A stretch of DNA of 64,000 nucleotides from an uncultured Verrucomicrobiota bacterium. Lineage in GTDB: Bacteria; Verrucomicrobiota; Kiritimatiellia; CAIVKH01. The number at the start of each line of letters is the position of its first letter. Within the stretch, counting starts at the first letter, position 1. Made by a program: the position numbers and the translations under genes. Of this stretch, positions 1 to 64,000 are shown piece after piece. A model generated the notes under the pieces. That model had not been told where the DNA came from. It ran no database searches and saw only the letters and a list, made by a program, of their open reading frames with translations. The stretch spans positions 62,001 to 126,000 of the forward strand of contig CALMUP010000019.1 in NCBI GenBank assembly GCA_937872895.1, read 5' to 3'.

Positions 1-2
1 TC

Positions 3-173
3 GCCATCCGCAAGGCCTTCGTGGACCGCAAACCGCGCACGACCATCGCCCTCACCACGCGCGGCCTCGCCCGCTTCCAGGCCTACATCGACACCCTCGG
101 CGCGACCCTGAAGCAGGTGCGCCGCCACCTGCCCGACCCCGCACCCTCCCGCGCGAAACCACAAACCGCCTGA
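3..173 (+). CDS. Winged-helix transcriptional regulator, C-terminal end (partial)
   Basis: The window opens inside this gene; 56 codons remain in frame from base 3 to the TGA at 171-173. The visible peptide contains AFVDRKPRTTIALTTRGLAR followed by FQAYIDTLGATLKQV. This matches the wing and last helix of the small single-domain winged-helix regulators (HTH_34/MarR-like), where a KPRT-x-x-x-LT-x-x-G motif ends the wing. The N-terminal recognition helix lies outside the window, so the target cannot be judged. The downstream exosortase operon starts about 200 bp later on the same strand, but nothing seen ties the regulator to it. Confidence 0.6.
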   Translation, partial: AIRKAFVDRKPRTTIALTTRGLARFQAYIDTLGATLKQVRRHLPDPAPSRAKPQTA

Positions 174-238
174 CCGTTTTGAACAGGCACGCCGACACGC
201 CGTCCAACCCTATACTTTGCATAACAGAGCGCTTTTCC

Positions 239-382
239 ATGAAGACACAAACCCGAACCCATCGACCGACCCGTCGCCGCCCCGTCGTCCGCCGCCGTGC
301 AACCCTGCACCTGCCGCCGCTGCCCGTTCCGGTGGACGTGATGACCCGTTGTCTGCGATACTTCAGGGAGGAGGCGTTGTGA
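239..382 (+). CDS. Small basic ORF overlapping the next start (possible leader peptide)
   Basis: A 47-codon ORF, very rich in Arg and Thr at its start, ends in a TGATG overlap with the membrane protein gene at 382, an arrangement that allows translational coupling. A TATACT hexamer at 211-216 could be a -10 element, but I see no convincing -35 at the right distance and no Shine-Dalgarno before the ATG. It resembles no family I know. It may be only a spurious ORF in the leader of the operon. Confidence 0.25.
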   Translation: MKTQTRTHRPTRRRPVVRRRATLHLPPLPVPVDVMTRCLRYFREEAL

Positions 383-1428
383 TGACGATCCGTTCGTTGC
401 GCTGGTTCGCGGGTCTGGCCTTGCTGCTGGGCCTGCCGTGGGCGGGCATCCTGCTGGCCGACCTTCCGGTGGCGCGGTACCTGGAGTTTCCGCCGCATAC
501 GCTGTACATCACCCACGCCCCGTTTTCGTGGCCGGTCTTTGTCGGGTTGGCGGTGGTGGAGGCGGGCGCGATCCTGCTGGCGGTGCGCGCGGCACGGCGC
601 GGTCGCGGCTCGCGACCGGCCGGCACGCGGCACGCCTTCCCGTGGTGGGGCTGGTTGTCGCTCGGCTGGATCGCCTTCTGGTGGTGGATCGCCTGGACGC
701 GCCTGCCGGGGTTCGCATTCATCCAGGGCCACACCTTCACCCCGCTGTGGCTCGGGTACATTGTTGCGGTGAATGCCCTGACCTTCGCGCGCTCCGGTCG
801 CTGCCTGATGACCCACGACCCGCGCCACCTGCTGCGGTTGTTCCCGTGGAGCGCGGGGTTCTGGTGGTTCTTTGAATACCTGAACCGGTTCGTGCAGAAC
901 TGGATGTATGAAGGCGTCTCGGCCTGGTCCCCGCTGGAATACTTCGTCCTGGCGACGCTGTCGTTCTCGACCGTGCTTCCGGCCGTGTCGAGTACGGAGG
1001 AGTGCCTGCGGGCCTTCGGGGTGGCCCACCGGGCCGATGACCGGCCGGTCGGCATGCCGGGCACGGCGGTCCGTGCGTCCTGGCTGGTGGTGTCGGTAGC
1101 CAGCCTCGCGTTCCTCGCCGTCGCCCCCGACCTCCTGTTCCCGTTCCTCTGGCTCGCGCCGCTCGGCCTGCTGGTGCTGCTGCATCCGAAGGAACACATC
1201 CACACCGTGTTCCCGTCGGTCGGTGCCCTGCTCCGCTTCTCCGTCGCCGCGCTGGTGTGCGGTTTCTTCTGGGAGCTATGGAACCTGCACAGCCTGGCCA
1301 AGTGGGTGTACCACGTGCCCTTCGTCCAGCGTTTCCACCTCTTCGAGATGCCGATGCTCGGCTATTTCGGCTATCTCCCGTTCGGCTGGGAATGCGCGTG
1401 GCTGGCCACGATGGCGAGGCGATCATGA
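382..1428 (+). CDS. Polytopic membrane protein of the exosortase operon
   Basis: 348 residues, about eight hydrophobic segments, inner membrane. The ATG at 382 (or GTG at 379) follows a strong AGGGAGGAGG ribosome binding site; the longer open frame back to 217 is not needed. A conserved-looking central stretch has the motifs FTPLWLGYI, FWWFFEYLNRFVQNW and LSFSTVLPA, dense in aromatic residues. No catalytic motif or named family is recognised. It overlaps the exosortase gene by 4 bp (ATGA), so it is co-translated with it and probably serves the same sorting pathway or handles its lipid or protein partner; that role is inference from position only. Confidence 0.8.
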   Translation: MTIRSLRWFAGLALLLGLPWAGILLADLPVARYLEFPPHTLYITHAPFSWPVFVGLAVVEAGAILLAVRAARRGRGSRPAGTRHAFPWWGWLSLGWIAFWWWIAWTRLPGFAFIQGHTFTPLWLGYIVAVNALTFARSGRCLMTHDPRHLLRLFPWSAGFWWFFEYLNRFVQNWMYEGVSAWSPLEYFVLATLSFSTVLPAVSSTEECLRAFGVAHRADDRPVGMPGTAVRASWLVVSVASLAFLAVAPDLLFPFLWLAPLGLLVLLHPKEHIHTVFPSVGALLRFSVAALVCGFFWELWNLHSLAKWVYHVPFVQRFHLFEMPMLGYFGYLPFGWECAWLATMARRS

Positions 1429-1958
1429 GTGCGATCCGAGCGTCCCGCACGGCGGCCGGACTGCTGGTCACGGCCACGCTCCTGCCGTTGCTCGTGGTGC
1501 TTCTGGAGTCGATGCCCTCCGTGCAGATCGCGGTCTTTTGTGCGCCGGCGGCGCGGGTCACGGCGGCGTTCATCGGCGCACCGGTCGAGGCCATTCCGGA
1601 CGGATTCCGCATCCCGACCGCGCTCCCGATCGATGTGACCGCGGCCTGTAGCGGCATCCGGTTCTTCAGCCTGACCGCTGCCGTGCTGGCGGGCCTGGCG
1701 GTGGAACAACGGCGCGGTTGGCGGTTCGCACTGGCCGTTCCCGTACTGGCCTACCTCGGCACCCTCGGCGCAAACGCCAGCCGCATCCTCTGCACCTGGT
1801 ACGCCGACGCCCTCTTCGCACCGCACCTGCCGCTGAAGTTCCAGGCCGGTGCCCACGGACTCATCGGCGCCCTCGTCTTCACCACCATCCTCGCCTTGCT
1901 GTACGCAACCCTCTGGAGGACACACCATGAACACCGAAACGAAACGCCTGCTGCCTGA
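1425..1958 (+). CDS. Exosortase/archaeosortase-family transpeptidase (compact, XrtK/XrtN-like)
   Basis: 177 residues, almost wholly membrane-embedded. The family's catalytic triad is visible: Cys75 in AACSGIRF, Arg120 in NASRI and His144 in AGAHGLIG. Exosortases cut the C-terminal PEP-CTERM-type tripartite signal of exported proteins at the inner membrane. The protein is much shorter than EpsH-type exosortases and lacks their extra domain. Gene order (membrane protein, exosortase, large multi-spanning protein with a sorting signal) resembles the dedicated pairs described for exosortases K and N, each of which serves a single adjacent substrate. The ATG overlaps the upstream stop by 4 bp, and its 3' end overlaps the next gene by 32 bp. 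Confidence 0.85.
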   Translation: MSAIRASRTAAGLLVTATLLPLLVVLLESMPSVQIAVFCAPAARVTAAFIGAPVEAIPDGFRIPTALPIDVTAACSGIRFFSLTAAVLAGLAVEQRRGWRFALAVPVLAYLGTLGANASRILCTWYADALFAPHLPLKFQAGAHGLIGALVFTTILALLYATLWRTHHEHRNETPAA

Positions 1959-4746
1959 CCTCGTTTACCACCCGCTGCTGCTGCTTCTGCTGTGCACGCT
2001 GCCGTATGTCGCGCTGCTCGGCCTGCACCTGCACGCGTTCGACCTGGTGCGCGGCGAACTGGACGCGGAGGGACGCGGTGCCCACGTGACCGTATTCGCT
2101 TTGCTGGGCGGGCTGATCCTGGTGTCGTCGGCGCTCGGCGGCTGGATCTGGAGGACCGGACGCCGGGTCAACGTTCCGGTGGCCCTGCTGCTGTTCGGCG
2201 CGGGGTTCGGGTACCTGTGGATATTCATGCTCTTGGCCGAGGATCTGGTCCCGCGTTCGGTCGGGGCGTGGATGCTCTCGATCGACGAACTCGGCTACAA
2301 CCACCTGTCCCTGGTCGCACCCTCGTTGTTCTACGCCCTGGTGCTGCTGGCGGGTACGCCGGTCGCGGCGATGGGCAAGCGCGACGCGGTGTTCTCGGCC
2401 AGCGTGGTTATCGCCATCCCGCTGTTCTGGGCCGTGATCGCGCAGGCGATCTTCGCCATCAACTGGGATGTCGACCTGCCGGCATGGCTGCTCGCCTTCA
2501 TGATGTTCATGATGACCGCGATGATGCTGCTCGCGTTCCTGCGCATGCTGCTCCACCTGCACCGATGGCTCGGCGGCATGGCCATCCTGCCCGTGCTGGC
2601 CGGTCTGGTGTTCCCGCTCGCCGGACTGGCGCTGAACGCGGCGATCCCGTTCCCGAGCGACCTGCAGGATCCGCGGGTGTATCTGTTCACCGCGATCAAC
2701 GGCCTCGCCCTGTGCCTGCCCGCCTTCACCCCGGCGTGGATCGTTCCAGTGTGGTTCCTCCGCGTGGCATTGTTTCCGTTCACGATCTACTTCTTCATCC
2801 TTTTCCTTCCGTTCCTGCCGCTGTCGATCCCGGCGATGATCGTCATGGGCGCGGGTTTCCTGATCCTCGCCCCGACCCTGCTGTTCGTCGTACAGGCCCA
2901 GCGGATCGTCTCCGAGGGCATGGCCATCGCCCTGGCCCGGGGCTTCTGGCGCACCTTCGCCCTGCTGCTGCTCGGACTGGCCATCGTCCCGGCCGGTTAC
3001 CTGGGCCGGGCCTGGTGGCATCGCCACGCCCTGGAGCAGGCGATCAACGCGGTGTATGCGCCGGATTTCGCGGTGGCCGATCCGGGCATCGACACGCGCA
3101 GCGCGCTGGCGGCGCTGGAGCGCTTGCGCGCGATGAAGGAGGGCATCTACACGCCGCTGCTGTCGGAGATCTATGATACGGTGGTGTTCGGGGGCATGGT
3201 CCTGCCGGATCACAAGATCGAGGAGATGCAGCGACGTTTCGGTGTCGACCCCAAGCTGGAGCCACCGCGCAGCCGCACCTTTGAATTCTTCAACTTCACC
3301 GGCTCCCGCAACCGCCGGGCGAACTGGTCGCAAGTGCGTCCCGTGCCACGCGACGTCGTGCTGGCCGATGTAGCGGTGCAGGCAACCACCAACGCCACGC
3401 TGGTGGAAAGCGAGGTGGTGGTGACCATGACCAACCGCGGCGAACGCGATGCGGAATACCTGGCGGCGATCCGGGTGCCGGAAGGGGTCGCGGTCAGCGG
3501 GTACTGGCTCGACGTCGAGGGTGAACGTGTCGAGGGACGCATCTTCGATCGCAAGACCGCGCTGTGGGTATTCCACATGATCCGGGACCGGACGCGGCGC
3601 GATCCGGGCATGATCCATTACGTGAACAACGACACGCTCGAGTTGCGCGTGTTCCCGTTCGCCTCGGCCCAGACCCGCACCTGTGCGATCCGGTTCCTGT
3701 ATCCGCGCGGACTGTCGGCGACGGTGACCATCGGCAGCCGCGACGTTCCACTCGGCGAAGGTGAAGGCACGGGCGTTGTCGCCGCGGGCGCGGGCCTGTT
3801 GGTGCCACCGGACCACGGAATGCCGGTGACGGTCCGAACCCCCTACCTGCATCTGCTGGTGGATGCCTCGGCGGCGGCGATCGACGTTCTACCCACGGTT
3901 GAAGCGCGGATTGCCGAGCTGCTCGAACGTGCACCGGAGGTGAAACACCTGCGCATCGACCTCGTCAACCACGCGACGCGCCCGGTGTCCGCGACGATAC
4001 TGGACCGCGCGAACTGGCGCGATGCCTGGCGCGCGGCGTTGGCGAAGACCAAACCGTCGGGTGGTTTCTGGCCGCAGCGGGCGATCAACCATACGGTCTT
4101 CACCCACGCGCGGTCCGACGAGCGGCTGGCCACCGTGCCGGCCATCGTGGTCATCGGCGCCAAGCCGGCCACGTGGGACGAACACGCCTTGCTGCCCGAA
4201 CATGCGCCAGACATCACGGTGGCGGCCATCGACGCGGCGACGCCGCCGATGCCTGCGCCAACGGTGGTGTTGCGCCGGGGCGACGCGATGGCGTGGATGG
4301 ATCACGCCCGCGGCGGCTGGATGGTCCTGCCGGGCGAGGGTGACGTGGAGGTCTATGATCCGGTCGCGGCGGCATGGACCCCGGTGAAGATCGACGTGCG
4401 CCTGCTCCCGGATTCGCGGTATGCGCAATGGGCCGGCCTGCGGGCGATGGAACACGCGATGGCATCGCGGCCGGCCGGAGCCGAAGCGCTGCGCGGGCGG
4501 GTCCTCGAAACCAGCCGCGAACACGGCCTGCTGTCACACCACACCGCGTTCATCGTGGTCGAGAATTCCGCACAATGGAAGATGCTCGAGCGGAAGGAAA
4601 AGGAGGCGCTCAAGGCCAACCAGGCCCTCACCTTCGACGAGTTCCAGGAAACCCACGTCACCCCCGAACCGGCGGTCTGGCTCATGCTCCTCCTGCTCGC
4701 GCCACTCGCGGTGTGGCGGTGGCGCGTAAGGAGTTCGGCCACCTAA
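1927..4746 (+). CDS. VIT-domain multi-spanning protein with PEP-type C-terminal sorting signal
   Basis: 939 residues. The start at 1927 has a GGAGG site 9 bp upstream. Residues 1-365 hold about eleven hydrophobic helices. Residues about 478-600 form a VIT (vault/inter-alpha-trypsin) domain, with YLAAIRVPEGVAVSGYWLDV and DPGMIHYVNNDTLELRVFPF typical of it. The C-terminus reads VTPEP (about residue 911-915), then one hydrophobic helix and a basic tail RWRVRS, the tripartite sorting signal. This is the expected substrate of the exosortase encoded just upstream. The combination of an N-terminal membrane bundle, a VIT domain and a terminal sorting signal matches the MSEP-CTERM and XrtN-VIT type substrates. 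Its biological role is unknown. Confidence 0.8.
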   Translation: MNTETKRLLPDLVYHPLLLLLLCTLPYVALLGLHLHAFDLVRGELDAEGRGAHVTVFALLGGLILVSSALGGWIWRTGRRVNVPVALLLFGAGFGYLWIFMLLAEDLVPRSVGAWMLSIDELGYNHLSLVAPSLFYALVLLAGTPVAAMGKRDAVFSASVVIAIPLFWAVIAQAIFAINWDVDLPAWLLAFMMFMMTAMMLLAFLRMLLHLHRWLGGMAILPVLAGLVFPLAGLALNAAIPFPSDLQDPRVYLFTAINGLALCLPAFTPAWIVPVWFLRVALFPFTIYFFILFLPFLPLSIPAMIVMGAGFLILAPTLLFVVQAQRIVSEGMAIALARGFWRTFALLLLGLAIVPAGYLGRAWWHRHALEQAINAVYAPDFAVADPGIDTRSALAALERLRAMKEGIYTPLLSEIYDTVVFGGMVLPDHKIEEMQRRFGVDPKLEPPRSRTFEFFNFTGSRNRRANWSQVRPVPRDVVLADVAVQATTNATLVESEVVVTMTNRGERDAEYLAAIRVPEGVAVSGYWLDVEGERVEGRIFDRKTALWVFHMIRDRTRRDPGMIHYVNNDTLELRVFPFASAQTRTCAIRFLYPRGLSATVTIGSRDVPLGEGEGTGVVAAGAGLLVPPDHGMPVTVRTPYLHLLVDASAAAIDVLPTVEARIAELLERAPEVKHLRIDLVNHATRPVSATILDRANWRDAWRAALAKTKPSGGFWPQRAINHTVFTHARSDERLATVPAIVVIGAKPATWDEHALLPEHAPDITVAAIDAATPPMPAPTVVLRRGDAMAWMDHARGGWMVLPGEGDVEVYDPVAAAWTPVKIDVRLLPDSRYAQWAGLRAMEHAMASRPAGAEALRGRVLETSREHGLLSHHTAFIVVENSAQWKMLERKEKEALKANQALTFDEFQETHVTPEPAVWLMLLLLAPLAVWRWRVRSSAT

Positions 4747-4834
4747 CCGCTACGCGTAACCGGATACGCTTACCCGCTCCACTTCCGCGACATCCCATCG
4801 GCGCTATCCGCGGTATCCGCGGTGGATCCATGCT

Positions 4835-4882
4835 TGTCCAGACCTTGGACGATTCGGCGGGCGGGTTTTCCAGTCCTTGGAC
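4835..4882. repeat. Tandem pair of TCCA-N-CCTTGGAC imperfect palindromes
   Basis: Two copies of a short dyad, TGTCCAGACCTTGGAC (4835-4850) and TTCCAGTCCTTGGAC (4868-4882), lie 18 bp apart in the 140-bp gap between the convergent VIT-protein and feoB genes. They could form a weak bidirectional terminator or be a dispersed host motif. Nothing else is seen in this gap. Confidence 0.4.
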
Positions 4883-4886
4883 AGTT

Positions 4887-6884
4887 CTAGTAGCCGAGCG
4901 CGGTGAGGCCCTGGTAGGTGACGAGGGCGGCGGTGTAGGCGAGTGCGGTCATGTATCCGAGCTGGAAGAGGGGCCATTTCCACGAGTTGGTTTCGCGGCG
5001 GGTGGCGGCCTGGGTCGGCAGGCATTGCATGGCGAGGACATAGAAGACGAGCAGGCTGAGGCAGGCCGGCAGGGTGAACACGGGGCGGCCGTCCGGATGG
5101 GTGGCGCGGCGCATCGCGTCGTAGAGGCTTTCCGAATTCTCCTCGGCGGTGTCGGCACCGAGGCCATAGACGACGGAGAGGGTGGAGACGATGACCTCGC
5201 GGGCGGCGAAGGAGGTGATGATCCCGACGCCGATCTGCCAGTCGAACCCGAGCGGGCGCACGACCGGCTCGATGATCTTGCCGAGGCGTCCGGCAAAGGA
5301 GTTTTCCAGGGCATCGCGCGCGGTCAGGTGGTCGGCCGCGGCGTGCCGGGACGCGGCAGCTTCGGTTTCGCCGGCGGCGGCGAGGGCTTCCGCTTGCGCG
5401 ATCAGCGCGGTTGCGGCGGCGGGCGGGGCGTCGGTCTTCGGGAAGGTGGCGAGCACCCAAAGGCCGATGGAGATGACGAGGATGATGGTGCCGGCCTGGG
5501 CGACGAACACGCGGGCGCGGTCGTAGGTGAACAGCAGCGCGGTGCGCAGGCCGGGGATGCGGTAGCCGGGGAGTTCGAGGACGAGCGGTTTGCTTTCGCC
5601 GGGCAGGATGGTTTTCTTGAACAGCCAGGCCATGGTGAGGGCGGCGGCGATGCCGAGGCCGTAGGCGCCGGTGAAGAGCAAGGCGGCCTTGGCGGGATCG
5701 TCGGGGAACAGCAGCGCGACGACCATGGCGTAGACCGGGATGCGCGCGGAACAGGTCATCAGCGGGGCGACGAGGATGGTGACGAGGCGGTCGCGCGGAT
5801 CGCGGATGACGCGGGTGGACATGATGGCGGGAATGGCGCAGGCATGCGCGGAGAGCAGCGGCACGAAGGCGGTGCCGGGCAGGCCGATGCGGCGCATCAG
5901 GCGGTCCATCACAAAGGCGGCGCGGGCGAGGTAGCCGCTGTCGTCGAGCAGGGCGAGGAAGAAGAACAGGATGCAGATCTGCGGAAGGAAGATCAGGATG
6001 CCGCCGACGCCGGCGATCACGCCATCGACCAGGAAGCTCCGGAAGTCGCCCTCCGGCACGTGCGCGGCGACCCAGCCGCCAAGCGAGGCGAACAGCGCAT
6101 CGATCATGTCCATCGGCACCGAGGCCACGCTGAAGATCAGGTAGAACACCGCGAGCATCACGGCGAGGAAGGCGGCGACGCCGACCACGGGATGGGTCAG
6201 CACCGCATCGAGCTTGTCGGTCTTCCGTTCCCTGGCCACCCGCGGGGCCTTCACACAGCCGGCGGAAACGCGGTCCGACCAGTTGTAGCGGGCCTGGAAC
6301 GGGCAACCGGAGCAGCCGCTGCAGCCGGTCGGCGGCGGGACGAGGGCGACGCGTTCGGCGGGCGGGCGGGCCAGGGCGTCGGCGATGGCGGCCTTGAGTG
6401 CATCGATGCCGCGCCCTTCGCTCGCCACGGTGGGAATGACCGGGCAACCGATTTCGCGGGAGAGGCTGGCGGGATCGACGGTGATGCCGTGGCGTTCGGC
6501 GAGGTCGATCAGGTTCAGGGCAACGACGACCGGGAGTTCGCGTTCGATGAGCTGGCTGATCACGAACAGGCTGCGCTCGAGGTTGTTCGCGTCGGCGAGG
6601 ACCACGGCGAGATCGGGGCGTCCGACATCGCGGGCACGACCGGCGAGGACATCGGCGGTCACTTGTTCGTCCGCGGTCGCCGCAGTCAGGCTGTACACGC
6701 CGGGGAGGTCGAGGACCTCGACCACGCGGGGGCCGAGCTCGACCAGGCCGAGCTTCAACTCCACGGTGGTTCCGGAAAAGTTGGCGGTGCGGGCGCGCAG
6801 TCCGGTCAGCGCGTTGAACAGGGTGGTTTTGCCGGTATTCGGACTGCCGATCAGGGCGACGAGCGGGCGCGGGACGGCGATCAT
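4887..6884 (-). CDS. feoB: Ferrous iron transport protein B
   Basis: 665 residues. It imports Fe(II) across the inner membrane. The N-terminal G domain shows G1 GSPNTGKT (13-20), G3 DLPG (59-62) and G4 NLID (124-127). A short cysteine cluster, CSGCSGC (188-194, plus Cys210), joins it to the membrane part, which carries the Gate motifs, for example HACAIPAIMSTR and CSARIPVYAM. A variable Ala/Glu-rich insertion of about 60 residues sits near residue 480-540 before the last helices. The gene overlaps feoA by 4 bp (ATGA) and is expressed from the feoA promoter. The extra cysteines could bind metal or sense redox state, which is inference. Confidence 0.95.
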   Translation of the reverse strand: MIAVPRPLVALIGSPNTGKTTLFNALTGLRARTANFSGTTVELKLGLVELGPRVVEVLDLPGVYSLTAATADEQVTADVLAGRARDVGRPDLAVVLADANNLERSLFVISQLIERELPVVVALNLIDLAERHGITVDPASLSREIGCPVIPTVASEGRGIDALKAAIADALARPPAERVALVPPPTGCSGCSGCPFQARYNWSDRVSAGCVKAPRVARERKTDKLDAVLTHPVVGVAAFLAVMLAVFYLIFSVASVPMDMIDALFASLGGWVAAHVPEGDFRSFLVDGVIAGVGGILIFLPQICILFFFLALLDDSGYLARAAFVMDRLMRRIGLPGTAFVPLLSAHACAIPAIMSTRVIRDPRDRLVTILVAPLMTCSARIPVYAMVVALLFPDDPAKAALLFTGAYGLGIAAALTMAWLFKKTILPGESKPLVLELPGYRIPGLRTALLFTYDRARVFVAQAGTIILVISIGLWVLATFPKTDAPPAAATALIAQAEALAAAGETEAAASRHAAADHLTARDALENSFAGRLGKIIEPVVRPLGFDWQIGVGIITSFAAREVIVSTLSVVYGLGADTAEENSESLYDAMRRATHPDGRPVFTLPACLSLLVFYVLAMQCLPTQAATRRETNSWKWPLFQLGYMTALAYTAALVTYQGLTALGY

Positions 6885-7177
6885 GGCGTGGCTCCGGCCG
6901 GATCGAGCGGGCAGTCACGCGGCGGACAGGGGGTGACGAGGATGTTCGCGGCGAGGCGCGCCGAGACCCCGACGCGGGTGCCGTACACCTTCAGGATCAG
7001 CGGGTCGCCGACGCGGACCAGCTCGACGGTGCGGCCGCCACACACGCCCATCGCCATCAACCGTTCGAGATCGCTGTCCGGCGCCTCCACACGCACCACG
7101 ATGCCGCACTGACGCGGAGCGAGCTGGTGGACGTACACCGACTGAAAAGACGAGGCGCAAGGCTTGTTGTTAGACAT
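6881..7177 (-). CDS. feoA: Ferrous iron transport protein A (SH3-like)
   Basis: 98 residues from the ATG at 7177 (MSNNKPCASS...). The longer open frame to 7249 runs through the promoter and is rejected. The body, from LAPRQCGIVVRVEAP to RVGVSARLAANILV, is the FeoA SH3-like fold, which docks on FeoB and tunes transport. Cysteines occur at the N-terminus and in a C-terminal CPPRDC tail. It is first in a two-gene operon with feoB. The prophage left end begins only about 63 bp upstream of the start codon. Confidence 0.9.
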   Translation of the reverse strand: MSNNKPCASSFQSVYVHQLAPRQCGIVVRVEAPDSDLERLMAMGVCGGRTVELVRVGDPLILKVYGTRVGVSARLAANILVTPCPPRDCPLDPAGATP

Positions 7178-7188
7178 ATCAACCATAC

Positions 7189-7216
7189 GATATACACAAC
7201 AGACATCTTCGGTCAA
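7189..7216 (-). promoter_or_regulatory. Candidate feoAB promoter
   Basis: On the minus strand TTGACC (7211-7216) and TATATC (7189-7194) are separated by 16 bp, 12 bp upstream of the feoA start. The -10 overlaps ATATACAC (7190-7197); the same octamer in inverse orientation (51474-51481) overlaps the promoter of the haem-operon region, so a shared iron-responsive regulator is possible. The prophage end stops about 25 bp upstream of the -35, leaving this promoter intact. Confidence 0.45.
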
Positions 7217-7249
7217 TAGAGGGGGCGGCCGACATTGCGGGACAGCCAT

Positions 7250-7381
7250 GCATAATGGTTGATAAGGGTTGAGTTGCCTTGATTTGGCGTGAAAGGGCTG
7301 ATAATCGCGGATATCCCGCGTGGGCGGCGCGAGATACCCGCGGGGGCATGATATGGGTCAGGATGGCCGCTTGGTAAGGGT
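7250..7381 (+). repeat. Prophage left end: three transposase-site-like repeats (L1-L3)
   Basis: TGATAAGGGT occurs at 7260-7269 (L1), TGATATGGGT at 7349-7358 (L2) and TGGTAAGGGT at 7372-7381 (L3), all in the same orientation. L1 is preceded, after three bases, by GCATAAT (7250-7256), as is the outermost right site. The wide L1-L2 and close L2-L3 spacing resembles the layout of Mu attL. L2 touches the stop codon and L3 lies inside the methyltransferase gene. Confidence 0.65.
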
Positions 7382-8146
7382 CGGGTAGTTCGTGATGAAT
7401 AGCTCGTGGTGCTGCTTGCCCCGGGCGGCCGACCTGCCGTTGACGACGCTGTAGGTCAGGCTGACCCGCTTCTGGTGGAATGCCCCGAATATCCGGCGCA
7501 CGTCCGGGTGGTCGTTAAGGGTCAGCAGGAACTTCCCCTTCAGGCCGGGCAGGAAGTCCGCCAGCTTCTGGAAGTCCTGGAACTTGTGCTCGTAGGCCTG
7601 GACCACATCGTAGTACGGCGGGTCGATGAAAAAGAAGGTCGTCGGGCGGTCGTACCTGGTCATCACGTCGAAGGCGTCCAGGCACTCCACGTTGACCTTT
7701 GATAGACGCCAGTGGACCTCCAAAAGGGTTTCCTCAGCCTGGGCGATGTTGAACTTCGGCCCCTTCATGGCGCTGTATCCGTAGGTCCGCTTGGTGGCCC
7801 GGCCGCCATACCCGAGGCGCTGGATGTAGTAGTACCGGACCGCCCGCTGCAGGTCAGTCATGGTTTCCGGGCGCTTGGCATTCTCCCACTCGAAGACCTT
7901 CCGGCTGGAAACCGCGTATTTGAGCAGTTCCAGAAAGGGGTTCAGGTGGTTCTGCACCACGCGCCAGAAGGTCACCAATTCCTGGTCGAGATCGTTGATG
8001 ACCTCCACCTGGGATGGGTCCTTGGCGAACAGGACCCATGCGCCACCGGCGAAGGGTTCGCAGTAGCAGACGTGTTCGGGGATGTGTTCGAGGATCTTGG
8101 GGGCGAGGCGGGACTTGCCGCCGAAGTAATTTAACGGGCTTTTCAT
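7358..8146 (-). CDS. D12-class DNA adenine N6-methyltransferase
   Basis: 262 residues. Motifs: YFGGKSRLAP (7-16; AdoMet-binding start), PFAGGAWVLF (31-40) and DPPYYD (175-180, the catalytic DPPY). This is the Dam/D12 class that methylates adenine in short targets. The start at 8146 has a GGAGTAG ribosome site. It is the last gene of the leftward late arm and lies against the left end of the prophage, the mirror of Mom at the end of Mu. It probably shields phage DNA from host restriction. No restriction enzyme partner is nearby. Confidence 0.9.
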   Translation of the reverse strand: MKSPLNYFGGKSRLAPKILEHIPEHVCYCEPFAGGAWVLFAKDPSQVEVINDLDQELVTFWRVVQNHLNPFLELLKYAVSSRKVFEWENAKRPETMTDLQRAVRYYYIQRLGYGGRATKRTYGYSAMKGPKFNIAQAEETLLEVHWRLSKVNVECLDAFDVMTRYDRPTTFFFIDPPYYDVVQAYEHKFQDFQKLADFLPGLKGKFLLTLNDHPDVRRIFGAFHQKRVSLTYSVVNGRSAARGKQHHELFITNYPTLTKRPS

Positions 8147-8258
8147 ACACTACTCCTATGGTTATGGTTGCGCTGTCTCTACACGGTCCGGGGGCGAAAG
8201 CTGACTGCGCTAACAGTCGTGGCGGGGAGTAGTGAATCCGCCGCCCCGGGCCACCTAT

Positions 8259-9776
8259 TTACCCGTCCGATGCCGCCAAGGCCGCGTTGGCGGCATAGGC
8301 TCGCAAGGTCCGGGAAATGAGTTCGGCGACGTCGTCGGCCGGTAAATCGGAAAATTGGGCCTGCACCCGGTCCAGGGCCTCATCAGCGCTGGCGCTCGAT
8401 AGGATGATCTCGCGGAACTTGGCGTGGCGCTCGCGGAGCGCCCGCGCCAGTCCCGCGGATGCCCCGCGGGCCACCTCGTCGGCGGCGATCAGGCCATCCG
8501 GAACGGTCGCGTTGTAGATCGAAAGGGTGCGCGGGTTGGGCAACATGGGTTGCGACATCCGCCGCCGCAGACCAATCCCAAGTTGCTCGCTGATGGTGGC
8601 GAGGCCTTCGTCGTCGAGTTCCGCCCCCGCCACATACAGATCCCGCATCAAAGCGCCCAGGCGCGCGGCGCTTTCCGAGGTATCCCCCGGCCACAGGATC
8701 AGCGGCGAATTGCCCTTGATCGAGTTGATGTCCATCCAGGGTTTCACGAGCTGCATGCGGATCGTGTGACCCAGCATCAGCGCATCGAAGTTGCGAATGT
8801 CCTGCCGGACCGTCTCATGCTGCTTCGAGACGCCAGAGCCGAGGCCCGTGGATTGAGCCTCCGCTGAAAGGGTCTGGCCTAAAATGAGTCGGGAAATCTC
8901 CCGGCGGCAGATGGTCAGGAACTTCTCGTAGGCATCGCCCGAGCCGCCCATCGCCTCCTTGAGTTCAACCGTTGTGCCCTCGCTGACCACCAGCCCCCCG
9001 ATCTTCGTCGCCCAGGCCAAGGCGCTTTCGAGCATCACGCGCGAGGCGTCATCGCCGGAGGGGTATTTGGCGACCATAAAGGGCGAGCCATAGCGATCCA
9101 GAAAGCGGGCCCACCAGGAACGATCCATCACTGACAGCAGCCACCAGAACAACAACGAACGCATGGGCCCGCCGAAGTTGTCCGGGAAGGAAAGCAGGTG
9201 GCCGCGATGCACGATGTACCGGTTCATGTCCGGATCCTGGCTGGAAAGCTGGACGCGTCCGTCGGCATCGGTATCGAAAATCCGCATCCGGCCGCTCCGG
9301 TAATCGAGCAGGCGGTGAGGGACGGTGACCAGATCGGCGATGTCGTAACGGATGCCAGCTTGCTGCGAAGGTTGAAAGACCTTTTCGACCAACGAGACCG
9401 GATACAGCGTGCCGTCCAGCAGGTGAGAGCAGCACATGAGGAACGGAATCGAATTGGCCAGCACTTTTTCCACCACATCAGCGGCGTTTTTGTCGTCGGT
9501 GTTTTTCTTGTCGAACGCCTGGACAACCAGCTTGTCGCCGATCACGGCGAGTTTGCGCTTGGACAATTCGGCCTGGACGTGCGAGTCGCCGATCACCATG
9601 TCGCGGTAGATGGTGAACAGGAGTTCGGTGTTGCCCGCCTCGGCCGCGCGTATCGCGGCATGCAGGGTGTCCACGTCCAGGCTGGAACCTACCGATGCTC
9701 GTTCGGTGTGCGACGTGACCACAGTGACGCGGTTGGTCGGAGGCTTCTGGCGATGATAGATATCGGATGTTTTCAT
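8259..9776 (-). CDS. Phage portal protein (Mu gp29-like, DUF935)
   Basis: 505 residues, typical for the family. Recognisable features include ELSKRKLAVIG near residue 70-80, a core around LSFPDNFGGPMRSLLFWWLL and YGSPFMVAKYPSG, the helix ICRREISRLILGQTLS, and a polar C-terminal extension. The portal forms the dodecameric ring at the capsid vertex through which the terminase pumps DNA. The gene follows the terminase nuclease gene by 8 bp in the leftward operon. In Mu the next genes would be F and G; here those lie 16 kb away on the other arm. Confidence 0.9.
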   Translation of the reverse strand: MKTSDIYHRQKPPTNRVTVVTSHTERASVGSSLDVDTLHAAIRAAEAGNTELLFTIYRDMVIGDSHVQAELSKRKLAVIGDKLVVQAFDKKNTDDKNAADVVEKVLANSIPFLMCCSHLLDGTLYPVSLVEKVFQPSQQAGIRYDIADLVTVPHRLLDYRSGRMRIFDTDADGRVQLSSQDPDMNRYIVHRGHLLSFPDNFGGPMRSLLFWWLLSVMDRSWWARFLDRYGSPFMVAKYPSGDDASRVMLESALAWATKIGGLVVSEGTTVELKEAMGGSGDAYEKFLTICRREISRLILGQTLSAEAQSTGLGSGVSKQHETVRQDIRNFDALMLGHTIRMQLVKPWMDINSIKGNSPLILWPGDTSESAARLGALMRDLYVAGAELDDEGLATISEQLGIGLRRRMSQPMLPNPRTLSIYNATVPDGLIAADEVARGASAGLARALRERHAKFREIILSSASADEALDRVQAQFSDLPADDVAELISRTLRAYAANAALAASDG

Positions 9777-9784
9777 GGATTACC

Positions 9785-10477
9785 TCAAAAAAGGTTGGTG
9801 GTTGGGTTCCTGCGACCGGCCACCGGCCAGTGAGCAGGTGCTTTGGTGAACGTTCCGACCGGTGCCGCATGGGCCTCGACGGGGCCGCTAGCAGTTCCGA
9901 TCAAGGCGTGCAGTGCCAGCTTGATGGCGTCGAAGCTGTCCGCGTGGTTTCCTTCCTCGTCGACATCGGCGTCGAACATACCGCGGTCGCGCACCACTTG
10001 ACGGATATCCTTTTCCAGCCAGGTCTCGGGCGGAAGGGCCAGGCGCCCGTCGTCGATGGTGTTGACGAACAGGTTGCCGAGGTAGGTCTTGAAATTCATT
10101 TTCTCGCCGAGATAGGTCGTCGATTCCGACGAGACGACCAGGGCGACTACGGCCGTGCCCATCAACTTGCGGCGGAGATTGGTGGCGAAAAAGCGCTCGT
10201 TGGTTGCATCGATACAAGTCTTTCTCGCGCGGAGACCGTGCGGGAGTTCGTGGGCCTTGCGGATTAATGCCTCGGTGATATCGGGATCGCTGGTCTTGAA
10301 CCGGAGCACCAGGCGGGCGAAGAAGTCGTTGGACACGCGTTGTACGACGGCGATCGCCGAAGGGTTCGACTTCTTTTTCTCCGTAGTGGCCAGGTCAACG
10401 CCGATCCCCACCGGATCACCAGGCGTGATCAGATCCTTCCACCCGCGTGGTATTACGTGATCAACGTGGATACTCAT
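9785..10477 (-). CDS. Terminase large subunit, nuclease half (split gene)
   Basis: 230 residues with an RNase H-fold nuclease: GVDLATT (Asp28), CIDATNERFF (Asp90) and NHADSFDAIKLA (Asp180/Asp183) supply the metal-binding acidic residues. In Mu gp28 this domain is fused to the ATPase. Here it is a separate gene whose ATG overlaps the ATPase gene's stop by 4 bp (ATGA), so the two are probably co-translated and assemble as a heteromer. The frame differs by one from the ATPase, so an old frameshift is a possible origin, but the clean overlap argues for a functional split. Confidence 0.85.
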   Translation of the reverse strand: MSIHVDHVIPRGWKDLITPGDPVGIGVDLATTEKKKSNPSAIAVVQRVSNDFFARLVLRFKTSDPDITEALIRKAHELPHGLRARKTCIDATNERFFATNLRRKLMGTAVVALVVSSESTTYLGEKMNFKTYLGNLFVNTIDDGRLALPPETWLEKDIRQVVRDRGMFDADVDEEGNHADSFDAIKLALHALIGTASGPVEAHAAPVGTFTKAPAHWPVAGRRNPTTNLF

Positions 10478-11370
10478 CGGGCGATCGCCTCCTTCACGTC
10501 CACGCCGAGGCAGAACCCACGCCCCAGTTCCATCGCCCGGGCAAGTGCGGCATACGAAACCGCCGAGATCCCGCCTCGGACAAACTTCAGGCCGTAGTTG
10601 CGGTCCCAGGCGATTTTATCGTAGGCGCGTTTCCGGTGTTCTTCGGGAACGCAGGGCTCGCCGGTATCGTCGTCGTATAGCGGCACACCCGCGGCAGACC
10701 CATCCCAGGCATCGACGCGATGGCACGGGATCTTCGACTTCGACTCGTACCAGTTGCCCTTCGGGTTGATCTGGAACTCCTCAATGGGCGGCAGGAACAT
10801 CTCGAAGCTGTAATGGTTGTCGTCGGGCGGCGGGGTCGTGGCCATCCACCAGATGAACTCCGGGTTTGAGGACATGAAGGGCTGGACGGCCTCGATGACG
10901 TCCTTCAAGTCGAAGATGCGCCCAACCTCGTCCATGAAGATGTCGCCGGTCCAACCGACGGCCGTGGCCGGATTCGGGGCGACAACGATCGATCTGCTGC
11001 AGGTGGTCCGGTCATGCCAGATTTTCGCCTCGAGTTTCTGGTGCTCGAAGATGTCCGCGATTGCGTCGAGGTCAAGGTTGTCGATGTTTGTTTCCAGGCG
11101 GAGTTGTTGCGAGGCGCAGATCTCCCGGAATTTGGCCAGTACGGTATTCCAGACCTGCGCCTCCTTGCGCACAAACTCGGAGCCCAGGAGGATGGAGGCG
11201 GAGACGAAAATACAGGTGTGGTCGCGGCGCTCCATCATCCGATCCAGCGCCTTCGCGGCCAGGGTAAACGACTTCCCGCGTTGCCGCGCCCACATGAGCA
11301 GCACACGCCGGATTTTCTTCCAGAAGACGACTTCCTGGTAGGGCCGGAATTTAATCAGCGGCGCTGGCAT
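10474..11370 (-). CDS. Terminase large subunit, ATPase half (split gene)
   Basis: 298 residues. Walker A-like ARQRGKS (28-34), Walker B with catalytic Glu GDIFMDEVG (142-150) and a coupling-motif region MATTPPPDD mark the packaging ATPase domain. The sequence ends soon after GLKFVRGGISAVSYAALARAM, just where Mu-like terminases pass into the nuclease domain. The 5' end overlaps the small terminase gene by 20 bp. It drives head filling through the portal encoded two genes downstream. Confidence 0.85.
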   Translation of the reverse strand: MPAPLIKFRPYQEVVFWKKIRRVLLMWARQRGKSFTLAAKALDRMMERRDHTCIFVSASILLGSEFVRKEAQVWNTVLAKFREICASQQLRLETNIDNLDLDAIADIFEHQKLEAKIWHDRTTCSRSIVVAPNPATAVGWTGDIFMDEVGRIFDLKDVIEAVQPFMSSNPEFIWWMATTPPPDDNHYSFEMFLPPIEEFQINPKGNWYESKSKIPCHRVDAWDGSAAGVPLYDDDTGEPCVPEEHRKRAYDKIAWDRNYGLKFVRGGISAVSYAALARAMELGRGFCLGVDVKEAIAR

Positions 11371-11965
11371 CGGGCGGCCTCCCGAAAATGAGCTGACGCA
11401 ACTGGTCGACCTTCACCGTATTGGTGGCCTTGCCTTCGGCGATTTCCTTCGCCTTTTCGCTGGTGTACCACTTCAGGAACAGCTTGCAGGTCTCGCGTTC
11501 GAATTTCTTCTGCTGCAGGGCGAGCGCTTGTTCGGCGAGCTGGGCGCGACGGTCGGCGATGGCGGTTCGCCGCGAACCATCGACGGCGAACTTCAAGGAG
11601 CTGATCGCCGAGGCGACCTTGGTCGGTTCCAGGTCGGAGTCGGCGAGTTGAGATGCGACATCAAAGATTGCCTTGTCCAGGATGGAGAACCCACCGGCCT
11701 CCAGCTCGCGGCGGATGGTTTCGTGTTTCTCCCGGACGGTGTCGAGGTATGCCTGTTCCTTCAACCAGTCCTTGTAGCCGCCCTTACGCCAGTTGGTCCA
11801 ATTCTGGTCGTTCAGCTTCTTGAGGCCTTTTGATTCCAGAAAAGCATTGAGATCAGATGCCGGAGCGCCGTCACGGATCATGGCATTGAGCTGCTCGCGG
11901 ATTTCAAACGGCAGCCGGGCGACGTTCCCCTTCCGGGTGGTGGGTTTATCCGTCTTGTCGTTCAT
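11351..11965 (-). CDS. Terminase small subunit (Mu gp27-like, DUF3486)
   Basis: 204 residues from the ATG at 11965; an alternative ATG lies at 11980 and neither has a clear ribosome site. The N-terminus, ARLPFEIREQLNAMIRDGA followed by LKKLNDQNWTNWRKGGYKDW, is the helix-turn-helix start of DUF3486 small terminases, and the rest is long charged helices. It recognises phage DNA and recruits the large subunit. Its position next to the ATPase gene fits. Confidence 0.75.
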   Translation of the reverse strand: MNDKTDKPTTRKGNVARLPFEIREQLNAMIRDGAPASDLNAFLESKGLKKLNDQNWTNWRKGGYKDWLKEQAYLDTVREKHETIRRELEAGGFSILDKAIFDVASQLADSDLEPTKVASAISSLKFAVDGSRRTAIADRRAQLAEQALALQQKKFERETCKLFLKWYTSEKAKEIAEGKATNTVKVDQLRQLIFGRPPDASAAD

Positions 11966-12221
11966 AGAACACAACGCCATCGGAGGTGATCTGGTACTCC
12001 CGGATGGATCCCAGCTTGGGCATGATTTCCTTCACGAATCCGAAGCCGGAGAGTACGGCGAGCACCTCGGCGACATCAGCCTCGGAAAACGGGAAATCCA
12101 CGAGCCTGGCCTTGTTTACCCCGCGCGTCAGCGATGACACGCTGAACTTCATCGTGGACCGATTGGCGAGGTATTCGACAACGGCTTCGCGAAGGTTCTG
12201 CTTATGGGCGCTATCCAACAT
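11946..12221 (-). CDS. Small phage protein, winged-helix-like
   Basis: 91 residues. The pattern of three helices followed by EYQITSDGVVFYE at the end looks like a winged helix with a C-terminal wing, but no family is recognised. It overlaps the terminase small subunit gene by 20 bp and the next gene by 11 bp, so it belongs to the same leftward operon, where Mu-like phages keep small packaging or head accessory genes. Confidence 0.6.
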   Translation of the reverse strand: MLDSAHKQNLREAVVEYLANRSTMKFSVSSLTRGVNKARLVDFPFSEADVAEVLAVLSGFGFVKEIMPKLGSIREYQITSDGVVFYERQDG

Positions 12222-12483
12222 GACTGGTCTCCTGTGTCGCGGTCGGTTTCTGGCGGCGGATCAATTCGCCGGCGAGGTGGTTCATGACGCGTTCGTAGCC
12301 TGCGGCTCGCTTCTCGGAGGCATCAGACCGGGCGTGGTTGATGCCGCGTTCGAGCTCATCGGCAGCAGGATGGCTGCGGTAGTCGCGTGAGGCGGCACGG
12401 CAAAACCTCGCGAGCATGTCCAGTTCGCGGATGGCGGCGGCTATATCGCCGGGTTGAAGGTCAGTAGGGCCAGACACGATCAA
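12211..12483 (-). CDS. Small helical phage protein of unknown function
   Basis: 90 residues, helical, with many Arg and Ala residues and no motif recognised. It overlaps the patatin gene by 23 bp at its 5' end and the next gene by 11 bp at its 3' end. Only the operon context supports it as a real gene. Confidence 0.55.
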   Translation of the reverse strand: MIVSGPTDLQPGDIAAAIRELDMLARFCRAASRDYRSHPAADELERGINHARSDASEKRAAGYERVMNHLAGELIRRQKPTATQETSHVG

Positions 12484-13255
12484 GCTCCTTTCGCGCGTGA
12501 CGGTAGGCGATACCGATGAGGTCGTGGTTGAATCGCATGGTGCCGGTTTTCCCGTCGACCGGCGGGCGGATGATGGTCACCCGAGGGTCGCCGAACGTTT
12601 CCTCGATGATCTTGTCTACCTGGGCCTCCATGAGTTCGTGGACGGAGAGCAGGAAGTTGAAGATCAAGCCGCTTCCCTGGTACGAGGTCGGCTGGGTGGC
12701 CACACAGATGATGACATGGTCGAACTCCCGCCAATACACCGGCAACGGAACATTCGCCTTGGTGCCTCCATCCGAATAATACTTGGTGTACTCCGGCATT
12801 TCGAAGGCCACGGGCGGGAACATGCCGCGAATGCTGGCGCTGGCCCGGACGGAGCGACGGAGATCCCCGCCGCCGAAGGGAACCAGGCGGCCGCTTCCGC
12901 CTTCCACGGCATAGGTGAACAGCTTGCAGGGCAACTCCTCGAAGGTCTCGGGCAGGTGACGCGCAACCAGTGCGGCCATTTTCTTTCCGTGCATCATGTG
13001 ATTCACATGGCGAAAACGCGACCGGTACAGGAAGCGGGTGTCGCGCGCGTCGTCATCCACCAGATCGTAGATGATGTTCGCCGGTGGGATGCCGGAGAAG
13101 GCATGGTGGGCGAACAATCCGCCGTAGATCGCTCCGGCGCTGGTGCCGTGGATCTCGTCGGGGCGGACGCCGAACTCGGACAGAGCCATGCCGATACCGG
13201 CATGGATGTCGAGTCCGGGTAGACCACCGCCGCTGAAGACGAGGAGGGTTTTCAC
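12461..13255 (-). CDS. Patatin-like phospholipase in the phage late arm
   Basis: 264 residues from a GTG at 13255 that overlaps the upstream stop (GTGA). The catalytic parts of patatins are present: oxyanion loop SGGGLPGL (8-15), nucleophile elbow GTSAG (Ser39) and catalytic Asp162 in YSDGGTKANVPL. The enzyme should hydrolyse acyl chains of phospholipids in the host membrane. It sits between a lipoprotein gene and the terminase genes, close to where Mu-like phages keep lysis functions, so a role in membrane disruption at lysis is possible, as is a virion or lysogeny role. The longer frame to 13411 has no supporting homology. Confidence 0.85.
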   Translation of the reverse strand: MKTLLVFSGGGLPGLDIHAGIGMALSEFGVRPDEIHGTSAGAIYGGLFAHHAFSGIPPANIIYDLVDDDARDTRFLYRSRFRHVNHMMHGKKMAALVARHLPETFEELPCKLFTYAVEGGSGRLVPFGGGDLRRSVRASASIRGMFPPVAFEMPEYTKYYSDGGTKANVPLPVYWREFDHVIICVATQPTSYQGSGLIFNFLLSVHELMEAQVDKIIEETFGDPRVTIIRPPVDGKTGTMRFNHDLIGIAYRHARKELDRVWPY

Positions 13256-14244
13256 GGGAAGGGCGTGTTGCTTTTCAGGACGTTCGTGCGTTGCGTGCCG
13301 TCGTTCTTCACGAGGCAAAACCAGACATCGGAACCCGATGGCGGCTTGCGGCCGAGATAGTTCGCGAAAATATTTTCGAGCAGTTTGACGTTCTGGTCCG
13401 GTCGCTTCCACTCGAAGTGACCCCCATAGACCTGATTGTCTTCCTTCCAGAAAATATAAATCCGGCTGTCGACACCTTCGGGGTTTTTGTTATCCAACGG
13501 CCAGTTCAGTTTTTCGTACTCGAGGGCAAGCTTCCCGTCCGTGATGTCCGACTTGGTCAGGAGCCTGGTGGTATCCGCGATGGCGGGATTTACGTTCGCA
13601 TGTGTGCCGAGAAGAATGGCGTTGCTGATGTCCAGTGCGTCCAGGCTGGCATCTGGAAGTTCGGGAGTGGTGTTGGTGTCCACCGGATACGGAGGTGGCG
13701 GGACAGGCGGCGCGTTGGTTGCCATCACGTTCATGCTGGAGTCGGAAATATTCAACTTGGTATCCATTGTGTAGTTGAACACCGAGCGCTCAGTCCGGGT
13801 GGCGAAGAATGCGGCACTTATGGCAGTGGCCGCAGATGCGCTGGGAGTCACGATGATCTGCTCGTGCAGGGCTCGATTTTTGTTGATTAGCGCATCGGCG
13901 GTGTCGCGTGGTTTGGCTGACAGGTATTTGAACAGACTAGCGGCATCTCCAGCCTTCGCGGCGGCCATGAAGTTAACGTCGGAGGTTAAGTCGACGTTGC
14001 GATCAGCGGCCAGGCTGTCCGAATACCGGTTATACACCATCGTGTGGTTTTCCTTGATTGCGGCTGGATTCAGCATCGAGCCATCCACCGTACCGCTCAC
14101 CACGGAAAACGCTTTGGTGCTGATCCCGCCATCGTTGCTAGCGCAACCGGAGGTGCAGGCGGCGAGGATGAGCGGGATCAGCAGCAGGGCGAGCAGGTGC
14201 AGTAGCTCGAAGGCACGGCGGGCGAGACGGGCTAGGATGTTCAT
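13252..14244 (-). CDS. Phage-encoded lipoprotein of unknown function
   Basis: 330 residues from the ATG at 14244, with a GGAG site 7 bp before it. The N-terminus is basic, then LLHLLALLLIPLILAAC is a lipoprotein signal with lipobox LAAC; a second cysteine pair follows (CTSGC). The mature part is Thr/Asn/Ala-rich with a Pro run PPVPPPPYP near residue 190 and no recognised domain. Candidates are an outer-membrane spanin-like lysis protein or a lysogenic conversion or superinfection exclusion factor; the length is unusual for a spanin. Confidence 0.7.
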   Translation of the reverse strand: MNILARLARRAFELLHLLALLLIPLILAACTSGCASNDGGISTKAFSVVSGTVDGSMLNPAAIKENHTMVYNRYSDSLAADRNVDLTSDVNFMAAAKAGDAASLFKYLSAKPRDTADALINKNRALHEQIIVTPSASAATAISAAFFATRTERSVFNYTMDTKLNISDSSMNVMATNAPPVPPPPYPVDTNTTPELPDASLDALDISNAILLGTHANVNPAIADTTRLLTKSDITDGKLALEYEKLNWPLDNKNPEGVDSRIYIFWKEDNQVYGGHFEWKRPDQNVKLLENIFANYLGRKPPSGSDVWFCLVKNDGTQRTNVLKSNTPFP

Positions 14245-14255
14245 GGTGTGGCTCC

Positions 14256-14609
14256 TTATTCCTTGTTGATCGCGCCTTCGAGGCGCGAAATTGATGCGAT
14301 CAGGTCGCGGAAAAGTTGCTGGTTGGTTTTCTGTTCGGCCTTGATCGACTCGGACATGCGATCGAAACGGCGGTCGATGACCTCCGAAAGTTTCTCCATA
14401 TCGGTCGTGGAGGCGCAGAGGTCGAGGCGTTCGTCGTTCGCCTTCTTGAAGGCATTGAAGGTGATCCAGTCCACGAAGCCGTTCAGGCGCTCGATGACGG
14501 ATGGCTTCAGGCGGATGCGGTCCCAGACATTGACCGCAGCGGAAAGCAGGTGCACCAGCCAACTCAGGCCGAGCAGCCAGTACAGGATGTGGACGTTATC
14601 CGGAGCCAT
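14256..14609 (-). CDS. Membrane-anchored coiled-coil protein (Mu gp25/DUF2730-like)
   Basis: 117 residues from the ATG at 14609; a TTG start at 14630 is possible. One N-terminal transmembrane helix (ILYWLLGLSWLVHLLSAAV) is followed by a charged coiled coil (TDMEKLSEVIDRRFDRMSES). The size and layout match DUF2730 proteins that precede the terminase genes in Mu-like phages; the match is by architecture only. It is the first gene after the left late box, whose end lies 33 bp upstream of the ATG. Confidence 0.6.
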   Translation of the reverse strand: MAPDNVHILYWLLGLSWLVHLLSAAVNVWDRIRLKPSVIERLNGFVDWITFNAFKKANDERLDLCASTTDMEKLSEVIDRRFDRMSESIKAEQKTNQQLFRDLIASISRLEGAINKE

Positions 14610-14641
14610 GATGCCGCGAGGATGCGGCAATCAGGTCGCGT

Positions 14642-14670
14642 CGTCTAAAACGGGTGGGACGCGTGGGACG
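14642..14670 (-). promoter_or_regulatory. Late-arm box, left copy (candidate late promoter)
   Basis: On the minus strand CGTCCCAC, three variable bases, then TCCCACCCGTTTTAGACG. The same 29-bp pattern stands upstream of the rightward late arm at 28010-28038. The box is oriented toward the lipoprotein/terminase arm. The repeat of the CCCAC block suggests an activator site and TTTAGA a possible -10 element. Confidence 0.6.
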
Positions 14671-14709
14671 TGGAAGGGTTGAAACAAATGGTCGCGAAGG
14701 CAACAAAGC

Positions 14710-15132
14710 TCAGGAATTTAGAATTTTGTGGGCAGCTTTATCAACGCGGCTCAGAAAAATCGAGATGTAATAGTTAATCCCACCAGACCCAATCACCGCG
14801 ATGCTGTATATGAAATCCATCAAGTTGCCCTGCCCGATAGATGCCAACAACCACAAACCACCAAGCCCCATGGTAATCCAGCCGCCCCAGTACAACATCG
14901 AAATAATCGCGGCAGGTTTGTAGACCGATGGGTCGTCCACAGCCATAGGTGCAGTTGGCGGTGGAATTGAGGGTGGCTTGCTGGGTGCGGGATCTGAGGT
15001 GGAGTCCTTCGCTTGATACGAGGGATTTACAAATTCCGACATGCAGCGCGGGCATACCACATGACGCGATTCAAGGCGCTTGTCGCTGAGCAAGAATGTG
15101 TGTTTACACGATATGCAAGTTAATCGCCGCAT
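14710..15132 (-). CDS. Zinc-ribbon membrane protein
   Basis: 140 residues. An N-terminal zinc ribbon, CISCKHTF (Cys7, Cys10) and VVCPRCMSEF (Cys27, Cys30), is followed by a proline-rich linker and two C-terminal membrane helices (MLYWGGWITMGLGGLWLLASI and a second around IYSIAVIG). It has a strong GGGGGG ribosome site and is less GC-rich than its neighbours. It lies between repressor and late arm, a usual place for lysogeny-expressed accessory genes. Function unknown. Confidence 0.6.
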   Translation of the reverse strand: MRRLTCISCKHTFLLSDKRLESRHVVCPRCMSEFVNPSYQAKDSTSDPAPSKPPSIPPPTAPMAVDDPSVYKPAAIISMLYWGGWITMGLGGLWLLASIGQGNLMDFIYSIAVIGSGGINYYISIFLSRVDKAAHKILNS

Positions 15133-15193
15133 TCAGCCCCCCCTTTTGTTTTAACGAGCCGACCATGTGACCGACCCAGCGCACCGCCCTGTA

Positions 15194-15210
15194 CCACCCG
15201 TCCCGCCTGT
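15194..15210 (+). promoter_or_regulatory. Third, partial copy of the late-arm box
   Basis: CCACCCGTCCCGCCTGT shares the CCAC-N2-G-YCCCRCC-YGT core of the two late boxes, in plus orientation, but lacks the TTTTAGACG part. It lies upstream of the divergent zinc-ribbon gene. It may be a regulator site without promoter function. Confidence 0.35.
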
Positions 15211-15264
15211 GAGTGTCACCGAAGTCTGTTAGGTGTACGGTGTTTGACATGAGCATGATGAAAT

Positions 15265-15531
15265 CTAAAAAAGGTCTTCGATTTTACGTAGATCAACTCG
15301 CGCCGCTAGAGCCGGATCCTGCCGCTCTATCCGAAGTAGCTCGGTCTCTAGGTTTGTCTTGGCCCGCTTGGAAATGGTCTTTCGCAACAGGTCGACGTCG
15401 ACGCCGACCTCCCCGCCAAGGACACAAATAACTTCCATCGCGGCTTTGATGGAGGCCCTCAATTGCAGGATATGCGCCGCCGTCGTAAAGTTCTGATCCT
15501 CCAATTCGGCAAGTCGTTCTTCATCGGTCAT
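15265..15531 (-). CDS. Small coiled-coil phage protein
   Basis: 88 residues, beginning MTDEERLAELEDQNFTTAAH, acidic and helical, with a hydrophobic middle (AAMEVICVLGGEVGVDVDLL). A weak GAAGGAA site precedes the ATG. Transcribed with the repressor strand. No family recognised. A plus-strand ORF in the same place (15213-15431) looks like a shadow. The 143 bp to the repressor gene hold nothing I can name. Confidence 0.5.
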   Translation of the reverse strand: MTDEERLAELEDQNFTTAAHILQLRASIKAAMEVICVLGGEVGVDVDLLRKTISKRAKTNLETELLRIERQDPALAARVDLRKIEDLF

Positions 15532-15664
15532 CGCTTTTGTTCCTTCAACAGCTGATCCAGCTTTAATTCTATCACCGCGCTGCGGGTGTCCAGGCGGTGG
15601 ACAATGGTGGGCGGTGGTTATCCAGGGATTGGAACGTTGCCGGCATCGCGAAAAGCCCTTATTT

Positions 15665-15694
15665 CACCGTGCCGGTCACGTGACCGGCACGGTG
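15665..15694. repeat. Perfect 30-bp palindrome, copy 1 (parS-like core)
   Basis: The half-site CCGTGCCGGTCAC is followed at once by its exact reverse complement; one further flanking base on each side pairs beyond the 28-bp perfect dyad. The centre is TCACGTGA, identical to the central octamer of the ParB site parS. It overlaps the last codons and stop of the repressor gene. The 26-bp core recurs at 18383-18408. Confidence 0.85.
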
Positions 15695-16143
15695 GTTGAC
15701 GACTTCTTGCTTTCGAACACCTTTTGGGCCACCTCCGCCTCGGCTTTGCGTAAATCGGCGTAATGGTCTTCACAGTAATCGCTGTATTCGTCGAGTCGGT
15801 GGATGATCGCATTTTTTAGACGATCACGCCCTGGCTTGGCCTTGGCCTTCATCCAGCGAAGCCGCTCGGTGATCTCGCCGATAATCTTTTCTTCTTCATC
15901 TGCTCCGCCTGATGCTTTCGCCTCTGCGACGGCAATAGCGACGGGAGTTGCGTCGGTGTGCCCAAGTAGCCAGTCAACAGACTTGCCGGTCTTTTGTGCG
16001 ATTACACTAAGGTAATCGTGTTTTGGAATTTGCCCGTTTTCATATCTGTGATACATCGGTGGCGGGATGCCAAGATGCCGAGCAAAGTCCGCTTTGGAGC
16101 GACTTCCGCGCAACATTTTAAGCCGGTCAGAAAAATTACTCAC
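15676..16143 (-). CDS. Phage repressor, XRE-type helix-turn-helix
   Basis: 155 residues from a GTG at 16143. Residues 1-62 form a lambda-repressor-like domain (DFARHLGIPPPMYHRYENGQ, then KTGKSVDWLLGH). The rest is charged helices, without the peptidase domain of LexA/CI-type repressors, so SOS self-cleavage is not expected. It is divergent from the Ner-like gene, with matching 16-bp dyads over its own start and inside the early promoter, as expected for an autoregulated lysogeny repressor. The stop lies within a large palindrome, so the last residues TVPVT are palindrome-encoded. Confidence 0.85.
   Translation of the reverse strand: MSNFSDRLKMLRGSRSKADFARHLGIPPPMYHRYENGQIPKHDYLSVIAQKTGKSVDWLLGHTDATPVAIAVAEAKASGGADEEEKIIGEITERLRWMKAKAKPGRDRLKNAIIHRLDEYSDYCEDHYADLRKAEAEVAQKVFESKKSSTTVPVT
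16001..16016. promoter_or_regulatory. Operator-like dyad O3 inside the repressor gene
   Basis: ATTAC, six bases, GTAAT, extended by CG on both sides. It resembles the two dyads at the repressor start region (ATTACWC-SS-GAGTWAT). It lies about 130 bp inside the repressor coding sequence. Confidence 0.35.
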
Positions 16144-16182
16144 GAGTTATTCTTTTCGTTGACACGATTACACGGGAGTAAT
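16135..16182. promoter_or_regulatory. Repressor operators O2 and O1
   Basis: Two 16-bp dyads of the form ATTACWC-SS-GAGTWAT: O2 at 16135-16150 covers the repressor's GTG start codon, and O1 at 16167-16182 lies between the -35 and -10 elements of the early promoter. Their centres are 32 bp apart, about three helix turns. Occupied O1 would block early transcription; O2 would give autoregulation. Confidence 0.6.
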
Positions 16183-16187
16183 AATGT
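16159..16187 (+). promoter_or_regulatory. Early promoter of the prophage
   Basis: TTGACA (16159-16164), 17-bp spacer, TAATGT (16182-16187): a near-consensus sigma-70 promoter facing the Ner-like gene and the whole early operon. Operator O1 fills most of the spacer. Confidence 0.75.
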
Positions 16188-16218
16188 CGCGTACATGTTA
16201 GCAACTCCAACAGTCGGA

Positions 16219-16428
16219 ATGAAACGCCCAAAGGCACAAAAACACAAGCCGATATTTGACCCCGTCCGTGTCCGCGCCCTGCTCATGCTGCGCGGGCACA
16301 CGTTTACCAGCATCGCGCGGATGCATGGGGTGAGTGACGCGATGGTCAATTACGCGATCCGCGGGAAGCGCACCAGCAACACAGCCTTGGCAATCCTGAA
16401 GACCATACGCGAGGAGACGGGGTTATGA
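16219..16428 (+). CDS. Ner/Cro-like DNA-binding protein
   Basis: 69 residues from the ATG at 16219; ATG 16195 would leave almost no leader after the promoter. The core VRVRALLMLRGHTFTSIARM followed by HGVSDAMVNYAIRGKRTS is a helix-turn-helix, and the NYAIRGK segment recalls Ner/Nlp and phage Cro proteins. As the first early gene, divergent from the repressor, it probably switches off repressor and early transcription after induction. It ends in an ATGA overlap with the next gene. Confidence 0.7.
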   Translation: MKRPKAQKHKPIFDPVRVRALLMLRGHTFTSIARMHGVSDAMVNYAIRGKRTSNTALAILKTIREETGL

Positions 16429-16847
16429 AAGAAGCAGAAGAAATCATCAAAGCGCTTGAGGTTGCGCAGAATCAAATTGCTGCATCTAGAAGCATGTGTG
16501 ATGCCGACGAGCAGGAACTTTGGGACACCTACCAGGCGGCAATCGACAAGGTGCGTGTGCTACAGAAAAGCTGCGACGCGACTGCAGGCTTACTGGAGGG
16601 ATTGGTTGGGCTAACCAAAGCCTGGAGAAAGCGAGCGGCCACCTTTCGAACTCAAACGAAAAAGCAGCTCGAAGCCGCGGGAATATCCGATGCCATGAGA
16701 AGCTACGCTGCCGCACGTTACGAAGATAGCGCCGAAGAGGTGGAGCGTGTAATTGGCTTGGCATTGCACCCTTCCGCCGCCCCGAAGTCCGGCGCGGTTA
16801 ACAACGCGAAAAACACTACGACCCGGAGCGGGTCGGCGGAAGGTTAA
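16425..16847 (+). CDS. Early phage coiled-coil protein, unknown
   Basis: 140 residues, mostly helical and charged (MKEAEEIIKALEVAQNQIAA...), with an Ala/Thr/Ser-rich tail. It overlaps the Ner-like gene by 4 bp (ATGA). No family recognised. Confidence 0.6.
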   Translation: MKEAEEIIKALEVAQNQIAASRSMCDADEQELWDTYQAAIDKVRVLQKSCDATAGLLEGLVGLTKAWRKRAATFRTQTKKQLEAAGISDAMRSYAAARYEDSAEEVERVIGLALHPSAAPKSGAVNNAKNTTTRSGSAEG

Positions 16848-16850
16848 ATC

Positions 16851-17099
16851 ATGAGCAGGAAAACCGACACCATCGAATTGCTGCGCGGGATGTTTACCGA
16901 GGCGATTACCCACGTGAAGCGGATGCCTGACGAGGTCGTGGACGCCATCGCGGACTACGAGTTGAAGGCGGAAGCCGACGACGATTCCATCAAGGCAAAG
17001 TTGCTCATCACGTTCAGTGACGCGAAGTCCGGTGAGCATACAGATACGGATAAGGATTTAACCGCAGAGAACGCAGAGAGCGCAGAGGGGGCGGGATGA
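16851..17099 (+). CDS. Small acidic early phage protein ending in a dispersed repeat
   Basis: 82 residues. The body (IELLRGMFTEAITHVKRMPD) is helical. The last residues LTAENAESAEGAG are encoded by a CAGAGA-type dispersed repeat, so the natural C-terminus was probably altered by its insertion. It overlaps the next gene through ATGATGA. Function unknown. Confidence 0.55.
   Translation: MSRKTDTIELLRGMFTEAITHVKRMPDEVVDAIADYELKAEADDDSIKAKLLITFSDAKSGEHTDTDKDLTAENAESAEGAG
17057..17088 (+). repeat. CAGAGA-type dispersed repeat, copy 1
   Basis: TTTAACCGCAGAGAACGCAG followed by AGAGCGCAGAGG, a purine-rich degenerate repeat of CRCAGAGA units. Three more copies occur within this prophage (18877, 24402, 26596). 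It lies in frame at the 3' end of a small gene. Confidence 0.7.
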
Positions 17100-17293
17100 T
17101 GAAGGGCTGGAAGTTTCGGAGGGGAAATTGGTGTGACACGAAGACGCATCGAGTCGTTTTCGGAATTGAAGTGCAAACCGAAAAGGGCGGCAAGTGGATG
17201 AGCGTAGCGAATAACGGTAAACCTTTTCTGTTTTATGACGAGGCGGAGCGGGAAGCCACACTCAAGAAGCTGCGCGCGGAGGCCCGGCGATGA
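17096..17293 (+). CDS. Small early phage protein, unknown
   Basis: 65 residues, basic, with aromatic clusters (MMKGWKFRRGNWCDTKT; GKPFLFYDEAEREATLKKL). It overlaps both neighbours by 4 bp. No family recognised. Confidence 0.5.
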   Translation: MMKGWKFRRGNWCDTKTHRVVFGIEVQTEKGGKWMSVANNGKPFLFYDEAEREATLKKLRAEARR

Positions 17294-17460
17294 ATTGGTC
17301 CGTCTTCTGGTTTCTAATGACCTGTCTTTTCGCCGGAGCATGGATTGGAGCGATGCGCGGCGCCACATCCTCGCACCGCGTGGTGATCGCGACCGGCACG
17401 AATAGCCTCGTGATCGTCAACAATGGGTCGGTAACCGTTTTGCCGGAGGTGGAGCCGTGA
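17290..17460 (+). CDS. Small single-span membrane protein
   Basis: 56 residues, beginning MNWSVFWFLMTCLFAGAWIG, a clear transmembrane or signal-anchor helix, then a short polar domain ending VTVLPEVEP. It sits in the early operon with ATGA and GTGA overlaps on both sides, which supports translation. Function unknown. Confidence 0.55.
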   Translation: MNWSVFWFLMTCLFAGAWIGAMRGATSSHRVVIATGTNSLVIVNNGSVTVLPEVEP

Positions 17461-17660
17461 AAATTAATCCCATGTTCGGAAGGAAATACTACTGGGGGGT
17501 CACCAATGCAGGAGGCGTTTTCCCTGACGCAATCGGCATGACCAGAGCACGTGCTATTCGCCGATACATTGATGCGTACCGCTTGCCGTGGGCAGAGGCC
17601 CGCGCCGCCGGAATGCGCTGCATCAAGATAACAATCTCAACGCACCAGGAGAAGGCATGA
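17457..17660 (+). CDS. Small basic early phage protein, unknown
   Basis: 67 residues from a GTG overlapping the previous stop (GTGA). MKINPMFGRKYYWGVTNAGG at the start, then Arg-rich helices (MTRARAIRRYIDAYRLPW). No family recognised. Confidence 0.5.
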   Translation: MKINPMFGRKYYWGVTNAGGVFPDAIGMTRARAIRRYIDAYRLPWAEARAAGMRCIKITISTHQEKA

Positions 17661-17959
17661 GCACCGCCCTGCGAAGGATACAAGCGGTGAACATCCGCGA
17701 GGCCCACTTCTGGTTTGGAAAGCCGATAAAGCTTCCGAGGAATGTTGGCGCAGAAACACGTGCCGTCAGAACGGCATGCGACCACCTGCATGGATTCTTC
17801 CAGGTCATCATGGACACCAGCACACACGAGGTCACGCCGGAGTCATACTGCCAGATGTATGAACGTGACCTTTCACCCACGCATCTTCGCGCATTGCTGG
17901 ATGCCTGGCGAACCGGACGGCTTGAAAAACTGAGGGAGATTGCAAATGAAAATGGATGA
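17657..17959 (+). CDS. Early phage protein, unknown
   Basis: 100 residues from the ATG at 17657 (site AGGAGAAGG, ATGA overlap with the previous gene). Helical, with no motif recognised; the C-terminus (LDAWRTGRLEKLREIANENG) overlaps the ParB-like gene by 14 bp. Confidence 0.55.
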   Translation: MSTALRRIQAVNIREAHFWFGKPIKLPRNVGAETRAVRTACDHLHGFFQVIMDTSTHEVTPESYCQMYERDLSPTHLRALLDAWRTGRLEKLREIANENG

Positions 17960-18866
17960 ATTGGTCGAATATAAAGAGTTCCGCATCATGAGGGCGGGTC
18001 AATTGGAACCGCACAAGGACGCTATTTTGCCCACCGGCGATGACGACCGCGAGAGTCTCGATGACAACATCAAGGAAAACGGACCAGCGGTTTGCCTGGT
18101 GATCTCTGCTGTACCCGATAAGGCCACCGGCCTGTATCAAATTCACGACGGCATAACCCGGTGGAAGGCCGTCATCGATCAAGAAGGCCCAGAGGGTAAA
18201 ATCCCCTGCAATCTGGCAGTGGTGAAAGATGCGAAGAAGTTTGCGCTGATCTGTATGTCGATCGGCCGCAAACGCTCGACCGGCCAGCGCATCATGGCCT
18301 TCCTGGAGATGCACCGCAAAGAGGTGCTCAAGGTGGCGGCGATGGTGGCTGGACAGGGTCGGATGTCACAGCAGATTCGGAGCCGTGCCGGTCACGTGAC
18401 CGGCACGGTAATTACAGGGGTTTTGGCCAATTTCACCGCCGAAGCGATCGCGGCGAAGCTGCACGTTTCGGACAAGGATGTGCGCTTGGGCATCGAGTTG
18501 CTCCAGTGCATCGAGCAGAAGCTGACGGCCTCCTGGGATCGCGGCGGGATCCACGTCGCGGGCGAGCCGCTGGACATGGAGAAGGATGACGGCAAGGACT
18601 ACCTGAAGGCGCTGAAGAAAGTCCACCTCGGCCTGCTCGCGGGGTCCACGCCGATCCGGCGCTGGAAGCCCGCGGTGGGCGGCCTGGCAAAAACGGAAGA
18701 CCGTCAGCGCCCCGAGATCAATTACGGAAAGCTCGGCTACAACGCGATCCTCACGATCAAAAACGCGATCAAGCACTGGGACAAGGTGTCATCCACCGAC
18801 AAGCAGAGCATTGCCCGCGTGTGGGAAGAACTGCGCGAGGCGGCGGCGAAGGTGCATCTGGATTGA
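17946..18866 (+). CDS. ParB-like DNA-binding protein carrying a parS-like palindrome in its gene
   Basis: 306 residues from the ATG at 17946 (GAGGGAG site). Residues 10-110 look like the ParB/sulfiredoxin N-terminal domain: ESLDDNIKENGPAVCLVIS and the nucleotide-loop motif IHDGITRW (67-73; the GxxR of ParB). A helix-turn-helix follows (TAEAIAAKLHVSDKDVRLGI, about 165-185), then a helical C-terminal domain. No ParA partner is nearby. The 26-bp palindrome encodes residues 146-155 (RAGHVTGTV), between the two domains. It lies just upstream of the transposase gene, so it may act in transposition or replication control, gene regulation or segregation; all three are inference. Confidence 0.7.
   Translation: MKMDELVEYKEFRIMRAGQLEPHKDAILPTGDDDRESLDDNIKENGPAVCLVISAVPDKATGLYQIHDGITRWKAVIDQEGPEGKIPCNLAVVKDAKKFALICMSIGRKRSTGQRIMAFLEMHRKEVLKVAAMVAGQGRMSQQIRSRAGHVTGTVITGVLANFTAEAIAAKLHVSDKDVRLGIELLQCIEQKLTASWDRGGIHVAGEPLDMEKDDGKDYLKALKKVHLGLLAGSTPIRRWKPAVGGLAKTEDRQRPEINYGKLGYNAILTIKNAIKHWDKVSSTDKQSIARVWEELREAAAKVHLD
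18383..18408. repeat. Perfect 26-bp palindrome, copy 2 (parS-like core)
   Basis: CCGTGCCGGTCAC plus its exact reverse complement, identical to the core at 15665-15694 and centred on TCACGTGA. It lies in frame inside the ParB-like gene, 2.7 kb from copy 1. Confidence 0.85.
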
Positions 18867-18876
18867 TTCGGATGGG

Positions 18877-18906
18877 TTGAACAGAAGGCACAGAGAACAC
18901 AGAGAT
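18877..18906 (+). repeat. CAGAGA-type dispersed repeat, copy 2
   Basis: TTGAACAGAAGGCACAGAGA followed by ACACAGAGAT. It fills the 38-bp gap between the ParB-like and MuA genes and supplies the ATG at 18905, so the true MuA start may instead be the ATG at 18926. Confidence 0.65.
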
Positions 18907-20785
18907 GACCGGACGGAACCTCACAATGATACAGAAACTGAACATGGTAACGGATGCTCTCTCCCGCGTGGGGTCGGGAGAGGATGTGTCAACAATTGCG
19001 AGAGAGCATAGTGTTTCACCGGTATCACTGACAGCGTGGATCACGGCTTATAAGGCGAGCGGACAGGCCGGGCTTGAGGCGGGTAAGAGTTCGGGGCGCA
19101 AGCCGCTCTGCGACTGGCCCGCGGATGATGTGCAGGCGATCCGCGAGGTGGCGATACGGACGAACCGGGGGGACGAATTGATATCACTCTCACACGCGGT
19201 TCGCCGTTGTGTGCACGAGGGTAAGGTGTCCGAGGCGACGGCGGCGGCGCTGAAACGACCGGCGGCATCGAAGCACTACATTCCGAAGTCGCTGAAGGAT
19301 CAGCTCGCGATCTCGCCATCCGTCGTGCGGCATCACCGCAATCCGCGCAATGCCAGGCTCTCCGGGGTCTATGTGCCTGGAACCACGCGCATGGCGGCGG
19401 ACGGAACCAGGCGGCTCTATGCAGGCGAGCGGATGTCTTATGACGATGGCAGCCAGAATCAGGTTGTTGTGGTTCCTTGGCCGTATGGCGGATCCAAAGA
19501 AGCCGATAAGTTCGGGCACCGCACCTGCCGGGGTCAATGGTTGGTGGCACACGATGACGCAACCGGAATGATTACCGGGTGGGTTTTCACGTTGCGGCCG
19601 AGAGATAGTTACCGCGATCAGGATTCGCTTGGCCTAATGTACCGCGTTGCCCGTGATGTATGCCGTCCGGACGAAGCGGTAGTCGAGGGCGGAACATGGC
19701 AATCTATACGGGCCAAGGCATTCCTGGATGCATCAGGTATTACGGCTCGTGATGCCAAGGGCCGGCCGCACCTCAAGCTCATCGAAAATTGGTTCGGACG
19801 CGCTTGGACCTACCTCTCTGTTTTTGAAGACGGCCAGATCGGGCGTTTTCGGGGCGAGTACGAACGGGAAAACAAACTACTGGTGCGAGCCCACGCCGGC
19901 GCGATCGATGGCCGCGAGTACTTCCCATTGCTTCCCCAACTGCTGAAGGAACTGGAAGATTGCGTGACCTTCCTGAACCAGGATCCCATTGAAAGCAAAG
20001 AATACGGCAAGTGGACGCCCATCGAACGATGGAACGAAGACATGGCGCAGCGGCCCAGGGCAACCCTCAGCGATGAACTCGCCCCCTATGCCGCACCGGA
20101 AAGCCACGTGGTGAAAGTGCGACGCGGTGGGATGGTGGTGTGCGACACCATGTGCCCGCTCGGTATTCCTTCCACGTATAGCTTCGCCCATGAGGATCTG
20201 GCGGCGTTCGAAGGCCATAAGGTGCGCGTCATGTACGATCCGTTTGAGGCCGAGGTCCGGGCGGCGATCGTGCATCTGAAGACACGCAAGCCGGTATGCA
20301 TCGCCACATGCTTAAACCCGCCTCCGGCACCGGTGGCAGATCTCGACTGGGAGATCTTCCGAAGCGACAGCGCGACCTACGAGGCAATCCGCCTCAAGAA
20401 GGCGATGGCCAACGCGGTACGCACGGAATACCGTGCGCTCGGTAACGGCCGCCGCGGTGCTCAGGTCAGCGAATTGCGCGGACCGGACGGTGTCCGGCGT
20501 ATTGAACTTGCAACTTCCACGGGCAGCGAAGCCGCCTCCGGCCGTGTAGAGACCACCGAGCTGACCTCATCGGTTTCGTCTGCCCGTGGTTCCCTATCCC
20601 CCGCCGTCGATCCGCTGCAGCGCGGCGCACTTTCTTCCGCCGACGCTGGTAGGGCTTCGGGTCGCGGCGGGGGAGTCAAGCCCTGCGTCGCCCGGCGAGG
20701 CGAAGTTGATGCCGACAAACTCGCCGCTGAGGCGGATGCGTTGGAGGCGAAATTGCGGGCGCGCGGGGATCTCGTGCAGATGTGA
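18905..20785 (+). CDS. DDE transposase (MuA-like)
   Basis: 626 residues. N-terminal helix-turn-helix (about 8-60: VSTIAREHSVSPVSLTAWIT) likely binds the end sites. The central retroviral-integrase-fold domain spans about residues 165-310, with first acidic residue Asp180 or Asp181 (MSYDDGSQNQVVVV), further core AHDDATGMITGWVFTLRP, a second acidic position that appears to be Glu261 (VVEGGTWQS) where MuA has Asp, and the final Glu294 (KLIENWFGRAW). A beta-barrel region follows (to about 470) and a Ser/Gly-rich tail. It should cut the phage ends and join them to target DNA. The start may be the ATG at 18926, since 18905 lies in a dispersed repeat. Confidence 0.85.
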   Translation: MTGRNLTMIQKLNMVTDALSRVGSGEDVSTIAREHSVSPVSLTAWITAYKASGQAGLEAGKSSGRKPLCDWPADDVQAIREVAIRTNRGDELISLSHAVRRCVHEGKVSEATAAALKRPAASKHYIPKSLKDQLAISPSVVRHHRNPRNARLSGVYVPGTTRMAADGTRRLYAGERMSYDDGSQNQVVVVPWPYGGSKEADKFGHRTCRGQWLVAHDDATGMITGWVFTLRPRDSYRDQDSLGLMYRVARDVCRPDEAVVEGGTWQSIRAKAFLDASGITARDAKGRPHLKLIENWFGRAWTYLSVFEDGQIGRFRGEYERENKLLVRAHAGAIDGREYFPLLPQLLKELEDCVTFLNQDPIESKEYGKWTPIERWNEDMAQRPRATLSDELAPYAAPESHVVKVRRGGMVVCDTMCPLGIPSTYSFAHEDLAAFEGHKVRVMYDPFEAEVRAAIVHLKTRKPVCIATCLNPPPAPVADLDWEIFRSDSATYEAIRLKKAMANAVRTEYRALGNGRRGAQVSELRGPDGVRRIELATSTGSEAASGRVETTELTSSVSSARGSLSPAVDPLQRGALSSADAGRASGRGGGVKPCVARRGEVDADKLAAEADALEAKLRARGDLVQM

Positions 20786-20790
20786 AAAAA

Positions 20791-20812
20791 AAGCCCCGGC
20801 GGCAACCGGGGC
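20791..20812 (-). terminator. Antisense intrinsic terminator between A and B genes
   Basis: GCCCCGG (20793-20799), loop CGGCAA, CCGGGGC (20806-20812). The hairpin has a run of eight A on its left, that is eight T after it on the minus strand, the usual form of a rho-independent terminator for leftward transcripts. In the plus direction no T run follows, so early transcription should pass. Confidence 0.55.
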
Positions 20813-20865
20813 GAGTGAAGCAAACCAGGCGGGTACCAAACCGCCATCGAAAGGGCCAAAGTAAG

Positions 20866-21837
20866 ATGAGCGAGAAGACCAGTCAACAGGAATTGAAATC
20901 GCTGGCGCATAATATCCAGCAGTGGCAAGAGGCGAAGCACCTCAGCGACGCCGCCCTGCGGAAACGGTTCCCGGACATCGGCAGCGACCGGACTTACAAG
21001 CGCATCCTGGCGGGCGACTTTGACGAACTGGATGTCGAAGTCCAGTTGGCGAAGTACCGGGCGGTGTGGGCGCTGATTGAAACGATCGGCGAAGATGCCG
21101 GGGTGAGTGAGGATTTTTACGACGACCTTAGTCCGGTGGTGCAACTCCGCCGCTCGTTGCTGGAGACGTTTCACGAGACCGGGAACGCGCGCTTCATCCT
21201 GGTTCAGGGCGACACAGGTAGCGGGAAGACCAGTGCCGCGAAAGCCCTGATTGCAAAATATGGCCAGCGCTTGTTGTTTGTCGAGTTGACCGATGTGATG
21301 AGTGACAGCCCTTCGAACTTCCTCGGGCTGATCATGGGGGCGCTGGGCATGAAGAACCTTCCGTCATTGCCGATGCAGCGCTTTGAGTTGGTTGTACGTG
21401 GCCTTTCGCAGGGTCGTCGCTGTCTGATCATCGACGAGCTGCATCACGCGGGTCCGCGCATCCTGAACACCATCAAGGCGCTGGTTAACTCGACGCCCGG
21501 TGAATTTGTTGGATTGACCATGCCGACGCTGTGGGCCCGCCTGGAACGGGGCAACTACGAGGAATGTCGCCAACTGGTGGGCAACCGGCTGGCCGAGCGC
21601 ATCAAACTCGCCGCGGTGACGCGGGCAGACATGATGAAGTTTGTGGGGCGGCGATTGCCCGGACTGAACGGAGAAACCGCGAAAGCCATTACGCTGCTGG
21701 AGCAATATGCACCGGGTCGCGGCAACCTTGGATTCGTGCGCGATGCCTGCCGCCGGGCCCGCGAGATGTACGACGGCGAAAAGATCACCCTGGAGGACTT
21801 CGCCAGGGCGGTGAGCGCCGAGGTCGAGAGCCGATAA
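20866..21837 (+). CDS. AAA+ target-selection ATPase (MuB-like)
   Basis: 323 residues from the ATG at 20866 (the open frame to 20782 runs through the terminator hairpin). An N-terminal helix-turn-helix region (about 25-55) is followed by the ATPase: Walker A GDTGSGKT (115-122), Walker B CLIIDELHH (186-194), and a C-terminal helical domain. MuB-like proteins bind target DNA, stimulate the transposase and give immunity to self-insertion. It follows the transposase gene as in Mu. Confidence 0.9.
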   Translation: MSEKTSQQELKSLAHNIQQWQEAKHLSDAALRKRFPDIGSDRTYKRILAGDFDELDVEVQLAKYRAVWALIETIGEDAGVSEDFYDDLSPVVQLRRSLLETFHETGNARFILVQGDTGSGKTSAAKALIAKYGQRLLFVELTDVMSDSPSNFLGLIMGALGMKNLPSLPMQRFELVVRGLSQGRRCLIIDELHHAGPRILNTIKALVNSTPGEFVGLTMPTLWARLERGNYEECRQLVGNRLAERIKLAAVTRADMMKFVGRRLPGLNGETAKAITLLEQYAPGRGNLGFVRDACRRAREMYDGEKITLEDFARAVSAEVESR

Positions 21838-21853
21838 CCAGAAGGGGACCACC

Positions 21854-22477
21854 ATGAGCGAAAAGAAAACCATGATTGACCCGCAGGGCGCGGCCGTGCC
21901 GATGCGGTACATAAAGACATACGACCGGGAGCGCGATCGCATTGCACGCCGGATCCATGCTCGGTTTATCAAGGCGCAGGCACACCTGCGCCAGGTGAAG
22001 CGCGAATCCTTCGCCGACATCGAGAAGCTGGTGCAGATGGCGGAGCAGGACGCGGAGGTCTCCCTGGGCGGCGTGAAAGGCAACGTGCAGTTCCGCAGCT
22101 TTGACGGATCCATCACCGTTTCCCTGGACATGCAGGCCAAGACCGAGTTCGACGAACGGCTGGCACTGGCCCAGAAACTCATCCTGGAGGCCGTAGCGGA
22201 GATGACCGATGGCGCCAATGCGGATCTCGCGGAAATTGCCCGGCGGGCCTTTGAGCCACGCAAGAGCGGCCGGATGGACATGCAACGCATCCGCGACCTG
22301 CGCACCTACAAGGTGGAGCATCCCAAGTGGCGGCGGGCCTGCGAGATCATCGGGGAGTGTGAACGGCAAATCGGGACGCGGCAGTATGTGCGCGTGACCG
22401 AACGGAAGTCGGCTGATGCCAAGCCGGTCACCATCACGCTGGACATCGCGTCGATCGACGCAGGCGGTGAAGCATGA
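21854..22477 (+). CDS. DUF3164 family early phage protein
   Basis: 207 residues. The pattern LGGVKGNVQFRSFDGSITVS, FDERLALAQKLILEAV and QYVRVTERKSADAKPVTITL is that of DUF3164, found in the early operon of Mu-like phages. Function unknown. It starts 16 bp after the MuB-like gene and overlaps the next by 4 bp. Confidence 0.85.
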   Translation: MSEKKTMIDPQGAAVPMRYIKTYDRERDRIARRIHARFIKAQAHLRQVKRESFADIEKLVQMAEQDAEVSLGGVKGNVQFRSFDGSITVSLDMQAKTEFDERLALAQKLILEAVAEMTDGANADLAEIARRAFEPRKSGRMDMQRIRDLRTYKVEHPKWRRACEIIGECERQIGTRQYVRVTERKSADAKPVTITLDIASIDAGGEA

Positions 22478-22656
22478 TCACGATCGACGCAGGCAACGAG
22501 ATTGTAGCGGTGATCTGCCTGTTCCTGATCTGCCTTGGCTTGGCGTTTGTGATCATTGGCGGCCTGGTGACCATCGTTCAGGTGCGCGCCTACGAGCATG
22601 AGCGCAAACGCCAACTGGAGATCCGGAAGATGAACCTGAGCGAGGTGGTGCGGTGA
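22474..22656 (+). CDS. Small single-span membrane protein
   Basis: 60 residues. One long hydrophobic helix (IVAVICLFLICLGLAFVIIG) followed by a charged cytoplasmic tail (YEHERKRQLEIRKM). ATGA and GTGA overlaps on both sides support it as a gene. Function unknown. Confidence 0.6.
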   Translation: MITIDAGNEIVAVICLFLICLGLAFVIIGGLVTIVQVRAYEHERKRQLEIRKMNLSEVVR

Positions 22657-22862
22657 AAACGCTCTTGCCCGCCACGTGTCCTCGGCCGATCACGCCGTCG
22701 GTGAATCGTGAAGGCGTTAAGCTGGTTGCCAATGACCTGCTCGACGCGTTTGCGCACGTGAAGCTCATTGAGCGAATCGATCCGCGGGACCGGGACAATC
22801 TGGAAGCCCTGGCCGAACTGGTGATTCATCGCATCCGCACGGTACGCGAGGTCGGCCGATGA
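22653..22862 (+). CDS. Small early phage protein, unknown
   Basis: 69 residues from a GTG overlapping the previous stop. Helical (NDLLDAFAHVKLIERIDPRD); no family recognised. It overlaps the next gene by 4 bp. Confidence 0.5.
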   Translation: MKTLLPATCPRPITPSVNREGVKLVANDLLDAFAHVKLIERIDPRDRDNLEALAELVIHRIRTVREVGR

Positions 22863-23122
22863 GCGAAAAAAAGATCATGGAGGCAACGCAGCGAAGCACC
22901 CACGCCGAACACATGGAGTGGGTTGCTTCGTTCGTGGTGCTGCTGGAAGCGCAGACCACGCGGGCACACGAACTCTACGTTATGACGCACGATTTGCATC
23001 ACCTGCAGACGTATGGATACCTGCGCGAGGCGCTGAGAACCCAGCGGGCCCTATACGCATCGATGACCAGCCCCATGCTGGCCGCGACGCAGATTACCCG
23101 GATCATGGCGGAGGTGGGATGA
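22859..23122 (+). CDS. Small early phage protein, unknown
   Basis: 87 residues, helical, rich in His, Met and Thr (AEHMEWVASFVVLLEAQTTR; HDLHHLQTYGYLREAL). Overlaps both neighbours by 4 bp. No family recognised. Confidence 0.5.
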   Translation: MSEKKIMEATQRSTHAEHMEWVASFVVLLEAQTTRAHELYVMTHDLHHLQTYGYLREALRTQRALYASMTSPMLAATQITRIMAEVG

Positions 23123-23613
23123 AGCCTGGCGTCATAGACCGCGCAGTGCGTGGATCCGAGTTGTCGCCTCTGTCCAAAGAACAGAAGGCGACCATCTGCA
23201 TCCTCGCCCGCGAGGCCTATGACAAGGTTGGGATTCACTCGGGCGATGATTACGAGGCCTGGCGGCATGATCAGCAACAGGAAGCATGTGGGCGGTCTTC
23301 GCTCTGTACGGCGACCCAGAAGGATTACCGGGCGTTGCGTGGACACTTCCGGGCGTTGCTCGGGCATAAGCGGGCGGCACTCCGTGACTTCGTGGCCAGC
23401 GAGGTGGGCGACCCTGGATTTGTCCTGGCAAAACTGAACCACGAGTGCACTGCGGCGAGCGATGTGATTGCCCGGCCGTTCGACTATGTGCAATCCATCG
23501 CGAAGGCGCGCTTCAAGACAGCCGACCTTCGCAGCCTGTCGGCGAAGCAAGTGTGGAACCTGGTGTTTGACCTTCGTCGGGATGCCCAACGCAGGCGGAG
23601 GAAAGCCGCATGA
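23119..23613 (+). CDS. Early phage protein with GemA-like features
   Basis: 164 residues from the ATG at 23119 (ATGA overlap). The centre, SGDDYEAWRHDQQQEACGRS then TQKDYRALRGHFRALLG, with a C-terminal LSAKQVWNLVFDLRRDAQRR, recalls the small regulators (gp16/GemA, DUF1018 group) at this position in Mu-like phages; the match is loose. Probably a modulator of phage or host transcription or replication. Confidence 0.6.
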   Translation: MKPGVIDRAVRGSELSPLSKEQKATICILAREAYDKVGIHSGDDYEAWRHDQQQEACGRSSLCTATQKDYRALRGHFRALLGHKRAALRDFVASEVGDPGFVLAKLNHECTAASDVIARPFDYVQSIAKARFKTADLRSLSAKQVWNLVFDLRRDAQRRRRKAA

Positions 23614-23924
23614 AGCCTACCGACTTCCGAGACATGACCTTCGAGGATCTGCAGCAGTCGCTTTCAGGAATGCGCCGTAGCGTTTACGAGGCGTGGTTGT
23701 TGCATGGGCCCGGCACCACGGCCGAGGTCGCGCTTCGCGCCCAAATATCCTTACTGACGTTTCGTCCGCGCACCACGGATCTTTACCAGGCGGGCCTCGT
23801 CGAGTTGCAGCCGGGACAGAAAGCCGGACACGAGGGCCGGTACCGCGCGGTCACCATGGCGGAGTGGCAACGGAGGAAGGCGTCGGAGCCGGTCAAACCA
23901 GAACAAACCTTGATGCCGTGGTGA
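23610..23924 (+). CDS. Winged-helix phage protein
   Basis: 104 residues. RSVYEAWLLHGPGTTAEVAL, then RTTDLYQAGLVELQPG, is the pattern of a winged helix with its wing before EGRYRAVTMAEW. It overlaps the preceding gene by 4 bp. Possibly a middle-gene regulator; target unknown. Confidence 0.55.
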   Translation: MKPTDFRDMTFEDLQQSLSGMRRSVYEAWLLHGPGTTAEVALRAQISLLTFRPRTTDLYQAGLVELQPGQKAGHEGRYRAVTMAEWQRRKASEPVKPEQTLMPW

Positions 23925-23926
23925 CT

Positions 23927-24244
23927 ATGGCTAAGAAATACAAGGCGATCATCTACGAGCAGGTGGAAGACGGCAAGGGCGGCTACCACCTGCGCCCGGT
24001 CACCACGACCTCGACGGGACTTTCGGTTGATCTCGCCGCGCCCATCCTCCATGTCTCGCGCAATACGGTGTACCGACTCTGCGAGATCGGGGCGATAAGG
24101 GCGGAGTATCCGAGCCCCGGGCGCATCGTGATCCCTCTCGAGGAGTTGATGCGTTACAAGACGGAGACACAGGACCCCGAGCATTTCGAACGACAGATGG
24201 GGCGGCAAATGGATTTTGATTTTGAGGCAAAGGAGGGGTCATGA
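23927..24244 (+). CDS. Excisionase-like helix-turn-helix protein
   Basis: 105 residues from the ATG at 23927; the GTG at 23921 is an in-frame alternative. APILHVSRNTVYRLCEIGAI followed by PGRIVIPLEELMRYK is the MerR/excisionase (HTH_17) fold. In a transposing phage it is more likely a transcription regulator than a recombination directionality factor. Overlaps the next gene by 4 bp. Confidence 0.65.
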   Translation: MAKKYKAIIYEQVEDGKGGYHLRPVTTTSTGLSVDLAAPILHVSRNTVYRLCEIGAIRAEYPSPGRIVIPLEELMRYKTETQDPEHFERQMGRQMDFDFEAKEGS

Positions 24245-24447
24245 ATTGCCAGGCATGTGATGGAACCGGCGACGGACGAAAGTTCGGCGACCGAAACTGC
24301 TCGATCTGCAACGGGTCGGGTTCGGTGTGCGATGTATGCGGGGAAGCGGTGGCCGAGGGCGAGGACGTGTGCGGGGAGTGCGAAGGCGAACGGGAAGAAG
24401 ATTTAACGACAGAGAACGCAAAGAGCGCAGAGGAAGACGGGCGGTGA
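24241..24447 (+). CDS. DnaJ-type zinc-finger mini-protein
   Basis: 68 residues. CQACDGTGDG and CSICNGSGSVCDVCGE are CxxCxGxG repeats like those of the DnaJ central domain, and a fourth CGEC follows, enough to bind two zinc ions. The last residues LTTENAKSAEEDGR come from a CAGAGA-type repeat, the same addition seen on the small gene at 16851. Function unknown. Confidence 0.65.
   Translation: MNCQACDGTGDGRKFGDRNCSICNGSGSVCDVCGEAVAEGEDVCGECEGEREEDLTTENAKSAEEDGR
24402..24432 (+). repeat. CAGAGA-type dispersed repeat, copy 3
   Basis: TTTAACGACAGAGAACGCAA followed by AGAGCGCAGAG. It is in frame at the 3' end of the zinc-finger gene and encodes almost the same peptide as copy 1. Confidence 0.7.
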
Positions 24448-24472
24448 TTTCACTTTACACAGATTTTGATTT

Positions 24473-24623
24473 GGGTACGTTGTCTGGCAGTCCTGCAAAG
24501 ACTTTAGACAATCACTACCGTACCCATCTTGGGCCCGGTGTCGTCCCCTTCGGGGGAACTCTCCTTGTCGAGGGTCTTTGCAGGCGGCACCGGGTCCTCT
24601 TTATATCCGCTCTGCAAAGGCGG
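24473..24623 (+). ncRNA. Candidate structured RNA with kissing loops and alternative pairing
   Basis: This lies in a 209-bp gap in an otherwise gap-free operon. P1: GGGTACG+TTGTCT (24473-24485) pairs with AGACAA (24506-24511) and CGTACCC (24519-24525). P2: 24531-24542 pairs with 24586-24597 over 12 bp with two G-U pairs, and encloses a TCCCC-TTCG-GGGGA tetraloop hairpin (24544-24557). The P1 loop strand CCTGCAAAGAC (24492-24502) is exactly complementary to GTCTTTGCAGG (24574-24584) in the P2 loop, forming a pseudoknot. CTGCAAAG (24612-24619) can compete for the same partner. A ribosome site GGAGGA (24646-24651) follows. Either a cis-regulatory leader of the next gene or a free RNA; no known family recognised. 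Confidence 0.6.
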
Positions 24624-24656
24624 AGGGGGATTCGGGCAAAGCATCGGAGGACAAGT

Positions 24657-24932
24657 ATGATGCTGAACGACCGAGACATGTCCATAACCGGGAGCATTAC
24701 GCTCTCGCCCCACGAATCCGCCGCCCTGGCGGATGCTTGCGCGGCCAAAGCCGTCGCAATCGCCCACGAATGCAAATCCGACGCCGATGAAAGGCGGGCA
24801 TGTTACTACGACCTGCTCGCCGCGTTCTTTCAGTCCATGGCCGTAGCGACGGCACGTGGCATGCACATGCGGCCAGACGACGAAAAGAAAGTCCATGCAT
24901 CACTCAACAATGCCGAGGTGTGTCATGATTAA
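24657..24932 (+). CDS. Small phage protein downstream of the structured RNA
   Basis: 91 residues from the ATG at 24657 or the adjacent ATG at 24660, with a strong GGAGGA site. Helical, Ala-rich (HESAALADACAAKAVAIAHE; YYDLLAAFFQSMAVATARG). No family recognised. It overlaps the next gene by 8 bp and starts the transcript section that may be controlled by the RNA structure above. Confidence 0.55.
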   Translation: MMLNDRDMSITGSITLSPHESAALADACAAKAVAIAHECKSDADERRACYYDLLAAFFQSMAVATARGMHMRPDDEKKVHASLNNAEVCHD

Positions 24933-25458
24933 GTCCATTCAGGTTGAAATTACCGGAACCGCACCACTGCTGATGCACCGGTTCCCGCTGGTTCCCGAAG
25001 ATAACATTAAGAACCAGCCCGCCGAGGTGCAGGCCGAAGCGGTGTGTTACCGCGACGAAGCGACGGGAGAACTCTACCTGCCGGGCATGAACCTGTGGCG
25101 GGCGTTGATCTCGGCGGCGGCGTTTTCCAAGGGCAAGGGACGGGCCAGCCTGCAAAAGCCGGCCGCCGCCTGCCTGCTCGTGACGCCGGAGCGCTTGCTG
25201 CTGGGCACCAAGAAGTTCGTGGTGGACTCGCGGGCGGTGGTGGTGCCCGCGACGAAAGGCCGCGTGGTGCGCCACCGACCCCGGTTAAACGACTGGGGCG
25301 TTACGTTCACGGTGGAGTTTGACGATGCCCTGATGTCAATCAACGACGTCCGCCGCATCGTGGACGATGCCGGTATCCGGTGCGGCGTGGGCGACTTCCG
25401 CCCGGAGACCAAAGGACCGTTTGGCCGGTTTCATGTGGTAACCTGGAGGCCGGAATGA
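24925..25458 (+). CDS. Phage protein with RAMP/Cas7-like features
   Basis: 177 residues from the ATG at 24925. The strand pattern IKSIQVEITGTAPLLMHRFP, the YLPGMNLWRALISAAAF segment, and RHRPRLNDWGVTFTVEFDD then CGVGDFRPETKGPFGRFHVV resemble the RAMP-type (ferredoxin-like) fold of Cas7-like proteins and of related proteins seen in Mu-like phages. It is a single gene with no other CRISPR component nearby. RNA or DNA binding is a guess from fold resemblance. The pentamer arrays begin 8 bp after its stop. Confidence 0.55.
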   Translation: MIKSIQVEITGTAPLLMHRFPLVPEDNIKNQPAEVQAEAVCYRDEATGELYLPGMNLWRALISAAAFSKGKGRASLQKPAAACLLVTPERLLLGTKKFVVDSRAVVVPATKGRVVRHRPRLNDWGVTFTVEFDDALMSINDVRRIVDDAGIRCGVGDFRPETKGPFGRFHVVTWRPE

Positions 25459-25465
25459 TGTAGAC

Positions 25466-25608
25466 TTGGCACGCAGGGGCGGGGCGTTGCTCGGCCAGGC
25501 GAGGCGAGGTTAGGCAAGGCATGGTTCTATTATGACGATGAAAGCCAATTTTAAAAAACCGTCGAGGACAGGCGAGGCGCGGCAAGGCGTGGCCTGGCCG
25601 GGCATGGT
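25466..25608 (+). repeat. Two arrays of NNGGC pentamers
   Basis: Array 1 (25466-25525) is twelve 5-bp units, mostly NNGGC (TCGGC CAGGC GAGGC ...), and array 2 (25564-25608) is nine units (CAGGC GAGGC GCGGC AAGGC ...). Both end in AAGGC/CGGGC then ATGGTT and an AT-rich stretch. They fill the gap between the RAMP-like gene and MuF with period five and no reading frame. A weak hairpin GCCC-TTTAC-GGGC with TTTT follows at 25643-25659. No other feature is seen in this 296-bp gap. Confidence 0.75.
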
Positions 25609-25754
25609 TTTCATTTTCAGCGGCCACACGTCCGGTTTATTTGCCCTTTACGGGCTTTTGGCGGTAGGCCGGGTGTGTGGTCGTCTTTTGGAAAATAATC
25701 GATTCGCCGCATTTCGCGGGCCCCTAAACGCGTTTCTGGAAGGTTGGTGAGGTG

Positions 25755-27248
25755 ATGTTCATAGCGAAACCCATAGCCCATGACGAGGCGGCGGCGGCGA
25801 TCGCCGGGAAGCCAGCCGTAGTCCGGGCGGTGTTTGACCAGCTTTTGCCGGAGCTGAAGGGGTTGGCGTTTACCGTGACCGGCGTCCAGGACGCGAATGT
25901 CCTGCAGCGGATCCGCGACCGGATCGCGGACCTCCCGCGGGGCGGGGATTGGGATGCGATCAAGAAGGACGTGGTCGCGGAGCTTTCGCCGTTCCTGGTG
26001 GATGACGCGGCGGAGCCGGAGGTCAAGGATGCCCAGATCAAGGCGGCGGCGCGCCGGGCGGAGCTGCTGCTCCGGACGCATGGCTACCAGGCGTACCAAG
26101 CGACGGCCTACCGGCAGATGGTCGAGTCGTCCGCGTACCTGCCCTACTGGAAATATCTCACCGTGCGCGATGACCAGGTCCGGGATAGCCACCGGGCGCT
26201 GCACGGTCTCATCCTTCCGTGGGACCACCCGTTCTGGCAGGATCACTTCCCGCCCTGGGACTGGGGATGCCGGTGCCAGGTGATCGCGACAACGGACCGG
26301 GAGTACGAGCAGGCGAAGACGTCGCCGACTGACCAGGCATGGACGCTGGGCCCGGAGGCGCAGAAGCGCCTGGCCGATGGTGTTCTGGACAAAGGTGACG
26401 GTCACCCGGTCAACGTACCATCACCCCGCCTCAGGGCGATGCGGGCCAGACTGGACCCGAACACGGCGTATGCGTGGAGGCCGGGAGACGTGGGGATTCC
26501 CATCGACCAGATCAAGGCCCGGTATGATGATAAGACGTGGGCGGCGGTCGGGAAGATATTTGAACCCTCCTTCGCCAAGGCTTCGGCGGGCAGGCAGAAG
26601 GGCACAGAGGACACAGAGACAAGACTTCCGAAAGCGGTGACGGTCGATGGAGGCGATGTGCCGGAGCCGGTGAAGACGGTTAATAAAGATGACGCCATTG
26701 ATCGCCTGAAGGCGGCGGGCGCATCCAAGGTGTCGGTGGAGATCGGAGAGGTTCTGCCCGAGGCGTCCGTCAAACGACTTGAAGAGGCCATCCGCTGGTT
26801 GCGAGAACGGAACCTTCCGATTCCTGTGCAAATCACCTTTGATAGCGCGATGACCAAAGAGCTGGCCAAGAAGGAACTTGAAAAGGCCGTTCTGGTTTAC
26901 AACCCCGAGGTGGATGTCGTTTACGTGGATGCCATCCACTACCTGCTGATCAACGACGGCGTCATCATCACGGCAAAAAACAAGGGGAATATTTCCACGG
27001 ACAATCCCCACCATCACTTCCTTCACGAGTCCGCTCATCCATTGCACTGGTTTGCCGCGCGAACATCTTTTAATATGACTCTCACCAATGAACAGAGAGC
27101 GATTGCCTATGCGTTCGTCAGCAAGCGCGCGGCCATGAACGCCGCCGAGTTCGTTGCGGAAGTGTACGCGGCACTGAAGTCCGGGCGTACATTCCCGCCA
27201 GAAAGTCGCGTCATGGATGTGTATGCCAAATTGGGAGGTCCGCGATGA
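25755..27248 (+). CDS. MuF-like minor head protein fused to a C-terminal HExxH domain
   Basis: 497 residues from the ATG at 25755 (GTG 25752 also possible). Residues 1-260 are the Mu gpF domain, with DDQVRDSHRALHG (about 138-150) and PPWDWGCRCQVIA (about 171-183). A linker around residues 270-290 is made of a dispersed repeat (PSFAKASAGRQ then GTEDTET). The C-terminal domain (about 330-497) holds HESAH (about 424-428), a zinc metallopeptidase signature, with a later Glu in AAEFVAEVYA. MuF proteins often carry toxin or enzyme domains here that are packaged in the head. The small cysteine protein downstream may be its partner. Confidence 0.8.
   Translation: MFIAKPIAHDEAAAAIAGKPAVVRAVFDQLLPELKGLAFTVTGVQDANVLQRIRDRIADLPRGGDWDAIKKDVVAELSPFLVDDAAEPEVKDAQIKAAARRAELLLRTHGYQAYQATAYRQMVESSAYLPYWKYLTVRDDQVRDSHRALHGLILPWDHPFWQDHFPPWDWGCRCQVIATTDREYEQAKTSPTDQAWTLGPEAQKRLADGVLDKGDGHPVNVPSPRLRAMRARLDPNTAYAWRPGDVGIPIDQIKARYDDKTWAAVGKIFEPSFAKASAGRQKGTEDTETRLPKAVTVDGGDVPEPVKTVNKDDAIDRLKAAGASKVSVEIGEVLPEASVKRLEEAIRWLRERNLPIPVQITFDSAMTKELAKKELEKAVLVYNPEVDVVYVDAIHYLLINDGVIITAKNKGNISTDNPHHHFLHESAHPLHWFAARTSFNMTLTNEQRAIAYAFVSKRAAMNAAEFVAEVYAALKSGRTFPPESRVMDVYAKLGGPR
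26566..26623 (+). repeat. Dispersed repeats inserted in frame in MuF (copy 4)
   Basis: A CCTTCGCCAAGGCTTCGGCG element (encoding SFAKASAG) is followed directly by a CAGAGA-type unit, AGAAGGGCACAGAGGACACA then GAGAC. Both keep the frame open and fall in the linker between the two MuF domains. Confidence 0.7.
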
Positions 27249-27457
27249 TTACGATACCGAGATGCCTAACCTGCAAGCACTACATCGGAGCGACGGGCCA
27301 AGAGTTCGTTTGCAAAGCCTTTCCAAACGGCATTCCCGACGCGATCATCGACGGCGAGTTCGATCACACGCAGCCCTATGAAGGCGACGGCGGCATACGG
27401 TTTGAGGAGAAGATCATGACGTTTGCCGATCCCGAAAAAACGAAAGAAGGCGCATGA
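27245..27457 (+). CDS. Small cysteine-containing protein, possible immunity or accessory partner of MuF
   Basis: 70 residues. CLTCKHYIG, VCKAFPNGIPDAIIDGEFDH and QPYEGDGGIRFEE form a compact motif seen in small free-standing bacterial proteins that often lie next to larger enzymes. The three Cys and one His could bind a metal. It overlaps the MuF stop by 4 bp, so it is translationally coupled to the HExxH-bearing gene; protection of the host or of the packaging cell is a plausible but untested role. Confidence 0.55.
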   Translation: MITIPRCLTCKHYIGATGQEFVCKAFPNGIPDAIIDGEFDHTQPYEGDGGIRFEEKIMTFADPEKTKEGA

Positions 27458-27485
27458 CCCGGATTGAGGGCAAGCTGGATCGGTC

Positions 27486-27998
27486 ATGAAAGTCGTCATC
27501 CTAAAAGACACGCTTACTCCGAAGCTGGAAGGCGTGATGGCTCAGCTGCAATACCCGCGTGCCTTGCTGCAGGCGATCGGCCTTCGTGCCGTGGCCTTCG
27601 CCCGCGATGCCTTCACGGATCCGTCGAAGCGGCCGACGCCGTGGGCGGCGAAGAAGGATGGCGAGCCAGCAACGCTGAGGTATCGAGGCGCTTTGCAGCA
27701 ATCGCTCCGCCTGGTGGCCGCCGATAACAACTCGGCAACGATTGGAAGTGATCGCCCGTATGCGGCGATTCACCAACTCGGAGGAAAGACCAAGCCGCAT
27801 ATCATCAAGGCGAAGGATGCGGCCGCGCTGTACTTTCGCGTGGGGGCGCAGAGCTACTATGCGAAGCAGGTGAAGCATCCCGGCAGTTTGATCCCGGCGC
27901 GGCCGTACTTCCCGCTGCATCCGGACGGCCGGTTGCAGCCCGAGTTCCAGGCCGAGGTCGAGAGCATGATCCACAAGCACGTAGGCCTCGGCCGATAG
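27486..27998 (+). CDS. Phage virion morphogenesis protein (Mu gpG-like)
   Basis: 170 residues. TPWAAKKDGEPATLRYRGAL, then SDRPYAAIHQLGG and IPARPYFPL, are hallmarks of the Phage_tail_S/virion morphogenesis family (Mu G), needed for head-tail joining or tail completion. It follows the MuF region as in Mu. Confidence 0.85.
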   Translation: MKVVILKDTLTPKLEGVMAQLQYPRALLQAIGLRAVAFARDAFTDPSKRPTPWAAKKDGEPATLRYRGALQQSLRLVAADNNSATIGSDRPYAAIHQLGGKTKPHIIKAKDAAALYFRVGAQSYYAKQVKHPGSLIPARPYFPLHPDGRLQPEFQAEVESMIHKHVGLGR

Positions 27999-28009
27999 CC
28001 CCGCCGTCG

Positions 28010-28038
28010 CGTCCCACTTGCCCCACCTGTTTTAGACG
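28010..28038 (+). promoter_or_regulatory. Late-arm box, right copy (candidate late promoter)
   Basis: CGTCCCAC, TTG, then CCCCACCTGTTTTAGACG: 24 of 29 positions equal the left copy at 14642-14670 in inverse orientation (8 of 8 and 16 of 18 in the two conserved blocks). Its end lies 34 bp before the ATG at 28072, nearly the same distance as on the left arm (33 bp). Confidence 0.6.
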
Positions 28039-28059
28039 GTTTCATACGCATGGTCTTTA

Positions 28060-29043
28060 ATGGCCAGCGTAATGAGTGACCTGACAAAGCTTGATCTGAT
28101 TTGCCTGCGCATCTCCAACGGCGCGTCCGCCGTGAAGGGGCTTCCGAAACGCCTGAAGGTTTTGAACTGGGGCGTTAACGAGACCAAGAAGGGCAAGGTC
28201 ATTGTTGGCGCAAAGACGGTGGCCGAGTTGCCGACGATGCAGGATCGCTTCGGTTTTGATCGCGTCGCCCTGGACTACGAGCACAACACCGTGCCTGGCA
28301 CCACGGAGTACGAACGGACGAAAGAACCGCGCGAAGTCGCGGCCTACGGCGTACCGCTGGTGATTCCGAACGATGGCCTTTACCTGGATGACCTGATCTA
28401 CACCCCGTCCGGCGAGAAAAATGCCCTGTCCTACATCGACCTGTCCGCGGCGGTCTCGAAGGATCCAAACGGCGAAGTCGTGTTCATGCATTCCAGCGCC
28501 CTCTGCCGCCAGGGCGCGACTCCGGATGTCTCGTACTACTCGATCGATCTCACCCCCAAGCAAAAGGAAACCACCATGGAACTGAAGGACATCATCGCCG
28601 GACTGACCGCGCTCAACACGACCGTTGACAGCCAGAAGGCGCAGCTCGGCCAGTTGCTCGCGCTCTCGCAGACCGTCACCACCCAGCAAACAACGATCAC
28701 CGCCCTCTCGGCCCGCCTTGACAAGTTCGAGCGCCAGGCGCTGGTGGACAAGGCCACCACCGCAGGCAAGGTGATCCCGCTTTCCGCCGAGGAACTGGCC
28801 AAGGTCGATCTCGTGACCTTGTCGGCGATGGTCGACAAGTTGCCGGTGACGGTTCCGCTCAGCCGCCGCACTCCGTCATCGAGCGTGGAGACGCCGATCG
28901 AGGGCAACGCCCAGGCGCTGAAGGATCGCGCCGCCAAGGTGGACGCCCGCGCCGCCGAGCTGCAGGCCAGCGGGGCCGCGACGAGCCTGATTCAGGCGTA
29001 CAACATGGCCGACCAGGAGATCCCGCCGGTCACCGTCAAGTAA
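28060..29043 (+). CDS. Head maturation protease with internal scaffold (Mu gpI/gpZ-like)
   Basis: 327 residues; ATG 28072 is an alternative start favoured by its distance to the late box. Residues 1-160 are the Mu I protease: FDRVALDYEHNTVPG with the conserved DYEH, then GLYLDDLIYTPSG and SYIDLSAAVSKD. After residue 172 the protein is a Gln/Ala-rich coiled coil, the scaffold. An AAAGGAAA site (28563-28570) precedes Met173 (ATG 28576), so a separate 155-residue scaffold is probably made from within the same frame, as for Mu Z. Confidence 0.85.
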   Translation: MASVMSDLTKLDLICLRISNGASAVKGLPKRLKVLNWGVNETKKGKVIVGAKTVAELPTMQDRFGFDRVALDYEHNTVPGTTEYERTKEPREVAAYGVPLVIPNDGLYLDDLIYTPSGEKNALSYIDLSAAVSKDPNGEVVFMHSSALCRQGATPDVSYYSIDLTPKQKETTMELKDIIAGLTALNTTVDSQKAQLGQLLALSQTVTTQQTTITALSARLDKFERQALVDKATTAGKVIPLSAEELAKVDLVTLSAMVDKLPVTVPLSRRTPSSSVETPIEGNAQALKDRAAKVDARAAELQASGAATSLIQAYNMADQEIPPVTVK

Positions 29044-29072
29044 CGATCACCCACAACCCGGAGTAGAGCATC

Positions 29073-29489
29073 ATGGACAACATCCAGACCAACACGCGCC
29101 CTGGCGCGATCAAGCTGAAAGCGGGCGAGAATCTCGTCGGCTACGAGGGTTTCCTCGTCAAGATCAAGAACGTCGGCGGCGAAGCCCGCTTCGTGCGGCC
29201 GGAGGCGGTCGCCGATGACGGCCTGTTTGTTCTCCAGGAGGGCGCGACCGAGGGCAGCTATGCTTCGGCCATCCCCCTGCACAGCGCCAGCAACTTCCGC
29301 GTCCGCCTCAAGGGCGCTTGCAATCCGGGTGCGCGCCTGTGCCTCGCCGGGGCGGGCGACTACGGCAAGATCCGGGCGCTGCCCGGCGATGCCGGCACGT
29401 ATTTCATCATGGCCGTCGCCGAAGAGATCGGCGTGGATGGACAGAACGTCCGGATCCGCCCGGCGATGATCGGCAACGTCACCGTTTAA
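29073..29489 (+). CDS. Putative capsid decoration (cement) protein
   Basis: 138 residues, beta-rich (AGENLVGYEGFLVKIKNVGG; GLFVLQEGATEGSYASAIPL). Length, composition and place between scaffold and major capsid genes fit DUF2190-type head decoration proteins. No motif decides it. Confidence 0.6.
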   Translation: MDNIQTNTRPGAIKLKAGENLVGYEGFLVKIKNVGGEARFVRPEAVADDGLFVLQEGATEGSYASAIPLHSASNFRVRLKGACNPGARLCLAGAGDYGKIRALPGDAGTYFIMAVAEEIGVDGQNVRIRPAMIGNVTV

Positions 29490-29511
29490 CCAAGCACCAA
29501 GGAGCATCATC

Positions 29512-30444
29512 ATGTCGCGTCTCGCAGCCATCTCGTCGAATCCCACGCTGATCAATTTCGCTCAGCGTTCCGCCCAGCAGGCGGTACAGCCCGTGGCCAA
29601 CTTCATCGCCCCTCCGGTTGAAGTGGCCGTGCCCTCCGGCTTCTACAAGCGTTACACGGACAAGAGCCGGTTCCGCGTGCCCGACACCCGCCGTCCGCTG
29701 CATGGCAAGGCCGCGCAAATCGGGTCGAGCGCCGAGAACGTTCCGTACCTCCTGGAGCCGCATGCGCTCGACTATCCGGTCGACCAGGCGGAGAAGCTGG
29801 CCGAGAAGGATCTGCTCAACAGCATGATGGAAGGCGCGATCATCAATGCCGAAGTCGCTGCGCTTTCCCACGAGAAGGCCGTGGTGGATCAGGCCCTCGA
29901 TGCGGCAGGCGCTGGCGAGGAGAAGGCCTGGGGTGATGCTGAAGATCCGATCTCGGATCTCGACGACGCCATCCTGGAGGTCGTCAAAGCGGCCAAGTAC
30001 GGCAGCCTCATGGGCATCGGCGTCGTGTTCGGCGCCTACGCCTTCAAGTACTGCAAGAACCACCCGAAGGTGCGGGGCAAGTTTGTCGTCGGCAACCCGA
30101 AGGCGGGCAACACGCAGACGCCCACCCTCGAATCGTTCGGCCAGTTGCTGATCGGCAACCCGGATGTGCGGGCCTCCTTCATGGTGTATGACGATGCGGC
30201 TGAAGGCGTGTCGGAAGACATCCAGTTCATCCTGGACAACACCATCCTGGTGTTCGCCCGCAAGGAAACGCCGACCCGCAACGACCCCAGCTTCATGAAG
30301 ACCCTGCGTCTCATGGGCCAGTGGATGGTTCCGGGCAGCTACCAGAAGGAAGACGGCCGCGGCGAGGTCGCCAAGTTCGACTGGTACGAGCAGATCATCC
30401 GCGCCAACGACGCCGCCGTCCGCCGCATCAACATCAAACGGTAA
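29512..30444 (+). CDS. Major capsid protein
   Basis: 310 residues, directly after protease/scaffold and decoration genes. It starts MSRLAAISSNPTLINFAQRS and holds GFYKRYTDKSRFRVPDTRRP, YPVDQAEKLAEKDLLNSM and a C-terminal KFDWYEQIIRANDAAVRRIN, consistent with HK97-fold capsid proteins of transposable phages. A GGAG site precedes the ATG. Identification rests on order and general features rather than a diagnostic motif. Confidence 0.75.
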   Translation: MSRLAAISSNPTLINFAQRSAQQAVQPVANFIAPPVEVAVPSGFYKRYTDKSRFRVPDTRRPLHGKAAQIGSSAENVPYLLEPHALDYPVDQAEKLAEKDLLNSMMEGAIINAEVAALSHEKAVVDQALDAAGAGEEKAWGDAEDPISDLDDAILEVVKAAKYGSLMGIGVVFGAYAFKYCKNHPKVRGKFVVGNPKAGNTQTPTLESFGQLLIGNPDVRASFMVYDDAAEGVSEDIQFILDNTILVFARKETPTRNDPSFMKTLRLMGQWMVPGSYQKEDGRGEVAKFDWYEQIIRANDAAVRRINIKR

Positions 30445-30469
30445 TCACCACCCCAACCAGGAGCATCCA

Positions 30470-30862
30470 GTGAAGAAGCTATTCATGTTCGGCATCATGG
30501 CGGCGGTCGCGCTCGCGGCCCTCGCCCCGGCGAAGGCGGAAACGCCTTATACCACCAAGCTCGATACGCGCACCACCAACGAGTACCGCGTGACCCGCGA
30601 CTACGCGTCGGAGAAGCCGCTGATCATCGAGGCCTATCAGGCCAGCGCGGCTACCGGTACGATCACGATCGCGCGGATCCGCGAAGACCGCACCAACACC
30701 ATGGGCTCCATCACGCTGTCCGGGTCGGCCGGGGTGTGGCGGCAGACCAATGCGATTCCGGTGTGGTTGTTCCGAGGTGACCGCCTGCGGTTCATCTACA
30801 GCGGTGGCGCGACGTCGTCGGTGAATGACATCACCGGAGATCTTTCCTCGCCGAACCAGTAA
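30470..30862 (+). CDS. Exported small protein in the head operon
   Basis: 130 residues from a GTG at 30470 with an AGGAG site. MKKLFMFGIMAAVALAALAP followed by AKAE is a classical Sec signal peptide with an AKA cleavage site. The mature part is a beta-rich domain of about 105 residues (TITIARIREDRTNTMGSITL; VWLFRGDRLRFIYSGG). It lies between the capsid and gp36-like genes, where a cytoplasmic assembly protein would be expected, so its export is unusual. No family recognised. Confidence 0.65.
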   Translation: MKKLFMFGIMAAVALAALAPAKAETPYTTKLDTRTTNEYRVTRDYASEKPLIIEAYQASAATGTITIARIREDRTNTMGSITLSGSAGVWRQTNAIPVWLFRGDRLRFIYSGGATSSVNDITGDLSSPNQ

Positions 30863-30904
30863 CGATATCGATACCCCAAACCCGAAATCCGGCTTGAGGC
30901 TGCC

Positions 30905-31330
30905 ATGGCTTACTTGGAGCGATCTGATTTAACGCCAGGGCGAATCAAGCCGGATTTCTTTGCGTCTGCCCTGGATGATAACAAGGACGGCCTGGAGGAC
31001 ACCGGCCTGTTCGATCAGATCAAGGGGCAAGCCTGCCTGGATGTCGATGCCTACCTGATCCGATTCAACCCGCCGATGGCGAATCCGCCCGCGCTGGTCA
31101 AGGCGGCGGCGATCGCCTTTGCCGGATTCGAGGTCTACCGCCGGGCCGGGTATGAGGAGAGTCCGCAGAATCCGTTCGCCAAGGACCGGGCCTATTACCG
31201 CGACCAGCTTGAGAAGATCGCTGCAGGCACGCTCAGCCTGGGCGTGGCCCACGAGCCGTCTGGCGGGCCGGTGGCGAGCATTACCGAGCCAGCCAAGACC
31301 CACAGCACATCGGGCGACCTGCTTTACTGA
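30905..31330 (+). CDS. Head-tail connector protein (Mu gp36-like, DUF1320)
   Basis: 141 residues. The layout MAYLERSDLTPGRIKPDFFA, ACLDVDAYLIRFNPP, then PALVKAAAIAFAGFEVYRRA and the NPFAKDRAYYRDQLEKIAAG tail matches gp36/DUF1320 proteins, which bridge head and tail. Confidence 0.7.
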   Translation: MAYLERSDLTPGRIKPDFFASALDDNKDGLEDTGLFDQIKGQACLDVDAYLIRFNPPMANPPALVKAAAIAFAGFEVYRRAGYEESPQNPFAKDRAYYRDQLEKIAAGTLSLGVAHEPSGGPVASITEPAKTHSTSGDLLY

Positions 31331-31337
31331 GGCATCT

Positions 31338-31751
31338 ATGTTGACCATTCAAGAACGTTGGGAGCGAGTGCGAGATCGCTTTCGTGAAATCACCGACTTC
31401 CGGCAGGTGGAGATCCTGCCCATCCAACGCCTGATCGACGACAGCTTCTGGACTGGCCTCACCGCGCTGAAGATCCCCGCAGCGTATGTGGTTCTCAAGA
31501 CCGACGAAGAAGACGGCAATGCCGTCGAGAACAAGTCCACCTGGGCCGTGCTGATCGTAGCTCCAACAAAACCGACGCGGCCGACCGAGGATGTGAACCA
31601 CCTGATCCAGGCGTGCCGTGAAAAGTTGAACCATCAATGGCCGGACACCTTTTTCCATCTGGAGCCCAAGAACCGGGCGACCTTCCTGCAGGCCATGCCA
31701 CAGGTGGCGACCGTGGAGCTGGAGATCAACACCACGGAGTATGAATCATGA
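31338..31751 (+). CDS. Tail completion protein (Mu gp37-like)
   Basis: 137 residues from the ATG at 31338. RLIDDSFWTGLTALKIPAAY and NKSTWAVLIVAPTKPTRP, then WPDTFFHLEPKN, resemble the gp37/DUF1834 type that follows gp36 in Mu-like phages. Overlaps the next gene by 4 bp. Confidence 0.6.
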   Translation: MLTIQERWERVRDRFREITDFRQVEILPIQRLIDDSFWTGLTALKIPAAYVVLKTDEEDGNAVENKSTWAVLIVAPTKPTRPTEDVNHLIQACREKLNHQWPDTFFHLEPKNRATFLQAMPQVATVELEINTTEYES

Positions 31752-32416
31752 CCATCCGGACGATCCCCATGCGTATCGACCAGATGCGCGGCATCCTGGT
31801 TGAATCCACCAACGCGCCGCTGAACCAGAAACTTCGCCTGGTACGGGGCGATGACATCCAGTTCAACATCGACGTCGTGACGGTCGATCCGACGACACAG
31901 GCCGCGACGACCTTCGGGTTTGATGACACGACGATGTTCCGCCTGGTGGCCAAGAAGGAAAAGGACTACGGCGGGGCGGAGGTGATCTTGGCCGAGCCGA
32001 CCTCCTTCAACGTCCCCGGTCATCGCGCGGACCTGAATGTTGCCCAGGGCAAGCTATCGGTGCGGTTCAAGCTCAACCGGAAAGCACTGGCCACGGCACT
32101 CGGCTCCAAGGAGCCATCGATCAAGGTCGTGATTGATATCGAGGCGATTACCTTGGCCGGTGAAGTGTCGACCCTGGTGCAACTCAACGAGACCGTCCTC
32201 AACGACGCCGCCAAGAACCCCGACCAGGACGACAACACTCCGGTCGAGTACGCCACCCTCGACCAGTTACGAGCGGAACTGCGCCAAGTGACCCACCCCG
32301 ACGGCGGATTCTACAAGATCGAGGACGGCATGCTGATGGTCTTCGACATCGTGCTGCAGGATTACGCACCCGTTGGCTTGAGTGACGGGGCCTTCGTCGT
32401 ACTGGAGATCCCGTAA
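31748..32416 (+). CDS. Phage structural protein, unknown
   Basis: 222 residues. An N-terminal beta domain (LRLVRGDDIQFNIDVVTVDP; FKLNRKALATALGSKEPSIK) is of the kind that describes inputs to baseplate or fibre genes. The C-terminal part (DQLRAELRQVTHPDGGFYKI) resembles the trimerising stalk segments of tail fibres. It starts the fibre section. Function unproven. Confidence 0.55.
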   Translation: MTIRTIPMRIDQMRGILVESTNAPLNQKLRLVRGDDIQFNIDVVTVDPTTQAATTFGFDDTTMFRLVAKKEKDYGGAEVILAEPTSFNVPGHRADLNVAQGKLSVRFKLNRKALATALGSKEPSIKVVIDIEAITLAGEVSTLVQLNETVLNDAAKNPDQDDNTPVEYATLDQLRAELRQVTHPDGGFYKIEDGMLMVFDIVLQDYAPVGLSDGAFVVLEIP

Positions 32417-32586
32417 TGCTGATCTCCCGCCCCATGATCCAGGCAGCACTCGCGTCGATTACCTCGCCGCGCAGCCAGATCTACAAGCTGCAGGATGGCA
32501 AGGTCTGGTTGATGGACAAGAAGACAGGCCAGTTCCAGCCGATCGTTTTGAAGAACCGCGTCATACACGTCATGGAGCCCTTATGA
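32416..32586 (+). CDS. Small phage protein between tail genes
   Basis: 56 residues: MLISRPMIQAALASITSPRS at the start, then QIYKLQDGKVWLMDKKTGQF. It shares one base with the previous stop (TAATG) and overlaps the next gene by 4 bp (ATGA). The IYKLQDGKVWLMD segment suggests a small beta hairpin. Function unknown. Confidence 0.5.
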   Translation: MLISRPMIQAALASITSPRSQIYKLQDGKVWLMDKKTGQFQPIVLKNRVIHVMEPL

Positions 32587-33953
32587 AAAAGATTTCCCTC
32601 TTGCTCGCCGTCCTTGGACTTACCGGCTGCCTCGCGCAGGCGCAAGTGGTTACCACGCTTTCTGCCAGCAATGTGACGGCCTGGTCGGCGCAGCTTTATG
32701 GTTCCTATGCCGGGTTGGTCACGGGCCGCACGTACAGCGGCAGCATCTTCTACGGCCTGACCAACGGGGGCACGAATGAGCTGGCCTGGAGCAAAGCCAG
32801 TTCCGGTTTTGTGATCGAACCTTCGGGCACTGGCGATGTCGCAGGTATCTTCAGTCGTACCGTCGTCGAATTGGTGCCTACCAACACGTACTACTTCCGG
32901 GCCAGAATCTTTGACTTTGATACCATGACGACGACCTGGGCAACCCAGTCCCTGACCTTTGTGACCGGCAATCCGGCTCCAACCGTGATGCCCGGCGTCG
33001 CCTTCGCGGCCGTCACCGTGGACACCAACGGGGTGCTGCATTCACCTCCGGACTTTTTCGAGAAGAACGGCATTCAACCCACGCAAGGCGTAGACCTGAT
33101 CAACGCCCGTCTTGGCAGCAACGAGCAGGCGATTACGACGATGCGTGTTGTCGTTACGTCCCGCGTTGTTGTGTTACAGGCTGGCTTTGATGATCTGGAT
33201 GACCCATCCATCCTGCTTCTTGATGCTTACGGAAACGAAAAGCTGTTCATCGGATACAACACGAACAGCATGAGCACCGATCCGCTCGTTGTGCGATGGA
33301 AGTATCCGGACTCACCCGACACCACGTTGACCCGTTCGATGTCCTCAGATGATTTGATTGTCAACAATCGCCGGATCCTGAACGAAATCAATTTTCAGCA
33401 ATTTTTCGGTTCCGGTCTGACTTCGACGGCCTTTGTCGTTGGCGGCGGCTATTCGTACCGGCTTTTTGGAACCAACCAGCCAGGGTTTTTCAGTCCGATT
33501 ATCGGAACGGCATTGCCGATATGGTGGTCCGGAAATCAAGGCTCAGGGACGGGAATGGATGCCGACCTGCTTGATGGCATTGATAGTACCAATTTGGTCC
33601 GTTGGTCAGGTGGCAATATTACCGCCCGCACGGTTAATGTCCAGGATCGCTTCACCATCAGAACAAATGGACCTGACGTGGTATTGAACTACAGCGGATT
33701 CGGCAATCTCGTGATCACCATGGGTTCCAGCACTGCGGCCGTATTCACCGGTTCAGCGGTGACCTTCCCAAGCGCATCGGTTGGCGCGCAATCAGTCGTA
33801 GCCACGAACAGCACCTCCTACTTCGGGCCTACCTATGGCAACGGCCTTGGATGGACCAACATCCCGCTGACCGGGCTTCGCCTGGCAAACAATTATACAG
33901 GAGGGGTGATGCGGTTGGTGACCACGGACGGCGTGACCTTTTTCCTGCAATGA
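32583..33953 (+). CDS. Exported tail-fibre-like protein
   Basis: 456 residues from the ATG at 32583. MKKISLLLAVLGLTGCLAQA is a Sec signal; LTGC also allows a lipoprotein reading. It contains an Ig-like region (about 30-130), DADLLDGIDSTNLVRWSGGN (a motif common in tail fibres), and a beta-helical C-terminus. Overlaps the next gene by 4 bp. The fibre motif and the operon argue for a virion part; the signal peptide argues for passage to the periplasm. Both are clear in the sequence. Confidence 0.65.
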   Translation: MKKISLLLAVLGLTGCLAQAQVVTTLSASNVTAWSAQLYGSYAGLVTGRTYSGSIFYGLTNGGTNELAWSKASSGFVIEPSGTGDVAGIFSRTVVELVPTNTYYFRARIFDFDTMTTTWATQSLTFVTGNPAPTVMPGVAFAAVTVDTNGVLHSPPDFFEKNGIQPTQGVDLINARLGSNEQAITTMRVVVTSRVVVLQAGFDDLDDPSILLLDAYGNEKLFIGYNTNSMSTDPLVVRWKYPDSPDTTLTRSMSSDDLIVNNRRILNEINFQQFFGSGLTSTAFVVGGGYSYRLFGTNQPGFFSPIIGTALPIWWSGNQGSGTGMDADLLDGIDSTNLVRWSGGNITARTVNVQDRFTIRTNGPDVVLNYSGFGNLVITMGSSTAAVFTGSAVTFPSASVGAQSVVATNSTSYFGPTYGNGLGWTNIPLTGLRLANNYTGGVMRLVTTDGVTFFLQ

Positions 33954-35461
33954 AATACGTCTACGTCATAGCAGCATTGCTGTTTTGTATCTCGCACGCC
34001 TGTCGTGCCGAGGTGTACGTGATGACGAACGAAGTGTCATCCGTCACCAACGCGCAATCGACGATAAGCTTCGACAAGCAGAAGTTGGCCAGGCTATCCG
34101 TGTTCAGCCGCCTGGGTTCATTCTCGTTGCCACTGAACCTCACCACCAATTATACGATCCGCTGGGAGTGGCGAGACACCCGCGATCTGGTGGCGTTCAC
34201 GAATTTTCCCGGCCGCATTCTGGATGGAAGCAACGGGTATGCTTCCGTGGAGGCTCGGCTGATCGCGATCGACGAAGGTGCACATTACGAGGCGGAGCTG
34301 TGGGCCTATCTCAACGGGCAGCGGGGTCATCGCCTTGCCTGGCATAGCGTCACCGTCACCAACTCCGGCGCAGGATCCCAGGACCTGAACATAAACGTGT
34401 CCGGAGCGCCTGTTGATATAGCAGACCTGACCGCCATTGGACAATCCACCGGCCTCGTTCCGGTCACTCGCGGCGACGGCACCACCGACCTATTGCCGTA
34501 TGGTGGTGGTGGAGGTGATGGTGGGTCTGGATCGTTTGATGTGTACAGCAACGGAGTGCTGATCGGCACGGCGACGGGAATCAACGTCAACGCCTCCATG
34601 TTCCACCATCTACAAAGCGGGGTGTTGGAGATCGGGTTCGTGTCTTCGTTGTTCCCCGGACGCATCGGTAGCAATCGAGTCTATTTCCTTTCAGAAGGCA
34701 CCAACAGTTGGCAGGTGCCGAGCGGCATCACAAACATCGGCGTCTGGACATGGGGCGGCGGCGGGGCTGGCTCAACGCTTGCGAACGGTGGATTTACCTA
34801 CGTCGAGGCCGGTGCAACCCCGCTTGAGTTTCTTGAGGTCATGGTGCCGCAGGGCGGTCTTGCCGTCACGGGATCAACGACGACGGCAGCATATACAGAT
34901 AACGCCATCGGTGGCGGTGGTCGTGGCGTTTCGCGTACAACGGTAGTCGGCGGTGGTGGAGGTGGAGCCGCATGGGTCATACGATCAACAAACGACATAC
35001 TTGCCATCGCTGGCGGTTCGGGTGGTGGTGCTAGTCCGGGGACGGGCGGCGGTGTGTCTGGTGGTGTAGGTACCGGCGCGGGAAGTTCGACACCGGGTGG
35101 TGGTGGAAACCAAACAGAGGGGGGATCAACCGCCGCAACGCCGAGCTTCGTCAATCACTCTGGCACCAACACCGTCGGGTCTTTTTTGTTGGGCGGCAAC
35201 GGTGCCGTCACCAATGGCTTCGCAGGTTCCGCGCATGGCGGTGGTGGCGGGTATTTTGGAGGCGGCGGCAGCTACACCGTGAACAATAACTCACCCGGAG
35301 GCGGCGGTGGATCGGGACACGTTGGCACGAACACGTACTTTGGCGTGACCTATCGCACCCTGATAACTGACATCCCGGAATACGTGTCGGGTCGCGGAGT
35401 CGGTGCCGCAGGAACGCACGGCAATCGGGCTGGATCGGGCCTCGTGGTGATCGGGTACTAA
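33950..35461 (+). CDS. Exported glycine-rich adhesin or tail-tip protein
   Basis: 503 residues. MKYVYVIAALLFCISHACRA is a signal peptide. An N-terminal beta domain is followed by WQVPSGITNIGVWTWGGGGA, the start of a glycine-rich domain (about 260-500) with many GGGGG runs, ending GNRAGSGLVVIGY. Such domains form polyglycine-II bundles in phage tail tips and bind receptors. Overlaps its upstream neighbour by 4 bp. Together with the previous gene it is the best candidate for host recognition. Confidence 0.65.
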   Translation: MKYVYVIAALLFCISHACRAEVYVMTNEVSSVTNAQSTISFDKQKLARLSVFSRLGSFSLPLNLTTNYTIRWEWRDTRDLVAFTNFPGRILDGSNGYASVEARLIAIDEGAHYEAELWAYLNGQRGHRLAWHSVTVTNSGAGSQDLNINVSGAPVDIADLTAIGQSTGLVPVTRGDGTTDLLPYGGGGGDGGSGSFDVYSNGVLIGTATGINVNASMFHHLQSGVLEIGFVSSLFPGRIGSNRVYFLSEGTNSWQVPSGITNIGVWTWGGGGAGSTLANGGFTYVEAGATPLEFLEVMVPQGGLAVTGSTTTAAYTDNAIGGGGRGVSRTTVVGGGGGGAAWVIRSTNDILAIAGGSGGGASPGTGGGVSGGVGTGAGSSTPGGGGNQTEGGSTAATPSFVNHSGTNTVGSFLLGGNGAVTNGFAGSAHGGGGGYFGGGGSYTVNNNSPGGGGGSGHVGTNTYFGVTYRTLITDIPEYVSGRGVGAAGTHGNRAGSGLVVIGY

Positions 35462-35463
35462 CT

Positions 35464-35925
35464 ATGAAGACCATTGCCACCATCATCCTGCTTTCCGCGA
35501 CTTCCGTGCTGGCGCAACGGGTCATCACGTATGACCCGCGATTCGACGCAGCACCGGAACGGACACGAGACATCCCGGTCATCGACATCACCAACACCAA
35601 CACTGTGGCGCAACCGGACTACGCGCCTTGGATGCGGCGATTCCCAACCCCTGCCATCATCGACACTCGCTACCAGATCGGCGTCACGATCACCGGCACC
35701 GTGCAACAGGCCCGTGCCGATCTACGCGCCATCATCCGCGAGCAGTTTCCGGCGCGGGACCGGATGACTGATCGGAACACACGGGACGAACTCCGGGAGT
35801 CACGCGAGAAATTGAAGGGCCAGGGTCGAGGCCAGGCACAACGCATCACCGACTTGGAAGCTGAGGTGACCCGTTTGGCGGAGATCGTGGAATACCTCTT
35901 CGAGCAATCAGAATCATTCAAGTAA
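35464..35925 (+). CDS. Exported coiled-coil protein
   Basis: 153 residues. MKTIATIILLSATSVLAQ is a signal peptide. The middle has a Pro-rich segment (QPDYAPWMRRFPTPAIID) and the C-terminus a coiled coil (ITDLEAEVTRLAEIVEYLFE). It may form a stalk or chaperone for the adhesin encoded 2 bp upstream. No family recognised. Confidence 0.6.
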   Translation: MKTIATIILLSATSVLAQRVITYDPRFDAAPERTRDIPVIDITNTNTVAQPDYAPWMRRFPTPAIIDTRYQIGVTITGTVQQARADLRAIIREQFPARDRMTDRNTRDELRESREKLKGQGRGQAQRITDLEAEVTRLAEIVEYLFEQSESFK

Positions 35926-35938
35926 AGGACGGTGGATT

Positions 35939-36622
35939 ATGGGTAAAAATTACGGTGCAGTTGACCATCTGAACATGACCGGATCCGGTCGCCCGCTGGG
36001 CACGAACTTTTATTGCGTGCGTTGCGTTCCTACCCGAGCCAAGGAGTCGGCCAACGAGACGAACCAAGTCGGAGAGTATGATCCGGACACCCACCACTCC
36101 TTTAACGAGGTGATTCGGTATGAGGCAGAATACGTAAGCAAGGTCCGAACCGAAATTTCAGCGATTGAGATCACCACCGGATCCGGTGACGCCATGGCCG
36201 TCGAGAGCGTTGTCCTGCAGCAGGAAAACAAGAAGTATGCCAGAATCCGGATGACGGCCCACGAACATCCGGAACAGAACTTCGGGGAGCATCTCGACAA
36301 CGAGCGAACGATTACGCTTCCCGCTTTTCTGGGCTTCGGAGCCAACGACCACCTCGGCGTGTTTGAAAGCGAACTGGATGTGCAGCGTTCCGAGTATAAC
36401 ATCACGGTCGGTCATGAGGATGACAGCAACAATGTCGGGGAACATCTGGTCGGCCGCAGCCAGGGAGAAATGCACCGGGTTACGGTTGAAGCGATCACCG
36501 ACGAGTTGCCCGACGAACCGACCGCTCCTTGGAAAACGGAAGATCGACAGACGCCACGCCTGAACAACGAGCAGTACCGCGCCTCCATCACGGCCAGCAA
36601 ACTGGTGGCCGGCCCCGTCTGA
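35939..36622 (+). CDS. Putative major tail (tube) protein
   Basis: 227 residues without a signal peptide. Beta-rich with alternating charged segments (VSKVRTEISAIEITTGSGDA; ESELDVQRSEYNITVGHEDD). It precedes a helical protein and the coiled-coil tape-measure candidate, the usual tube, chaperone, tape-measure order of long non-contractile tails. Identification is by order only. Confidence 0.45.
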   Translation: MGKNYGAVDHLNMTGSGRPLGTNFYCVRCVPTRAKESANETNQVGEYDPDTHHSFNEVIRYEAEYVSKVRTEISAIEITTGSGDAMAVESVVLQQENKKYARIRMTAHEHPEQNFGEHLDNERTITLPAFLGFGANDHLGVFESELDVQRSEYNITVGHEDDSNNVGEHLVGRSQGEMHRVTVEAITDELPDEPTAPWKTEDRQTPRLNNEQYRASITASKLVAGPV

Positions 36623-36634
36623 TCATAAGCGGCC

Positions 36635-37432
36635 ATGGACCAACTTCATCCATCCGTGGAGGCGCTGATCCGACGCGTCATCGATGCCGACAAGCCTTTT
36701 GACTGGTTTTTCGAATATCATCACGTCGCCGAACTCAATCGTCTGGCCCACGAACAGGACGCCCCGCCTGGTCGTCAGCTCGTAGATCTGCTGGACGCGC
36801 CGATCGTGGTTGGGAACACGTCGCTGAGGCGGCTGTCGTGGGCCGCCATCGAGTGGTACAACGACCTCGCTCGTATTTGGTGGGGAGACAACGCCTCCAT
36901 GCGCGACTTGGCACTGGCCTGGGCACACGCGTTCTCCCGCTCGGCTATAGTCATTCAGCAGGCGTCTTCAGGCGAAGCAAGGACGCGGCGTACGATTCGC
37001 TCCTGGGCGAATGGCCTATCGGCTCCCTGGGAGGCCATACAGGCCGCCATTGATGCACTGCTGCCCAGGCGCTCATACCCGCCTATTGAGGCGTCAGGGG
37101 TGACGCTACCAGCCAGTGCCCAGCATTCCGTCCTGGCGCATCTGGTTGGATCCACGGGCATGCCCGATACTTATTGGCTCTACGACGTGGCCTACGAGCA
37201 TGTTGTTGATGTGCTGCGGGATCTCGCGGAGTCTTCCTTTGAGGCACAAGCCCACCAGGCTGCCCTTCTTGGGGTCCGGCTGAGTGAGCCCGAGGATTCG
37301 TGGAGCTTTCAGGCGTTCATCCGGTTCCGCAATGCATCACGGGCATTTATGGATCGGCATGGAGTCGATACGTCGTCGAAGGCGCGTCAGAAAAGGAAGG
37401 CCGATCAAGCACAAGGCCCGGAGGTCGGATGA
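36635..37432 (+). CDS. Putative tail assembly protein
   Basis: 265 residues, helical, with many Trp and His residues (PFDWFFEYHHVAELNRLAHE; SWAAIEWYNDLARIWWGDNA). No motif recognised. Its place before the tape-measure candidate is where tail assembly chaperones lie. Confidence 0.4.
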   Translation: MDQLHPSVEALIRRVIDADKPFDWFFEYHHVAELNRLAHEQDAPPGRQLVDLLDAPIVVGNTSLRRLSWAAIEWYNDLARIWWGDNASMRDLALAWAHAFSRSAIVIQQASSGEARTRRTIRSWANGLSAPWEAIQAAIDALLPRRSYPPIEASGVTLPASAQHSVLAHLVGSTGMPDTYWLYDVAYEHVVDVLRDLAESSFEAQAHQAALLGVRLSEPEDSWSFQAFIRFRNASRAFMDRHGVDTSSKARQKRKADQAQGPEVG

Positions 37433-37440
37433 TGGCCCGG

Positions 37441-37722
37441 TCAGTGGACAGACTTGCGGGGAGTTGCGCCATACTTCGCGGACCATGCCTCTGGCGTAGC
37501 GGGGCGTTTGCCCGAGAAGTGGGCATCAACCAGACGAGCCCCGTGATCCATCGCCGCCAGGTGAACGACCACGGCAACCGGCCAGGGAAGAAAGATCCAA
37601 CATACCACCGCGCCGACAAAAAAGGCCGCAGCCCATTTCGGGGAAAAATACATCACCTGCGTCCACCCAGGGATGAGCACGCTGGCCAGGTAATCGTTTC
37701 GCGAGGGTTCCGTGCGATTCAT
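37441..37722 (-). CDS. Small membrane protein on the opposite strand (accessory gene)
   Basis: 93 residues. Two hydrophobic stretches (YLASVLIPGWTQVMYF; WAAAFFVGAVVCWIFLPWPV, running into AVVVHLAAM) and a basic tail. It fills a 304-bp gap in the rightward late operon but is read leftward, as for accessory genes expressed in the lysogen. No ribosome site is obvious. Function unknown. Confidence 0.5.
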   Translation of the reverse strand: MNRTEPSRNDYLASVLIPGWTQVMYFSPKWAAAFFVGAVVCWIFLPWPVAVVVHLAAMDHGARLVDAHFSGKRPATPEAWSAKYGATPRKSVH

Positions 37723-37736
37723 AAGGAAACCGTACC

Positions 37737-39461
37737 ATGAGCACCGGGGAGTATCGAGGTAAAATCATCATCGAGGCTGATGGCTCGGAAGTCCAGCAGG
37801 CGACCAAGCAGGTCAACAACATGGCGGCCGCATTTACCGGAGCCAACGCTGTATTTCTCGGCACCAGAGAGGTCATGCGCGGAAATTACCAGGGATTTTT
37901 AGAGCTGGCAGTTGGCGCTCGGGTGCTGTGGACGGCTCTCGGTGCCGTTAACATTTACCTGAAGATCGCTACCGTCGCGCTCTCCGCGCTCGGGCCAATT
38001 GTTGGTAAAGTGATTTCAACTTTCCGGGACTCGAAGCCGATCGAAAATTATTCGCAGCGGATAGAGCGACTAGGTCTTGCGATCAGTGACCTGGAAAAGC
38101 ACAAGCAATCCATTAAGAAAGTCGCCGATGACTTTGGACACATCAAAGAGGCCGCCGATGCTGCTCGCGAAGCGATTGAGAAGGTTGGGCGTGCTCAAGT
38201 TGCTTTGAACAGCGCCCAAGGAACATCGCGCCTGGCCGCTCTTGATCTTGAAGAGGCATCGATGCTGGCTGGCGCGACAACCGACACCCAGAGGGCAGAT
38301 ATTCGGAAAGAGTACGCGAATAGACGCGAGGCGATTCAGGTTGAGAATATCGAGTCCGATTACACGCTGAAAAAGAAACAGAGCGCGCAAGGGCTTGAGG
38401 GCATCCGGGGCGAATGGGCCGAGGAAGAACGACAACGCAGAATGTTGGAATCCAACGTCACCTCCGCGAAAGAATTGGTTGGCAGCACCGTTCAAAGCAT
38501 GATCGCCACCATCGTGTCTTCCGAAGACTTCTCCAAGGTGCCGATGAGTGAGCAGTGGCGTGCGAGAATGCGTCGCGAGAAAGAGATCACCGCAGAGTTC
38601 AACGCCGATCCGACCAAAGCTTCGATAAAATACCAAAGCCGTATCGGTGACGTTAAGTTCAAAGAGCTAGAACAGCAAATCGCAGATATCTCGATCCAGA
38701 AGGACAAATTATCGGAATACGATGCAGGCGCAGGAATGCGAGCCACCGATCGCTCGGGAAGATATGCCGCGGCAGCACTGACCGATTCTGCCCTCGATGA
38801 GCAGCGCAAGTCCGCCCTTCTGGCTGTCCGGGAGGGCCGGATGCGCGCCCTGCAAAACATCAACTCTACACCCGAGATCAACCCGACATCGCCACCACCG
38901 CTTGACAAGGACGCAGCCAAGGAGAAAGAGCGATTAATCGAAGTGAAGAAGGAGGAGGGTCGCTATCTATTCGATAAGGCCGACCCTGAGCGACAACTGG
39001 CTTACCTGGAGCGGGTGCTTCGGAACATGTCCGGAAAGGATCTGACGGCTGAACAGCGCGAAACCAGGCTGGAGATCATCAAGTTGCGCGATCGCGTTGT
39101 GGCCAAGCTGGATGAAACGAAAAAGGAGGATCAAAAGGCCGTACCCTCGCAGGTTGAAAACCGAGACCAGGGCTACTCCTATGGGAAGCTCGGGGAGATC
39201 GGAAAGTTCAGGACTCAGGAGCAAACCGGACGGTGGGATGCCGCGGTGCTGGAACGGAAGAGGTCTAGCTTTCGTACGTTCGGTGGAATGGATGACCAAA
39301 GCACCGGGCGAAGCGTCGATACGTCCGCCTTGTTTGCCGCATACTACGCAGGGGGCGTCAACAAGACCAGCGACGCCCAGCAGCTAATCGCTGACCGTGC
39401 ACGCGAGCAGGTGCAGTACCTCAAGATCATCGCTACGGCGATGAAGGGGAGTTCTGAATGA
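37737..39461 (+). CDS. Putative tail tape-measure protein
   Basis: 574 residues, mostly coiled coil. It starts with GKIIIEADGSEVQQATKQVN, the usual N-terminal pattern of tape-measure proteins, then a hydrophobic segment (IYLKIATVALSALGPIVGKV) and long charged helices. The length would give a tail of roughly 85 nm by the usual 1.5 angstrom per residue. No peptidase domain is seen. Confidence 0.65.
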   Translation: MSTGEYRGKIIIEADGSEVQQATKQVNNMAAAFTGANAVFLGTREVMRGNYQGFLELAVGARVLWTALGAVNIYLKIATVALSALGPIVGKVISTFRDSKPIENYSQRIERLGLAISDLEKHKQSIKKVADDFGHIKEAADAAREAIEKVGRAQVALNSAQGTSRLAALDLEEASMLAGATTDTQRADIRKEYANRREAIQVENIESDYTLKKKQSAQGLEGIRGEWAEEERQRRMLESNVTSAKELVGSTVQSMIATIVSSEDFSKVPMSEQWRARMRREKEITAEFNADPTKASIKYQSRIGDVKFKELEQQIADISIQKDKLSEYDAGAGMRATDRSGRYAAAALTDSALDEQRKSALLAVREGRMRALQNINSTPEINPTSPPPLDKDAAKEKERLIEVKKEEGRYLFDKADPERQLAYLERVLRNMSGKDLTAEQRETRLEIIKLRDRVVAKLDETKKEDQKAVPSQVENRDQGYSYGKLGEIGKFRTQEQTGRWDAAVLERKRSSFRTFGGMDDQSTGRSVDTSALFAAYYAGGVNKTSDAQQLIADRAREQVQYLKIIATAMKGSSE

Positions 39462-39934
39462 GCACCGACAATCATGGTGTAACGGCCGCAAAAATGGAGC
39501 CATGGATTCTCGTTGACCTGGACTGTACTGATCGGACCCAGCAGAAGGTCTACAAAACGGGCAAGCAAATCGATGCCTTCGATGATCAAGGCGAGGTTAT
39601 AAAGGACGATCAGGGCAATCCCATCAAGATTGATGAGGAAAAAATCCTGCTGCAGCGTTCTGAAATATGGACGCTGCTGCGCAAACGAAAAGTTGTTGGC
39701 GTGACCAAGTTCAAACCAGAAAACGGAGAGACGAAAAGAACCTTTGATCTGGTCACCGGGCCGGAGTCAAAAATGAGCTGGTCGTCGATCGGTCGTATCG
39801 GTGCCGAAAAGAAGTTCCTTTGTACCCGGGACAAGATCGCCCCCGTGAACATCGTGTTGGGTACAGGTGAACAACAGCAGACGTGGATCTATATCGGTCC
39901 ATGGAAGAACATCCCGGAGGGCAAGTTCAAGTGA
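39458..39934 (+). CDS. Phage tail-associated protein, unknown
   Basis: 158 residues, beta-rich and charged (TYKTGK-type segments: TQQKVYKTGKQIDAFDDQGE; SWSSIGRIGAEKKFLCTRDK). It overlaps the tape-measure gene by 4 bp, the place of distal tail proteins. No motif recognised. Confidence 0.5.
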   Translation: MSTDNHGVTAAKMEPWILVDLDCTDRTQQKVYKTGKQIDAFDDQGEVIKDDQGNPIKIDEEKILLQRSEIWTLLRKRKVVGVTKFKPENGETKRTFDLVTGPESKMSWSSIGRIGAEKKFLCTRDKIAPVNIVLGTGEQQQTWIYIGPWKNIPEGKFK

Positions 39935-39936
39935 TA

Positions 39937-40365
39937 TCACTTCCGGTATCGGTGTTCGAAAAATGCCTCGGCACTGCTGGTCGAGGTCGTAGAGGTGAGG
40001 TACCCCGCTTGCGTTCGAATCGTCGATCGGCGCTCTCCCGGCAGTGTTGCCTGATTTTGTTCTACCCGCCCAACCCGGCGGCCTTCTACCGTCAGCGTCC
40101 ATCCGGCGAGGTCACGCTCGGCCGTCATGGTTTTGCCGTCTACTGTGGTAAAGAGCCAGTCCCGACCACGCGGGGTTGCCCTGATGGTTCGACCTGCATG
40201 GCTGGTGAGTTGAAAACCGCCCACATTGGTTGTGACAATGGCATTCGGAACTACCAGGGCAAACAGGTTCGCGGGATACCCGCGAGCCTCTTGCGAGGGA
40301 TCCGCGAGCGCCTCGCGGGACTCGATACCCAGCACCAACAAATAGGTCGCAAGAAGCACTCTCAT
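39937..40365 (-). CDS. Exported protein on the opposite strand (accessory gene)
   Basis: 142 residues. MRVLLATYLLVLGIESREAL followed by ADPS is a signal peptide. The mature part is a small beta domain (TIRATPRGRDWLFTTVDGKT; RDLAGWTLTVEGRRVGRVEQ) with a Ser/Thr-rich tail. It occupies a 445-bp gap in the rightward operon, read leftward. It could be a lysogenic conversion factor acting at the cell surface; this is inference. Confidence 0.5.
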   Translation of the reverse strand: MRVLLATYLLVLGIESREALADPSQEARGYPANLFALVVPNAIVTTNVGGFQLTSHAGRTIRATPRGRDWLFTTVDGKTMTAERDLAGWTLTVEGRRVGRVEQNQATLPGERRSTIRTQAGYLTSTTSTSSAEAFFEHRYRK

Positions 40366-40379
40366 GGGGTCATTCTACC

Positions 40380-40922
40380 ATGAGCCACCACCTGTTCGAC
40401 GAAAAAGTGGCCGTCCCGATATTCCTGCGCCCTCTGGGTAAACTTGTCCGGGATATGGCGCGTTGCCTAAACCACATGTATGGCGCAAACGGCGTAGCCG
40501 TCTACCCCAACGAGCACGGCGGGCTCGAAATCGATGCATCCCCTGGGTCCGGGGCTTTGGGTTCGTCGACGGTCAATTATCCTGGCTGTTGGGCTCCAGG
40601 CGAGATTGATGACACTGCAGGAACGATCGTCATCGGTAGAGGTATCGTGGTCGATACCACGCGAACGTATAAAGTTGGGCCGCGGGCCGTAACGGTAGCG
40701 GGGGGAACAACCACCCAACCGACCTACATCTACCTCGAGATACCTCACGAGTCGGGATCGGCCTCGATTGCAAGTACCAGCATCGCCAACCTTCCGACGC
40801 CGACCCTGACGGTGTACCGGATACCGCTTCTCGAAGTAGCCAAGATCTCGGGCAGAATCGTGGTGGTGGATCGCTTATGCAAAGACACTGTATCAATACC
40901 TGGTTTGCTTGGCTCTTCCTGA
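40380..40922 (+). CDS. Phage tail protein, unknown
   Basis: 180 residues. The N-terminus HHLFDEKVAVPIFLRPLGKL is followed by beta segments (TTTQPTYIYLEIPHESGSAS) that look like a fibre or spike adaptor. The 3' end overlaps the next gene by 46 bp. No family recognised. Confidence 0.5.
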   Translation: MSHHLFDEKVAVPIFLRPLGKLVRDMARCLNHMYGANGVAVYPNEHGGLEIDASPGSGALGSSTVNYPGCWAPGEIDDTAGTIVIGRGIVVDTTRTYKVGPRAVTVAGGTTTQPTYIYLEIPHESGSASIASTSIANLPTPTLTVYRIPLLEVAKISGRIVVVDRLCKDTVSIPGLLGSS

Positions 40923-43468
40923 CCTCGGCGGCTACCGCCGACGAGATAAGCACATGGAACTGGATCGGCCGGGCCACGGTCGAACGGATCGAGGCGCTCA
41001 GCTCCGGATACATTACCAGCCAGGTCGTAGAGGCGACCTGCCCGAGCGGCGTAGTGGTGTGGACGACCAACGAGGTTGTCCAGTCGACCGGGGCGAATAT
41101 CTACCTTTCCAGTCTGCCGCGGCTGCTCATTCCGGATCTCGCTTCAACCAGCCTTGTGGTGGTCGGGCAGCAAACCAGTGTCTGGACCAACGTGGTCGGA
41201 TCCGGCACGGCGACGGTGACCAACGTGGTGACGGAGGTCTATGACCTGTACGACCTGGACTATGTAAAAAGCACCAACGTGGTGGTGTTCTCCGGAACCT
41301 CCAACTGCGCCATGCAGGTGGTGACAGGGCGCTACGTTACCCTGCCGTTGCCGGAGCCGGGGCGGCGAGGCCTCGAGCTGCCGGTGGTGCGGTGGCTGGC
41401 GGACGCGCTGACTTTGTTAATCCCACAATATGTCGACATGGAGGCGGTCGCGGCCGGCGTGATGGAGCAACCTTTACCTCCGGCTCCTGGCGACTGGAGT
41501 TGGGTCAATTACACAAACCTTTTCGGAGAGGCCTTTTACGGGTGGGAGCTGCTCAGAACAAACTATCCTGCGGCGTTCCCGTCTCTAACCCAATCGCAGG
41601 TGTGGGAAAGAACGGGTATCGGAACCAGCGTCGTGTCGGTAACGGTGCTCGATCGCGGCACGAATTTCCCGAGGACGGTCACCAACTGGGTAAATGGTTG
41701 GGAGGTCGGGGCGCTACAACAACAGTTCGTCGCGGTCGTTTCGAACGTGCCGCGGTACACGGTGACGACGAACCGGCATTATCACTGGACGGGCTACGCG
41801 ACGACGGGAGCGGTGGTGACCTTGCGCCGGTTGCAGTCTATAGAAGACACGATCTACAACACCCCTTCTGTCTCCAACCGCCATATCACCGCGTTCGGGT
41901 TCGTGCCTGATGAACTTAATGGGCGCTGGGATTGGATGACCAATGGGTGGACGCGCGGCGACTACCTCATTGTGCCCGACACCAATGGGTATGACGCATC
42001 GTTCAATGGGCCTTGGGAGTATTTCGGCGATGACCCCTTTTTCCTCGACCTATTGTTCGATCAATGGTTCATCCGTCGTGGCGAAAGTAACCTGTTTAGT
42101 ATAGCCGACCATCAGGGATACCCGCGCGGATGTGTTGCGTCGTTGCAAGACGGCATGACTGGTGGAGTATTCGTCGCTTCGTCTTCGTGGATGTTAGATT
42201 CGACTTACGATTCGCTGGCCGTGTTGGGGGGCGGAAGCGGATGGATGCCTAGTATAGAGCCTGACCGTTACCAAACCTTCGTTGTGCTCGCGGGCAGTAG
42301 CAACCTGACGCAGGTGTGCGGTACGGTGACCAACAACCTGCGGCCGGCTGGCGTCTCGATCGATGTGACCATCGTTGGCAGAACTTCCAGCAACGATTCG
42401 TTTGGCAGAACGGTATTGGGCACGATTACCAACCAGGTCAGCTTGACCGCATTCGGTGAGATTGAGTTACCCGAACCTTTGTGGATGATCACAGCGCTTA
42501 CCGCACAAGTGGCGCAAGTGTCGGTGGGGGACATGGAGGTCCGGGTAGAGTCTCGAATAAACGACCGCCTTTATGGTCGCCCAGGCCGGTTGTATTCAGC
42601 AACGCTGATGTCGGAGATGACGGCGGTGCTCGATCAGCTAACCCACACGCAGCAGGAATCGGCGTTTTGGGAGGTGCGGCAGCCGGCGGAACCAGGAAGC
42701 TACGTCGACAACATCGAATCGTATTTGGCTTACAGCGATCCGGTCTGGCCTGCTTATGGTCCAGTCGTGGCCGATGAGCGTTATGGGTTGAGTGTAGAAT
42801 CTTGGATCTTTTACAACTCTGGCGACGTATCCCTGACGGGAGGCCGAACGGTTAATGGTGAGCGAACCGAGGATCTTCCATCTGAGTTCGCATCATATAC
42901 ACGATGGACGGAGATGCGGCCTGAGTCTGGAATTGCCGGTGGCCGATTTACGACGAACCTGAGCATGAAAGCAAGCCTGCACGTCCAGATTCATGACCGG
43001 GCTGGCTTTCAGGTAACGCATAGGCGCGGGTTCGCCTCGTCCACGTATTGGACCGGGGCAAGGTTCAATGGTATATTCTCACCTTACTTCTGTACTCCAG
43101 ATGTAGAGATTTTCTATGGTGAATCTTTCTTCGATCGGGTTTGGGAAGTCGGTGGAGCATTTCATCAGGGCTATCGGCACAGGCTTGGATTTTATTCTGA
43201 GGTCACAAAACCCCTAGGCGTTTCGGCGGTCGCGGGTCCGCTGGTTGATACAACAAGCTTTGTCCTCTCCACGGGATATGGTGTGGAGACAATCACGACC
43301 TCCGGCGGTTTTTCGTGGTCAGGGTCGGCGGTGTGTGACCTCGGCAACGCGAGCTGGGATCAGCGCGGTAGCCAAAAGTATTCTTTCGGGTTTAGCCGGT
43401 ACCCGATCTCCGGCGACCTGACGGCCCGGTGGTTGGTGGCGTGGGATTTTACCCCGCCGCCGCATTAA
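40877..43468 (+). CDS. Large exported protein at the right end of the prophage
   Basis: 863 residues from the ATG at 40877, which lies inside the upstream gene but gives a signal peptide (INTWFAWLFLTSAATADE). The mature protein is beta-rich, full of Thr/Asn/Val and Trp/Tyr (NVVTEVYDLYDLDYVKSTNV; RHYHWTGYATTGAVVTLRRL), like the exported proteins of Verrucomicrobiota. No domain recognised. As the last gene of the late arm it could be a receptor-binding or surface protein; its size and export make it notable. It ends 2 bp before the inner right-end site. Confidence 0.65.
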   Translation: MQRHCINTWFAWLFLTSAATADEISTWNWIGRATVERIEALSSGYITSQVVEATCPSGVVVWTTNEVVQSTGANIYLSSLPRLLIPDLASTSLVVVGQQTSVWTNVVGSGTATVTNVVTEVYDLYDLDYVKSTNVVVFSGTSNCAMQVVTGRYVTLPLPEPGRRGLELPVVRWLADALTLLIPQYVDMEAVAAGVMEQPLPPAPGDWSWVNYTNLFGEAFYGWELLRTNYPAAFPSLTQSQVWERTGIGTSVVSVTVLDRGTNFPRTVTNWVNGWEVGALQQQFVAVVSNVPRYTVTTNRHYHWTGYATTGAVVTLRRLQSIEDTIYNTPSVSNRHITAFGFVPDELNGRWDWMTNGWTRGDYLIVPDTNGYDASFNGPWEYFGDDPFFLDLLFDQWFIRRGESNLFSIADHQGYPRGCVASLQDGMTGGVFVASSSWMLDSTYDSLAVLGGGSGWMPSIEPDRYQTFVVLAGSSNLTQVCGTVTNNLRPAGVSIDVTIVGRTSSNDSFGRTVLGTITNQVSLTAFGEIELPEPLWMITALTAQVAQVSVGDMEVRVESRINDRLYGRPGRLYSATLMSEMTAVLDQLTHTQQESAFWEVRQPAEPGSYVDNIESYLAYSDPVWPAYGPVVADERYGLSVESWIFYNSGDVSLTGGRTVNGERTEDLPSEFASYTRWTEMRPESGIAGGRFTTNLSMKASLHVQIHDRAGFQVTHRRGFASSTYWTGARFNGIFSPYFCTPDVEIFYGESFFDRVWEVGGAFHQGYRHRLGFYSEVTKPLGVSAVAGPLVDTTSFVLSTGYGVETITTSGGFSWSGSAVCDLGNASWDQRGSQKYSFGFSRYPISGDLTARWLVAWDFTPPPH

Positions 43469-43470
43469 CC

Positions 43471-43513
43471 ACCCTTATCATCAGGTGGTTACGACCCTTA
43501 TCATGAATTATGC
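43471..43513 (-). repeat. Prophage right end: two inverted transposase-site-like repeats (R1, R2)
   Basis: TGATAAGGGT on the minus strand occurs at 43494-43503 (R1) and 43471-43480 (R2), 23 bp apart. R1 is followed outward, after three bases, by GCATAAT (43507-43513, minus strand), exactly as L1 is at the left end. Adjacent sites about 22 bp apart are also typical of Mu attR. Confidence 0.65.
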
Positions 43514-43576
43514 GTGGTTACCGCGGATCAGCGATTCCCCGACTCGGTGGCGGTTGCTGCGGCAGCTGCGGGGTTG

Positions 43577-44725
43577 TTATTCGATGGTAATGGTCACATC
43601 GCCGGGCCGGGAGGCGCGGGATGTTTGCTGGTCGGGCATGAGTCCGGGCGGGAGTGGCGGCAGGGTGGCAAAAGCGGGCATGCGGTTGCTGCGTTGAAAC
43701 GCGGCGAGGTCGTTGGCGAGGTCGGCCAGATCGAGGCGGACCAGTGCATCGGCGTCGAGCCGTTGATACCCGACAATGTGCGAGAAGGGTTGTCCCTCTA
43801 TCATCGCGGGGTTCCGCATCAAGGCGCGGTTGGGATACCTTGCCCCTGCGCCGGCGCGGGCCTCTTCGTTCCAGGCCATGAGTTGGCGCGAGGAGGTTCC
43901 ATCGGCCCACAGGTGCTCGGTGGGAATCAATTGGCGGGAAATACCGGCCTCTTCGCAGCTCCACTCCAGGCGGCTGACGGCATGCTGGAATACATCGCAG
44001 AATGCGTATTTGATGTCATAGGAGCGACCGACCAGCAGCCGGACCTTCACTTCATCGACCTGGCGTTCGCGCTCGACGAACTGATCGAGCACCAACTGTC
44101 CGTCAATCCACAACCGGGCCCCGTCATCGGATTGCAGGTAAAAGGTGTACTCACCGGAACGTGGCGGGACGATGCGGCCGGTCCAGATGATGGAGAACCG
44201 TTCATCCCGGATTTTCCCCGGCCATGGACTGGCGAGCTCCCATGCGTAATTCAACGTTTCATCAATACGCATGAAGGTCTCGCCGGTGAAGTCGATTCGG
44301 TTGAAGTAGGAACCCAGCAACCCGTTGCGGCGGGCCCGGTCGCCATAGCGCGACGTCAGAGAGCCGAGCGACTTCAAATCGGCACCGATGCCCTGGATGG
44401 TGAGCGGGGAAAGGTTGTCGAGCATGGACGGCAGGTTGTCCACGATCTCGGAGGGTGCGGCATCCGGAGGGTTGATGGCGGCCAGATCCTCGGCGGTCAG
44501 CGGTTCCGGAGCGAGGATTTCGTCCTCCGGCATGTCAACGGGATCAACCGGCATGATGTCGTCAAGCGTCAGGTCCAGCGGCTGCTCAAGGGTAAATCGC
44601 ACCTCATCCTGTCTCGGTTTGGGCGCAAACCCCAGCGAGTGCAGCAGCAGCCAGACCAGTCCGACATGCAACAGGACGGACAGGACCGGACCAAGGACAC
44701 GGTTCAGTTGACGGTAATGTTTCAT
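43577..44725 (-). CDS. TonB-like N-terminus fused to a PA14 domain
   Basis: 382 residues. A transmembrane anchor (VLGPVLSVLLHVGLVWLLLH) and an acidic, Pro-rich stretch (to about 100) resemble the start of TonB-type proteins. Residues about 135-260 form a PA14 domain (GLLGSYFNRIDFTGETFMRI; YTFYLQSDDGARLWIDG). No TonB C-terminal domain is present. It is the last gene of the minus-strand operon that begins with the haem transporter. PA14 domains bind glycans or proteins, so a periplasmic binding role is likely. Confidence 0.75.
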   Translation of the reverse strand: MKHYRQLNRVLGPVLSVLLHVGLVWLLLHSLGFAPKPRQDEVRFTLEQPLDLTLDDIMPVDPVDMPEDEILAPEPLTAEDLAAINPPDAAPSEIVDNLPSMLDNLSPLTIQGIGADLKSLGSLTSRYGDRARRNGLLGSYFNRIDFTGETFMRIDETLNYAWELASPWPGKIRDERFSIIWTGRIVPPRSGEYTFYLQSDDGARLWIDGQLVLDQFVERERQVDEVKVRLLVGRSYDIKYAFCDVFQHAVSRLEWSCEEAGISRQLIPTEHLWADGTSSRQLMAWNEEARAGAGARYPNRALMRNPAMIEGQPFSHIVGYQRLDADALVRLDLADLANDLAAFQRSNRMPAFATLPPLPPGLMPDQQTSRASRPGDVTITIE

Positions 44726-44752
44726 CGTTCCCTCATCATACCCCGCTGCGAA

Positions 44753-45604
44753 CTATTTGTCAGCGAGGAGATCGATCGCGTTCACTCTCCGGCCGAGGCG
44801 ATGATCGGGATCATCGGCCATGGCGGCGAGGTTGGACCAGCGGCGCATGTCGCGCAGGTCGGTTTCTCCGAGCAGTTCGACATGGCCGTCGAGGTGGGCG
44901 ACCACGGCGCGGCCTTCGTAACGGAAGTCGACGAAGCCATGGCGTGCCGGGGGCGCGTCGGGATCGAAGGGCGCGGAGGACCACAGGTTGCCGACGACGG
45001 CGGGAGCCTGGACCATGAAGTAGCCGGGCACGATTCGGCCCTTGTCGCCGAGCATACGCGCAGAGGCGAAGACGATCTGGCGCGAGGGGTTGACCGCTTG
45101 CTCGATCCGGGTGATGCAGAATGTACCGAAGCGGGCGAAATTGGCATCGGTCGGACGGATCCCCTGCCCGCTGTTGCCCGAGTCGTCACCGCCGACAAAG
45201 AAGGTGTTCATCCCGAACGAGGGCGACACGCTGACCGCGTAGGCTTCCGACGAGGCATCGGTCAGGTCGGCGGAAACCCGGGTCGCCCACATGATCTTCT
45301 TGTCGGTACCGCCGGCATAAGGCAGCAACCGCCACGGATAGCGGGCGCTGGCCGGGAAGGACAACATGCGGCCGTCCGGTCCGGATACCGGTTCGTTGCG
45401 GTAGCCGGGCAGGATCGCGCCGTCGTGATCGGCCGCGTAGTTGAACAGGCCGATCATCAGATTGCGGCCGCAGGCCTTCTCGCGGACCATCCGGCCCTTC
45501 TGGAGTGCGCCGGTGACGACCGGCACCAGCATGGCGGAAAGGATGCCGAGGATGGCGATGACGACGAGCAGTTCGATCAGGGTGAAAGCGCGGCGGTTGT
45601 TCAT
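44753..45604 (-). CDS. Prepilin-like protein (type II pseudopilin, H-X9-DG type)
   Basis: 283 residues. NNRRAFTLIELLVVIAILGI is a prepilin N-methylation signal. The C-terminal VVAHLDGHVELL is the H-X9-DG ending widely amplified in Planctomycetes and Verrucomicrobiota. Likely processed by a prepilin peptidase and assembled in or near a type II or IV machinery; such proteins exist in many copies per genome. It overlaps the upstream gene by 4 bp (ATGA). Confidence 0.8.
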   Translation of the reverse strand: MNNRRAFTLIELLVVIAILGILSAMLVPVVTGALQKGRMVREKACGRNLMIGLFNYAADHDGAILPGYRNEPVSGPDGRMLSFPASARYPWRLLPYAGGTDKKIMWATRVSADLTDASSEAYAVSVSPSFGMNTFFVGGDDSGNSGQGIRPTDANFARFGTFCITRIEQAVNPSRQIVFASARMLGDKGRIVPGYFMVQAPAVVGNLWSSAPFDPDAPPARHGFVDFRYEGRAVVAHLDGHVELLGETDLRDMRRWSNLAAMADDPDHRLGRRVNAIDLLADK

Positions 45605-47226
45605 GGCAGGCGGAGGCGGTGGAATTCGACGGGTTGGTTGGTGGTGGTGATGACGGTCTGGTAGCCGGTGTCGTTGGTGCGGGCCATGATGGTCAGCGGG
45701 GACCAGGCGGGCGCGAGCAGGTCGGTGGCGCGTTCGACGAGGGCGGGTGCGCTGGTGCTGGCCCAACGCACGACGCGGAGGTCGCCTGACTGTCCGGCGG
45801 CAAGTTCGGGACGCAGCCGGTAGGTGATGGTGAGGGCGGCGGCGGGATCGACCACCGATTCCTTCTGCGCCCAGACCGGGAACACGGCCGGGCCCATGAA
45901 GGTGGACGGGTGCAACGTGGCGATGACGAGGCCGAGGATGCCGTCGTCGAGCGCATCCTGCAGGTAGGATTGGATGAGCGGCTCGGATGCGTTCACGTCG
46001 AAGGTGAAGGTGGTCGGCAGCGGGATCGCGGCGCCGGGGGTGATGGGTGCAGTGCCGATGGCGAAGGGAGCGGGATCGAATCCGTTGGTGAAGGAGCCGT
46101 CGGGCGTGAGGCTGTTCGAGACATCGACGAGCGCGCCGGTGTGGAGGCCGACGGGAAAGACGGTGCGCACGTCGCGGAAGGTGACCGGCGGGAATCCGGC
46201 CTGGAAAGGACCGTTTTCACCGAACGAGGCAGGGGTGTTGGTGCCGCGCCAGCCGGCGCCGAAGAGTTCCATCGGGCGTCCGGGGTCGGCGTCAGCGGTG
46301 TGGAGGGCCTGGGTGGGATCCAGGTAGGAGGTCCATGCATCGAGGGTCGGATCGTACTCGGTCGCGCCGTCGGACATGGTGGCCTCGAACCGGCAGCTCA
46401 CAATCTGGTAGGCATCGGGGCCGAGGCCGGAAGGAATGGCGTTGGTGAGAACGAAGCCGAAATAGACCTGGGCATCGCGGTTGTCGAAGTCCGGATCGAT
46501 CGCCCCGAACGAGGAGGCGCTCGGTCGGCTGCCCAGCGGGTCGCTGCCGTTGAACGGATACATCCAGCGGTCGAAGTCGGGGCGGTTGGTCGCGGCGGTG
46601 TCCGCGCCGGAACCGGTGGTGTGGATGGCCGGGTTGTCGATGTCGAGCACGTAGGGTCCGGCAGTGTTGCCGAAGCCGGTCGGTGCATAGAGCAACACCT
46701 GGATGTTACCGACCGAAGCGAATACGCTGGTGAAACTTCCGGCACCGAAGGTGATGAAGCCGGGATTGGCGGGATCGATCGGCACGACGAGCCGGCCCCA
46801 CTCGCCCGAGGGCAGCAGGGTCATCGGCTCAATCGATGCTCCGGGACTGTTGGCGGGCGCGGCGATGCGCAGGCCGATCAACGCGGGCACGCCGAGGTGG
46901 TGGCGCACGTTGATGGAGAAGGCGGCCACGCCGGAGGTAAGCCAGTTGCCAACGAACGCGCCGCCGCTGGTGCCGAACGAGGAATGGCCACGGATGGCCA
47001 ACCGCGACGCGCCATCGGCCAGGCCGGTAAAAGTGACGTTGGTGTTGCGGGCATAGGCGTCGGCGGCGCCGCCGGGACCACCGGAGCTGACCCAGGTGAG
47101 CGGCGTCACCGAGTCGGTGATGCGCCAATTCGCGGTGTTCGACGCGAAGGTTTCGGTGAAGGTGGAGACGGCCAGGGCGGTAGATAAGGGAACGAAGGCA
47201 AAAGCAAGGACGAAGGTCTTGTTCAT
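45601..47226 (-). CDS. Exported beta-rich protein of the haem operon
   Basis: 541 residues with a signal peptide (TFVLAFAFVPLSTALA). The N-terminal 190 residues look like a jelly-roll binding domain (TETFASNTANWRI...). The C-terminal part ends with a TN-rich segment common in Verrucomicrobiota secreted proteins. It starts 19 bp after hmuS with a GGAG site, so it is in the same transcript. A role in haem or haem-protein capture is suggested by context only. Confidence 0.65.
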   Translation of the reverse strand: MNKTFVLAFAFVPLSTALAVSTFTETFASNTANWRITDSVTPLTWVSSGGPGGAADAYARNTNVTFTGLADGASRLAIRGHSSFGTSGGAFVGNWLTSGVAAFSINVRHHLGVPALIGLRIAAPANSPGASIEPMTLLPSGEWGRLVVPIDPANPGFITFGAGSFTSVFASVGNIQVLLYAPTGFGNTAGPYVLDIDNPAIHTTGSGADTAATNRPDFDRWMYPFNGSDPLGSRPSASSFGAIDPDFDNRDAQVYFGFVLTNAIPSGLGPDAYQIVSCRFEATMSDGATEYDPTLDAWTSYLDPTQALHTADADPGRPMELFGAGWRGTNTPASFGENGPFQAGFPPVTFRDVRTVFPVGLHTGALVDVSNSLTPDGSFTNGFDPAPFAIGTAPITPGAAIPLPTTFTFDVNASEPLIQSYLQDALDDGILGLVIATLHPSTFMGPAVFPVWAQKESVVDPAAALTITYRLRPELAAGQSGDLRVVRWASTSAPALVERATDLLAPAWSPLTIMARTNDTGYQTVITTTNQPVEFHRLRLP

Positions 47227-47245
47227 GGATGGGATCTCCGGGCGT

Positions 47246-48295
47246 TCAGGTGGTGACGGTTTTCACGAGGTCGCGCCAGGTTTGGAGTTCGGGCTTGCCG
47301 GGTTTGCGTTCACCGAAGAACAGGGCCAGTTCCTCGCCGCGGGCGTCGAAGAATTCGATCGAGGTGACGATGCCATCGAGGGTGGGTTTGCGCACCAGCC
47401 AGGCTTCCGCGACGAGTTCGGTGCGGATGTGCAGGTTGAATCCGGGGTCGAGGACGTTGAGCCACTGGTCCATGCGTTCGATGCGCTCGACGGGGCCGGT
47501 GTGGATCTGGAGGCAGCCGGGGTTGCCGACAAACACCATGATCGGGACCTTCAGTTCGGCGGCGCGGCGGAGCAGCGGTTCGATGACCATGGGAGACAGC
47601 CGGGTCGCGATGTCGTCGCCGACGAGGGCGTTGGCGTCGCGGCGGGTGAGGCCGAGGTCGCGGATCATCGGGAAGAAATCATGGGTGTCCTTCATGGCCT
47701 GCCAGCGGGTGCGCAGCATATCGCGGTCGGCGGCGGCTTTCGGCGCGGCCGGCGCGGCAACCGGCGGGGCGGCGGGAAAGTCGGGTGATTGGTCGGAACT
47801 CGTGAACCGGGTGACCAGGTCGCGGTAGGCTTCGCGGTTGCTGTCGGAGCGCAGGTAGATTTTATGCACGGCGTTCCCGTGGGCATCGAAGACCTGAAAG
47901 CTCGGGATCACCCGGCCGTGGCTGAGCTGTTCGACGGCGAAGAGATGTTGCCAGTGGCGCAGGAAAATGCGGAGGTCGACGTGGTGGTTCACCACCTGGG
48001 CCATGGTCGCACCAAAGAACGCGACATGATCGAACACACCGTCCTTCTCGTGTACGAAGGCCTCGTTGCGGGTCAGTATCATGACTTCGCCGAGGGCGGT
48101 CAGGGCGGGGATGAATTCGGTCCAGCGCGGATCGAGGCGAACGGATTCGGCGCCGCAGCCACCGGCGACGAGGGCGCCTTCGGACGAACCGAGCAGACGG
48201 GCGAGTTCACGCATCGGGGTGTGGGGTTTTTCCGCGCGCAGGGTTTCAAAACGCTGGCGCAGGGAGGCGGGTTCGGTGTGGATGGTTGCGGTCAT
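47246..48295 (-). CDS. hmuS: Haem-degrading or haem-trafficking protein, HemS/HmuS family
   Basis: 349 residues from the ATG at 48295 (ATGA overlap with hmuV). It has the two repeated halves of the family: VFDHVAFFGATMAQVVNHHV in the first, and GFNLHIRTELVAEAWLVRKP with SIEFFDARGEELALFFGERK in the second. These cytoplasmic proteins accept imported haem and release iron from it. Length matches the family. Confidence 0.85.
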   Translation of the reverse strand: MTATIHTEPASLRQRFETLRAEKPHTPMRELARLLGSSEGALVAGGCGAESVRLDPRWTEFIPALTALGEVMILTRNEAFVHEKDGVFDHVAFFGATMAQVVNHHVDLRIFLRHWQHLFAVEQLSHGRVIPSFQVFDAHGNAVHKIYLRSDSNREAYRDLVTRFTSSDQSPDFPAAPPVAAPAAPKAAADRDMLRTRWQAMKDTHDFFPMIRDLGLTRRDANALVGDDIATRLSPMVIEPLLRRAAELKVPIMVFVGNPGCLQIHTGPVERIERMDQWLNVLDPGFNLHIRTELVAEAWLVRKPTLDGIVTSIEFFDARGEELALFFGERKPGKPELQTWRDLVKTVTT

Positions 48296-49101
48296 GGTCT
48301 TGTCTCCGGTTCGGGTGGCAGGGCATCGGGAGTCGGCACGAACACCGGCCGTCCTCCTTCGGGGTTTACGCGGGTCAGGTCGATCAACAGGGCTTCGCGC
48401 AGCAGCGGGCAAGTCATCACCATCGCGACCGCGCCGACGGCGAGCAGCCTTCCGTCGCGCATCAGCATGACCTCGTCCGCGTAGGCGGCGGCGAGGTTGA
48501 CGTCGTGCAGCACCACCAGCACGGCGACGCCTTCGGCGGCGACCTCGCGGGCGATCTGCAGGATGCGTTGCTGGTGCACGAGGTCGAGGTGGGCGGTGGG
48601 TTCGTCGAGCAGCAGGATGCCCTGCCCGTTCCGGCGCGCCTCGTGCAACTGGGCCAGGGCGCGGGCGACATGCACGCGTTGGCGTTCGCCGCCGGACAAA
48701 GTGTCGATGCTGCGTTCGCCGAAACCGACGAGGCCCACCTGCTCCAACGCACGGGTGGCGATGGCCAGGTCGTGCGCATCGGGATGCCGGTTATGCGGCA
48801 GGCGACCAAGCAGGACCAGATCGATGGCGCGGAAGGCGAAGGGCGATGGCACGAATTGTGACACCACGGCGCGGCACCGGGCCAACTCGGCCACCGGACA
48901 GGTGGTCAGGCACCGTTCGCGCCAGCGGACGCGCCCGGCGTGGGGGCGCGCCTCACCGCTGAGCAGGCGCACCAGGCTGCTCTTGCCCGCCCCGTTCGCG
49001 CCGAGCAGGGCGGTCACCCGTCCGGGCGTGAAGGCATGGCACACGTCGCGGACGACGGCGCGGCCGCCGCGCTCATAGGTCACCTGGTCGAGGACCATCA
49101 T
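48292..49101 (-). CDS. hmuV: Haem ABC transporter ATPase
   Basis: 269 residues. Walker A GANGAGKSS, signature LSGGERQR, Walker B ILLLDEPTAHLD and the H-loop VLHDVNLA are all intact. It powers haem import together with HmuU. The ATG at 49101 overlaps the hmuU stop by 4 bp. Confidence 0.9.
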   Translation of the reverse strand: MMVLDQVTYERGGRAVVRDVCHAFTPGRVTALLGANGAGKSSLVRLLSGEARPHAGRVRWRERCLTTCPVAELARCRAVVSQFVPSPFAFRAIDLVLLGRLPHNRHPDAHDLAIATRALEQVGLVGFGERSIDTLSGGERQRVHVARALAQLHEARRNGQGILLLDEPTAHLDLVHQQRILQIAREVAAEGVAVLVVLHDVNLAAAYADEVMLMRDGRLLAVGAVAMVMTCPLLREALLIDLTRVNPEGGRPVFVPTPDALPPEPETRP

Positions 49102-50204
49102 CGCGGCACCTCCCGGCGTTCGCGGAGCAGCAGGAACAGGAAGAACGGTGCGCCGAGCAGGGCGGTGACCAGTCCGATCGGCAACTCCACCGGCGCGGCC
49201 ACGGTACGGGCAAACAGGTCGGCCAACGGCAGCAACACCGCGCCAAGCAACCCGGCGGCCGGGAGCAGCACGCGGTGGTCGGGCCCGGCAAGCAGGCGCA
49301 CGATGTGCGGTGCGACCAGGCCGACGAAACCGATCAAGCCGGTGAACGCCACCGTGGCGCCGACGGCGAGACAGGTCACGATGATCGCGCCGCGCTTGAT
49401 CCGTTCGACCGGAACACCGAGCAGGGCGGCCTCGCCCTCGCCCAGCAGCAGGGCATTCAGCCAAGGGGCGACGAGGCGGTAGAGAGCCAAAGCGGGCAGC
49501 AGGGCTACGGCCAGCCAGGCGATGGACGTCCAGTCGGCACGGCCAAGGCTCCCGAAGCTCCAGAACGCCACCTCGCGCAATTGCGCATCGTCGGCGATCA
49601 GCATCAGCAGGCCGATCGCCGCGCCGGCCAACGCATTGATGGCGATGCCGGCGAGCAGCACCTGCTCGATGCGGGTGTGGCCGGCGGTACGCGCGAGCCG
49701 CAGCGTGAGCAGCACGGTCAGCCATCCGCCGACGAACGCGGCGGCGGGAAGGACAAACGGCGAGGACCAGCCGAGATCCGCAAAGAACGTCGATCCGATC
49801 ACGGTCACGGTCGCCGCCGCGACGGCGGCGCCGCTCGATACACCGACGAGGGCCGGATCGGCCAGCGGGTTGCGGAACAGCGCCTGCATCAGTACCCCCC
49901 CGATGGCCAGGGCCGCGCCGGCCAGCGCACCCATGATCGCACGCGGGGCGCGGATGTGGGCGATGACCAACGCTTCGCGTTCGCTGACGGCCCATGCGGT
50001 CTCGATGCCCACGGCGTTGACCAGTGCCGTTACCACGGCCGCCGGAGCGATGGGCATCGCGCCGATCGACAGGGCGGCCACCAGTACCGCGAGCAACGCG
50101 ACCGACAGCACCGGCACCAGCCACCAGCCACGCGGGCGGAGGCGGTGCCGCCGGTGGATGATCGCCGGAGCGGGCGTTGTCAGGGCGAGCGCGGCGGATT
50201 TCAC
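49098..50204 (-). CDS. hmuU: Haem ABC transporter permease (FecCD family)
   Basis: 368 residues with about ten membrane helices. PRAIMGALAGAALAIGGVLM and RNPLADPALVGVSSGAAVA are FecCD signatures, with GFVGLVAPHIVRLLAGPDHR near the C-terminus. Inner membrane channel for haem; overlaps its neighbours by 4 bp each. Confidence 0.9.
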   Translation of the reverse strand: MKSAALALTTPAPAIIHRRHRLRPRGWWLVPVLSVALLAVLVAALSIGAMPIAPAAVVTALVNAVGIETAWAVSEREALVIAHIRAPRAIMGALAGAALAIGGVLMQALFRNPLADPALVGVSSGAAVAAATVTVIGSTFFADLGWSSPFVLPAAAFVGGWLTVLLTLRLARTAGHTRIEQVLLAGIAINALAGAAIGLLMLIADDAQLREVAFWSFGSLGRADWTSIAWLAVALLPALALYRLVAPWLNALLLGEGEAALLGVPVERIKRGAIIVTCLAVGATVAFTGLIGFVGLVAPHIVRLLAGPDHRVLLPAAGLLGAVLLPLADLFARTVAAPVELPIGLVTALLGAPFFLFLLLRERREVPR

Positions 50205-51028
50205 GGCGTCAGCGCCTCGCGCAGCTCGGCAATGGCCGCGGGCAAACGCGGACCAAATCCAAGCAGGTACAGGTCATCCATGGCCACCACGCGGCGATGC
50301 TCCCCCGCTTGCGTCGCCGCCACACCCGGAATGGACCACAACGCGTCGGGTCCGCCGATGATGCCCAACCCGGAAGTGGTGGCAAGGATAACGTCGGGAT
50401 TCGCCGCGACCAGCGCCTCGGCGGTCAATGGCCGGTAGCCGCTGAATCCCTCGATCGCGTTCACACCCCCGGCGAGCCGGATGATTTCATCGGCCGCGGT
50501 GCCAAAACCCGACACCTGGAGCGTGCCGGCGCCACGGGCAAATACGAACACGACACGCGGAGTCGATGACGGCGCGGCCGCGGTGATCGCGGCGAGGTCG
50601 GCCTCCAGCGACGCCGCCAGGGCTGCGCCCGCCTCGCTGCGTCCCAGCGCCTCGCCCACCGCACGCACACGGGCCAGGAGTCCGGTCACCGTCGCCGACG
50701 ACGGAATCCGCACCACACGCACCCCGGCCGCCATGAGCTGCTCCATCACCTCCGGCGGCCCGGATTGTTCGTGTGCCAGCACCAACTCGGGGTTCACGGA
50801 AAGCAGCCCTTCGGCCGAGACCATCCGGTAATATCCCACGCGGGGCAACGCGGCGTGGCCGGGCGGATATACGCTGGAATCATCGACCGCGACCACGGCA
50901 TCGCCACGACCAAGCGCCCACACGGTTTCGGTAATCGCGCCACCCAGACATACCACGCGGATCTGCGCGGATGCCGCCGCCGCCACAGCCACCACGCCCA
51001 ACGCCATCATCCATTTACTGATCTTCAT
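50201..51028 (-). CDS. hmuT: Periplasmic haem-binding protein
   Basis: 275 residues with a Sec signal (MMALGVVAVAAAASAQ). RVVCLGGAITETVWALGRGD and the conserved YYRMVSAEGLLSVNPELVLA region mark the TroA/FepB-like class III binding protein of haem importers. A GGAGAGAG site precedes the ATG by 5 bp, and an intrinsic terminator ends only 17 bp before the start codon, so transcription must read through it. Confidence 0.85.
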   Translation of the reverse strand: MKISKWMMALGVVAVAAAASAQIRVVCLGGAITETVWALGRGDAVVAVDDSSVYPPGHAALPRVGYYRMVSAEGLLSVNPELVLAHEQSGPPEVMEQLMAAGVRVVRIPSSATVTGLLARVRAVGEALGRSEAGAALAASLEADLAAITAAAPSSTPRVVFVFARGAGTLQVSGFGTAADEIIRLAGGVNAIEGFSGYRPLTAEALVAANPDVILATTSGLGIIGGPDALWSIPGVAATQAGEHRRVVAMDDLYLLGFGPRLPAAIAELREALTP

Positions 51029-51044
51029 ATACTCTCTCCGCGAC

Positions 51045-51117
51045 AAAAAAAGGCGTAACCTGACGCGGACACCGGTCCGCCTCACGTTACGCCTCAACTT
51101 GTCCGCCTCGTGCGGAC
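51045..51117 (-). terminator. Terminator/attenuator in front of hmuT
   Basis: On the minus strand GTCCGC (51112-51117), loop, GCGGAC (51101-51106) is followed by an outer stem AGGCGTAAC (51086-51094) with GTTACGCCT (51051-51059) that encloses GCGGAC (51075-51080) and GTCCGC (51065-51070), then six T (51045-51050). The two hairpins share the same stem sequence, so segment 1 can pair with 2 or 3, and 4 with 2 or 3. No room remains for a promoter before hmuT, hence attenuation. Confidence 0.6.
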
Positions 51118-51143
51118 CCGTTAGCCGTCCCTGCTATCGTTGT

Positions 51144-51431
51144 TCAGTTCGCCGAATCCAGATCGGCCAAGGTGCGCTCCAGTTTGGCGCGTAACTCACC
51201 GAGCCGTTTCGACTTGAAAGACTGCTTGGTCTCCTCCAGCACCGCGACCGCCTCCTGCAACGCCTCGCGCAACATCTGTTCGCGGGGTGTCACGGCGGGT
51301 GATTTCCCGGCGGCATCGATCCACCGCATCACCACCGAACGCTGCAAGGCCAACCGCTGCTCCACGTCGTCGAACAAGCTCTCCACATACGCCCGCATCA
51401 TGCCGGGCGGCGGCTCAACCGACGGAGTCAT
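51144..51431 (-). CDS. Small helical protein leading the haem operon
   Basis: 95 residues from the ATG at 51431; longer TTG-started forms overlap the promoter. Fully helical: RAYVESLFDDVEQRLALQRS and a C-terminal coiled segment VLEETKQSFKSKRLGELRAK. No family recognised. Its own strong promoter lies 30 bp upstream, and the terminator before hmuT lies 27 bp after its stop, so it probably is the first gene of the haem transcript and may be expressed without the rest. Confidence 0.55.
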   Translation of the reverse strand: MTPSVEPPPGMMRAYVESLFDDVEQRLALQRSVVMRWIDAAGKSPAVTPREQMLREALQEAVAVLEETKQSFKSKRLGELRAKLERTLADLDSAN

Positions 51432-51460
51432 ACGACCAACCAATCGCTTTCCATGTTTGC

Positions 51461-51488
51461 ATATTACTACATCGTGTATATATGTCAA
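51461..51488 (-). promoter_or_regulatory. Promoter of the haem operon region
   Basis: On the minus strand TTGACA (51483-51488), 16 bp, TAATAT (51461-51466): a near-consensus sigma-70 promoter. The spacer contains ATATACAC on the minus strand (51474-51481), the octamer also present at the feoA promoter. Confidence 0.65.
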
Positions 51489-51604
51489 ACAGATAGATTA
51501 CATGCACATCTTTTTTGTGTTAACTGCTTGTCCCCTCGCGCATTCCGCTTGTACCTGATCGCGACTTTCGCGCATGCTGCGGATTTTGCGGGAGGAATTG
51601 AACG

Positions 51605-52711
51605 ATGAAGCGTCGAGATTTCGTGATGCGGGCCTTGCCCGCCGCGGCGGGTGTGGTGGCGGTGGCGGGGTGCCGGGCGCAGGAAACCGGCCCGGCGGTT
51701 TCGACCCAGCCGCGGGTGATGTGGCGGATGGCGTCGAGTTTTCCGCGCAGCCTGGACATCCTGTACGGCGCGGTGGAGTTTTTCGCGGCGCGGGTGGCGG
51801 CGTTGACCGAGGACCGTTTCACCATCCGCCCCTACCCCGCCGGCGAGATCGTCCCTGGCAACCAGGTGCTGGACGCGGTGCAGCAGGGCACCGTGCAGTG
51901 CGGCCAGACCGCGAGCTACTACTACACCGGAAAACACGAGGCACTGGCCTTTGACACCTGTGTGCCGTTCGGCCTGACCACGCGCCAGCAGTTTGCGTGG
52001 ATGCAGGCGGGCGGCCTGGAGCTGATCCGCGAGGTGCTGGCTACTTTCAATATCCTGTCGTTCCCCGCCGGCAGCACCGGCACGCAGATGGGCGGCTGGT
52101 TCCGTCGCGACATCCGCTCGGTGGCCGACCTGAACGGCCTGAAGATGCGGATTCCCGGACTGGGCGGCGAGGTGATGAGCCGGATGGCGGTGACCGTGCA
52201 GCTGATCGCCGGTTCGGATGTGTTCATGGCGCTGGAACGCGGGGCGATTGATGCGGTGGAATGGGTTGGTCCGTACGACGACGAGAAGCTGGGCTTCCAC
52301 AAGATCATCCAGAACTACTACTTCCCCGGCTGGTGGGAGCCGGGCGCGATGCTGTCGCACTACGTGAACCGCCCGGCCTGGGACAAGCTTCCGTCCGCGT
52401 ACCAGGAGGCGGTGGCCGCGGCCTCGGCCGAGACCAGCGCCTGGATGACCGCGAAGTACGACACGCTGAACCCCGAGGCGCTCGACCGGCTGGTAGCCGC
52501 CGGGGTGCAACTCAAGCGGTTCCCGGTCGACCTGATGGCCGCGGCGGAAAAAATCTCCACCGAACTGATGGAGGAGAAGGCAGCGAAGAATCCGTCCTAC
52601 GCGAAGGTGTACAACCACTGGAAGACCTTCCGCGCCGCGTCCAACCGCTGGTTCGGCACCGCGGAACTGGCCTACCAGGACTACGTGTTGCGCCCGTTCG
52701 CGCCGAAGTAG
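51605..52711 (+). CDS. TRAP transporter solute-binding protein (DctP), orphan
   Basis: 368 residues. KRRDFVMRALPAAAGVVAVA with GC is a Tat-type twin-Arg signal with a lipobox (VAGC). WRMASSFPRSLDILYGAVEF, the TRDF-equivalent LNGLKMRIPG and ALERGAIDAVEWVGPYDDEK are DctP (TAXI-unlike) family features; the sequence resembles receptors for 2-oxo acids or lactate. No DctQ or DctM membrane genes lie nearby, so it must use components encoded elsewhere. Confidence 0.85.
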   Translation: MKRRDFVMRALPAAAGVVAVAGCRAQETGPAVSTQPRVMWRMASSFPRSLDILYGAVEFFAARVAALTEDRFTIRPYPAGEIVPGNQVLDAVQQGTVQCGQTASYYYTGKHEALAFDTCVPFGLTTRQQFAWMQAGGLELIREVLATFNILSFPAGSTGTQMGGWFRRDIRSVADLNGLKMRIPGLGGEVMSRMAVTVQLIAGSDVFMALERGAIDAVEWVGPYDDEKLGFHKIIQNYYFPGWWEPGAMLSHYVNRPAWDKLPSAYQEAVAAASAETSAWMTAKYDTLNPEALDRLVAAGVQLKRFPVDLMAAAEKISTELMEEKAAKNPSYAKVYNHWKTFRAASNRWFGTAELAYQDYVLRPFAPK

Positions 52712-52726
52712 GAGTGGGATTGGTTT

Positions 52727-52814
52727 AACCACCCGCTGCGCTGGAGAAAGATGAGTCGGATGAGGGATAGACCTAGCTCCTCTTTCTCGTCTTCCTCCAG
52801 CGCAGCGGGTGGTT
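52727..52814. terminator. Long hairpin between convergent genes
   Basis: Two 20-nt arms (52727-52746 and 52795-52814) are perfectly complementary, and the stem continues for about 13 more imperfect pairs inward (GGAGAAAGATGAG against CTCGTCTTCCTCC). It lies between the 3' ends of dctP and the alcohol dehydrogenase and probably stops transcription from both sides. The size also allows a mobile palindromic element. Confidence 0.6.
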
Positions 52815-52820
52815 GAATCC

Positions 52821-53975
52821 TCATCGCCCGGCGGTCTGGGCGAGAATATCCAGCAATTGATCCCGACCCAGCGCCACCGGATTGCCCTTCATGCTGCTGG
52901 AACGCAGGGCGGCCTCGGCGATCGCCTCCGGATGGCCGAGTTCCGGCAAAGCCGGCAGCGGCAAGCTGCGCACGAACTCCTCGATCCATCGCACGCCCTC
53001 GTCCTCGCCGGCTGCAGGATTGCCGCAGAGCAAGGCGGCGAGATCGCGGTAGCGGGCTAGCTTGCCATTCGGGTCACCGTCACGGCGTAACGCCGCGATG
53101 TTGGCCGCACCGACCGGGGCGAGGAAGCGGGCGCAGACCAGGCCGTGCGGTACGGCGATCCGACCGCCGATGGCCGCAGCGAAACCATGCACCGCACCGA
53201 GCCCGGCGTTGGCGAGGGCGAGGCCACTCCACCACGCGGCGAGGGCGAGATCGCCGCGCGCGGCCAGGTCGTCCGGCTGTTCGCAGGCCCGCGCCAGGGA
53301 GCGTACGATCAGCGGAATACCCGCGCGGGCCAGGGCATCGGTCATCGGGTTGGCCCGCACCGACACGAAGGGCTCGATCAGTTGCGACAGGGCATCCAGC
53401 GCGGTCGCGGCGGTGACGGCGGGCGGCAGCGATACGGCGAGCGCCGGATCGATGACCACCAGCGGCGCGACCATCAGCGGGTTGCGCAGGCTGACCTTGG
53501 ATGCGCTCGCCGGATCGACCAGCACGGCGTTGCGGGTCGCCTCGGCACCGGCACCGGAGGTGGTCGGAACGGCGGCCCACGGGATGGACGGCTGGGTGAT
53601 CGGCATGCCGCGGCCGATCACTTCCGCGTAGTCCATCGGATCGCCGCCGTTGGCGAGCAGCATGGCGACGGCCTTCGCGGCATCGATCACGCTGCCACCG
53701 CCCACCGCCACCACGAGCTCGGTGCCTTGGGCGAGCGCGCAACCGAGCGCGGCGCGCACTGCGTCAAAGGTCGGTTCGCCGGATACCGGTGCGATGTCCA
53801 CCGCGAGGCCCGCCCCGCGCAGCGACCCGAGGGCGGCCTCCGCGCGTGACGGATCCGCGCCGGTGAACAGCAGGCAACGTTGGCCCCACGGCGCGACGAG
53901 GGCGCCGAGCTCGCGGACGCGACCGGGGCCGAACACCATCCGCGCCGGACAAGACCAGTCAAAAGCCGGTGTCAT
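52821..53975 (-). CDS. Iron-type (group III) alcohol dehydrogenase
   Basis: 384 residues. The NAD(P) loop GGGSVIDAAK (about 92-101), PTTSGAGAEATRNAV, and the metal region TALDALSQLIEPFVS with GAVHGFAAAIGG and VPHGLVCARF identify the family. The usual DALTH is DALSQ here, so one His ligand is replaced by Gln, as in some subfamilies. Substrate unknown. It overlaps the ABM-domain gene by 17 bp, which suggests joint action on a small aldehyde or oxidised product. Confidence 0.85.
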   Translation of the reverse strand: MTPAFDWSCPARMVFGPGRVRELGALVAPWGQRCLLFTGADPSRAEAALGSLRGAGLAVDIAPVSGEPTFDAVRAALGCALAQGTELVVAVGGGSVIDAAKAVAMLLANGGDPMDYAEVIGRGMPITQPSIPWAAVPTTSGAGAEATRNAVLVDPASASKVSLRNPLMVAPLVVIDPALAVSLPPAVTAATALDALSQLIEPFVSVRANPMTDALARAGIPLIVRSLARACEQPDDLAARGDLALAAWWSGLALANAGLGAVHGFAAAIGGRIAVPHGLVCARFLAPVGAANIAALRRDGDPNGKLARYRDLAALLCGNPAAGEDEGVRWIEEFVRSLPLPALPELGHPEAIAEAALRSSSMKGNPVALGRDQLLDILAQTAGR

Positions 53976-54270
53976 CGGGATCCAGGTTCTCGTACTTCAC
54001 GCTGGTGCGCGCCTCGGCCATCAGGTCGGCCACGGCATCGCGCCACGCCGCGTAATGCACGGTTTCCTTGTGCGCGGCGGCCGCAGCGGCATTGCGGTAG
54101 ATCTCCACCAGCAGGAAGCGATCCGGTTCACCGTGCACCCGGAGGAGGTCGAAGCGCACCACACCCGGCTCCAGGCGGCTGTTGCGGGCGTTGACCCGGG
54201 TCGCGGCGATGAAGGCATCCGCCATGCCGGATTTGACATGAACGTTCACATGGACGATGAATAGGCTCAT
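53959..54270 (-). CDS. Antibiotic-biosynthesis-monooxygenase (ABM) domain protein
   Basis: 103 residues. MSLFIVHVNVHVKSGMADAF, LEPGVVRFDLLRVHGEPDRF and VEIYRNAAAAAAHKETVHY give the dimeric ferredoxin-like fold of the YgiN/LsrG group. Such proteins act as quinone or small-molecule monooxygenases or isomerases without cofactor. Co-transcribed with the dehydrogenase. Confidence 0.8.
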   Translation of the reverse strand: MSLFIVHVNVHVKSGMADAFIAATRVNARNSRLEPGVVRFDLLRVHGEPDRFLLVEIYRNAAAAAAHKETVHYAAWRDAVADLMAEARTSVKYENLDPDDTGF

Positions 54271-54318
54271 GGAGCCAACCTAGAAGATCACCACGCCCGC
54301 CACAAGGAGGAATCCGCC

Positions 54319-54936
54319 ATGTCCCGACGCATCCTGATGCTGGTTGCCGCATGTTTCACCGCCCGCCTGCTGTATGCGGAAACGCCCGGTTCGGCTGCGG
54401 CGGTTGCGCCGCTCGACGTGGGGGCGACGATTCCCGACGCCGCGTTGACGAAACTGGACGGCACGCCCGTCCGGTTGTCCGAACTGACGGCGGGGAAGAA
54501 GACGGTGCTGGTGTTTTTCCGCGGCGGCTGGTGTCCGTATTGCACCAAACACCTTGCGGCGCTGAAGGACGTGCTGCCCGCACTCGAAGCGGCCGGTGTC
54601 CAACTGATCGCGATCAGTCCGGACTCGATTGACGGTGCCCTCGCCGCGGCGCGCGAACACGAACTGATGTTCACGGTGGTCAGCGATACCGCCTACGAGG
54701 CGATTGGGGCCTTCGGTCTGGCGTTCCGGCTCGATGCGGCGACGTTGGAGACCTACGCCGGGTACGGGATCCATCTTCCGGTGCGCGAGACAGACGGCGC
54801 AACCGTGCTGCCGGTTCCGGCGGTGTACGTGGTCGATGCCGAAGGCGTGATCCGTTTCCGGCACTACGATGCGGACTATACGCAGCGCCTCGACCCGCAG
54901 GCCCTGCGTGATGCCGCGCTATCGCTCACCCCGTAA
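54319..54936 (+). CDS. Exported AhpC/TSA-type peroxiredoxin
   Basis: 205 residues with a signal peptide (RRILMLVAACFTARLLYA). Thioredoxin fold with KTVLVFFRGGWCPYCTKHLA, whose Cys pair is the peroxidatic/resolving site, followed by LIAISPDSIDGALAAAREHE. Likely reduces peroxides in the periplasm. A GGAGG site precedes the start. The 3' end overlaps the convergent ABC-F gene by 11 bp. Confidence 0.85.
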   Translation: MSRRILMLVAACFTARLLYAETPGSAAAVAPLDVGATIPDAALTKLDGTPVRLSELTAGKKTVLVFFRGGWCPYCTKHLAALKDVLPALEAAGVQLIAISPDSIDGALAAAREHELMFTVVSDTAYEAIGAFGLAFRLDAATLETYAGYGIHLPVRETDGATVLPVPAVYVVDAEGVIRFRHYDADYTQRLDPQALRDAALSLTP

Positions 54937-56905
54937 CCGCGCCTTCGCCCCGGCGCTGGGCCTCGATCGCCTCGAGCTCCAGCGCCGCCTTCTCCCATGC
55001 CGCGTTGGCCTCCTCGATCTCCGAGGGCAGGCTCGACAGACGCTGGTTGATCTCGGAGAACGACAACCCGGCCGCCGCACCTTCCAGCGAATGGGCCAGC
55101 GCATGTTGCTCCGCCTCGAGCGCGGCGATGCGCGCCTCCGCTTCCTTCACCGCTTTTTCCAGCACGCGTTTCCGGGCATTGGTTTCCTGGATGCGTTCGG
55201 CCCGTTCGCGCTTCGAGGCCTTGGTGCGCGACACCGATGCCGGACCGGTCTCGGTGGCTGGCGCGGCGGCGGTGGCGCTTTTCTCCTCGGCCAGCTTCTG
55301 CTTGAAGTAGGCATAGTCGCCGGAGAAACGCCGAATGCCGGGCGGGCGCATCTCGATGATGCTGGTTGCGACCTTGCGCACGAATTCGACGTCGTGGCTG
55401 ACGAACAGCAACGTGCCTTGGTATTCCTGCAGCGCCTGTTCGAGGGCCTCGCGGGCATGGATGTCGAGGTGGGTAGTCGGCTCGTCGAGCAGCAGCAGGT
55501 TCGGCGGCTTCACCAGCAGGCGGGCGAAGGCGAGGCGGATCTTCTCGCCGCCGCTCAACACGCCCACCGTCTTGTCGATCGCCTCGCCGGAGAATCCGAA
55601 GCCGCCCAGCGTGCCGCGCAGGTCCTTCTCGGGCACGTCGGGGGCGACCTGGCGGATCGCCTGCAGCACGGTCTCGCGTTCGTTCATCGCCTCGGCGAAG
55701 TCCTGGGTCTGGTAACCCGGCACGACCTTGTGGCCGAGCTCGCGGGAACCCTCGTTCAGCGGAAGCGCGCCGGCGAGGATGCGCAGCAACGTGGTCTTGC
55801 CGAGGCCGTTGTGGCCGACCAGCGCGGTCTTTTCGCCGCGCTGGATGGCCAGATCGACGCCGCGCAGCACCCAGCGCGCACCGTCGTAGGTCAGGCCGGC
55901 GTTCTCGAGGCGGATGACCTCGATGCCGCAGTGCGGCGGGGCGGGCAGCCGGATCCGTCCGCGGGTCTGGATCGCGTCCGGCTCCTCGATGTCCTCCATC
56001 TTCTCCAGCATCTTCACGCGGCTCTGCACCTGGGCGGCCTTGCTCGCCTTGGCCCGGAACCGGTTCACGAAATCCTCAATGTCCTTGCGTTTCGCATCCT
56101 GGTTCTTCTTGCGGGCGAGCGCCTGCTCGACGCGGATGACGCGGTCGCGCATGTAGGTGTCGTAGTTCCCGGCGTAGGCGGTGGCGCGGCCGGCGTTGAT
56201 CTCGATGGTGCGCTTGGTCAGCGAGTTCAGCAGGAAGCGGTCGTGCGAGATCAGCACCAGCGTGCCGTCGAAGTCGCGCAGGTAGCGCTGCAGCCACTCC
56301 ACGGCAGGGAGATCGAGGTAGTTCGACGGTTCATCGAGCAGCAGCGTATCGGGCCGTGCGACCAGCACGCGGGCCAGCTCGGCGCGCATCTGCCAGCCGC
56401 CGCTGAACGCGCGCAGCGGCTGCATCAGGGTGTCCGTGGCGAATCCCAACCCGCCGAGCGCCTCCTGCGCGCGGGTACGAAGCTCGTATCCGCCGAGCGA
56501 CTCATAGCGGTGGTGCAGCTCGCCCATTTCATCGATCAGCCGGGTACGGATGCGTTCGTCCGGCCCGCCGGACGGCGGGGCCTGGAGCTGGTGCTCGACG
56601 TCGTGGAGACGGTGATCGATCTCGCGGAGCTCCGGCAGGGCATCGGCCACGTAATCCAGCAGCGGCACCTCGTTGTCGCCGTTGTTCAACACCTGGCGCA
56701 GGTAGCCGAGGCGCAGGCCGGCCGTGCGGTGGATCTGTCCGCCATCCGGGGAGATGTCGCCGGTGATCAGGCCGAACACGGTACTTTTGCCGGCGCCGTT
56801 CGGTCCGACCAGGCCGATCCGGTCGCCGGGGGCGATCTGGAAACTGGCTGCGGACAGCACATCCTGCGGACCGTAGTGCTTGGAGACCTGGCGGAATTCA
56901 ATCAT
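54926..56905 (-). CDS. ABC-F family ATPase (ribosome-associated, Uup/YheS-like)
   Basis: 659 residues with two ATPase cassettes and no membrane part. Cassette 1: GPNGAGKST, FSGGWQMRAELAR, LLLDEPSNYLD. The linker (about 240-300) is charged and helical. Cassette 2: GHNGLGKTT, LSGGEKIRLAFAR, LLLDEPTTHLD. A C-terminal coiled coil (about 560-650) is typical of Uup/YheS. ABC-F proteins act on ribosomes to resolve stalled or hybrid states. Its start is divergent from the pullulanase gene, with TATAAG 13 bp before it as a possible -10. Confidence 0.9.
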   Translation of the reverse strand: MIEFRQVSKHYGPQDVLSAASFQIAPGDRIGLVGPNGAGKSTVFGLITGDISPDGGQIHRTAGLRLGYLRQVLNNGDNEVPLLDYVADALPELREIDHRLHDVEHQLQAPPSGGPDERIRTRLIDEMGELHHRYESLGGYELRTRAQEALGGLGFATDTLMQPLRAFSGGWQMRAELARVLVARPDTLLLDEPSNYLDLPAVEWLQRYLRDFDGTLVLISHDRFLLNSLTKRTIEINAGRATAYAGNYDTYMRDRVIRVEQALARKKNQDAKRKDIEDFVNRFRAKASKAAQVQSRVKMLEKMEDIEEPDAIQTRGRIRLPAPPHCGIEVIRLENAGLTYDGARWVLRGVDLAIQRGEKTALVGHNGLGKTTLLRILAGALPLNEGSRELGHKVVPGYQTQDFAEAMNERETVLQAIRQVAPDVPEKDLRGTLGGFGFSGEAIDKTVGVLSGGEKIRLAFARLLVKPPNLLLLDEPTTHLDIHAREALEQALQEYQGTLLFVSHDVEFVRKVATSIIEMRPPGIRRFSGDYAYFKQKLAEEKSATAAAPATETGPASVSRTKASKRERAERIQETNARKRVLEKAVKEAEARIAALEAEQHALAHSLEGAAAGLSFSEINQRLSSLPSEIEEANAAWEKAALELEAIEAQRRGEGAVTG

Positions 56906-57064
56906 GGGTGCCGCTTATACTCCACCCGCACGGGAAAAAGCAAACGATAGGGATCAAACCGCTTCACCGGGAACGAGTGTTTCGTTTCGATTTTGTTTTC
57001 CTCGGGATAGGCCTTTCGCCATACTTGCCCGAGCCCGAACCATCCCATCACAGGACCGAAACGC

Positions 57065-59905
57065 ATGATACGTCGTCTGCTTCTATTGCTCGTGCTGGCC
57101 GCCGGCCCCTTGTCCGCCCAGGAACCGGTGCTCAGCAAAACCGTGCGGGCCCTGCCCGGAATCAACCCGACCCCGTTCCTTCAGTACGAGGATGCGACGG
57201 CCCGCCAGGTCGAGATCTCCGGCATCTGGAACCTGTGGTCGAACCGGGTTCCCCTCACACGCAAGGACGGCGTGTGGCAGCTCGACGTCCGCACCTTGAA
57301 GCTCAAGCCCGGTCGCCACGAGTACAAGTTCATTGTCAACGGGGTCTGGGAGCCGGGCGACAACCGTGCGTTCTACATCGACGATAACGGGGTGCTGATT
57401 CGGCCGCCCAACGTGGTCGTAAAGGCACTGCACGAGGCCCCGAATGAAATCCTTGTCTTTCTCAACCGGGTGCTGAAGGGGAACGAAAACGTGCGCATCT
57501 CCCTCGAATCGGGCATCCCGGTCAAGGAGGTGCTCGTATCCACCGGCAAGGAGGAAGGTCGTTCGCGCGGCCACATGATCACCGCCGGGACGCTGACCTT
57601 CCTCTTTGATCCATCGGCCTATGGCATCACGGTGAGACCGACGGATGTCGTTGCCGTGGCTGGAAACTTCAATTACTGGAACGGCAGCGGCGGCCCGAAC
57701 GATTTATGGCGGTTGCAGGATACGGATGGTGACGGCATCTGGCAGTTGTCAATGACCCTCGACGGGTTGCGCAAGGCCGCGAACGAACCGGACTTCCTCT
57801 TTCGCTTCGTCGTCAACGGTTCGCAATGGTTGAACCCGCTTGCGGAAGCGCCTAACGTGGTCGCCGACGGCAGCGGTAACCGCAACTACCGCATCGATCC
57901 CGGCGCAACCGGCAGCTCGGTGCTGAAGGTCATCACCGTCGAACCGATCCCGGTGGATACCATCCAGGTGCTGGTCATCGAAGGCCTGGCCGACCGCAAG
58001 GCCTGGCACCAGGTGACGCCCGGCGCGGTCATGAACCGCTTCGTTTCCGACAAGGCGCTTGGCGTGACCCTCAACCGTGAACAAAACGCCACGACCTACC
58101 GGATCTTCGCCCCGCGCGCCACCCAGGTGGACCTGTGCCTGTTCGACACGCCGGAATTCGAGGTCCACAAACCCGAGTACAAGCGGCTGACCCCGCGTGA
58201 ACGGTACCCGATGTGGAAGGACGAGACCGACGGGGTGTGGGAAATCACCCTGCTCGGCCTCGACATCGGCGAATACTACTCCTTCACCATCGACGGCCCG
58301 GCCGGTCGCGGCGAAGGATTCAACCGTGACGCCTTCGTATCCGACCCGTATGGCCTCGCCTCGGCCCACGCGGAGAACAACACCATTGTCATCGACCCCG
58401 ACGCGACCAACAAGTGGTTTGCCGGGTGGTCGAACCAGACCTTCCGCGCCCCCGACTTCCAGGACATGGTCATCTACGAAGCGCACCTGCGCGACCTGAC
58501 CATGCACCCGTCCTCGCTGGTGCCCGCCCACCTGCGGGGCACGTATGCCGGACTTCTCGCCACCGCAGGCACCGGAACCGGACTTGACCACCTGAAGGAC
58601 ATGGGCGTGAACATGATCGAATTCCTGCCCTTGCAGGAGTTCAACAACGGGGTCGGCGAATACAACTGGGGCTACACGACAGTCCACTACTTCGCCCCCG
58701 AAGCCTCGTTTGGCCGCGAACCACTGAAGGGATCGCAGTACTACGAACTTAAAAACATGGTGAACGAGCTGCACCGTCACGGCTTCGGCGTGATGCTGGA
58801 TGTGGTGTACAACCATGTCGGCTGGCCGAACCTGTTTGCCCACATCGACCGCAAGTACTTCTTCCGCCTCACCCCGACCTATGACTACCTGAGCTTCAGC
58901 GGCGTCGGCAACGACTTCAAATCCGAGTCGCCCATGGCCCGCAAGTTCATAGTCGAGAACATCAAGTTCCTCGTCCGCGAATTCAAGATCGACGGCTTCC
59001 GCTGGGACCTCGCCGAGCTGATCGACATGGAGACCCTGATGGAGGCGAAGCGCGAGGCCGAGAAGATCAATCCGCGCGTGATCATGGTTTCGGAACCGTG
59101 GAGCTTCCGCGGCAATCACAAGGATCAACTGCGCGGCACCGGCTGGGCCGCCTGGAACAACGACTTCCGCTACGCCGGCAAGGACTTTGCCCGTGGCCGC
59201 GCGAACCGCGACACCATGAAGAAGGTCATCGCCGGCTCGACCGAACTGTGGACGGACAACCCGTTGCAGTCGGTGAACTACGTGGAGAGCCACGACGACA
59301 TGGCCCTGGCCGACGTGCTCAGCTCGCGCCCCGACAAGGACGGCCGCCACCTCACCGAATTCGACGCGCAGATGAACCGCCTCGCCGCCACCCTCGTCTT
59401 CACCTCGCTCGGCATCCCGATGATCAACGAGGGCCAGGAGTTCATGCGCAGCAAACGCGGCATCTCCAACACCTACAACCGGGGCGACGGCGTGAACGCA
59501 ATCCGCTGGACCGACCGCGAACGCCCGATCGCCGCCGAGACCATGGCCTACTACCGCGGCCTGATCCACCTGCGCAGCAGCGAACAGGGTCGCGCCTTCC
59601 GGGTGAAAAGCACCCCGCCGCCCGGCTACCTGAAGTGGATCGAGCCCCCGAATGAACGCCATCTCGGATTCGCCATCAACGCCCCGCGCATCCACCCCGG
59701 CCACGGCTTCGTCGTGCTGCTGAACTCGGACGACCGGCCCGCGACCTTCCGCGTGGACCTCCCGGCCGGCAACTGGCGGGTGATCGGTGACGGAAACAAG
59801 ATCGAGATGGACGGCCTCGACAACTACGAGACCATCACCGGTCCGCGCACCCTGACCATCCGCGTCCCCGACGTGCGCGCCCTGATCATGATGGATGGAT
59901 TCTGA
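57065..59905 (+). CDS. Secreted GH13 pullulanase-type glucan debranching enzyme
   Basis: 946 residues. A signal peptide (RRLLLLLVLAAGPLSAQ) is followed by two glycogen-binding beta domains of the CBM48/AMPK type (about 40-115, 195-275), a third CBM48-like domain (about 330-450), then the GH13 barrel. YNWGYTTVHYFAPE and DVVYNHVG (Asp579 area), FRWDLAEL (nucleophile Asp648), SEPW (acid Glu677) and ESHDD (Asp744) complete the active site; the YNWGY motif is typical of pullulanases and related debranching enzymes. It should cut alpha-1,6 branches in glycogen or pullulan outside the cytoplasm. No other glucan gene is adjacent. Confidence 0.9.
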   Translation: MIRRLLLLLVLAAGPLSAQEPVLSKTVRALPGINPTPFLQYEDATARQVEISGIWNLWSNRVPLTRKDGVWQLDVRTLKLKPGRHEYKFIVNGVWEPGDNRAFYIDDNGVLIRPPNVVVKALHEAPNEILVFLNRVLKGNENVRISLESGIPVKEVLVSTGKEEGRSRGHMITAGTLTFLFDPSAYGITVRPTDVVAVAGNFNYWNGSGGPNDLWRLQDTDGDGIWQLSMTLDGLRKAANEPDFLFRFVVNGSQWLNPLAEAPNVVADGSGNRNYRIDPGATGSSVLKVITVEPIPVDTIQVLVIEGLADRKAWHQVTPGAVMNRFVSDKALGVTLNREQNATTYRIFAPRATQVDLCLFDTPEFEVHKPEYKRLTPRERYPMWKDETDGVWEITLLGLDIGEYYSFTIDGPAGRGEGFNRDAFVSDPYGLASAHAENNTIVIDPDATNKWFAGWSNQTFRAPDFQDMVIYEAHLRDLTMHPSSLVPAHLRGTYAGLLATAGTGTGLDHLKDMGVNMIEFLPLQEFNNGVGEYNWGYTTVHYFAPEASFGREPLKGSQYYELKNMVNELHRHGFGVMLDVVYNHVGWPNLFAHIDRKYFFRLTPTYDYLSFSGVGNDFKSESPMARKFIVENIKFLVREFKIDGFRWDLAELIDMETLMEAKREAEKINPRVIMVSEPWSFRGNHKDQLRGTGWAAWNNDFRYAGKDFARGRANRDTMKKVIAGSTELWTDNPLQSVNYVESHDDMALADVLSSRPDKDGRHLTEFDAQMNRLAATLVFTSLGIPMINEGQEFMRSKRGISNTYNRGDGVNAIRWTDRERPIAAETMAYYRGLIHLRSSEQGRAFRVKSTPPPGYLKWIEPPNERHLGFAINAPRIHPGHGFVVLLNSDDRPATFRVDLPAGNWRVIGDGNKIEMDGLDNYETITGPRTLTIRVPDVRALIMMDGF

Positions 59906-59929
59906 GCCGGTCGCGGTGACGCGGCGCGA

Positions 59930-60301
59930 TCACATCGTCGCGTGTTCGCGCAGTTGCTCGAGGTTGAGGACCTCGAGAGCCCGCTGGTGGGTGGCCCGGA
60001 GGATGACCGGCGGAGCGCACCCGGCCAGGTAGGCCTCACGCCAGCGCGCCGCACATACGCACCAGCGGTCGCCCGGCCGCAACCCCGGAAAACCCCATTC
60101 GGGTCGCGGCGTGGAGAGGTCGTTTCCCCGCTCGCATGAAAAGGCGAGGAACGCCTCGGTCATCTCGGCACAGACGGTATGCGACCCGGAATCCTCCTCG
60201 CAGGTGTGGCAAACGCCATCGCGGAAGAACCCGGTCATCGGAGCCGTACTGCACGGGATCAACGGACCGCCGAGAACATTGCGTTGTGGGCTGGATTTCA
60301 T
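59930..60301 (-). CDS. DUF2237 family protein
   Basis: 123 residues from the ATG at 60301. NVLGGPLIPCSTAPMTGFFR, HTVCAEMTEAFLAFSCERGN, LSTPRPEWGFPGLRPGDRWC and ARWREAYLAGCAPPV are the conserved blocks of DUF2237, a widespread single-domain family with conserved cysteines and unknown function. The longer open frame to 60457 covers the divergent promoter region and is rejected. Confidence 0.9.
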   Translation of the reverse strand: MKSSPQRNVLGGPLIPCSTAPMTGFFRDGVCHTCEEDSGSHTVCAEMTEAFLAFSCERGNDLSTPRPEWGFPGLRPGDRWCVCAARWREAYLAGCAPPVILRATHQRALEVLNLEQLREHATM

Positions 60302-60344
60302 GCCGGATTGTGGTTTCGCTGGTTCTACCCTATCCTGCTCCCCC

Positions 60345-62039
60345 GTGAACGACAACCGGAACCATGCAGGAAAAATCGCCTCGCCCCTGATCGCCTGCAG
60401 CCTGCTCGCCCTCGCGGTGCGCATGACCGCGTGGTGGCTCCTGCAGTCATCGGTCATGCTGACCCCTCCTTCCGGCGGCGGCCACGACCGCTCGCTGTAC
60501 GTGGCGGCGATGGAACGCGTGGCCGACGGGGTGTGGTGGCCGGACGGATCCTTCGACTACCTGCCGTTGTACCCGTGGCTCGGAGGATTGGCCACCCGGC
60601 TGACCGGCAACCCGGTGGCCGCAGCCGCCGCGCTCGGCATTGCCCTCGACACCCTCACCACCGCACTGATCCTGTTGTTCGCCCTGCGCCTCGGTGCTCC
60701 GCGCAACCTGGCCGCACTGGCCGCCTGCCTCTATGCCGCCTATCCCCTCGCCACGATCTACAGCCTGCAGCCGATGCCGAACACCCTGAACGCCTTCGGC
60801 ATAACCGTGTTCGCCGGACTGATCCACGCGCAATGGACGGCGACCCGGCCGCGTCCCATCGTCACGGCACTCACCGGCCTGTTCGGCGGTGTGTTCGCGC
60901 TCGGGTTCGCCGGTCTTCTGCCGATGGCCGCCGCCGCGGCAGCCGCGCTCGCGTGGCGTCACCGCTCGATCCTGCCGGCACTGGCCCTGCTCGCCGGGTT
61001 TGCCTTGCCCCTGACGCCGGTCGCGGTGCACAACACGCGGGCGGAAGGTCGCCTGACCCTCCTCTCCACCCACGGCGGATTGAACCTCTACATGGGCAAT
61101 CACCGCGATGCGACCGGGTATCCGCTGCGCATCCGCGATTTCCGCATGACCGCGCGCGACCTGCTGGCCGATGCCCATCGCCATGCCGAGCAGCAGGCCG
61201 GACGCACCCTCACCCGCGCGGAAAGCTCGGCCTGGTGGAGTGGCCAGGCCCGCACATTCTGGCGCGAGGAACCGGCGCTCGGGGTGTACCTGACCGCGCG
61301 GAAACTCCTGCTGTTCTGGAATCACCGCGAGATGGATGACCTGCGCCTGCTGGAACAGATCCGCCTGACCGATCCCGCGTTCCGCGCCTGGCACGGCACC
61401 CCGTTCGCGGTCTTCGCCTGGGCGGGCTTGATCGGCCTGCTCTACGCACGCAACGCCGCCGCCCCGCGCCTGCTGGTGCTGACCGGCCTGATCGGCCTCG
61501 TCCTGTTTTTTATCACCGCCCGCTACCGCCTGACCTTCGTCCCGCTGTTGAGTGTGCTCGGCGCCGCCGGGCTCCCGGTCTGGTGGGCCCACGTCACCGC
61601 ACGCCGGTGGCGGCATCTCGCAACCGGTGCCCTGTGCGCGGCCGTTGTCGCCGTGCCGTTCAAGGTGCGCGACCAGCGGCCGATCGACCACTACAATGCG
61701 GCGATCATGCTCAGCCAGGCCGGACGCCAGGAAGAAGCCGGTGCGGTGATCGAACAAGGGTTGGTCCTCGCCCCCGGTTTCGGTGAACTGTATTTCGCGC
61801 TCGGCAATGTGCTGTTCCAGCAGGAGCACTTCCTCGAAGCCGCCTCGTCGTTCGAACGCGCCCTCGCCCTGAACCCGAATCAGCCGACCGCCGGCTTCAA
61901 CCTCGTGCTCAGCCTCGCCAAGGCGGGCGAGGTCTGCGCCGCCCGCGACGCGGCGGCGACGATTGCCGGCATGGGATTGGCGGTGGATGCGCGGCTGGAC
62001 GGGTTGCGCCGCGAACTCGACGCGGCGTGTCCGCGGTAG
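60345..62039 (+). CDS. GT39/ArnT-like membrane glycosyltransferase with C-terminal TPRs
   Basis: 564 residues from a GTG at 60345; ATG 60423 is an alternative. About ten membrane helices; the first external loop has GHDRSLYVAAMERVADGV and FDYLPLYPWLGGL, the acidic/aromatic pattern of polyprenol-phosphate-sugar transferases (GT-C fold). After residue about 440, AAIMLSQAGRQEEAGAVIEQ and ELYFALGNVLFQQEHFLEAA are TPR repeats. It would glycosylate lipids or exported proteins at the inner membrane. Acceptor unknown. Confidence 0.75.
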   Translation: MNDNRNHAGKIASPLIACSLLALAVRMTAWWLLQSSVMLTPPSGGGHDRSLYVAAMERVADGVWWPDGSFDYLPLYPWLGGLATRLTGNPVAAAAALGIALDTLTTALILLFALRLGAPRNLAALAACLYAAYPLATIYSLQPMPNTLNAFGITVFAGLIHAQWTATRPRPIVTALTGLFGGVFALGFAGLLPMAAAAAAALAWRHRSILPALALLAGFALPLTPVAVHNTRAEGRLTLLSTHGGLNLYMGNHRDATGYPLRIRDFRMTARDLLADAHRHAEQQAGRTLTRAESSAWWSGQARTFWREEPALGVYLTARKLLLFWNHREMDDLRLLEQIRLTDPAFRAWHGTPFAVFAWAGLIGLLYARNAAAPRLLVLTGLIGLVLFFITARYRLTFVPLLSVLGAAGLPVWWAHVTARRWRHLATGALCAAVVAVPFKVRDQRPIDHYNAAIMLSQAGRQEEAGAVIEQGLVLAPGFGELYFALGNVLFQQEHFLEAASSFERALALNPNQPTAGFNLVLSLAKAGEVCAARDAAATIAGMGLAVDARLDGLRRELDAACPR

Positions 62040-62049
62040 CCCGGCGTGT

Positions 62050-62928
62050 TCAGGTCGCGTCGCGGCCAGCGAGGTGCTCGAGGAACCCGCGCACGAGGCG
62101 GCCGCTGACCCACTGCCGGTACTCGGCGGTGGAGCGGATATCCGAGATCGGCTTCACCGACGCGGCGGCCACCTGTTCGGCACGGGCGATGGTCGCCTCG
62201 TTCAACGGCTGTCCGATCACGGCGCGTTCGACCTCGGGGAGGCGGATCGCGGTCGGAGCGACGCTTCCGAGCGCGACGGCGAACGAGGCGACGACCCCGT
62301 CGCGCACCGAACCGCGGTAGCTGCCCATGATCTTCGAGATGGCCTGCGCGGCGCGCGGGCCGAGCTTTCGGAACAACTCGCGTTCACCCTCGCGGCGCGC
62401 GGGCACGAGGAAACGCACGATCAGTTCATCGGGCGCGAGGTCGATCCTGCGGTAGCCGAGGATAAACGATGCGAGCGGCAATTCGCGCTCGCCGCGCACA
62501 CTGGCCACCACCACGCGGGCCTCGCTGGCCAGCAGGGTCGGGGCGAGATCACCGGCCGGGCTGGCGTTGGCGATGCTGCCCGCGATCGTGCCCATGGCCT
62601 GGATCTGCCCCCCGCCCACGGTGGCGGCGGCTTCGGCGAGAGCGGGGATGGCGGTGCGGATCAGCTCCGAGCGGCGCAACGCCGCGTGGGTGATGCCCGC
62701 GCCGATGACGACCATGCCGTTCTCCCCGCGCAGGACATGCAGCTCGCACAAATTTTTCACATCGATGGCGCGCACGGGGACCGGGCGCGCACCCGACTCC
62801 CATTGCACCATCAAGTCGGTGCCGCCGGCCAGTGGCAAGCCGCGGGTGGCCTCGTTCGCCATCAGGGCCAGCGCTTCGGGCAGGGACGCGGGAAACGCGA
62901 CGTCGAGTTGTTCCATCGGCGTGGTCAT
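62050..62928 (-). CDS. Xanthine-dehydrogenase-family FAD-binding subunit
   Basis: 292 residues. LAGGTDLMVQWE and GTIAGSIANASPAGDLAP are the two FAD-contacting motifs of the CO dehydrogenase/xanthine dehydrogenase medium subunit. It passes electrons from the iron-sulfur subunit to NAD or another acceptor. It overlaps the 2Fe-2S gene by 4 bp. Confidence 0.9.
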   Translation of the reverse strand: MTTPMEQLDVAFPASLPEALALMANEATRGLPLAGGTDLMVQWESGARPVPVRAIDVKNLCELHVLRGENGMVVIGAGITHAALRRSELIRTAIPALAEAAATVGGGQIQAMGTIAGSIANASPAGDLAPTLLASEARVVVASVRGERELPLASFILGYRRIDLAPDELIVRFLVPARREGERELFRKLGPRAAQAISKIMGSYRGSVRDGVVASFAVALGSVAPTAIRLPEVERAVIGQPLNEATIARAEQVAAASVKPISDIRSTAEYRQWVSGRLVRGFLEHLAGRDAT

Positions 62929-63428
62929 GAGGGCTTCCCTTCATCGGCCGGCCAGCGTTCGGCAGCGGCCTGGACGGCCTCGATGATCTTCACATAGCCG
63001 GTGCAGCGGCAGATGTTGCCGGCGTGCGCATCCTTGATCGACTCCTCGTTCACCACCGGATGGCGGCGCAGGAAGGCATAGGACGAGACGAGCATGCCGG
63101 GAATGCAGAAGCCGCACTGCGCCGCACCCTTCTCGAGGTACGAGCGCTGGATCAGGCGGCCGCCGGGAGTCTTCTCCAGTCCCTCGACAGTCAGGATCTC
63201 CGCGCCATCGCGCACCTGTCCCGCGGCGAGCAGGCACGACACCGCGAGTTCGCCGTTGATCATCACCGTGCACGCGCCGCACTCCCCTTCGCCGCACCCT
63301 TCCTTGGTGCCCTTCAGGTCGAGGTCCTCGCGCAACACGTCGAGCAGGCGGCGGGCGGGCGGGAATTGCACCGTGCGGGATTCCCCGTTGATCTTCCAGG
63401 TCCGTTGGATCTTTTTCATGGTCGTCAT
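62925..63428 (-). CDS. Xanthine-dehydrogenase-family 2Fe-2S subunit
   Basis: 167 residues. The plant-type cluster CGEGECGACTV and the second cluster CGFCIPGM ... CRCTGY are complete. The start is ATG 63428 or 63419 (MKKIQRTWK). It links the molybdenum and FAD subunits and overlaps both genes by 4 bp. Confidence 0.9.
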   Translation of the reverse strand: MTTMKKIQRTWKINGESRTVQFPPARRLLDVLREDLDLKGTKEGCGEGECGACTVMINGELAVSCLLAAGQVRDGAEILTVEGLEKTPGGRLIQRSYLEKGAAQCGFCIPGMLVSSYAFLRRHPVVNEESIKDAHAGNICRCTGYVKIIEAVQAAAERWPADEGKPS

Positions 63429-64000
63429 GCGGAGGCGCCGGCGGGTTGGTGCGCGGACAGCGCCTTCAGGATTTTTTCGGGCGTGATGGGCAGGTCGTTG
63501 ATGCGCACCCCGAGCGCGGCCTTCACCGCGTTGGCGATGGCCGGGGCGAGGCCGTCCATCGGCATCTCGCCGACGCCCTTCGCGCCGGGCGCGGCGTGGC
63601 CGTAGGGATATTCGATGAAGGCGATGTCGAACACCGGGATATCGCGCACGGTCGGCACGACATAGGTCTGCATCCGGCTCGCGTCATAGAGCCCGTCCTT
63701 GATGTCGATCTTCTCCATGACCGCGTAACCGAGCGCCTGCACGAGGCCGCCCTCGACCTGGCCCATGGCCAGCACCGGGTTGATCAGCCGGCCGATGTCG
63801 AAGCAGGCGGTGACCTTCTTGACGGTCAGCTCGAGGGTCAAGGCATCGATCTCCACCTCGGCGATGTTGCAGCCCCACGAATAGGACGGATAGGAGTCGC
63901 CCTCGAAGGTCTTCTGGTTCCAGCGCAACGTCTCCGGCAGCTTGAACTGGTTGTACACGCGCAGCGGCCCGTGCTGCTTGAGGTAGGCCGAGGCGACCTC
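63425..64000 (-). CDS. Xanthine-dehydrogenase-family molybdenum-binding subunit (partial)
   Basis: The last 191 residues of the large subunit; the frame stays open to the window edge (EVASAYLKQHGPLRVYNQF at the edge). SWGCNIAEVEIDALTLELTV, then GQVEGGLVQALGYAVMEKID and GAKGVGEMPMDGLAPAIANA, with the catalytic Glu in GVGE, identify the family. The substrate cannot be read from this part. Confidence 0.85.
   Translation of the reverse strand, partial: EVASAYLKQHGPLRVYNQFKLPETLRWNQKTFEGDSYPSYSWGCNIAEVEIDALTLELTVKKVTACFDIGRLINPVLAMGQVEGGLVQALGYAVMEKIDIKDGLYDASRMQTYVVPTVRDIPVFDIAFIEYPYGHAAPGAKGVGEMPMDGLAPAIANAVKAALGVRINDLPITPEKILKALSAHQPAGASA

What the first reader, a model, noticed from the sequence alone, without database searches (positions are those of the whole stretch)
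24473..24623. Structured RNA with kissing loops and a competing pairing in the phage early operon
The sequence shows a 209-bp gene-free gap where every neighbouring gene overlaps the next. It holds two hairpins (P1 24473-24525; P2 24531-24597 with a cUUCGg tetraloop inside). An 11-bp perfect match lies between the P1 loop (24492-24502) and the P2 interior (24574-24584). A third strand, CTGCAAAG (24612-24619), can pair with the same P2 segment and lies just upstream of a strong ribosome site. That is the layout of a switch or of a compact free RNA. I recognise no known family. HDV-like ribozymes were considered but the P4 element is missing.
Basis: partly seen in the sequence, partly recalled or inferred. 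Interest (0 to 1): 0.85.

Follow-up and report, generated by a model that had tools for sequence, protein, structure and literature searches.

The report
Covarying three-strand leader RNA in phages
A 210-base gap in a Mu-like prophage encodes a previously undescribed RNA whose central strand can pair with either of two matching strands, one on each side; at least five other prophages carry the same design with different but self-matching letters, and it most likely works as a phage antisense "immunity" switch that decides whether the genes behind it are expressed.

Summary
The gap (24448-24656) is noncoding by codon statistics, the P1+P2 core is far more stable than shuffles (z -5.45), and all three complementary strands are present. 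A covariance model of the window RNA, then one built only from its two first relatives, found five homologous elements in other genomes of the same class, all or nearly all in phage regions. In all six loci the upstream loop S1 and the downstream loop S3 both pair with the central strand S2, although the letters differ (S1:S2 42/42 core cells; own duplexes -19.3 kcal/mol against -9.7 for swapped ones; only the true assignment of 720 reaches it). P2 also covaries (6 of 9 pairs). No Rfam family matches. P2 is followed by a conserved terminator-like U tract, and a start codon with its ribosome site lies at a near-constant distance. This is the seqA-CI-seqC layout of phage P4 immunity. I propose a new variant of the phage antisense-immunity/attenuator kind. 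HDV ribozyme and coding readings fail, and folding gives no sign that the switch masks the ribosome site. Unexpectedly, the genes behind the window copy form a VIPR RNA-guided anti-phage system (Vipr protein plus two guide RNAs). Function is inferred; no expression data exist.

The parts
24472..24526 (+). P1 hairpin (outer 24472-24479/24519-24526, inner 24480-24485/24506-24511); its loop displays S1
   Evidence: inner stem GTC(T)/(A)GAC or GTTC/GAAC visible in all six members
24492..24502 (+). S1, upstream sense strand CCTGCAAAGAC (core 24493-24499)
   Evidence: pairs with S2 in all six members with covariation
24531..24597 (+). P2: terminator-like hairpin, X 24531-24543 : X' 24585-24597
   Evidence: 6 of 9 tested pairs with double changes, 98% of cells paired in six members
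24544..24557 (+). P2a hairpin with UUCG loop
   Evidence: 2 of 4 tested pairs with double changes, 100% paired
24558..24575 (+). P2b small hairpin
   Evidence: 5 of 6 pairs changed on both sides in three members, on an alignment fitted to the structure
24574..24584 (+). S2, central antisense strand GTCTTTGCAGG (core 24577-24583), directly 5' of X'
   Evidence: complementary to both S1 and S3 in every member
24598..24606 (+). U-rich tract after P2 (CTCTTTTTGTA in four relatives, CGCTTTTGTA in G073; weaker here)
24606..24624 (+). P3 hairpin TCCGC/GCGGA whose loop displays S3
   Evidence: stem letters change but pair in all six by inspection
24612..24619 (+). S3, downstream sense strand CTGCAAAG
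   Evidence: same core as S1 in each member (one wobble in G047) and complementary to S2
24622..24636 (+). X'', possible second downstream partner of X'
   Evidence: weaker: 14 of 720 permutations reach the own total; G072 and G047 at chance level
24646..24650 (+). Shine-Dalgarno GGAGG
   Evidence: start codon 130-138 nt after the model start in five members, about 128 by reading in G073
24657..24932 (+). first gene behind the leader, 91 aa, no family match
24925..25458 (+). vipr gene: RAMP-fold Vipr protein of a VIPR system
   Evidence: PDB 36pp SUSP1 Vipr E 9.8e-10, 2e-55 with profile; AF2 pLDDT 88, Foldseek best hits CRISPR Csm and type VII RAMP chains
25468..25524 (+). vrRNA1 guide: tandem GGY/NN units
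25561..25685 (+). vrRNA2 guide (units 25561-25605) and long tail hairpin about 25620-25685

Best explanation
The gap encodes a conserved phage leader RNA. Shown by comparison: a central strand S2, directly followed by the 3' strand of hairpin P2, can pair either with S1 in the upstream hairpin loop or with S3 in the downstream hairpin loop; P2 itself is conserved and followed by a U tract; a ribosome site and start codon follow at a near-fixed distance. Inferred: transcription of the phage operon often stops at P2, giving a roughly 130-150 nt RNA that exposes or releases S2. That RNA works as an antisense RNA, in cis or in trans, on S1 and S3 of new transcripts of the same phage type, so that downstream genes (here a VIPR anti-phage module) stay limited in the lysogen and when the same phage superinfects. 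Because S1, S2 and S3 change together, each phage type has its own address, as expected of an immunity specificity determinant. The direction (repress or activate) and the trigger are not known.
For: Homologs in genera of one class; a model without the window finds the window at E 2e-9; S1:S2 and S3:S2 42/42 cells with different letters; own against swapped duplexes, 1 of 720 permutations; P2 covariation 0/500 shuffles; G-U pairs in P2 and S3:S2 fit the + strand as RNA; conserved U tract; phage neighbours: integrase and DnaB (G073), Mu-B-like transposition protein (G144), tape measure and DnaC-like loader (G064), DnaC-like loader (G047), tail fibre (G072). The order sense-antisense-sense is that of P4 seqA-CI-seqC, where CI RNA pairs with complements upstream and downstream and causes termination (PMC4825925); in Gifsy-1 IsrK the terminated sRNA acts in trans on its own read-through mRNA (same paper).
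Against: No expression data. The U tract is weak in the window (CTCTTTATAT) and the simple terminator scan did not flag P2, whose loop is large and branched. Downstream genes are unrelated to each other and none is a known antirepressor or kil gene. S1 and S3 might be alternatives in a purely cis riboswitch-like device. Only six members, all in one class.
Confidence: 0.5

Rival explanations
1. Purely cis-acting leader: a ligand- or ribosome-responsive transcription attenuator in which S1 and S3 compete for S2 within one transcript, with no trans RNA.
For: Near-constant position before a start codon; two nearly equal folds, -91.0 and -91.3 kcal/mol; terminator-like P2.
Against: S3 is made only after the U tract, so it cannot influence the termination decision of the same polymerase; no conserved unpaired ligand-pocket sequence seen; strands vary freely as long as they match, unlike riboswitch cores; Shine-Dalgarno accessibility equal in both folds.
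Confidence: 0.25
2. Stand-alone structured small RNA acting on other targets, the matching strands serving only its own fold.
For: Compact fold with long-range pairing; stable P1+P2 core.
Against: S3 lies beyond the terminator, is also covarying, and sits at a near-fixed distance from a ribosome site.
Confidence: 0.12
3. A VIPR component (upstream guide RNA or scaffold of the VIPR module).
For: Directly upstream of the vipr operon, where SUSP1 and LESphi2 carry vrRNAs; the sister phage L010 lacks both module and RNA.
Against: No GGY/NN periodicity in the gap (3 of 8 units); no match in about 30 other vipr loci; no vipr gene was reported in the five genomes with homologs, as far as the class and phylum searches covered them.
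Confidence: 0.05
4. DNA-level operator with repeats in alternating orientation, bound by a phage repressor.
For: All repeats change together between phages, as repressor sites would.
Against: P2, P2a and P3 stems covary independently; G-U pairs on the + strand would be A-C mismatches on the other; spacing matches RNA hairpins and the U tract.
Confidence: 0.05

Closest known systems
Phage P4 CI RNA immunity (seqA - CI/seqB - seqC)
   Same: One antisense strand between two complementary sequences upstream and downstream on the same transcript; phage; linked to premature termination (PMC4825925)
   Different: No detectable sequence or structural match; long terminator-like P2 with branched interior; different host group and downstream genes; action untested
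C4 antisense RNA of P1/P7 (Rfam C4)
   Same: Phage antisense RNA upstream of a target gene with variable specificity loops a' and b' (PMC5320573)
   Different: Not matched by any Rfam model at E up to 10; C4 is a three-stem-loop RNA of about 77 nt released by RNase P; the a'/b' loop arrangement differs
IsrK of Salmonella prophage Gifsy-1
   Same: Short terminated sRNA and read-through mRNA from one transcript, self-complementary, acting in trans
   Different: No homology found; IsrK activates translation by opening a ribosome site, whereas here the ribosome site is equally accessible in both predicted folds
VIPR system (Vipr + vrRNAs, preprint PMC13142463)
   Same: The operon behind the window copy is a VIPR locus
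   Different: The gap RNA is not a vrRNA and its relatives are not VIPR-linked

Membership tests
Rfam C4 antisense RNA | Match to the Rfam covariance model | tested here: not met
   No hit in the window region or on any of the six elements up to E 10
P4 CI-type immunity RNA (as a kind) | Central antisense strand complementary to sequences both upstream and downstream | tested here: met
P4 CI-type immunity RNA (as a kind) | Processed or terminated stable RNA that causes termination or blocks expression in trans | not testable with these tools
   needs RNA-seq and reporters
P4 CI-type immunity RNA (as a kind) | Lies in a temperate phage | tested here: met
   Mu-like early operon; integrase and replication region in G073; phage genes in the others
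HDV-like ribozyme | Nested double pseudoknot with P3 and P4 and a catalytic C, matched by Rfam models | tested here: not met
   No Rfam match; conserved pairings have a different topology
VIPR vrRNA | 9-16 YNNGG (GGY/NN) tandem repeats and 3' tail | tested here: not met
   Gap: 3 of 8 units at best; real vrRNAs lie at 25468-25620
VIPR system (genes behind the leader) | Vipr RAMP protein | tested here: met
VIPR system (genes behind the leader) | GGY/NN guide RNAs beside vipr | tested here: met
   0.05 expected per strand by chance; about 9-11 units counting degenerate ones
VIPR system (genes behind the leader) | vap accessory gene | tested here: inconclusive
   The 91-aa ORF has the place of an accessory gene but no homolog
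VIPR system (genes behind the leader) | Natural DNA target by the 1-nt-skip rule | tested here: inconclusive
   No convincing target in window, own genome or IMG/VR

The most novel reading that the evidence does not exclude
A new family of phage antisense-immunity RNAs, unrelated in sequence to C4/CI, in which one strand is shared by two identical competitors and gives each phage its own address; in the window phage it gates an RNA-guided VIPR weapon, so one RNA address system controls another.
Probability: 0.35. Interest if true: 0.85.

Novelty: new variant of a known kind. Interest (0 to 1): 0.74.

Why it matters
RNA-based phage immunity is known experimentally from a handful of enterobacterial systems (P1/P7 C4, P4 CI, Gifsy IsrK). 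A sequence-unrelated, covariation-backed RNA with the same sense-antisense-sense logic in prophages of another bacterial class would show that the design is general or has arisen repeatedly, and it offers ready-made specificity tests, since six natural address variants are in hand. Its place in front of a VIPR module would be a first lead on how such phage weapons are kept under control.

Tried and rejected
Coding N-terminal extension: the frame from GTG 24444 is open, but codon usage is at shuffle level and relatives have stops in that frame. The G064 27-bp match and the G561 peptide match lie inside unrelated genes and were set aside as chance. Ribosome-site masking: not supported. VIPR guide: no GGY periodicity. 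blastn with the window or with two relatives against phage records found nothing useful; the exact-pattern scan in IMG/VR found nothing. vrRNA target scans: best window matches are not outliers; exact IMG/VR hits look like chance, one inside rpoD. The first single-sequence model's weak hit in G205 (L132) was not accepted; R2 hits with E above 0.004 were not accepted. Single-sequence AlphaFold of Vipr was poor; the alignment-based model is good. The MAFFT alignment of three members misplaced the 3' strand of P2 and was not used for pair counts. Hammerhead (known from some VIPR arrays): no Rfam match.

Full report
WHAT IS THERE. The region 24448-24656 lies between a small zinc-ribbon gene (24241-24447) and an ORF starting at 24657 in a Mu-like prophage: Mu transposase with C-terminal domain, Mu-B-like AAA protein, DUF3164, Mu F-like protein. 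The region is noncoding by codon statistics (GC3 0.54 against 0.67-0.86 in neighbouring genes) and the P1+P2 core is much more stable than dinucleotide shuffles (z -5.45). No Rfam family matches even at E up to 10. Two global folds are equally good, -91.0 (P1+P2) and -91.3 (S1:S2 long helix); in minimum-energy folds of growing transcripts P1+P2 is the best fold up to position 24640. The ribosome site is equally accessible in both, so a simple translation switch is not supported.

HOMOLOGS. BLAST found nothing. A covariance model of the window sequence alone (R1) gave weak hits in two other genomes of the same class, G072 (E 2.6e-4 per genome) and G064 (0.08). These E-values alone would not suffice across 338 genomes, but both hits continue, outside the model, with the same U tract, the same P3 hairpin, and S1 and S3 strands that match their own S2. 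A second model built only from these two (R2) then found the window at E 2.1e-9 and three new members: G047 (5e-20), G144 (3e-12), G073 (4e-10). The window's recovery is partly circular, because R1 chose the parents; the three new members and the S1 strand, which is not in R2, are independent tests. Further hits (E 0.005-0.1) were not accepted. Members are sporadic: 3 of 24 and 2 of 24 close relatives searched.

COVARIATION. S1 / S2 / S3 cores: window CTGCAAA/TTTGCAG/CTGCAAA; G064 CGGCAAA/TTTGCCG/CGGCAAA; G072 CGGCAAG/CTTGCCG/CGGCAAG; G047 CGACCAA/TTGGTCG/CGATCAA; G144 CCGCAAA/TTTGCGG/CCGCAAA; G073 CCGACAA/TTGTCGG/CCGACAA. All 42 S1:S2 and all 42 S3:S2 cells pair, one of the latter by wobble, with up to three pair types per position. 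With the full 11-13 nt strands, own duplexes average -19.3 kcal/mol and swapped ones -9.7; of 720 assignments only the true one reaches the observed total. The strands were located by eye, which is a caveat, but swapping between genomes controls for that. P2: 9 pairs, 6 with changes on both sides, 98% paired; P2a: 2 of 4; no shuffle of 500 as good. The alignment was fitted to a model carrying 8 of the 9 P2 pairs and all P2a pairs. P3 stems (TCCGC/GCGGA, CTGG/CCGG, CCAG/CTGG, GCTGG/CCAGC, TCTGG/CCAGA) also change together (inspection). A second competing pair, X' with a stretch after P3, is only suggestive (14 of 720; at chance level in two members).

CONTEXT. The elements lie in phage regions: integrase and DnaB helicase (G073), Mu-B-like transposition protein (G144), tape measure and DnaC-like loader (G064), DnaC-like loader (G047), tail-fibre-like protein (G072). 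Each is followed by a ribosome site and a start codon at a near-constant distance, 130-138 nt after the model start in five and about 128 nt by reading in G073. The downstream proteins (54-206 aa) are unrelated to each other. In the window they are a 91-aa ORF of unknown kind and, overlapping it, a Vipr protein (PDB 36pp, E 9.8e-10; profile 2e-55; AF2 pLDDT 88; Foldseek best hits are CRISPR Csm and type VII RAMP chains) followed by two GGY/NN guide RNAs. The sister phage L010, 86% identical in the Mu-B-like protein, has neither the RNA nor the module, and none of about 30 other vipr loci has the RNA. The RNA is therefore a phage leader that precedes a VIPR module here, not a VIPR part.

MECHANISM. 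Shown: pairing partners, conserved P2 with U tract, position before a gene. Inferred: termination at P2 and antisense action of S2. The closest described logic is phage P4, where CI RNA pairs with seqA upstream and seqC downstream and causes termination, and Gifsy-1 IsrK, where a terminated small RNA acts in trans on its own read-through mRNA (PMC4825925); C4 of P1/P7 is the third relative in kind (PMC5320573). S3 is transcribed only after the U tract, so it cannot serve a classical cis attenuation decision; that favours a trans role on read-through or superinfecting transcripts. The phage-specific but internally matched letters fit an immunity address.

LIMITS. Six members from one class, genomes unnamed, no expression data, direction of control unknown.

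Noticed in passing
window 24925-25685: VIPR system in a Mu-like prophage: Vipr protein and two vrRNAs directly downstream; the second ends in a long tail hairpin with a terminator-like end. Natural targets not found.
   Followed up: partly
L045 3585-3650 (IMGVR_UViG_3300041809_001880): The closest Vipr relative (50% identity over the aligned residues) is followed by tandem units of TGC-NN type (TGCCA TGCCG TGCGG AGCAA AGCGA TGTAC TGCAC...) instead of GGY-NN: a possible variant guide consensus.
   Followed up: no
L007 4340-4541 (G120) and L051 3613-3922, L048 3586-4311: Long, partly staggered vrRNA arrays beside vipr genes in uncharacterised phages.
   Followed up: no
L006 about 6577-6890 (G003, upstream of vipr): A strong inverted-repeat element (TTGCTTGGACTGCGGAAGCGA ... 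TCGCTTCCGCAGTCCAAACAA) sits in the gap before vipr; looks like a MITE or genomic repeat.
   Followed up: no
window 24380-25779 compared with L010 5406-5872: Variable cargo slot between the early genes and the Mu F-like gene in this phage group; other Mu-like relatives (L124-L129) also lack vipr and guide arrays here.
   Followed up: partly
L134 9651-10532 (G072): The prophage-like region carrying the G072 copy encodes a 293-aa protein without a phage-family match, possibly a capsid protein of an unusual phage type (impression only).
   Followed up: no
window 18276-18425: The most strongly structured 150-nt stretch of 17-36 kb (z -5.1), just upstream of the transposase gene; not examined.
   Followed up: no

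Follow-up and report, generated by a model that had tools for sequence, protein, structure and literature searches.

Sec-type signal peptides on virion-like proteins of a Mu-like prophage from Verrucomicrobiota

Introduction

By the textbook account, tailed phages are assembled in the cytoplasm, and assembly is finished before lysis. Virion proteins with Sec signals are known from filamentous phage (pIII and pVIII), whose virion is completed outside the cytoplasm, and phage-encoded signal peptides occur on morons such as Rz1, Cor, Llp and Lom, which are not virion fibres and have no docking or collar domains. The prophage described here, in a stretch of Verrucomicrobiota DNA analysed over its whole 64,000 nucleotides (the window), raises the question of why several genes beside its capsid and tail genes begin with export-type N-termini. 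An earlier note had offered two answers: fibres are added outside the cytoplasm, or these genes form a surface system expressed by the lysogen.

Export signals on virion-like proteins are real and not confined to the window, and they suggest that some parts of the virus may be assembled outside the cytoplasm, a course not known for tailed phages. The literature searched, most of it abstracts, gave no precedent for Sec-exported fibres in tailed phages. One study (PMC6199706) describes phage hypervariable proteins as differing from surface-displayed bacterial ones in having no signal peptides, and takes this as support for a phage origin; the practice of using an absent signal peptide as evidence of a phage protein would have to change.

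Results

Prophage layout

The prophage spans ~7.3–43.5 kb of the window and includes a left arm, transposition genes and head genes.

7358..11370, − strand: left arm with DNA methyltransferase, portal and large terminase (two adjoining frames); phrog_56 1.1e-78, phrog_113 1e-53, phrog_2 4.1e-16, phrog_38 0.0012
13252..14244, − strand: lipoprotein of the left arm; lipobox LAAC, heuristic signal score 6.1
18905..22477, + strand: Mu-like transposase A, B protein and DUF3164; phrog_310 1.3e-13, phrog_296 2e-20, PF11363 2.8e-45
25752..29489, + strand: MuF, neck, protease and decoration genes; PF04233 1.2e-19, PF05069 1.2e-11, PF10123 1e-10, decoration by position and family
29512..30444, + strand: major capsid protein without signal peptide, the anchor for comparisons; phrog_1005 7.5e-26

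A MuA-type transposase (phrog_310) and a MuB ATPase (phrog_296) are present, the Mu-transpos_C match being below cut-off, and family matches identify all the Mu-type head genes (MuF, G, I protease, capsid, gp36). The order of transposase A/B, MuF, neck, protease, capsid and gp36-type adaptor is shared with B3 and D3112 of Pseudomonas and RcapMu of Rhodobacter, from which the window differs in that terminase and portal lie in the separate left arm (8259–11370, opposite strand) and not directly 5' of MuF. The relative L034 likewise has no terminase or portal between B and F. The resemblance to Mu therefore holds for transposition and head genes but does not extend to the overall order. Searches of the flanks for prophage ends gave no clean empty site.

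Signal peptides in the late region

Signal peptides were scored with a home-made heuristic for n-, h- and c-regions, not with SignalP.

30470..30862, + strand: capsid-neighbour jelly-roll protein with Sec signal peptide MKKLFMFGIMAAVALAALAPAKA; score 4.9
30905..31330, + strand: Mu gp36-like head-tail adaptor, no signal; PF07030 3.5e-11
31748..32416, + strand: protein with LVRGDD motif just 5' of the fibres, no signal; 49% identical to its L034 counterpart
32583..33953, + strand: fibre-like protein with lipoprotein-type signal (LTGC) and DADLLDGID motif; score 6.3, lipobox
33950..35461, + strand: fibre-like protein with glycine-rich tip and Sec signal; score 4.6, phrog_1589 2.2e-5, signal retained in L034
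35464..35925, + strand: small protein with Sec signal peptide, C-terminus coiled by eye; score 4.4
37737..39461, + strand: probable tape measure, no signal; by position, length and L034 homologue
39937..40365, − strand: opposite-strand gene with signal-like N-terminus; score 4.4, same place and strand in L034
40877..43468, + strand: terminal gene of 863 aa with borderline signal peptide, seen by eye and not called by the heuristic

All the genes named in the earlier note are present where it placed them. The clear signal peptides that it described are borne out for 30470, 32583, 33950, 35464 and 39937 (scores 4.4–6.3), each of which has the n-, h- and c-regions or the lipobox of Sec substrates, but not for 40877, whose signal MQRHCINTWFAWLFLTSAATA is at most plausible, given a weak hydrophobic core and no heuristic call. 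The heuristic made no call in eight further late-strand genes (30905, 31338, 31748, 35939, 36635, 37737, 39458 and 40380). The fibre-like character claimed for two genes was supported for 32583 and 33950, the second of which starts within the stop of the first. Neither 31748, possibly a cytoplasmic platform protein, nor, above chance, 37737 gave a family match. The AlphaFold2 model of 30470, which has a GTG start preceded by AGGAG, is a jelly roll (pLDDT 80).

In L034, whose capsid protein is 80% identical to that of the window, signal-like N-termini are retained by the counterparts of 30470, 33950, 35464 and 39937, with 29–50% identity over the first 28 columns. The signal of 35464 is kept at 26% overall identity, and 39937 keeps its position and strand at 21%. 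The counterpart of 32583 has a weaker, signal-like N-terminus, uncalled by the strict scan, in which the lipobox cysteine is absent, so that lipoprotein status is not conserved there. Iterated profiles of the window's own fibres found homologues across the loci only in L034, and neither the L034 record nor the other capsid-related loci contain a homologue of 40877.

Signal-bearing families across the phylum

The comparison set comprised 150-odd capsid-related loci of Verrucomicrobiota. Relatives of the capsid protein occur in 30 of 337 genomes of the phylum, and none was found among 50,697 phage records; scanning genome contigs with the single capsid sequence returned 0 loci, and with an alignment 78.

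Signals predominate in five families adjoining capsid or tail genes but not in the decoration, protease, tube and adaptor families. The 30470 family has signals in 36 of its 40 distinct members (35/40 with a length filter), a second capsid-neighbour family in 11/12, the Fib family in 11/11, docking-domain fibres in 6/6 and the DGQ family in 8/11. Calls in the control families number 2/158 for decoration, 0/166 for protease, 0/36 for tail tube and 0/7 for gp36; the capsid protein family, with 15 false calls among 154, counts against the predictor, these calls coming from a helix inside the protein that is read when the frame is opened at an internal start. Among 59 frames from the structural arms of Mu, B3, D3112 and RcapMu, one has a signal-like N-terminus, as against several in the window's prophage.

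These figures bear on the possibility that the signals are artefacts of wrong start codons or chance hydrophobic stretches, in keeping with a heuristic predictor and with the uncalled 40877. We regard this as very improbable: downstream of the capsid gene, 161 of 1065 N-termini over the related loci score at least 4.5, against 14 expected from shuffled N-termini; control families other than the capsid protein are near zero; all 26 aligned N-termini of the 30470 family, chosen as full-length signal-bearing members, line up as signal peptides; and ribosome-binding sites lie 5' of both 30470 and 32583. The family counts are better evidence than the upstream/downstream count (104/815 vs 56/916), which is weak and includes duplicates and mechanical reading frames.

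The hydrophobic N-termini might instead serve, without Sec export and cleavage, as anchors in a membrane or the virion, for example to keep assembly at the inner membrane or to enter the target membrane on infection. Long or prepilin-like N-termini in some capsid-neighbour proteins (L208, L210 and L224) would suit such a role, but in most a short n-region is followed by a core and an AxA-like or lipobox site, features that persist while the sequences diverge, and we judge anchoring improbable.

The earlier note had named the absence of signals from homologues in lytic relatives as grounds for refutation. Such absence is seen in part of the relatives: the fibre of four Akkermansia-like ones carries no signal, and in genome G079 two neighbouring genes, for 30470-type (absent in 4/4) and recognised DGQ-type (3/3) proteins, have lost theirs; elsewhere the signals are retained. 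In the tree, the G079 30470-type copies are nested within a signalled clade as one change on a branch, so loss is the simpler explanation, and fresh grafting of a signal onto an unsignalled ancestor was rejected. On the G079 branch the proteins are maintained without export, which counts against an export reading, as do compact type-B elements, whose signal-bearing proteins have no recognisable tail on which to dock. A compact relative, L087, belongs to Pontiellaceae bacterium B12227, a record not marked as a metagenome bin.

Weak profile matches (E 0.001–0.005) raised the 30470 family as a duplicated head-decoration protein; this was rejected at a profile–profile probability of 0.6%.

Virion domains behind the signals

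Pfam and PHROG searches covered 114 of 146 listed signal-bearing proteins, duplicates, frames >1000 aa and several far-downstream genes being set aside, plus one added protein from L068. Signal-bearing proteins of relatives match Collar (2.3e-19), Fibritin_C, T4_gp9_10_N and collagen in Pfam and tail-fibre PHROGs (down to 2.6e-40), and include a tail-fibre esterase region resembling Klebsiella phages; other signal-bearing neighbours match Laminin_G_3, GH43, S11 peptidase and caspase-like domains.

Six exported-type fibres (L110, L120, L068, L065, L064 and L203) have a common domain directly behind the signal, which is predicted to fold like the baseplate-docking domain of TP901-1 BppU (Foldseek 2e-8; Z 13.1 to 4v96 (VIA), with 121 residues aligned, and Z 12.7 to 3uh8, against about 7 for non-phage rows), in a model of middling confidence (pLDDT 67). 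In BppU and the 80alpha upper baseplate protein the same predicted N-terminal docking fold precedes the fibre region; the six relatives, unlike BppU, in which we know of no Sec signal, carry such a signal directly before it. The window's own fibres share no detectable domain with these relatives, and profile tests gave probabilities <4% for a link between the docking domain and either the N-terminus of the Akkermansia-type fibre or 31748.

The Akkermansia-like Mu-type prophages (L055–L058) have a related capsid protein and gene order and an equivalent fibre slot between tube and tape measure, occupied by a fibre of 687–868 aa that, unlike the signal-bearing fibres, has no signal peptide (0/4).

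Discussion

For the late-strand genes these observations favour addition outside the cytoplasm over the lysogen surface system, the other answer of the earlier note, because of the docking fold and the collar, fibritin and gp9-10 domains, the slot filled elsewhere by an unexported fibre, and tight operon spacing. The competing view is that late-arm morons are displayed on the surface or in the periplasm of the lysogen or infected cell, coating it, blocking receptors, decoy-docking virions (superinfection exclusion) or acting as adhesins. In favour of display, genes of this sort typically carry signal peptides and lipoboxes, 39937 is encoded on the opposite strand, and some signal-bearing neighbours have the enzyme or lectin-like matches given above. 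We nevertheless consider display unlikely, and weaker than assembly in two compartments: the genes sit between adaptor or tube and tape measure with frames that overlap or nearly touch, fibre, collar and docking domains occur in relatives, the L051 late region, read through the tape measure and next gene, shows no unsignalled fibre that could serve the virion, and late genes of Mu-like phages are silent in lysogens. Rz1, Cor, Llp and Lom share phage-encoded signals with the window's genes and lack the docking and collar domains of the relatives' fibres.

We propose, from sequence and structural models and with our judgement evenly balanced, that in Mu-like phages of this Verrucomicrobiota lineage part of the virion is exported by Sec and joined outside the cytoplasm. 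Capsid, decoration, portal, protease and tail tubes would be made in the cytoplasm without signals; the jelly-roll protein and fibres would be threaded through the inner membrane by Sec, with removal of the signal, and would reach their folded state in the periplasm, or on the outer membrane in the case of lipoproteins. They would then dock on particles, probably at lysis, once the inner membrane is opened, in at least some relatives through the baseplate-docking N-terminal domains; we infer that the window's own fibres behave alike and become part of the virion. The wider generalisation, that tailed phages of Verrucomicrobiota combine cytoplasmic heads and tails with envelope fibres and jelly-roll proteins joined at lysis, by an export trait that is old, lineage-wide and, as in G079, coordinately losable, is offered rather more tentatively. 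Filamentous phages, the known case of Sec-exported virion proteins, are unrelated and extruded without lysis, whereas this is a dsDNA tailed phage with a packaged head.

If true, this would be envelope-side assembly, across a whole lineage, of receptor-binding parts with Sec, lipoprotein or prepilin-like signals, giving access to disulfide formation, glycosylation or lipid anchoring and tying fibre, host surface and superinfection together in a new way.

For 39937 the evidence favours a lysogen surface system. Surface-type morons often lie on the opposite strand as a transcription unit of their own; by position this fits 39937 alone, the late-strand genes being closely packed, and it is probably a separate moron. 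The gene at 13252, reported earlier as encoding a lipoprotein, does so by lipobox and signal score; it has no family match and, sited in the other arm, looks unrelated to the late-strand export signals.

Signal peptides on the prophage genes

A Mu-like prophage is estimated to occupy roughly 7.3-43.5 kb of the window, a span judged from the portal, terminase and methyltransferase genes at 7358-11370 and matched by lower G+C over the region.

Features of the window prophage
7358-11370, opposite strand: DNA methyltransferase, portal, large terminase
9785-11370, minus strand: large terminase spread over two adjacent frames, phrog_2 matching its N-terminal part and phrog_38 its C-terminal part
12464-13411, minus strand: patatin-like protein of the left arm, adjoining the 13252 lipoprotein
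18905-21837: transposase A and B, followed by DUF3164
25752-27248: MuF
Between MuF (25752) and capsid protein (29512): neck protein, protease, decoration protein
29512: capsid protein
30905: gp36 adaptor
37441-37722, minus strand: small membrane protein immediately ahead of the tape measure

Signal peptides were scored throughout with a home-made heuristic score, not SignalP. The signals that the earlier note had read on genes 30470, 32583, 33950, 35464 and 39937 (minus strand) are each called, that of 32583 with a lipobox, as is that of 13252 (minus strand); the one proposed for 40877 has a weak core and is not called. Eight other late-strand genes gave no signal score by the same heuristic. 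Gene order is identical in L034, an IMG/VR contig with an 80% identical capsid protein, which retains signal-like N-termini on its homologues of 30470, 33950, 35464 and opposite-strand 39937, with only 29-50% identity to the window over the first 28 columns. To the eye, its 32583 homologue also begins with a signal-like stretch, but one that lacks the lipobox cysteine and received no call in the strict scan.

The two terminase frames share a four-base overlap (a split gene or a frameshift). The C-terminal extension of MuF, which contains HHFLHESAHPLHWF, looks by eye like a metallopeptidase or toxin-type tail. A GTSAG motif, also seen by eye, is what we take to mark the 12464-13411 product as patatin-like, possibly a lysis gene; 37441-37722 is a second moron-like gene on the opposite strand.

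Signal-bearing families across the lineage

Of 337 genomes from the phylum, 30 hold a relative of the capsid protein; relatives also stand in 78 named loci, and a further 80 loci come from IMG/VR. Where the record title of a named locus states a group, it is mostly Verrucomicrobia, Kiritimatiellae, Lentisphaerae or another PVC group, the exceptions being bins labelled Armatimonadota, Betaproteobacteria or Eubacteriales.

The signal-bearing trait is lineage-wide. Among distinct members of families built by iterated profiles, signals were called in 36/40 of the 30470 family, the capsid-neighbour jelly-roll protein (with a length filter, 35/40 at score 3.6 and 34/40 at 4.5), in 11/12 of a second capsid-neighbour family, and in the Fib family (11/11), docking-domain fibres (6/6) and DGQ family (8/11). 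Control families from the same loci, at a cut-off score of 4.5 or more, gave 2/158 (decoration), 0/166 (protease), 0/36 (tail tube), 0/7 (gp36) and 0/61 (CL7); the 15/154 calls among capsid proteins are attributed to an internal helix. Downstream of the capsid gene, 161 of 1065 N-termini in the loci scored 4.5 or more, versus 14 when shuffled; the structural arms of Mu, B3, D3112 and RcapMu together have a signal-like N-terminus on 1/59 frames.

Compact elements and relatives without the signal

The window's genome carries a second, compact element (G000:C35:61000-100999; L003, L004) whose capsid protein is 54% identical to the window's. Such type B elements also include L230 and L041 (G079) and L087/L035 (G225, Pontiellaceae B12227). 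They encode DNA polymerase, primase, terminase, portal, protease, decoration, capsid, adaptor and integrase, plus three small proteins, most of which bear signals. Among the scanned proteins none matched a tail PHROG, tail tube and tape measure included. The elements look like capsid-encoding satellites (PMC10690885) or else like very small phages poor in tail genes.

The single-contig genome G079 holds four type B copies. All 4/4 of its 30470-type proteins start at a ribosome-binding site, with no space for a signal upstream in 3/4, and three recognised DGQ-type neighbours also lack one. These four 30470-type sequences group in a single nested clade (support 100/92, one change), so loss of the signal there is the simplest account. 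Its loss at once from two neighbouring genes suggests that both proteins act in the same compartment.

The equivalent fibre slot, between tube and tape measure, holds a 687-868-aa fibre without a signal in L055-L058, loci that we guess to be Akkermansia-like (0/4 with a signal call), and a signalled 797-aa protein in L063, of the same family f41.

Virion domains and structural models

A domain scan took in 114 of the 146 listed signal-bearing proteins. Individual members gave hits to Phage Tail Collar (2.3e-19), Fibritin_C, T4_gp9_10_N, collagen and GDSL lipase, and others to BNR repeats or Laminin_G_3. Among the PHROG matches are tail fibre families, down to 2.6e-40, and an exported protein of L186 holds the esterase region known from fibres of Klebsiella and Escherichia phages. 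The majority of the 114 lack any match of this kind. By these matches, the signal-bearing proteins include predicted virion parts.

In six exported fibres (L110, L120, L068, L065, L064, L203) a common domain immediately follows the signal. Its AlphaFold2 model, of middling confidence (pLDDT 67), resembles the BppU docking domain of TP901-1 (Foldseek, 4v96 E 2e-8 and 3uh8 E 8e-7; VIA, Z 13.1 over 121 residues at 2.7 A and 12.7 over 113 residues at 2.3 A, the first non-phage structures standing near Z 7); the predicted fold is a result for these six relatives, not for the window's own fibres. Profile comparison did not link this domain to the Akkermansia-type fibre. The 30470 protein is modelled as a jelly roll (pLDDT 80). 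Its nearest match is the nucleoplasmin fold (Z 11); the tail tip of phage lambda (8.3) and the baseplate of Klebsiella phage KP1 (7.9) rank lower. Such a model would fit a virion surface protein.

Exported-fibre C-termini of L110:14607-16571, L120:9111-11153 and L053 7169 are related to one another (L051 has the L110 genes, L066 the L120 genes) and resemble a trypsin-type serine protease, which we take their GDSGSP motif, seen by eye, to indicate. The exported fibre-slot protein L120:7708-9111 is, by eye, the carrier of an FGE-sulfatase match (2.9e-37); this domain has a C-type-lectin fold, which retroelements often diversify.

Proposed assembly in two places and a possible origin of signals

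The reading we consider most likely, at about an even chance, is that heads and tail tubes would be made in the cytoplasm, fibres and the capsid-neighbour jelly-roll protein exported via Sec, and the two joined once lysis opens the inner membrane. What the analysis shows are the signals, the families that bear them, their domains and the equivalence of the fibre slot; we infer that the proteins are exported and cleaved, that they sit on virions, and when they join. The compact type B elements weigh against this reading, as they have signal-bearing proteins and no recognisable tail. Display of the signal-bearing proteins on the lysogen or infected cell, the main rival, seems rather unlikely: it suits 39937, whose opposite-strand position is typical of a moron, better than it does the late-strand genes.

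Capsid-neighbour N-termini of L208:10942, L210:11038 and L224:11039 (e.g. FSLIELIIAIAMIAVIS) have the look of prepilin signals that have become Sec signals. Signal peptides of L153:11480, L159:11440 and L203:14955 (LSSFIVHLSSFAVL, ISHWSLVIGLL) resemble translated intergenic repeats of a kind we take to be common in these genomes, hinting that some such signals derived from repeats.
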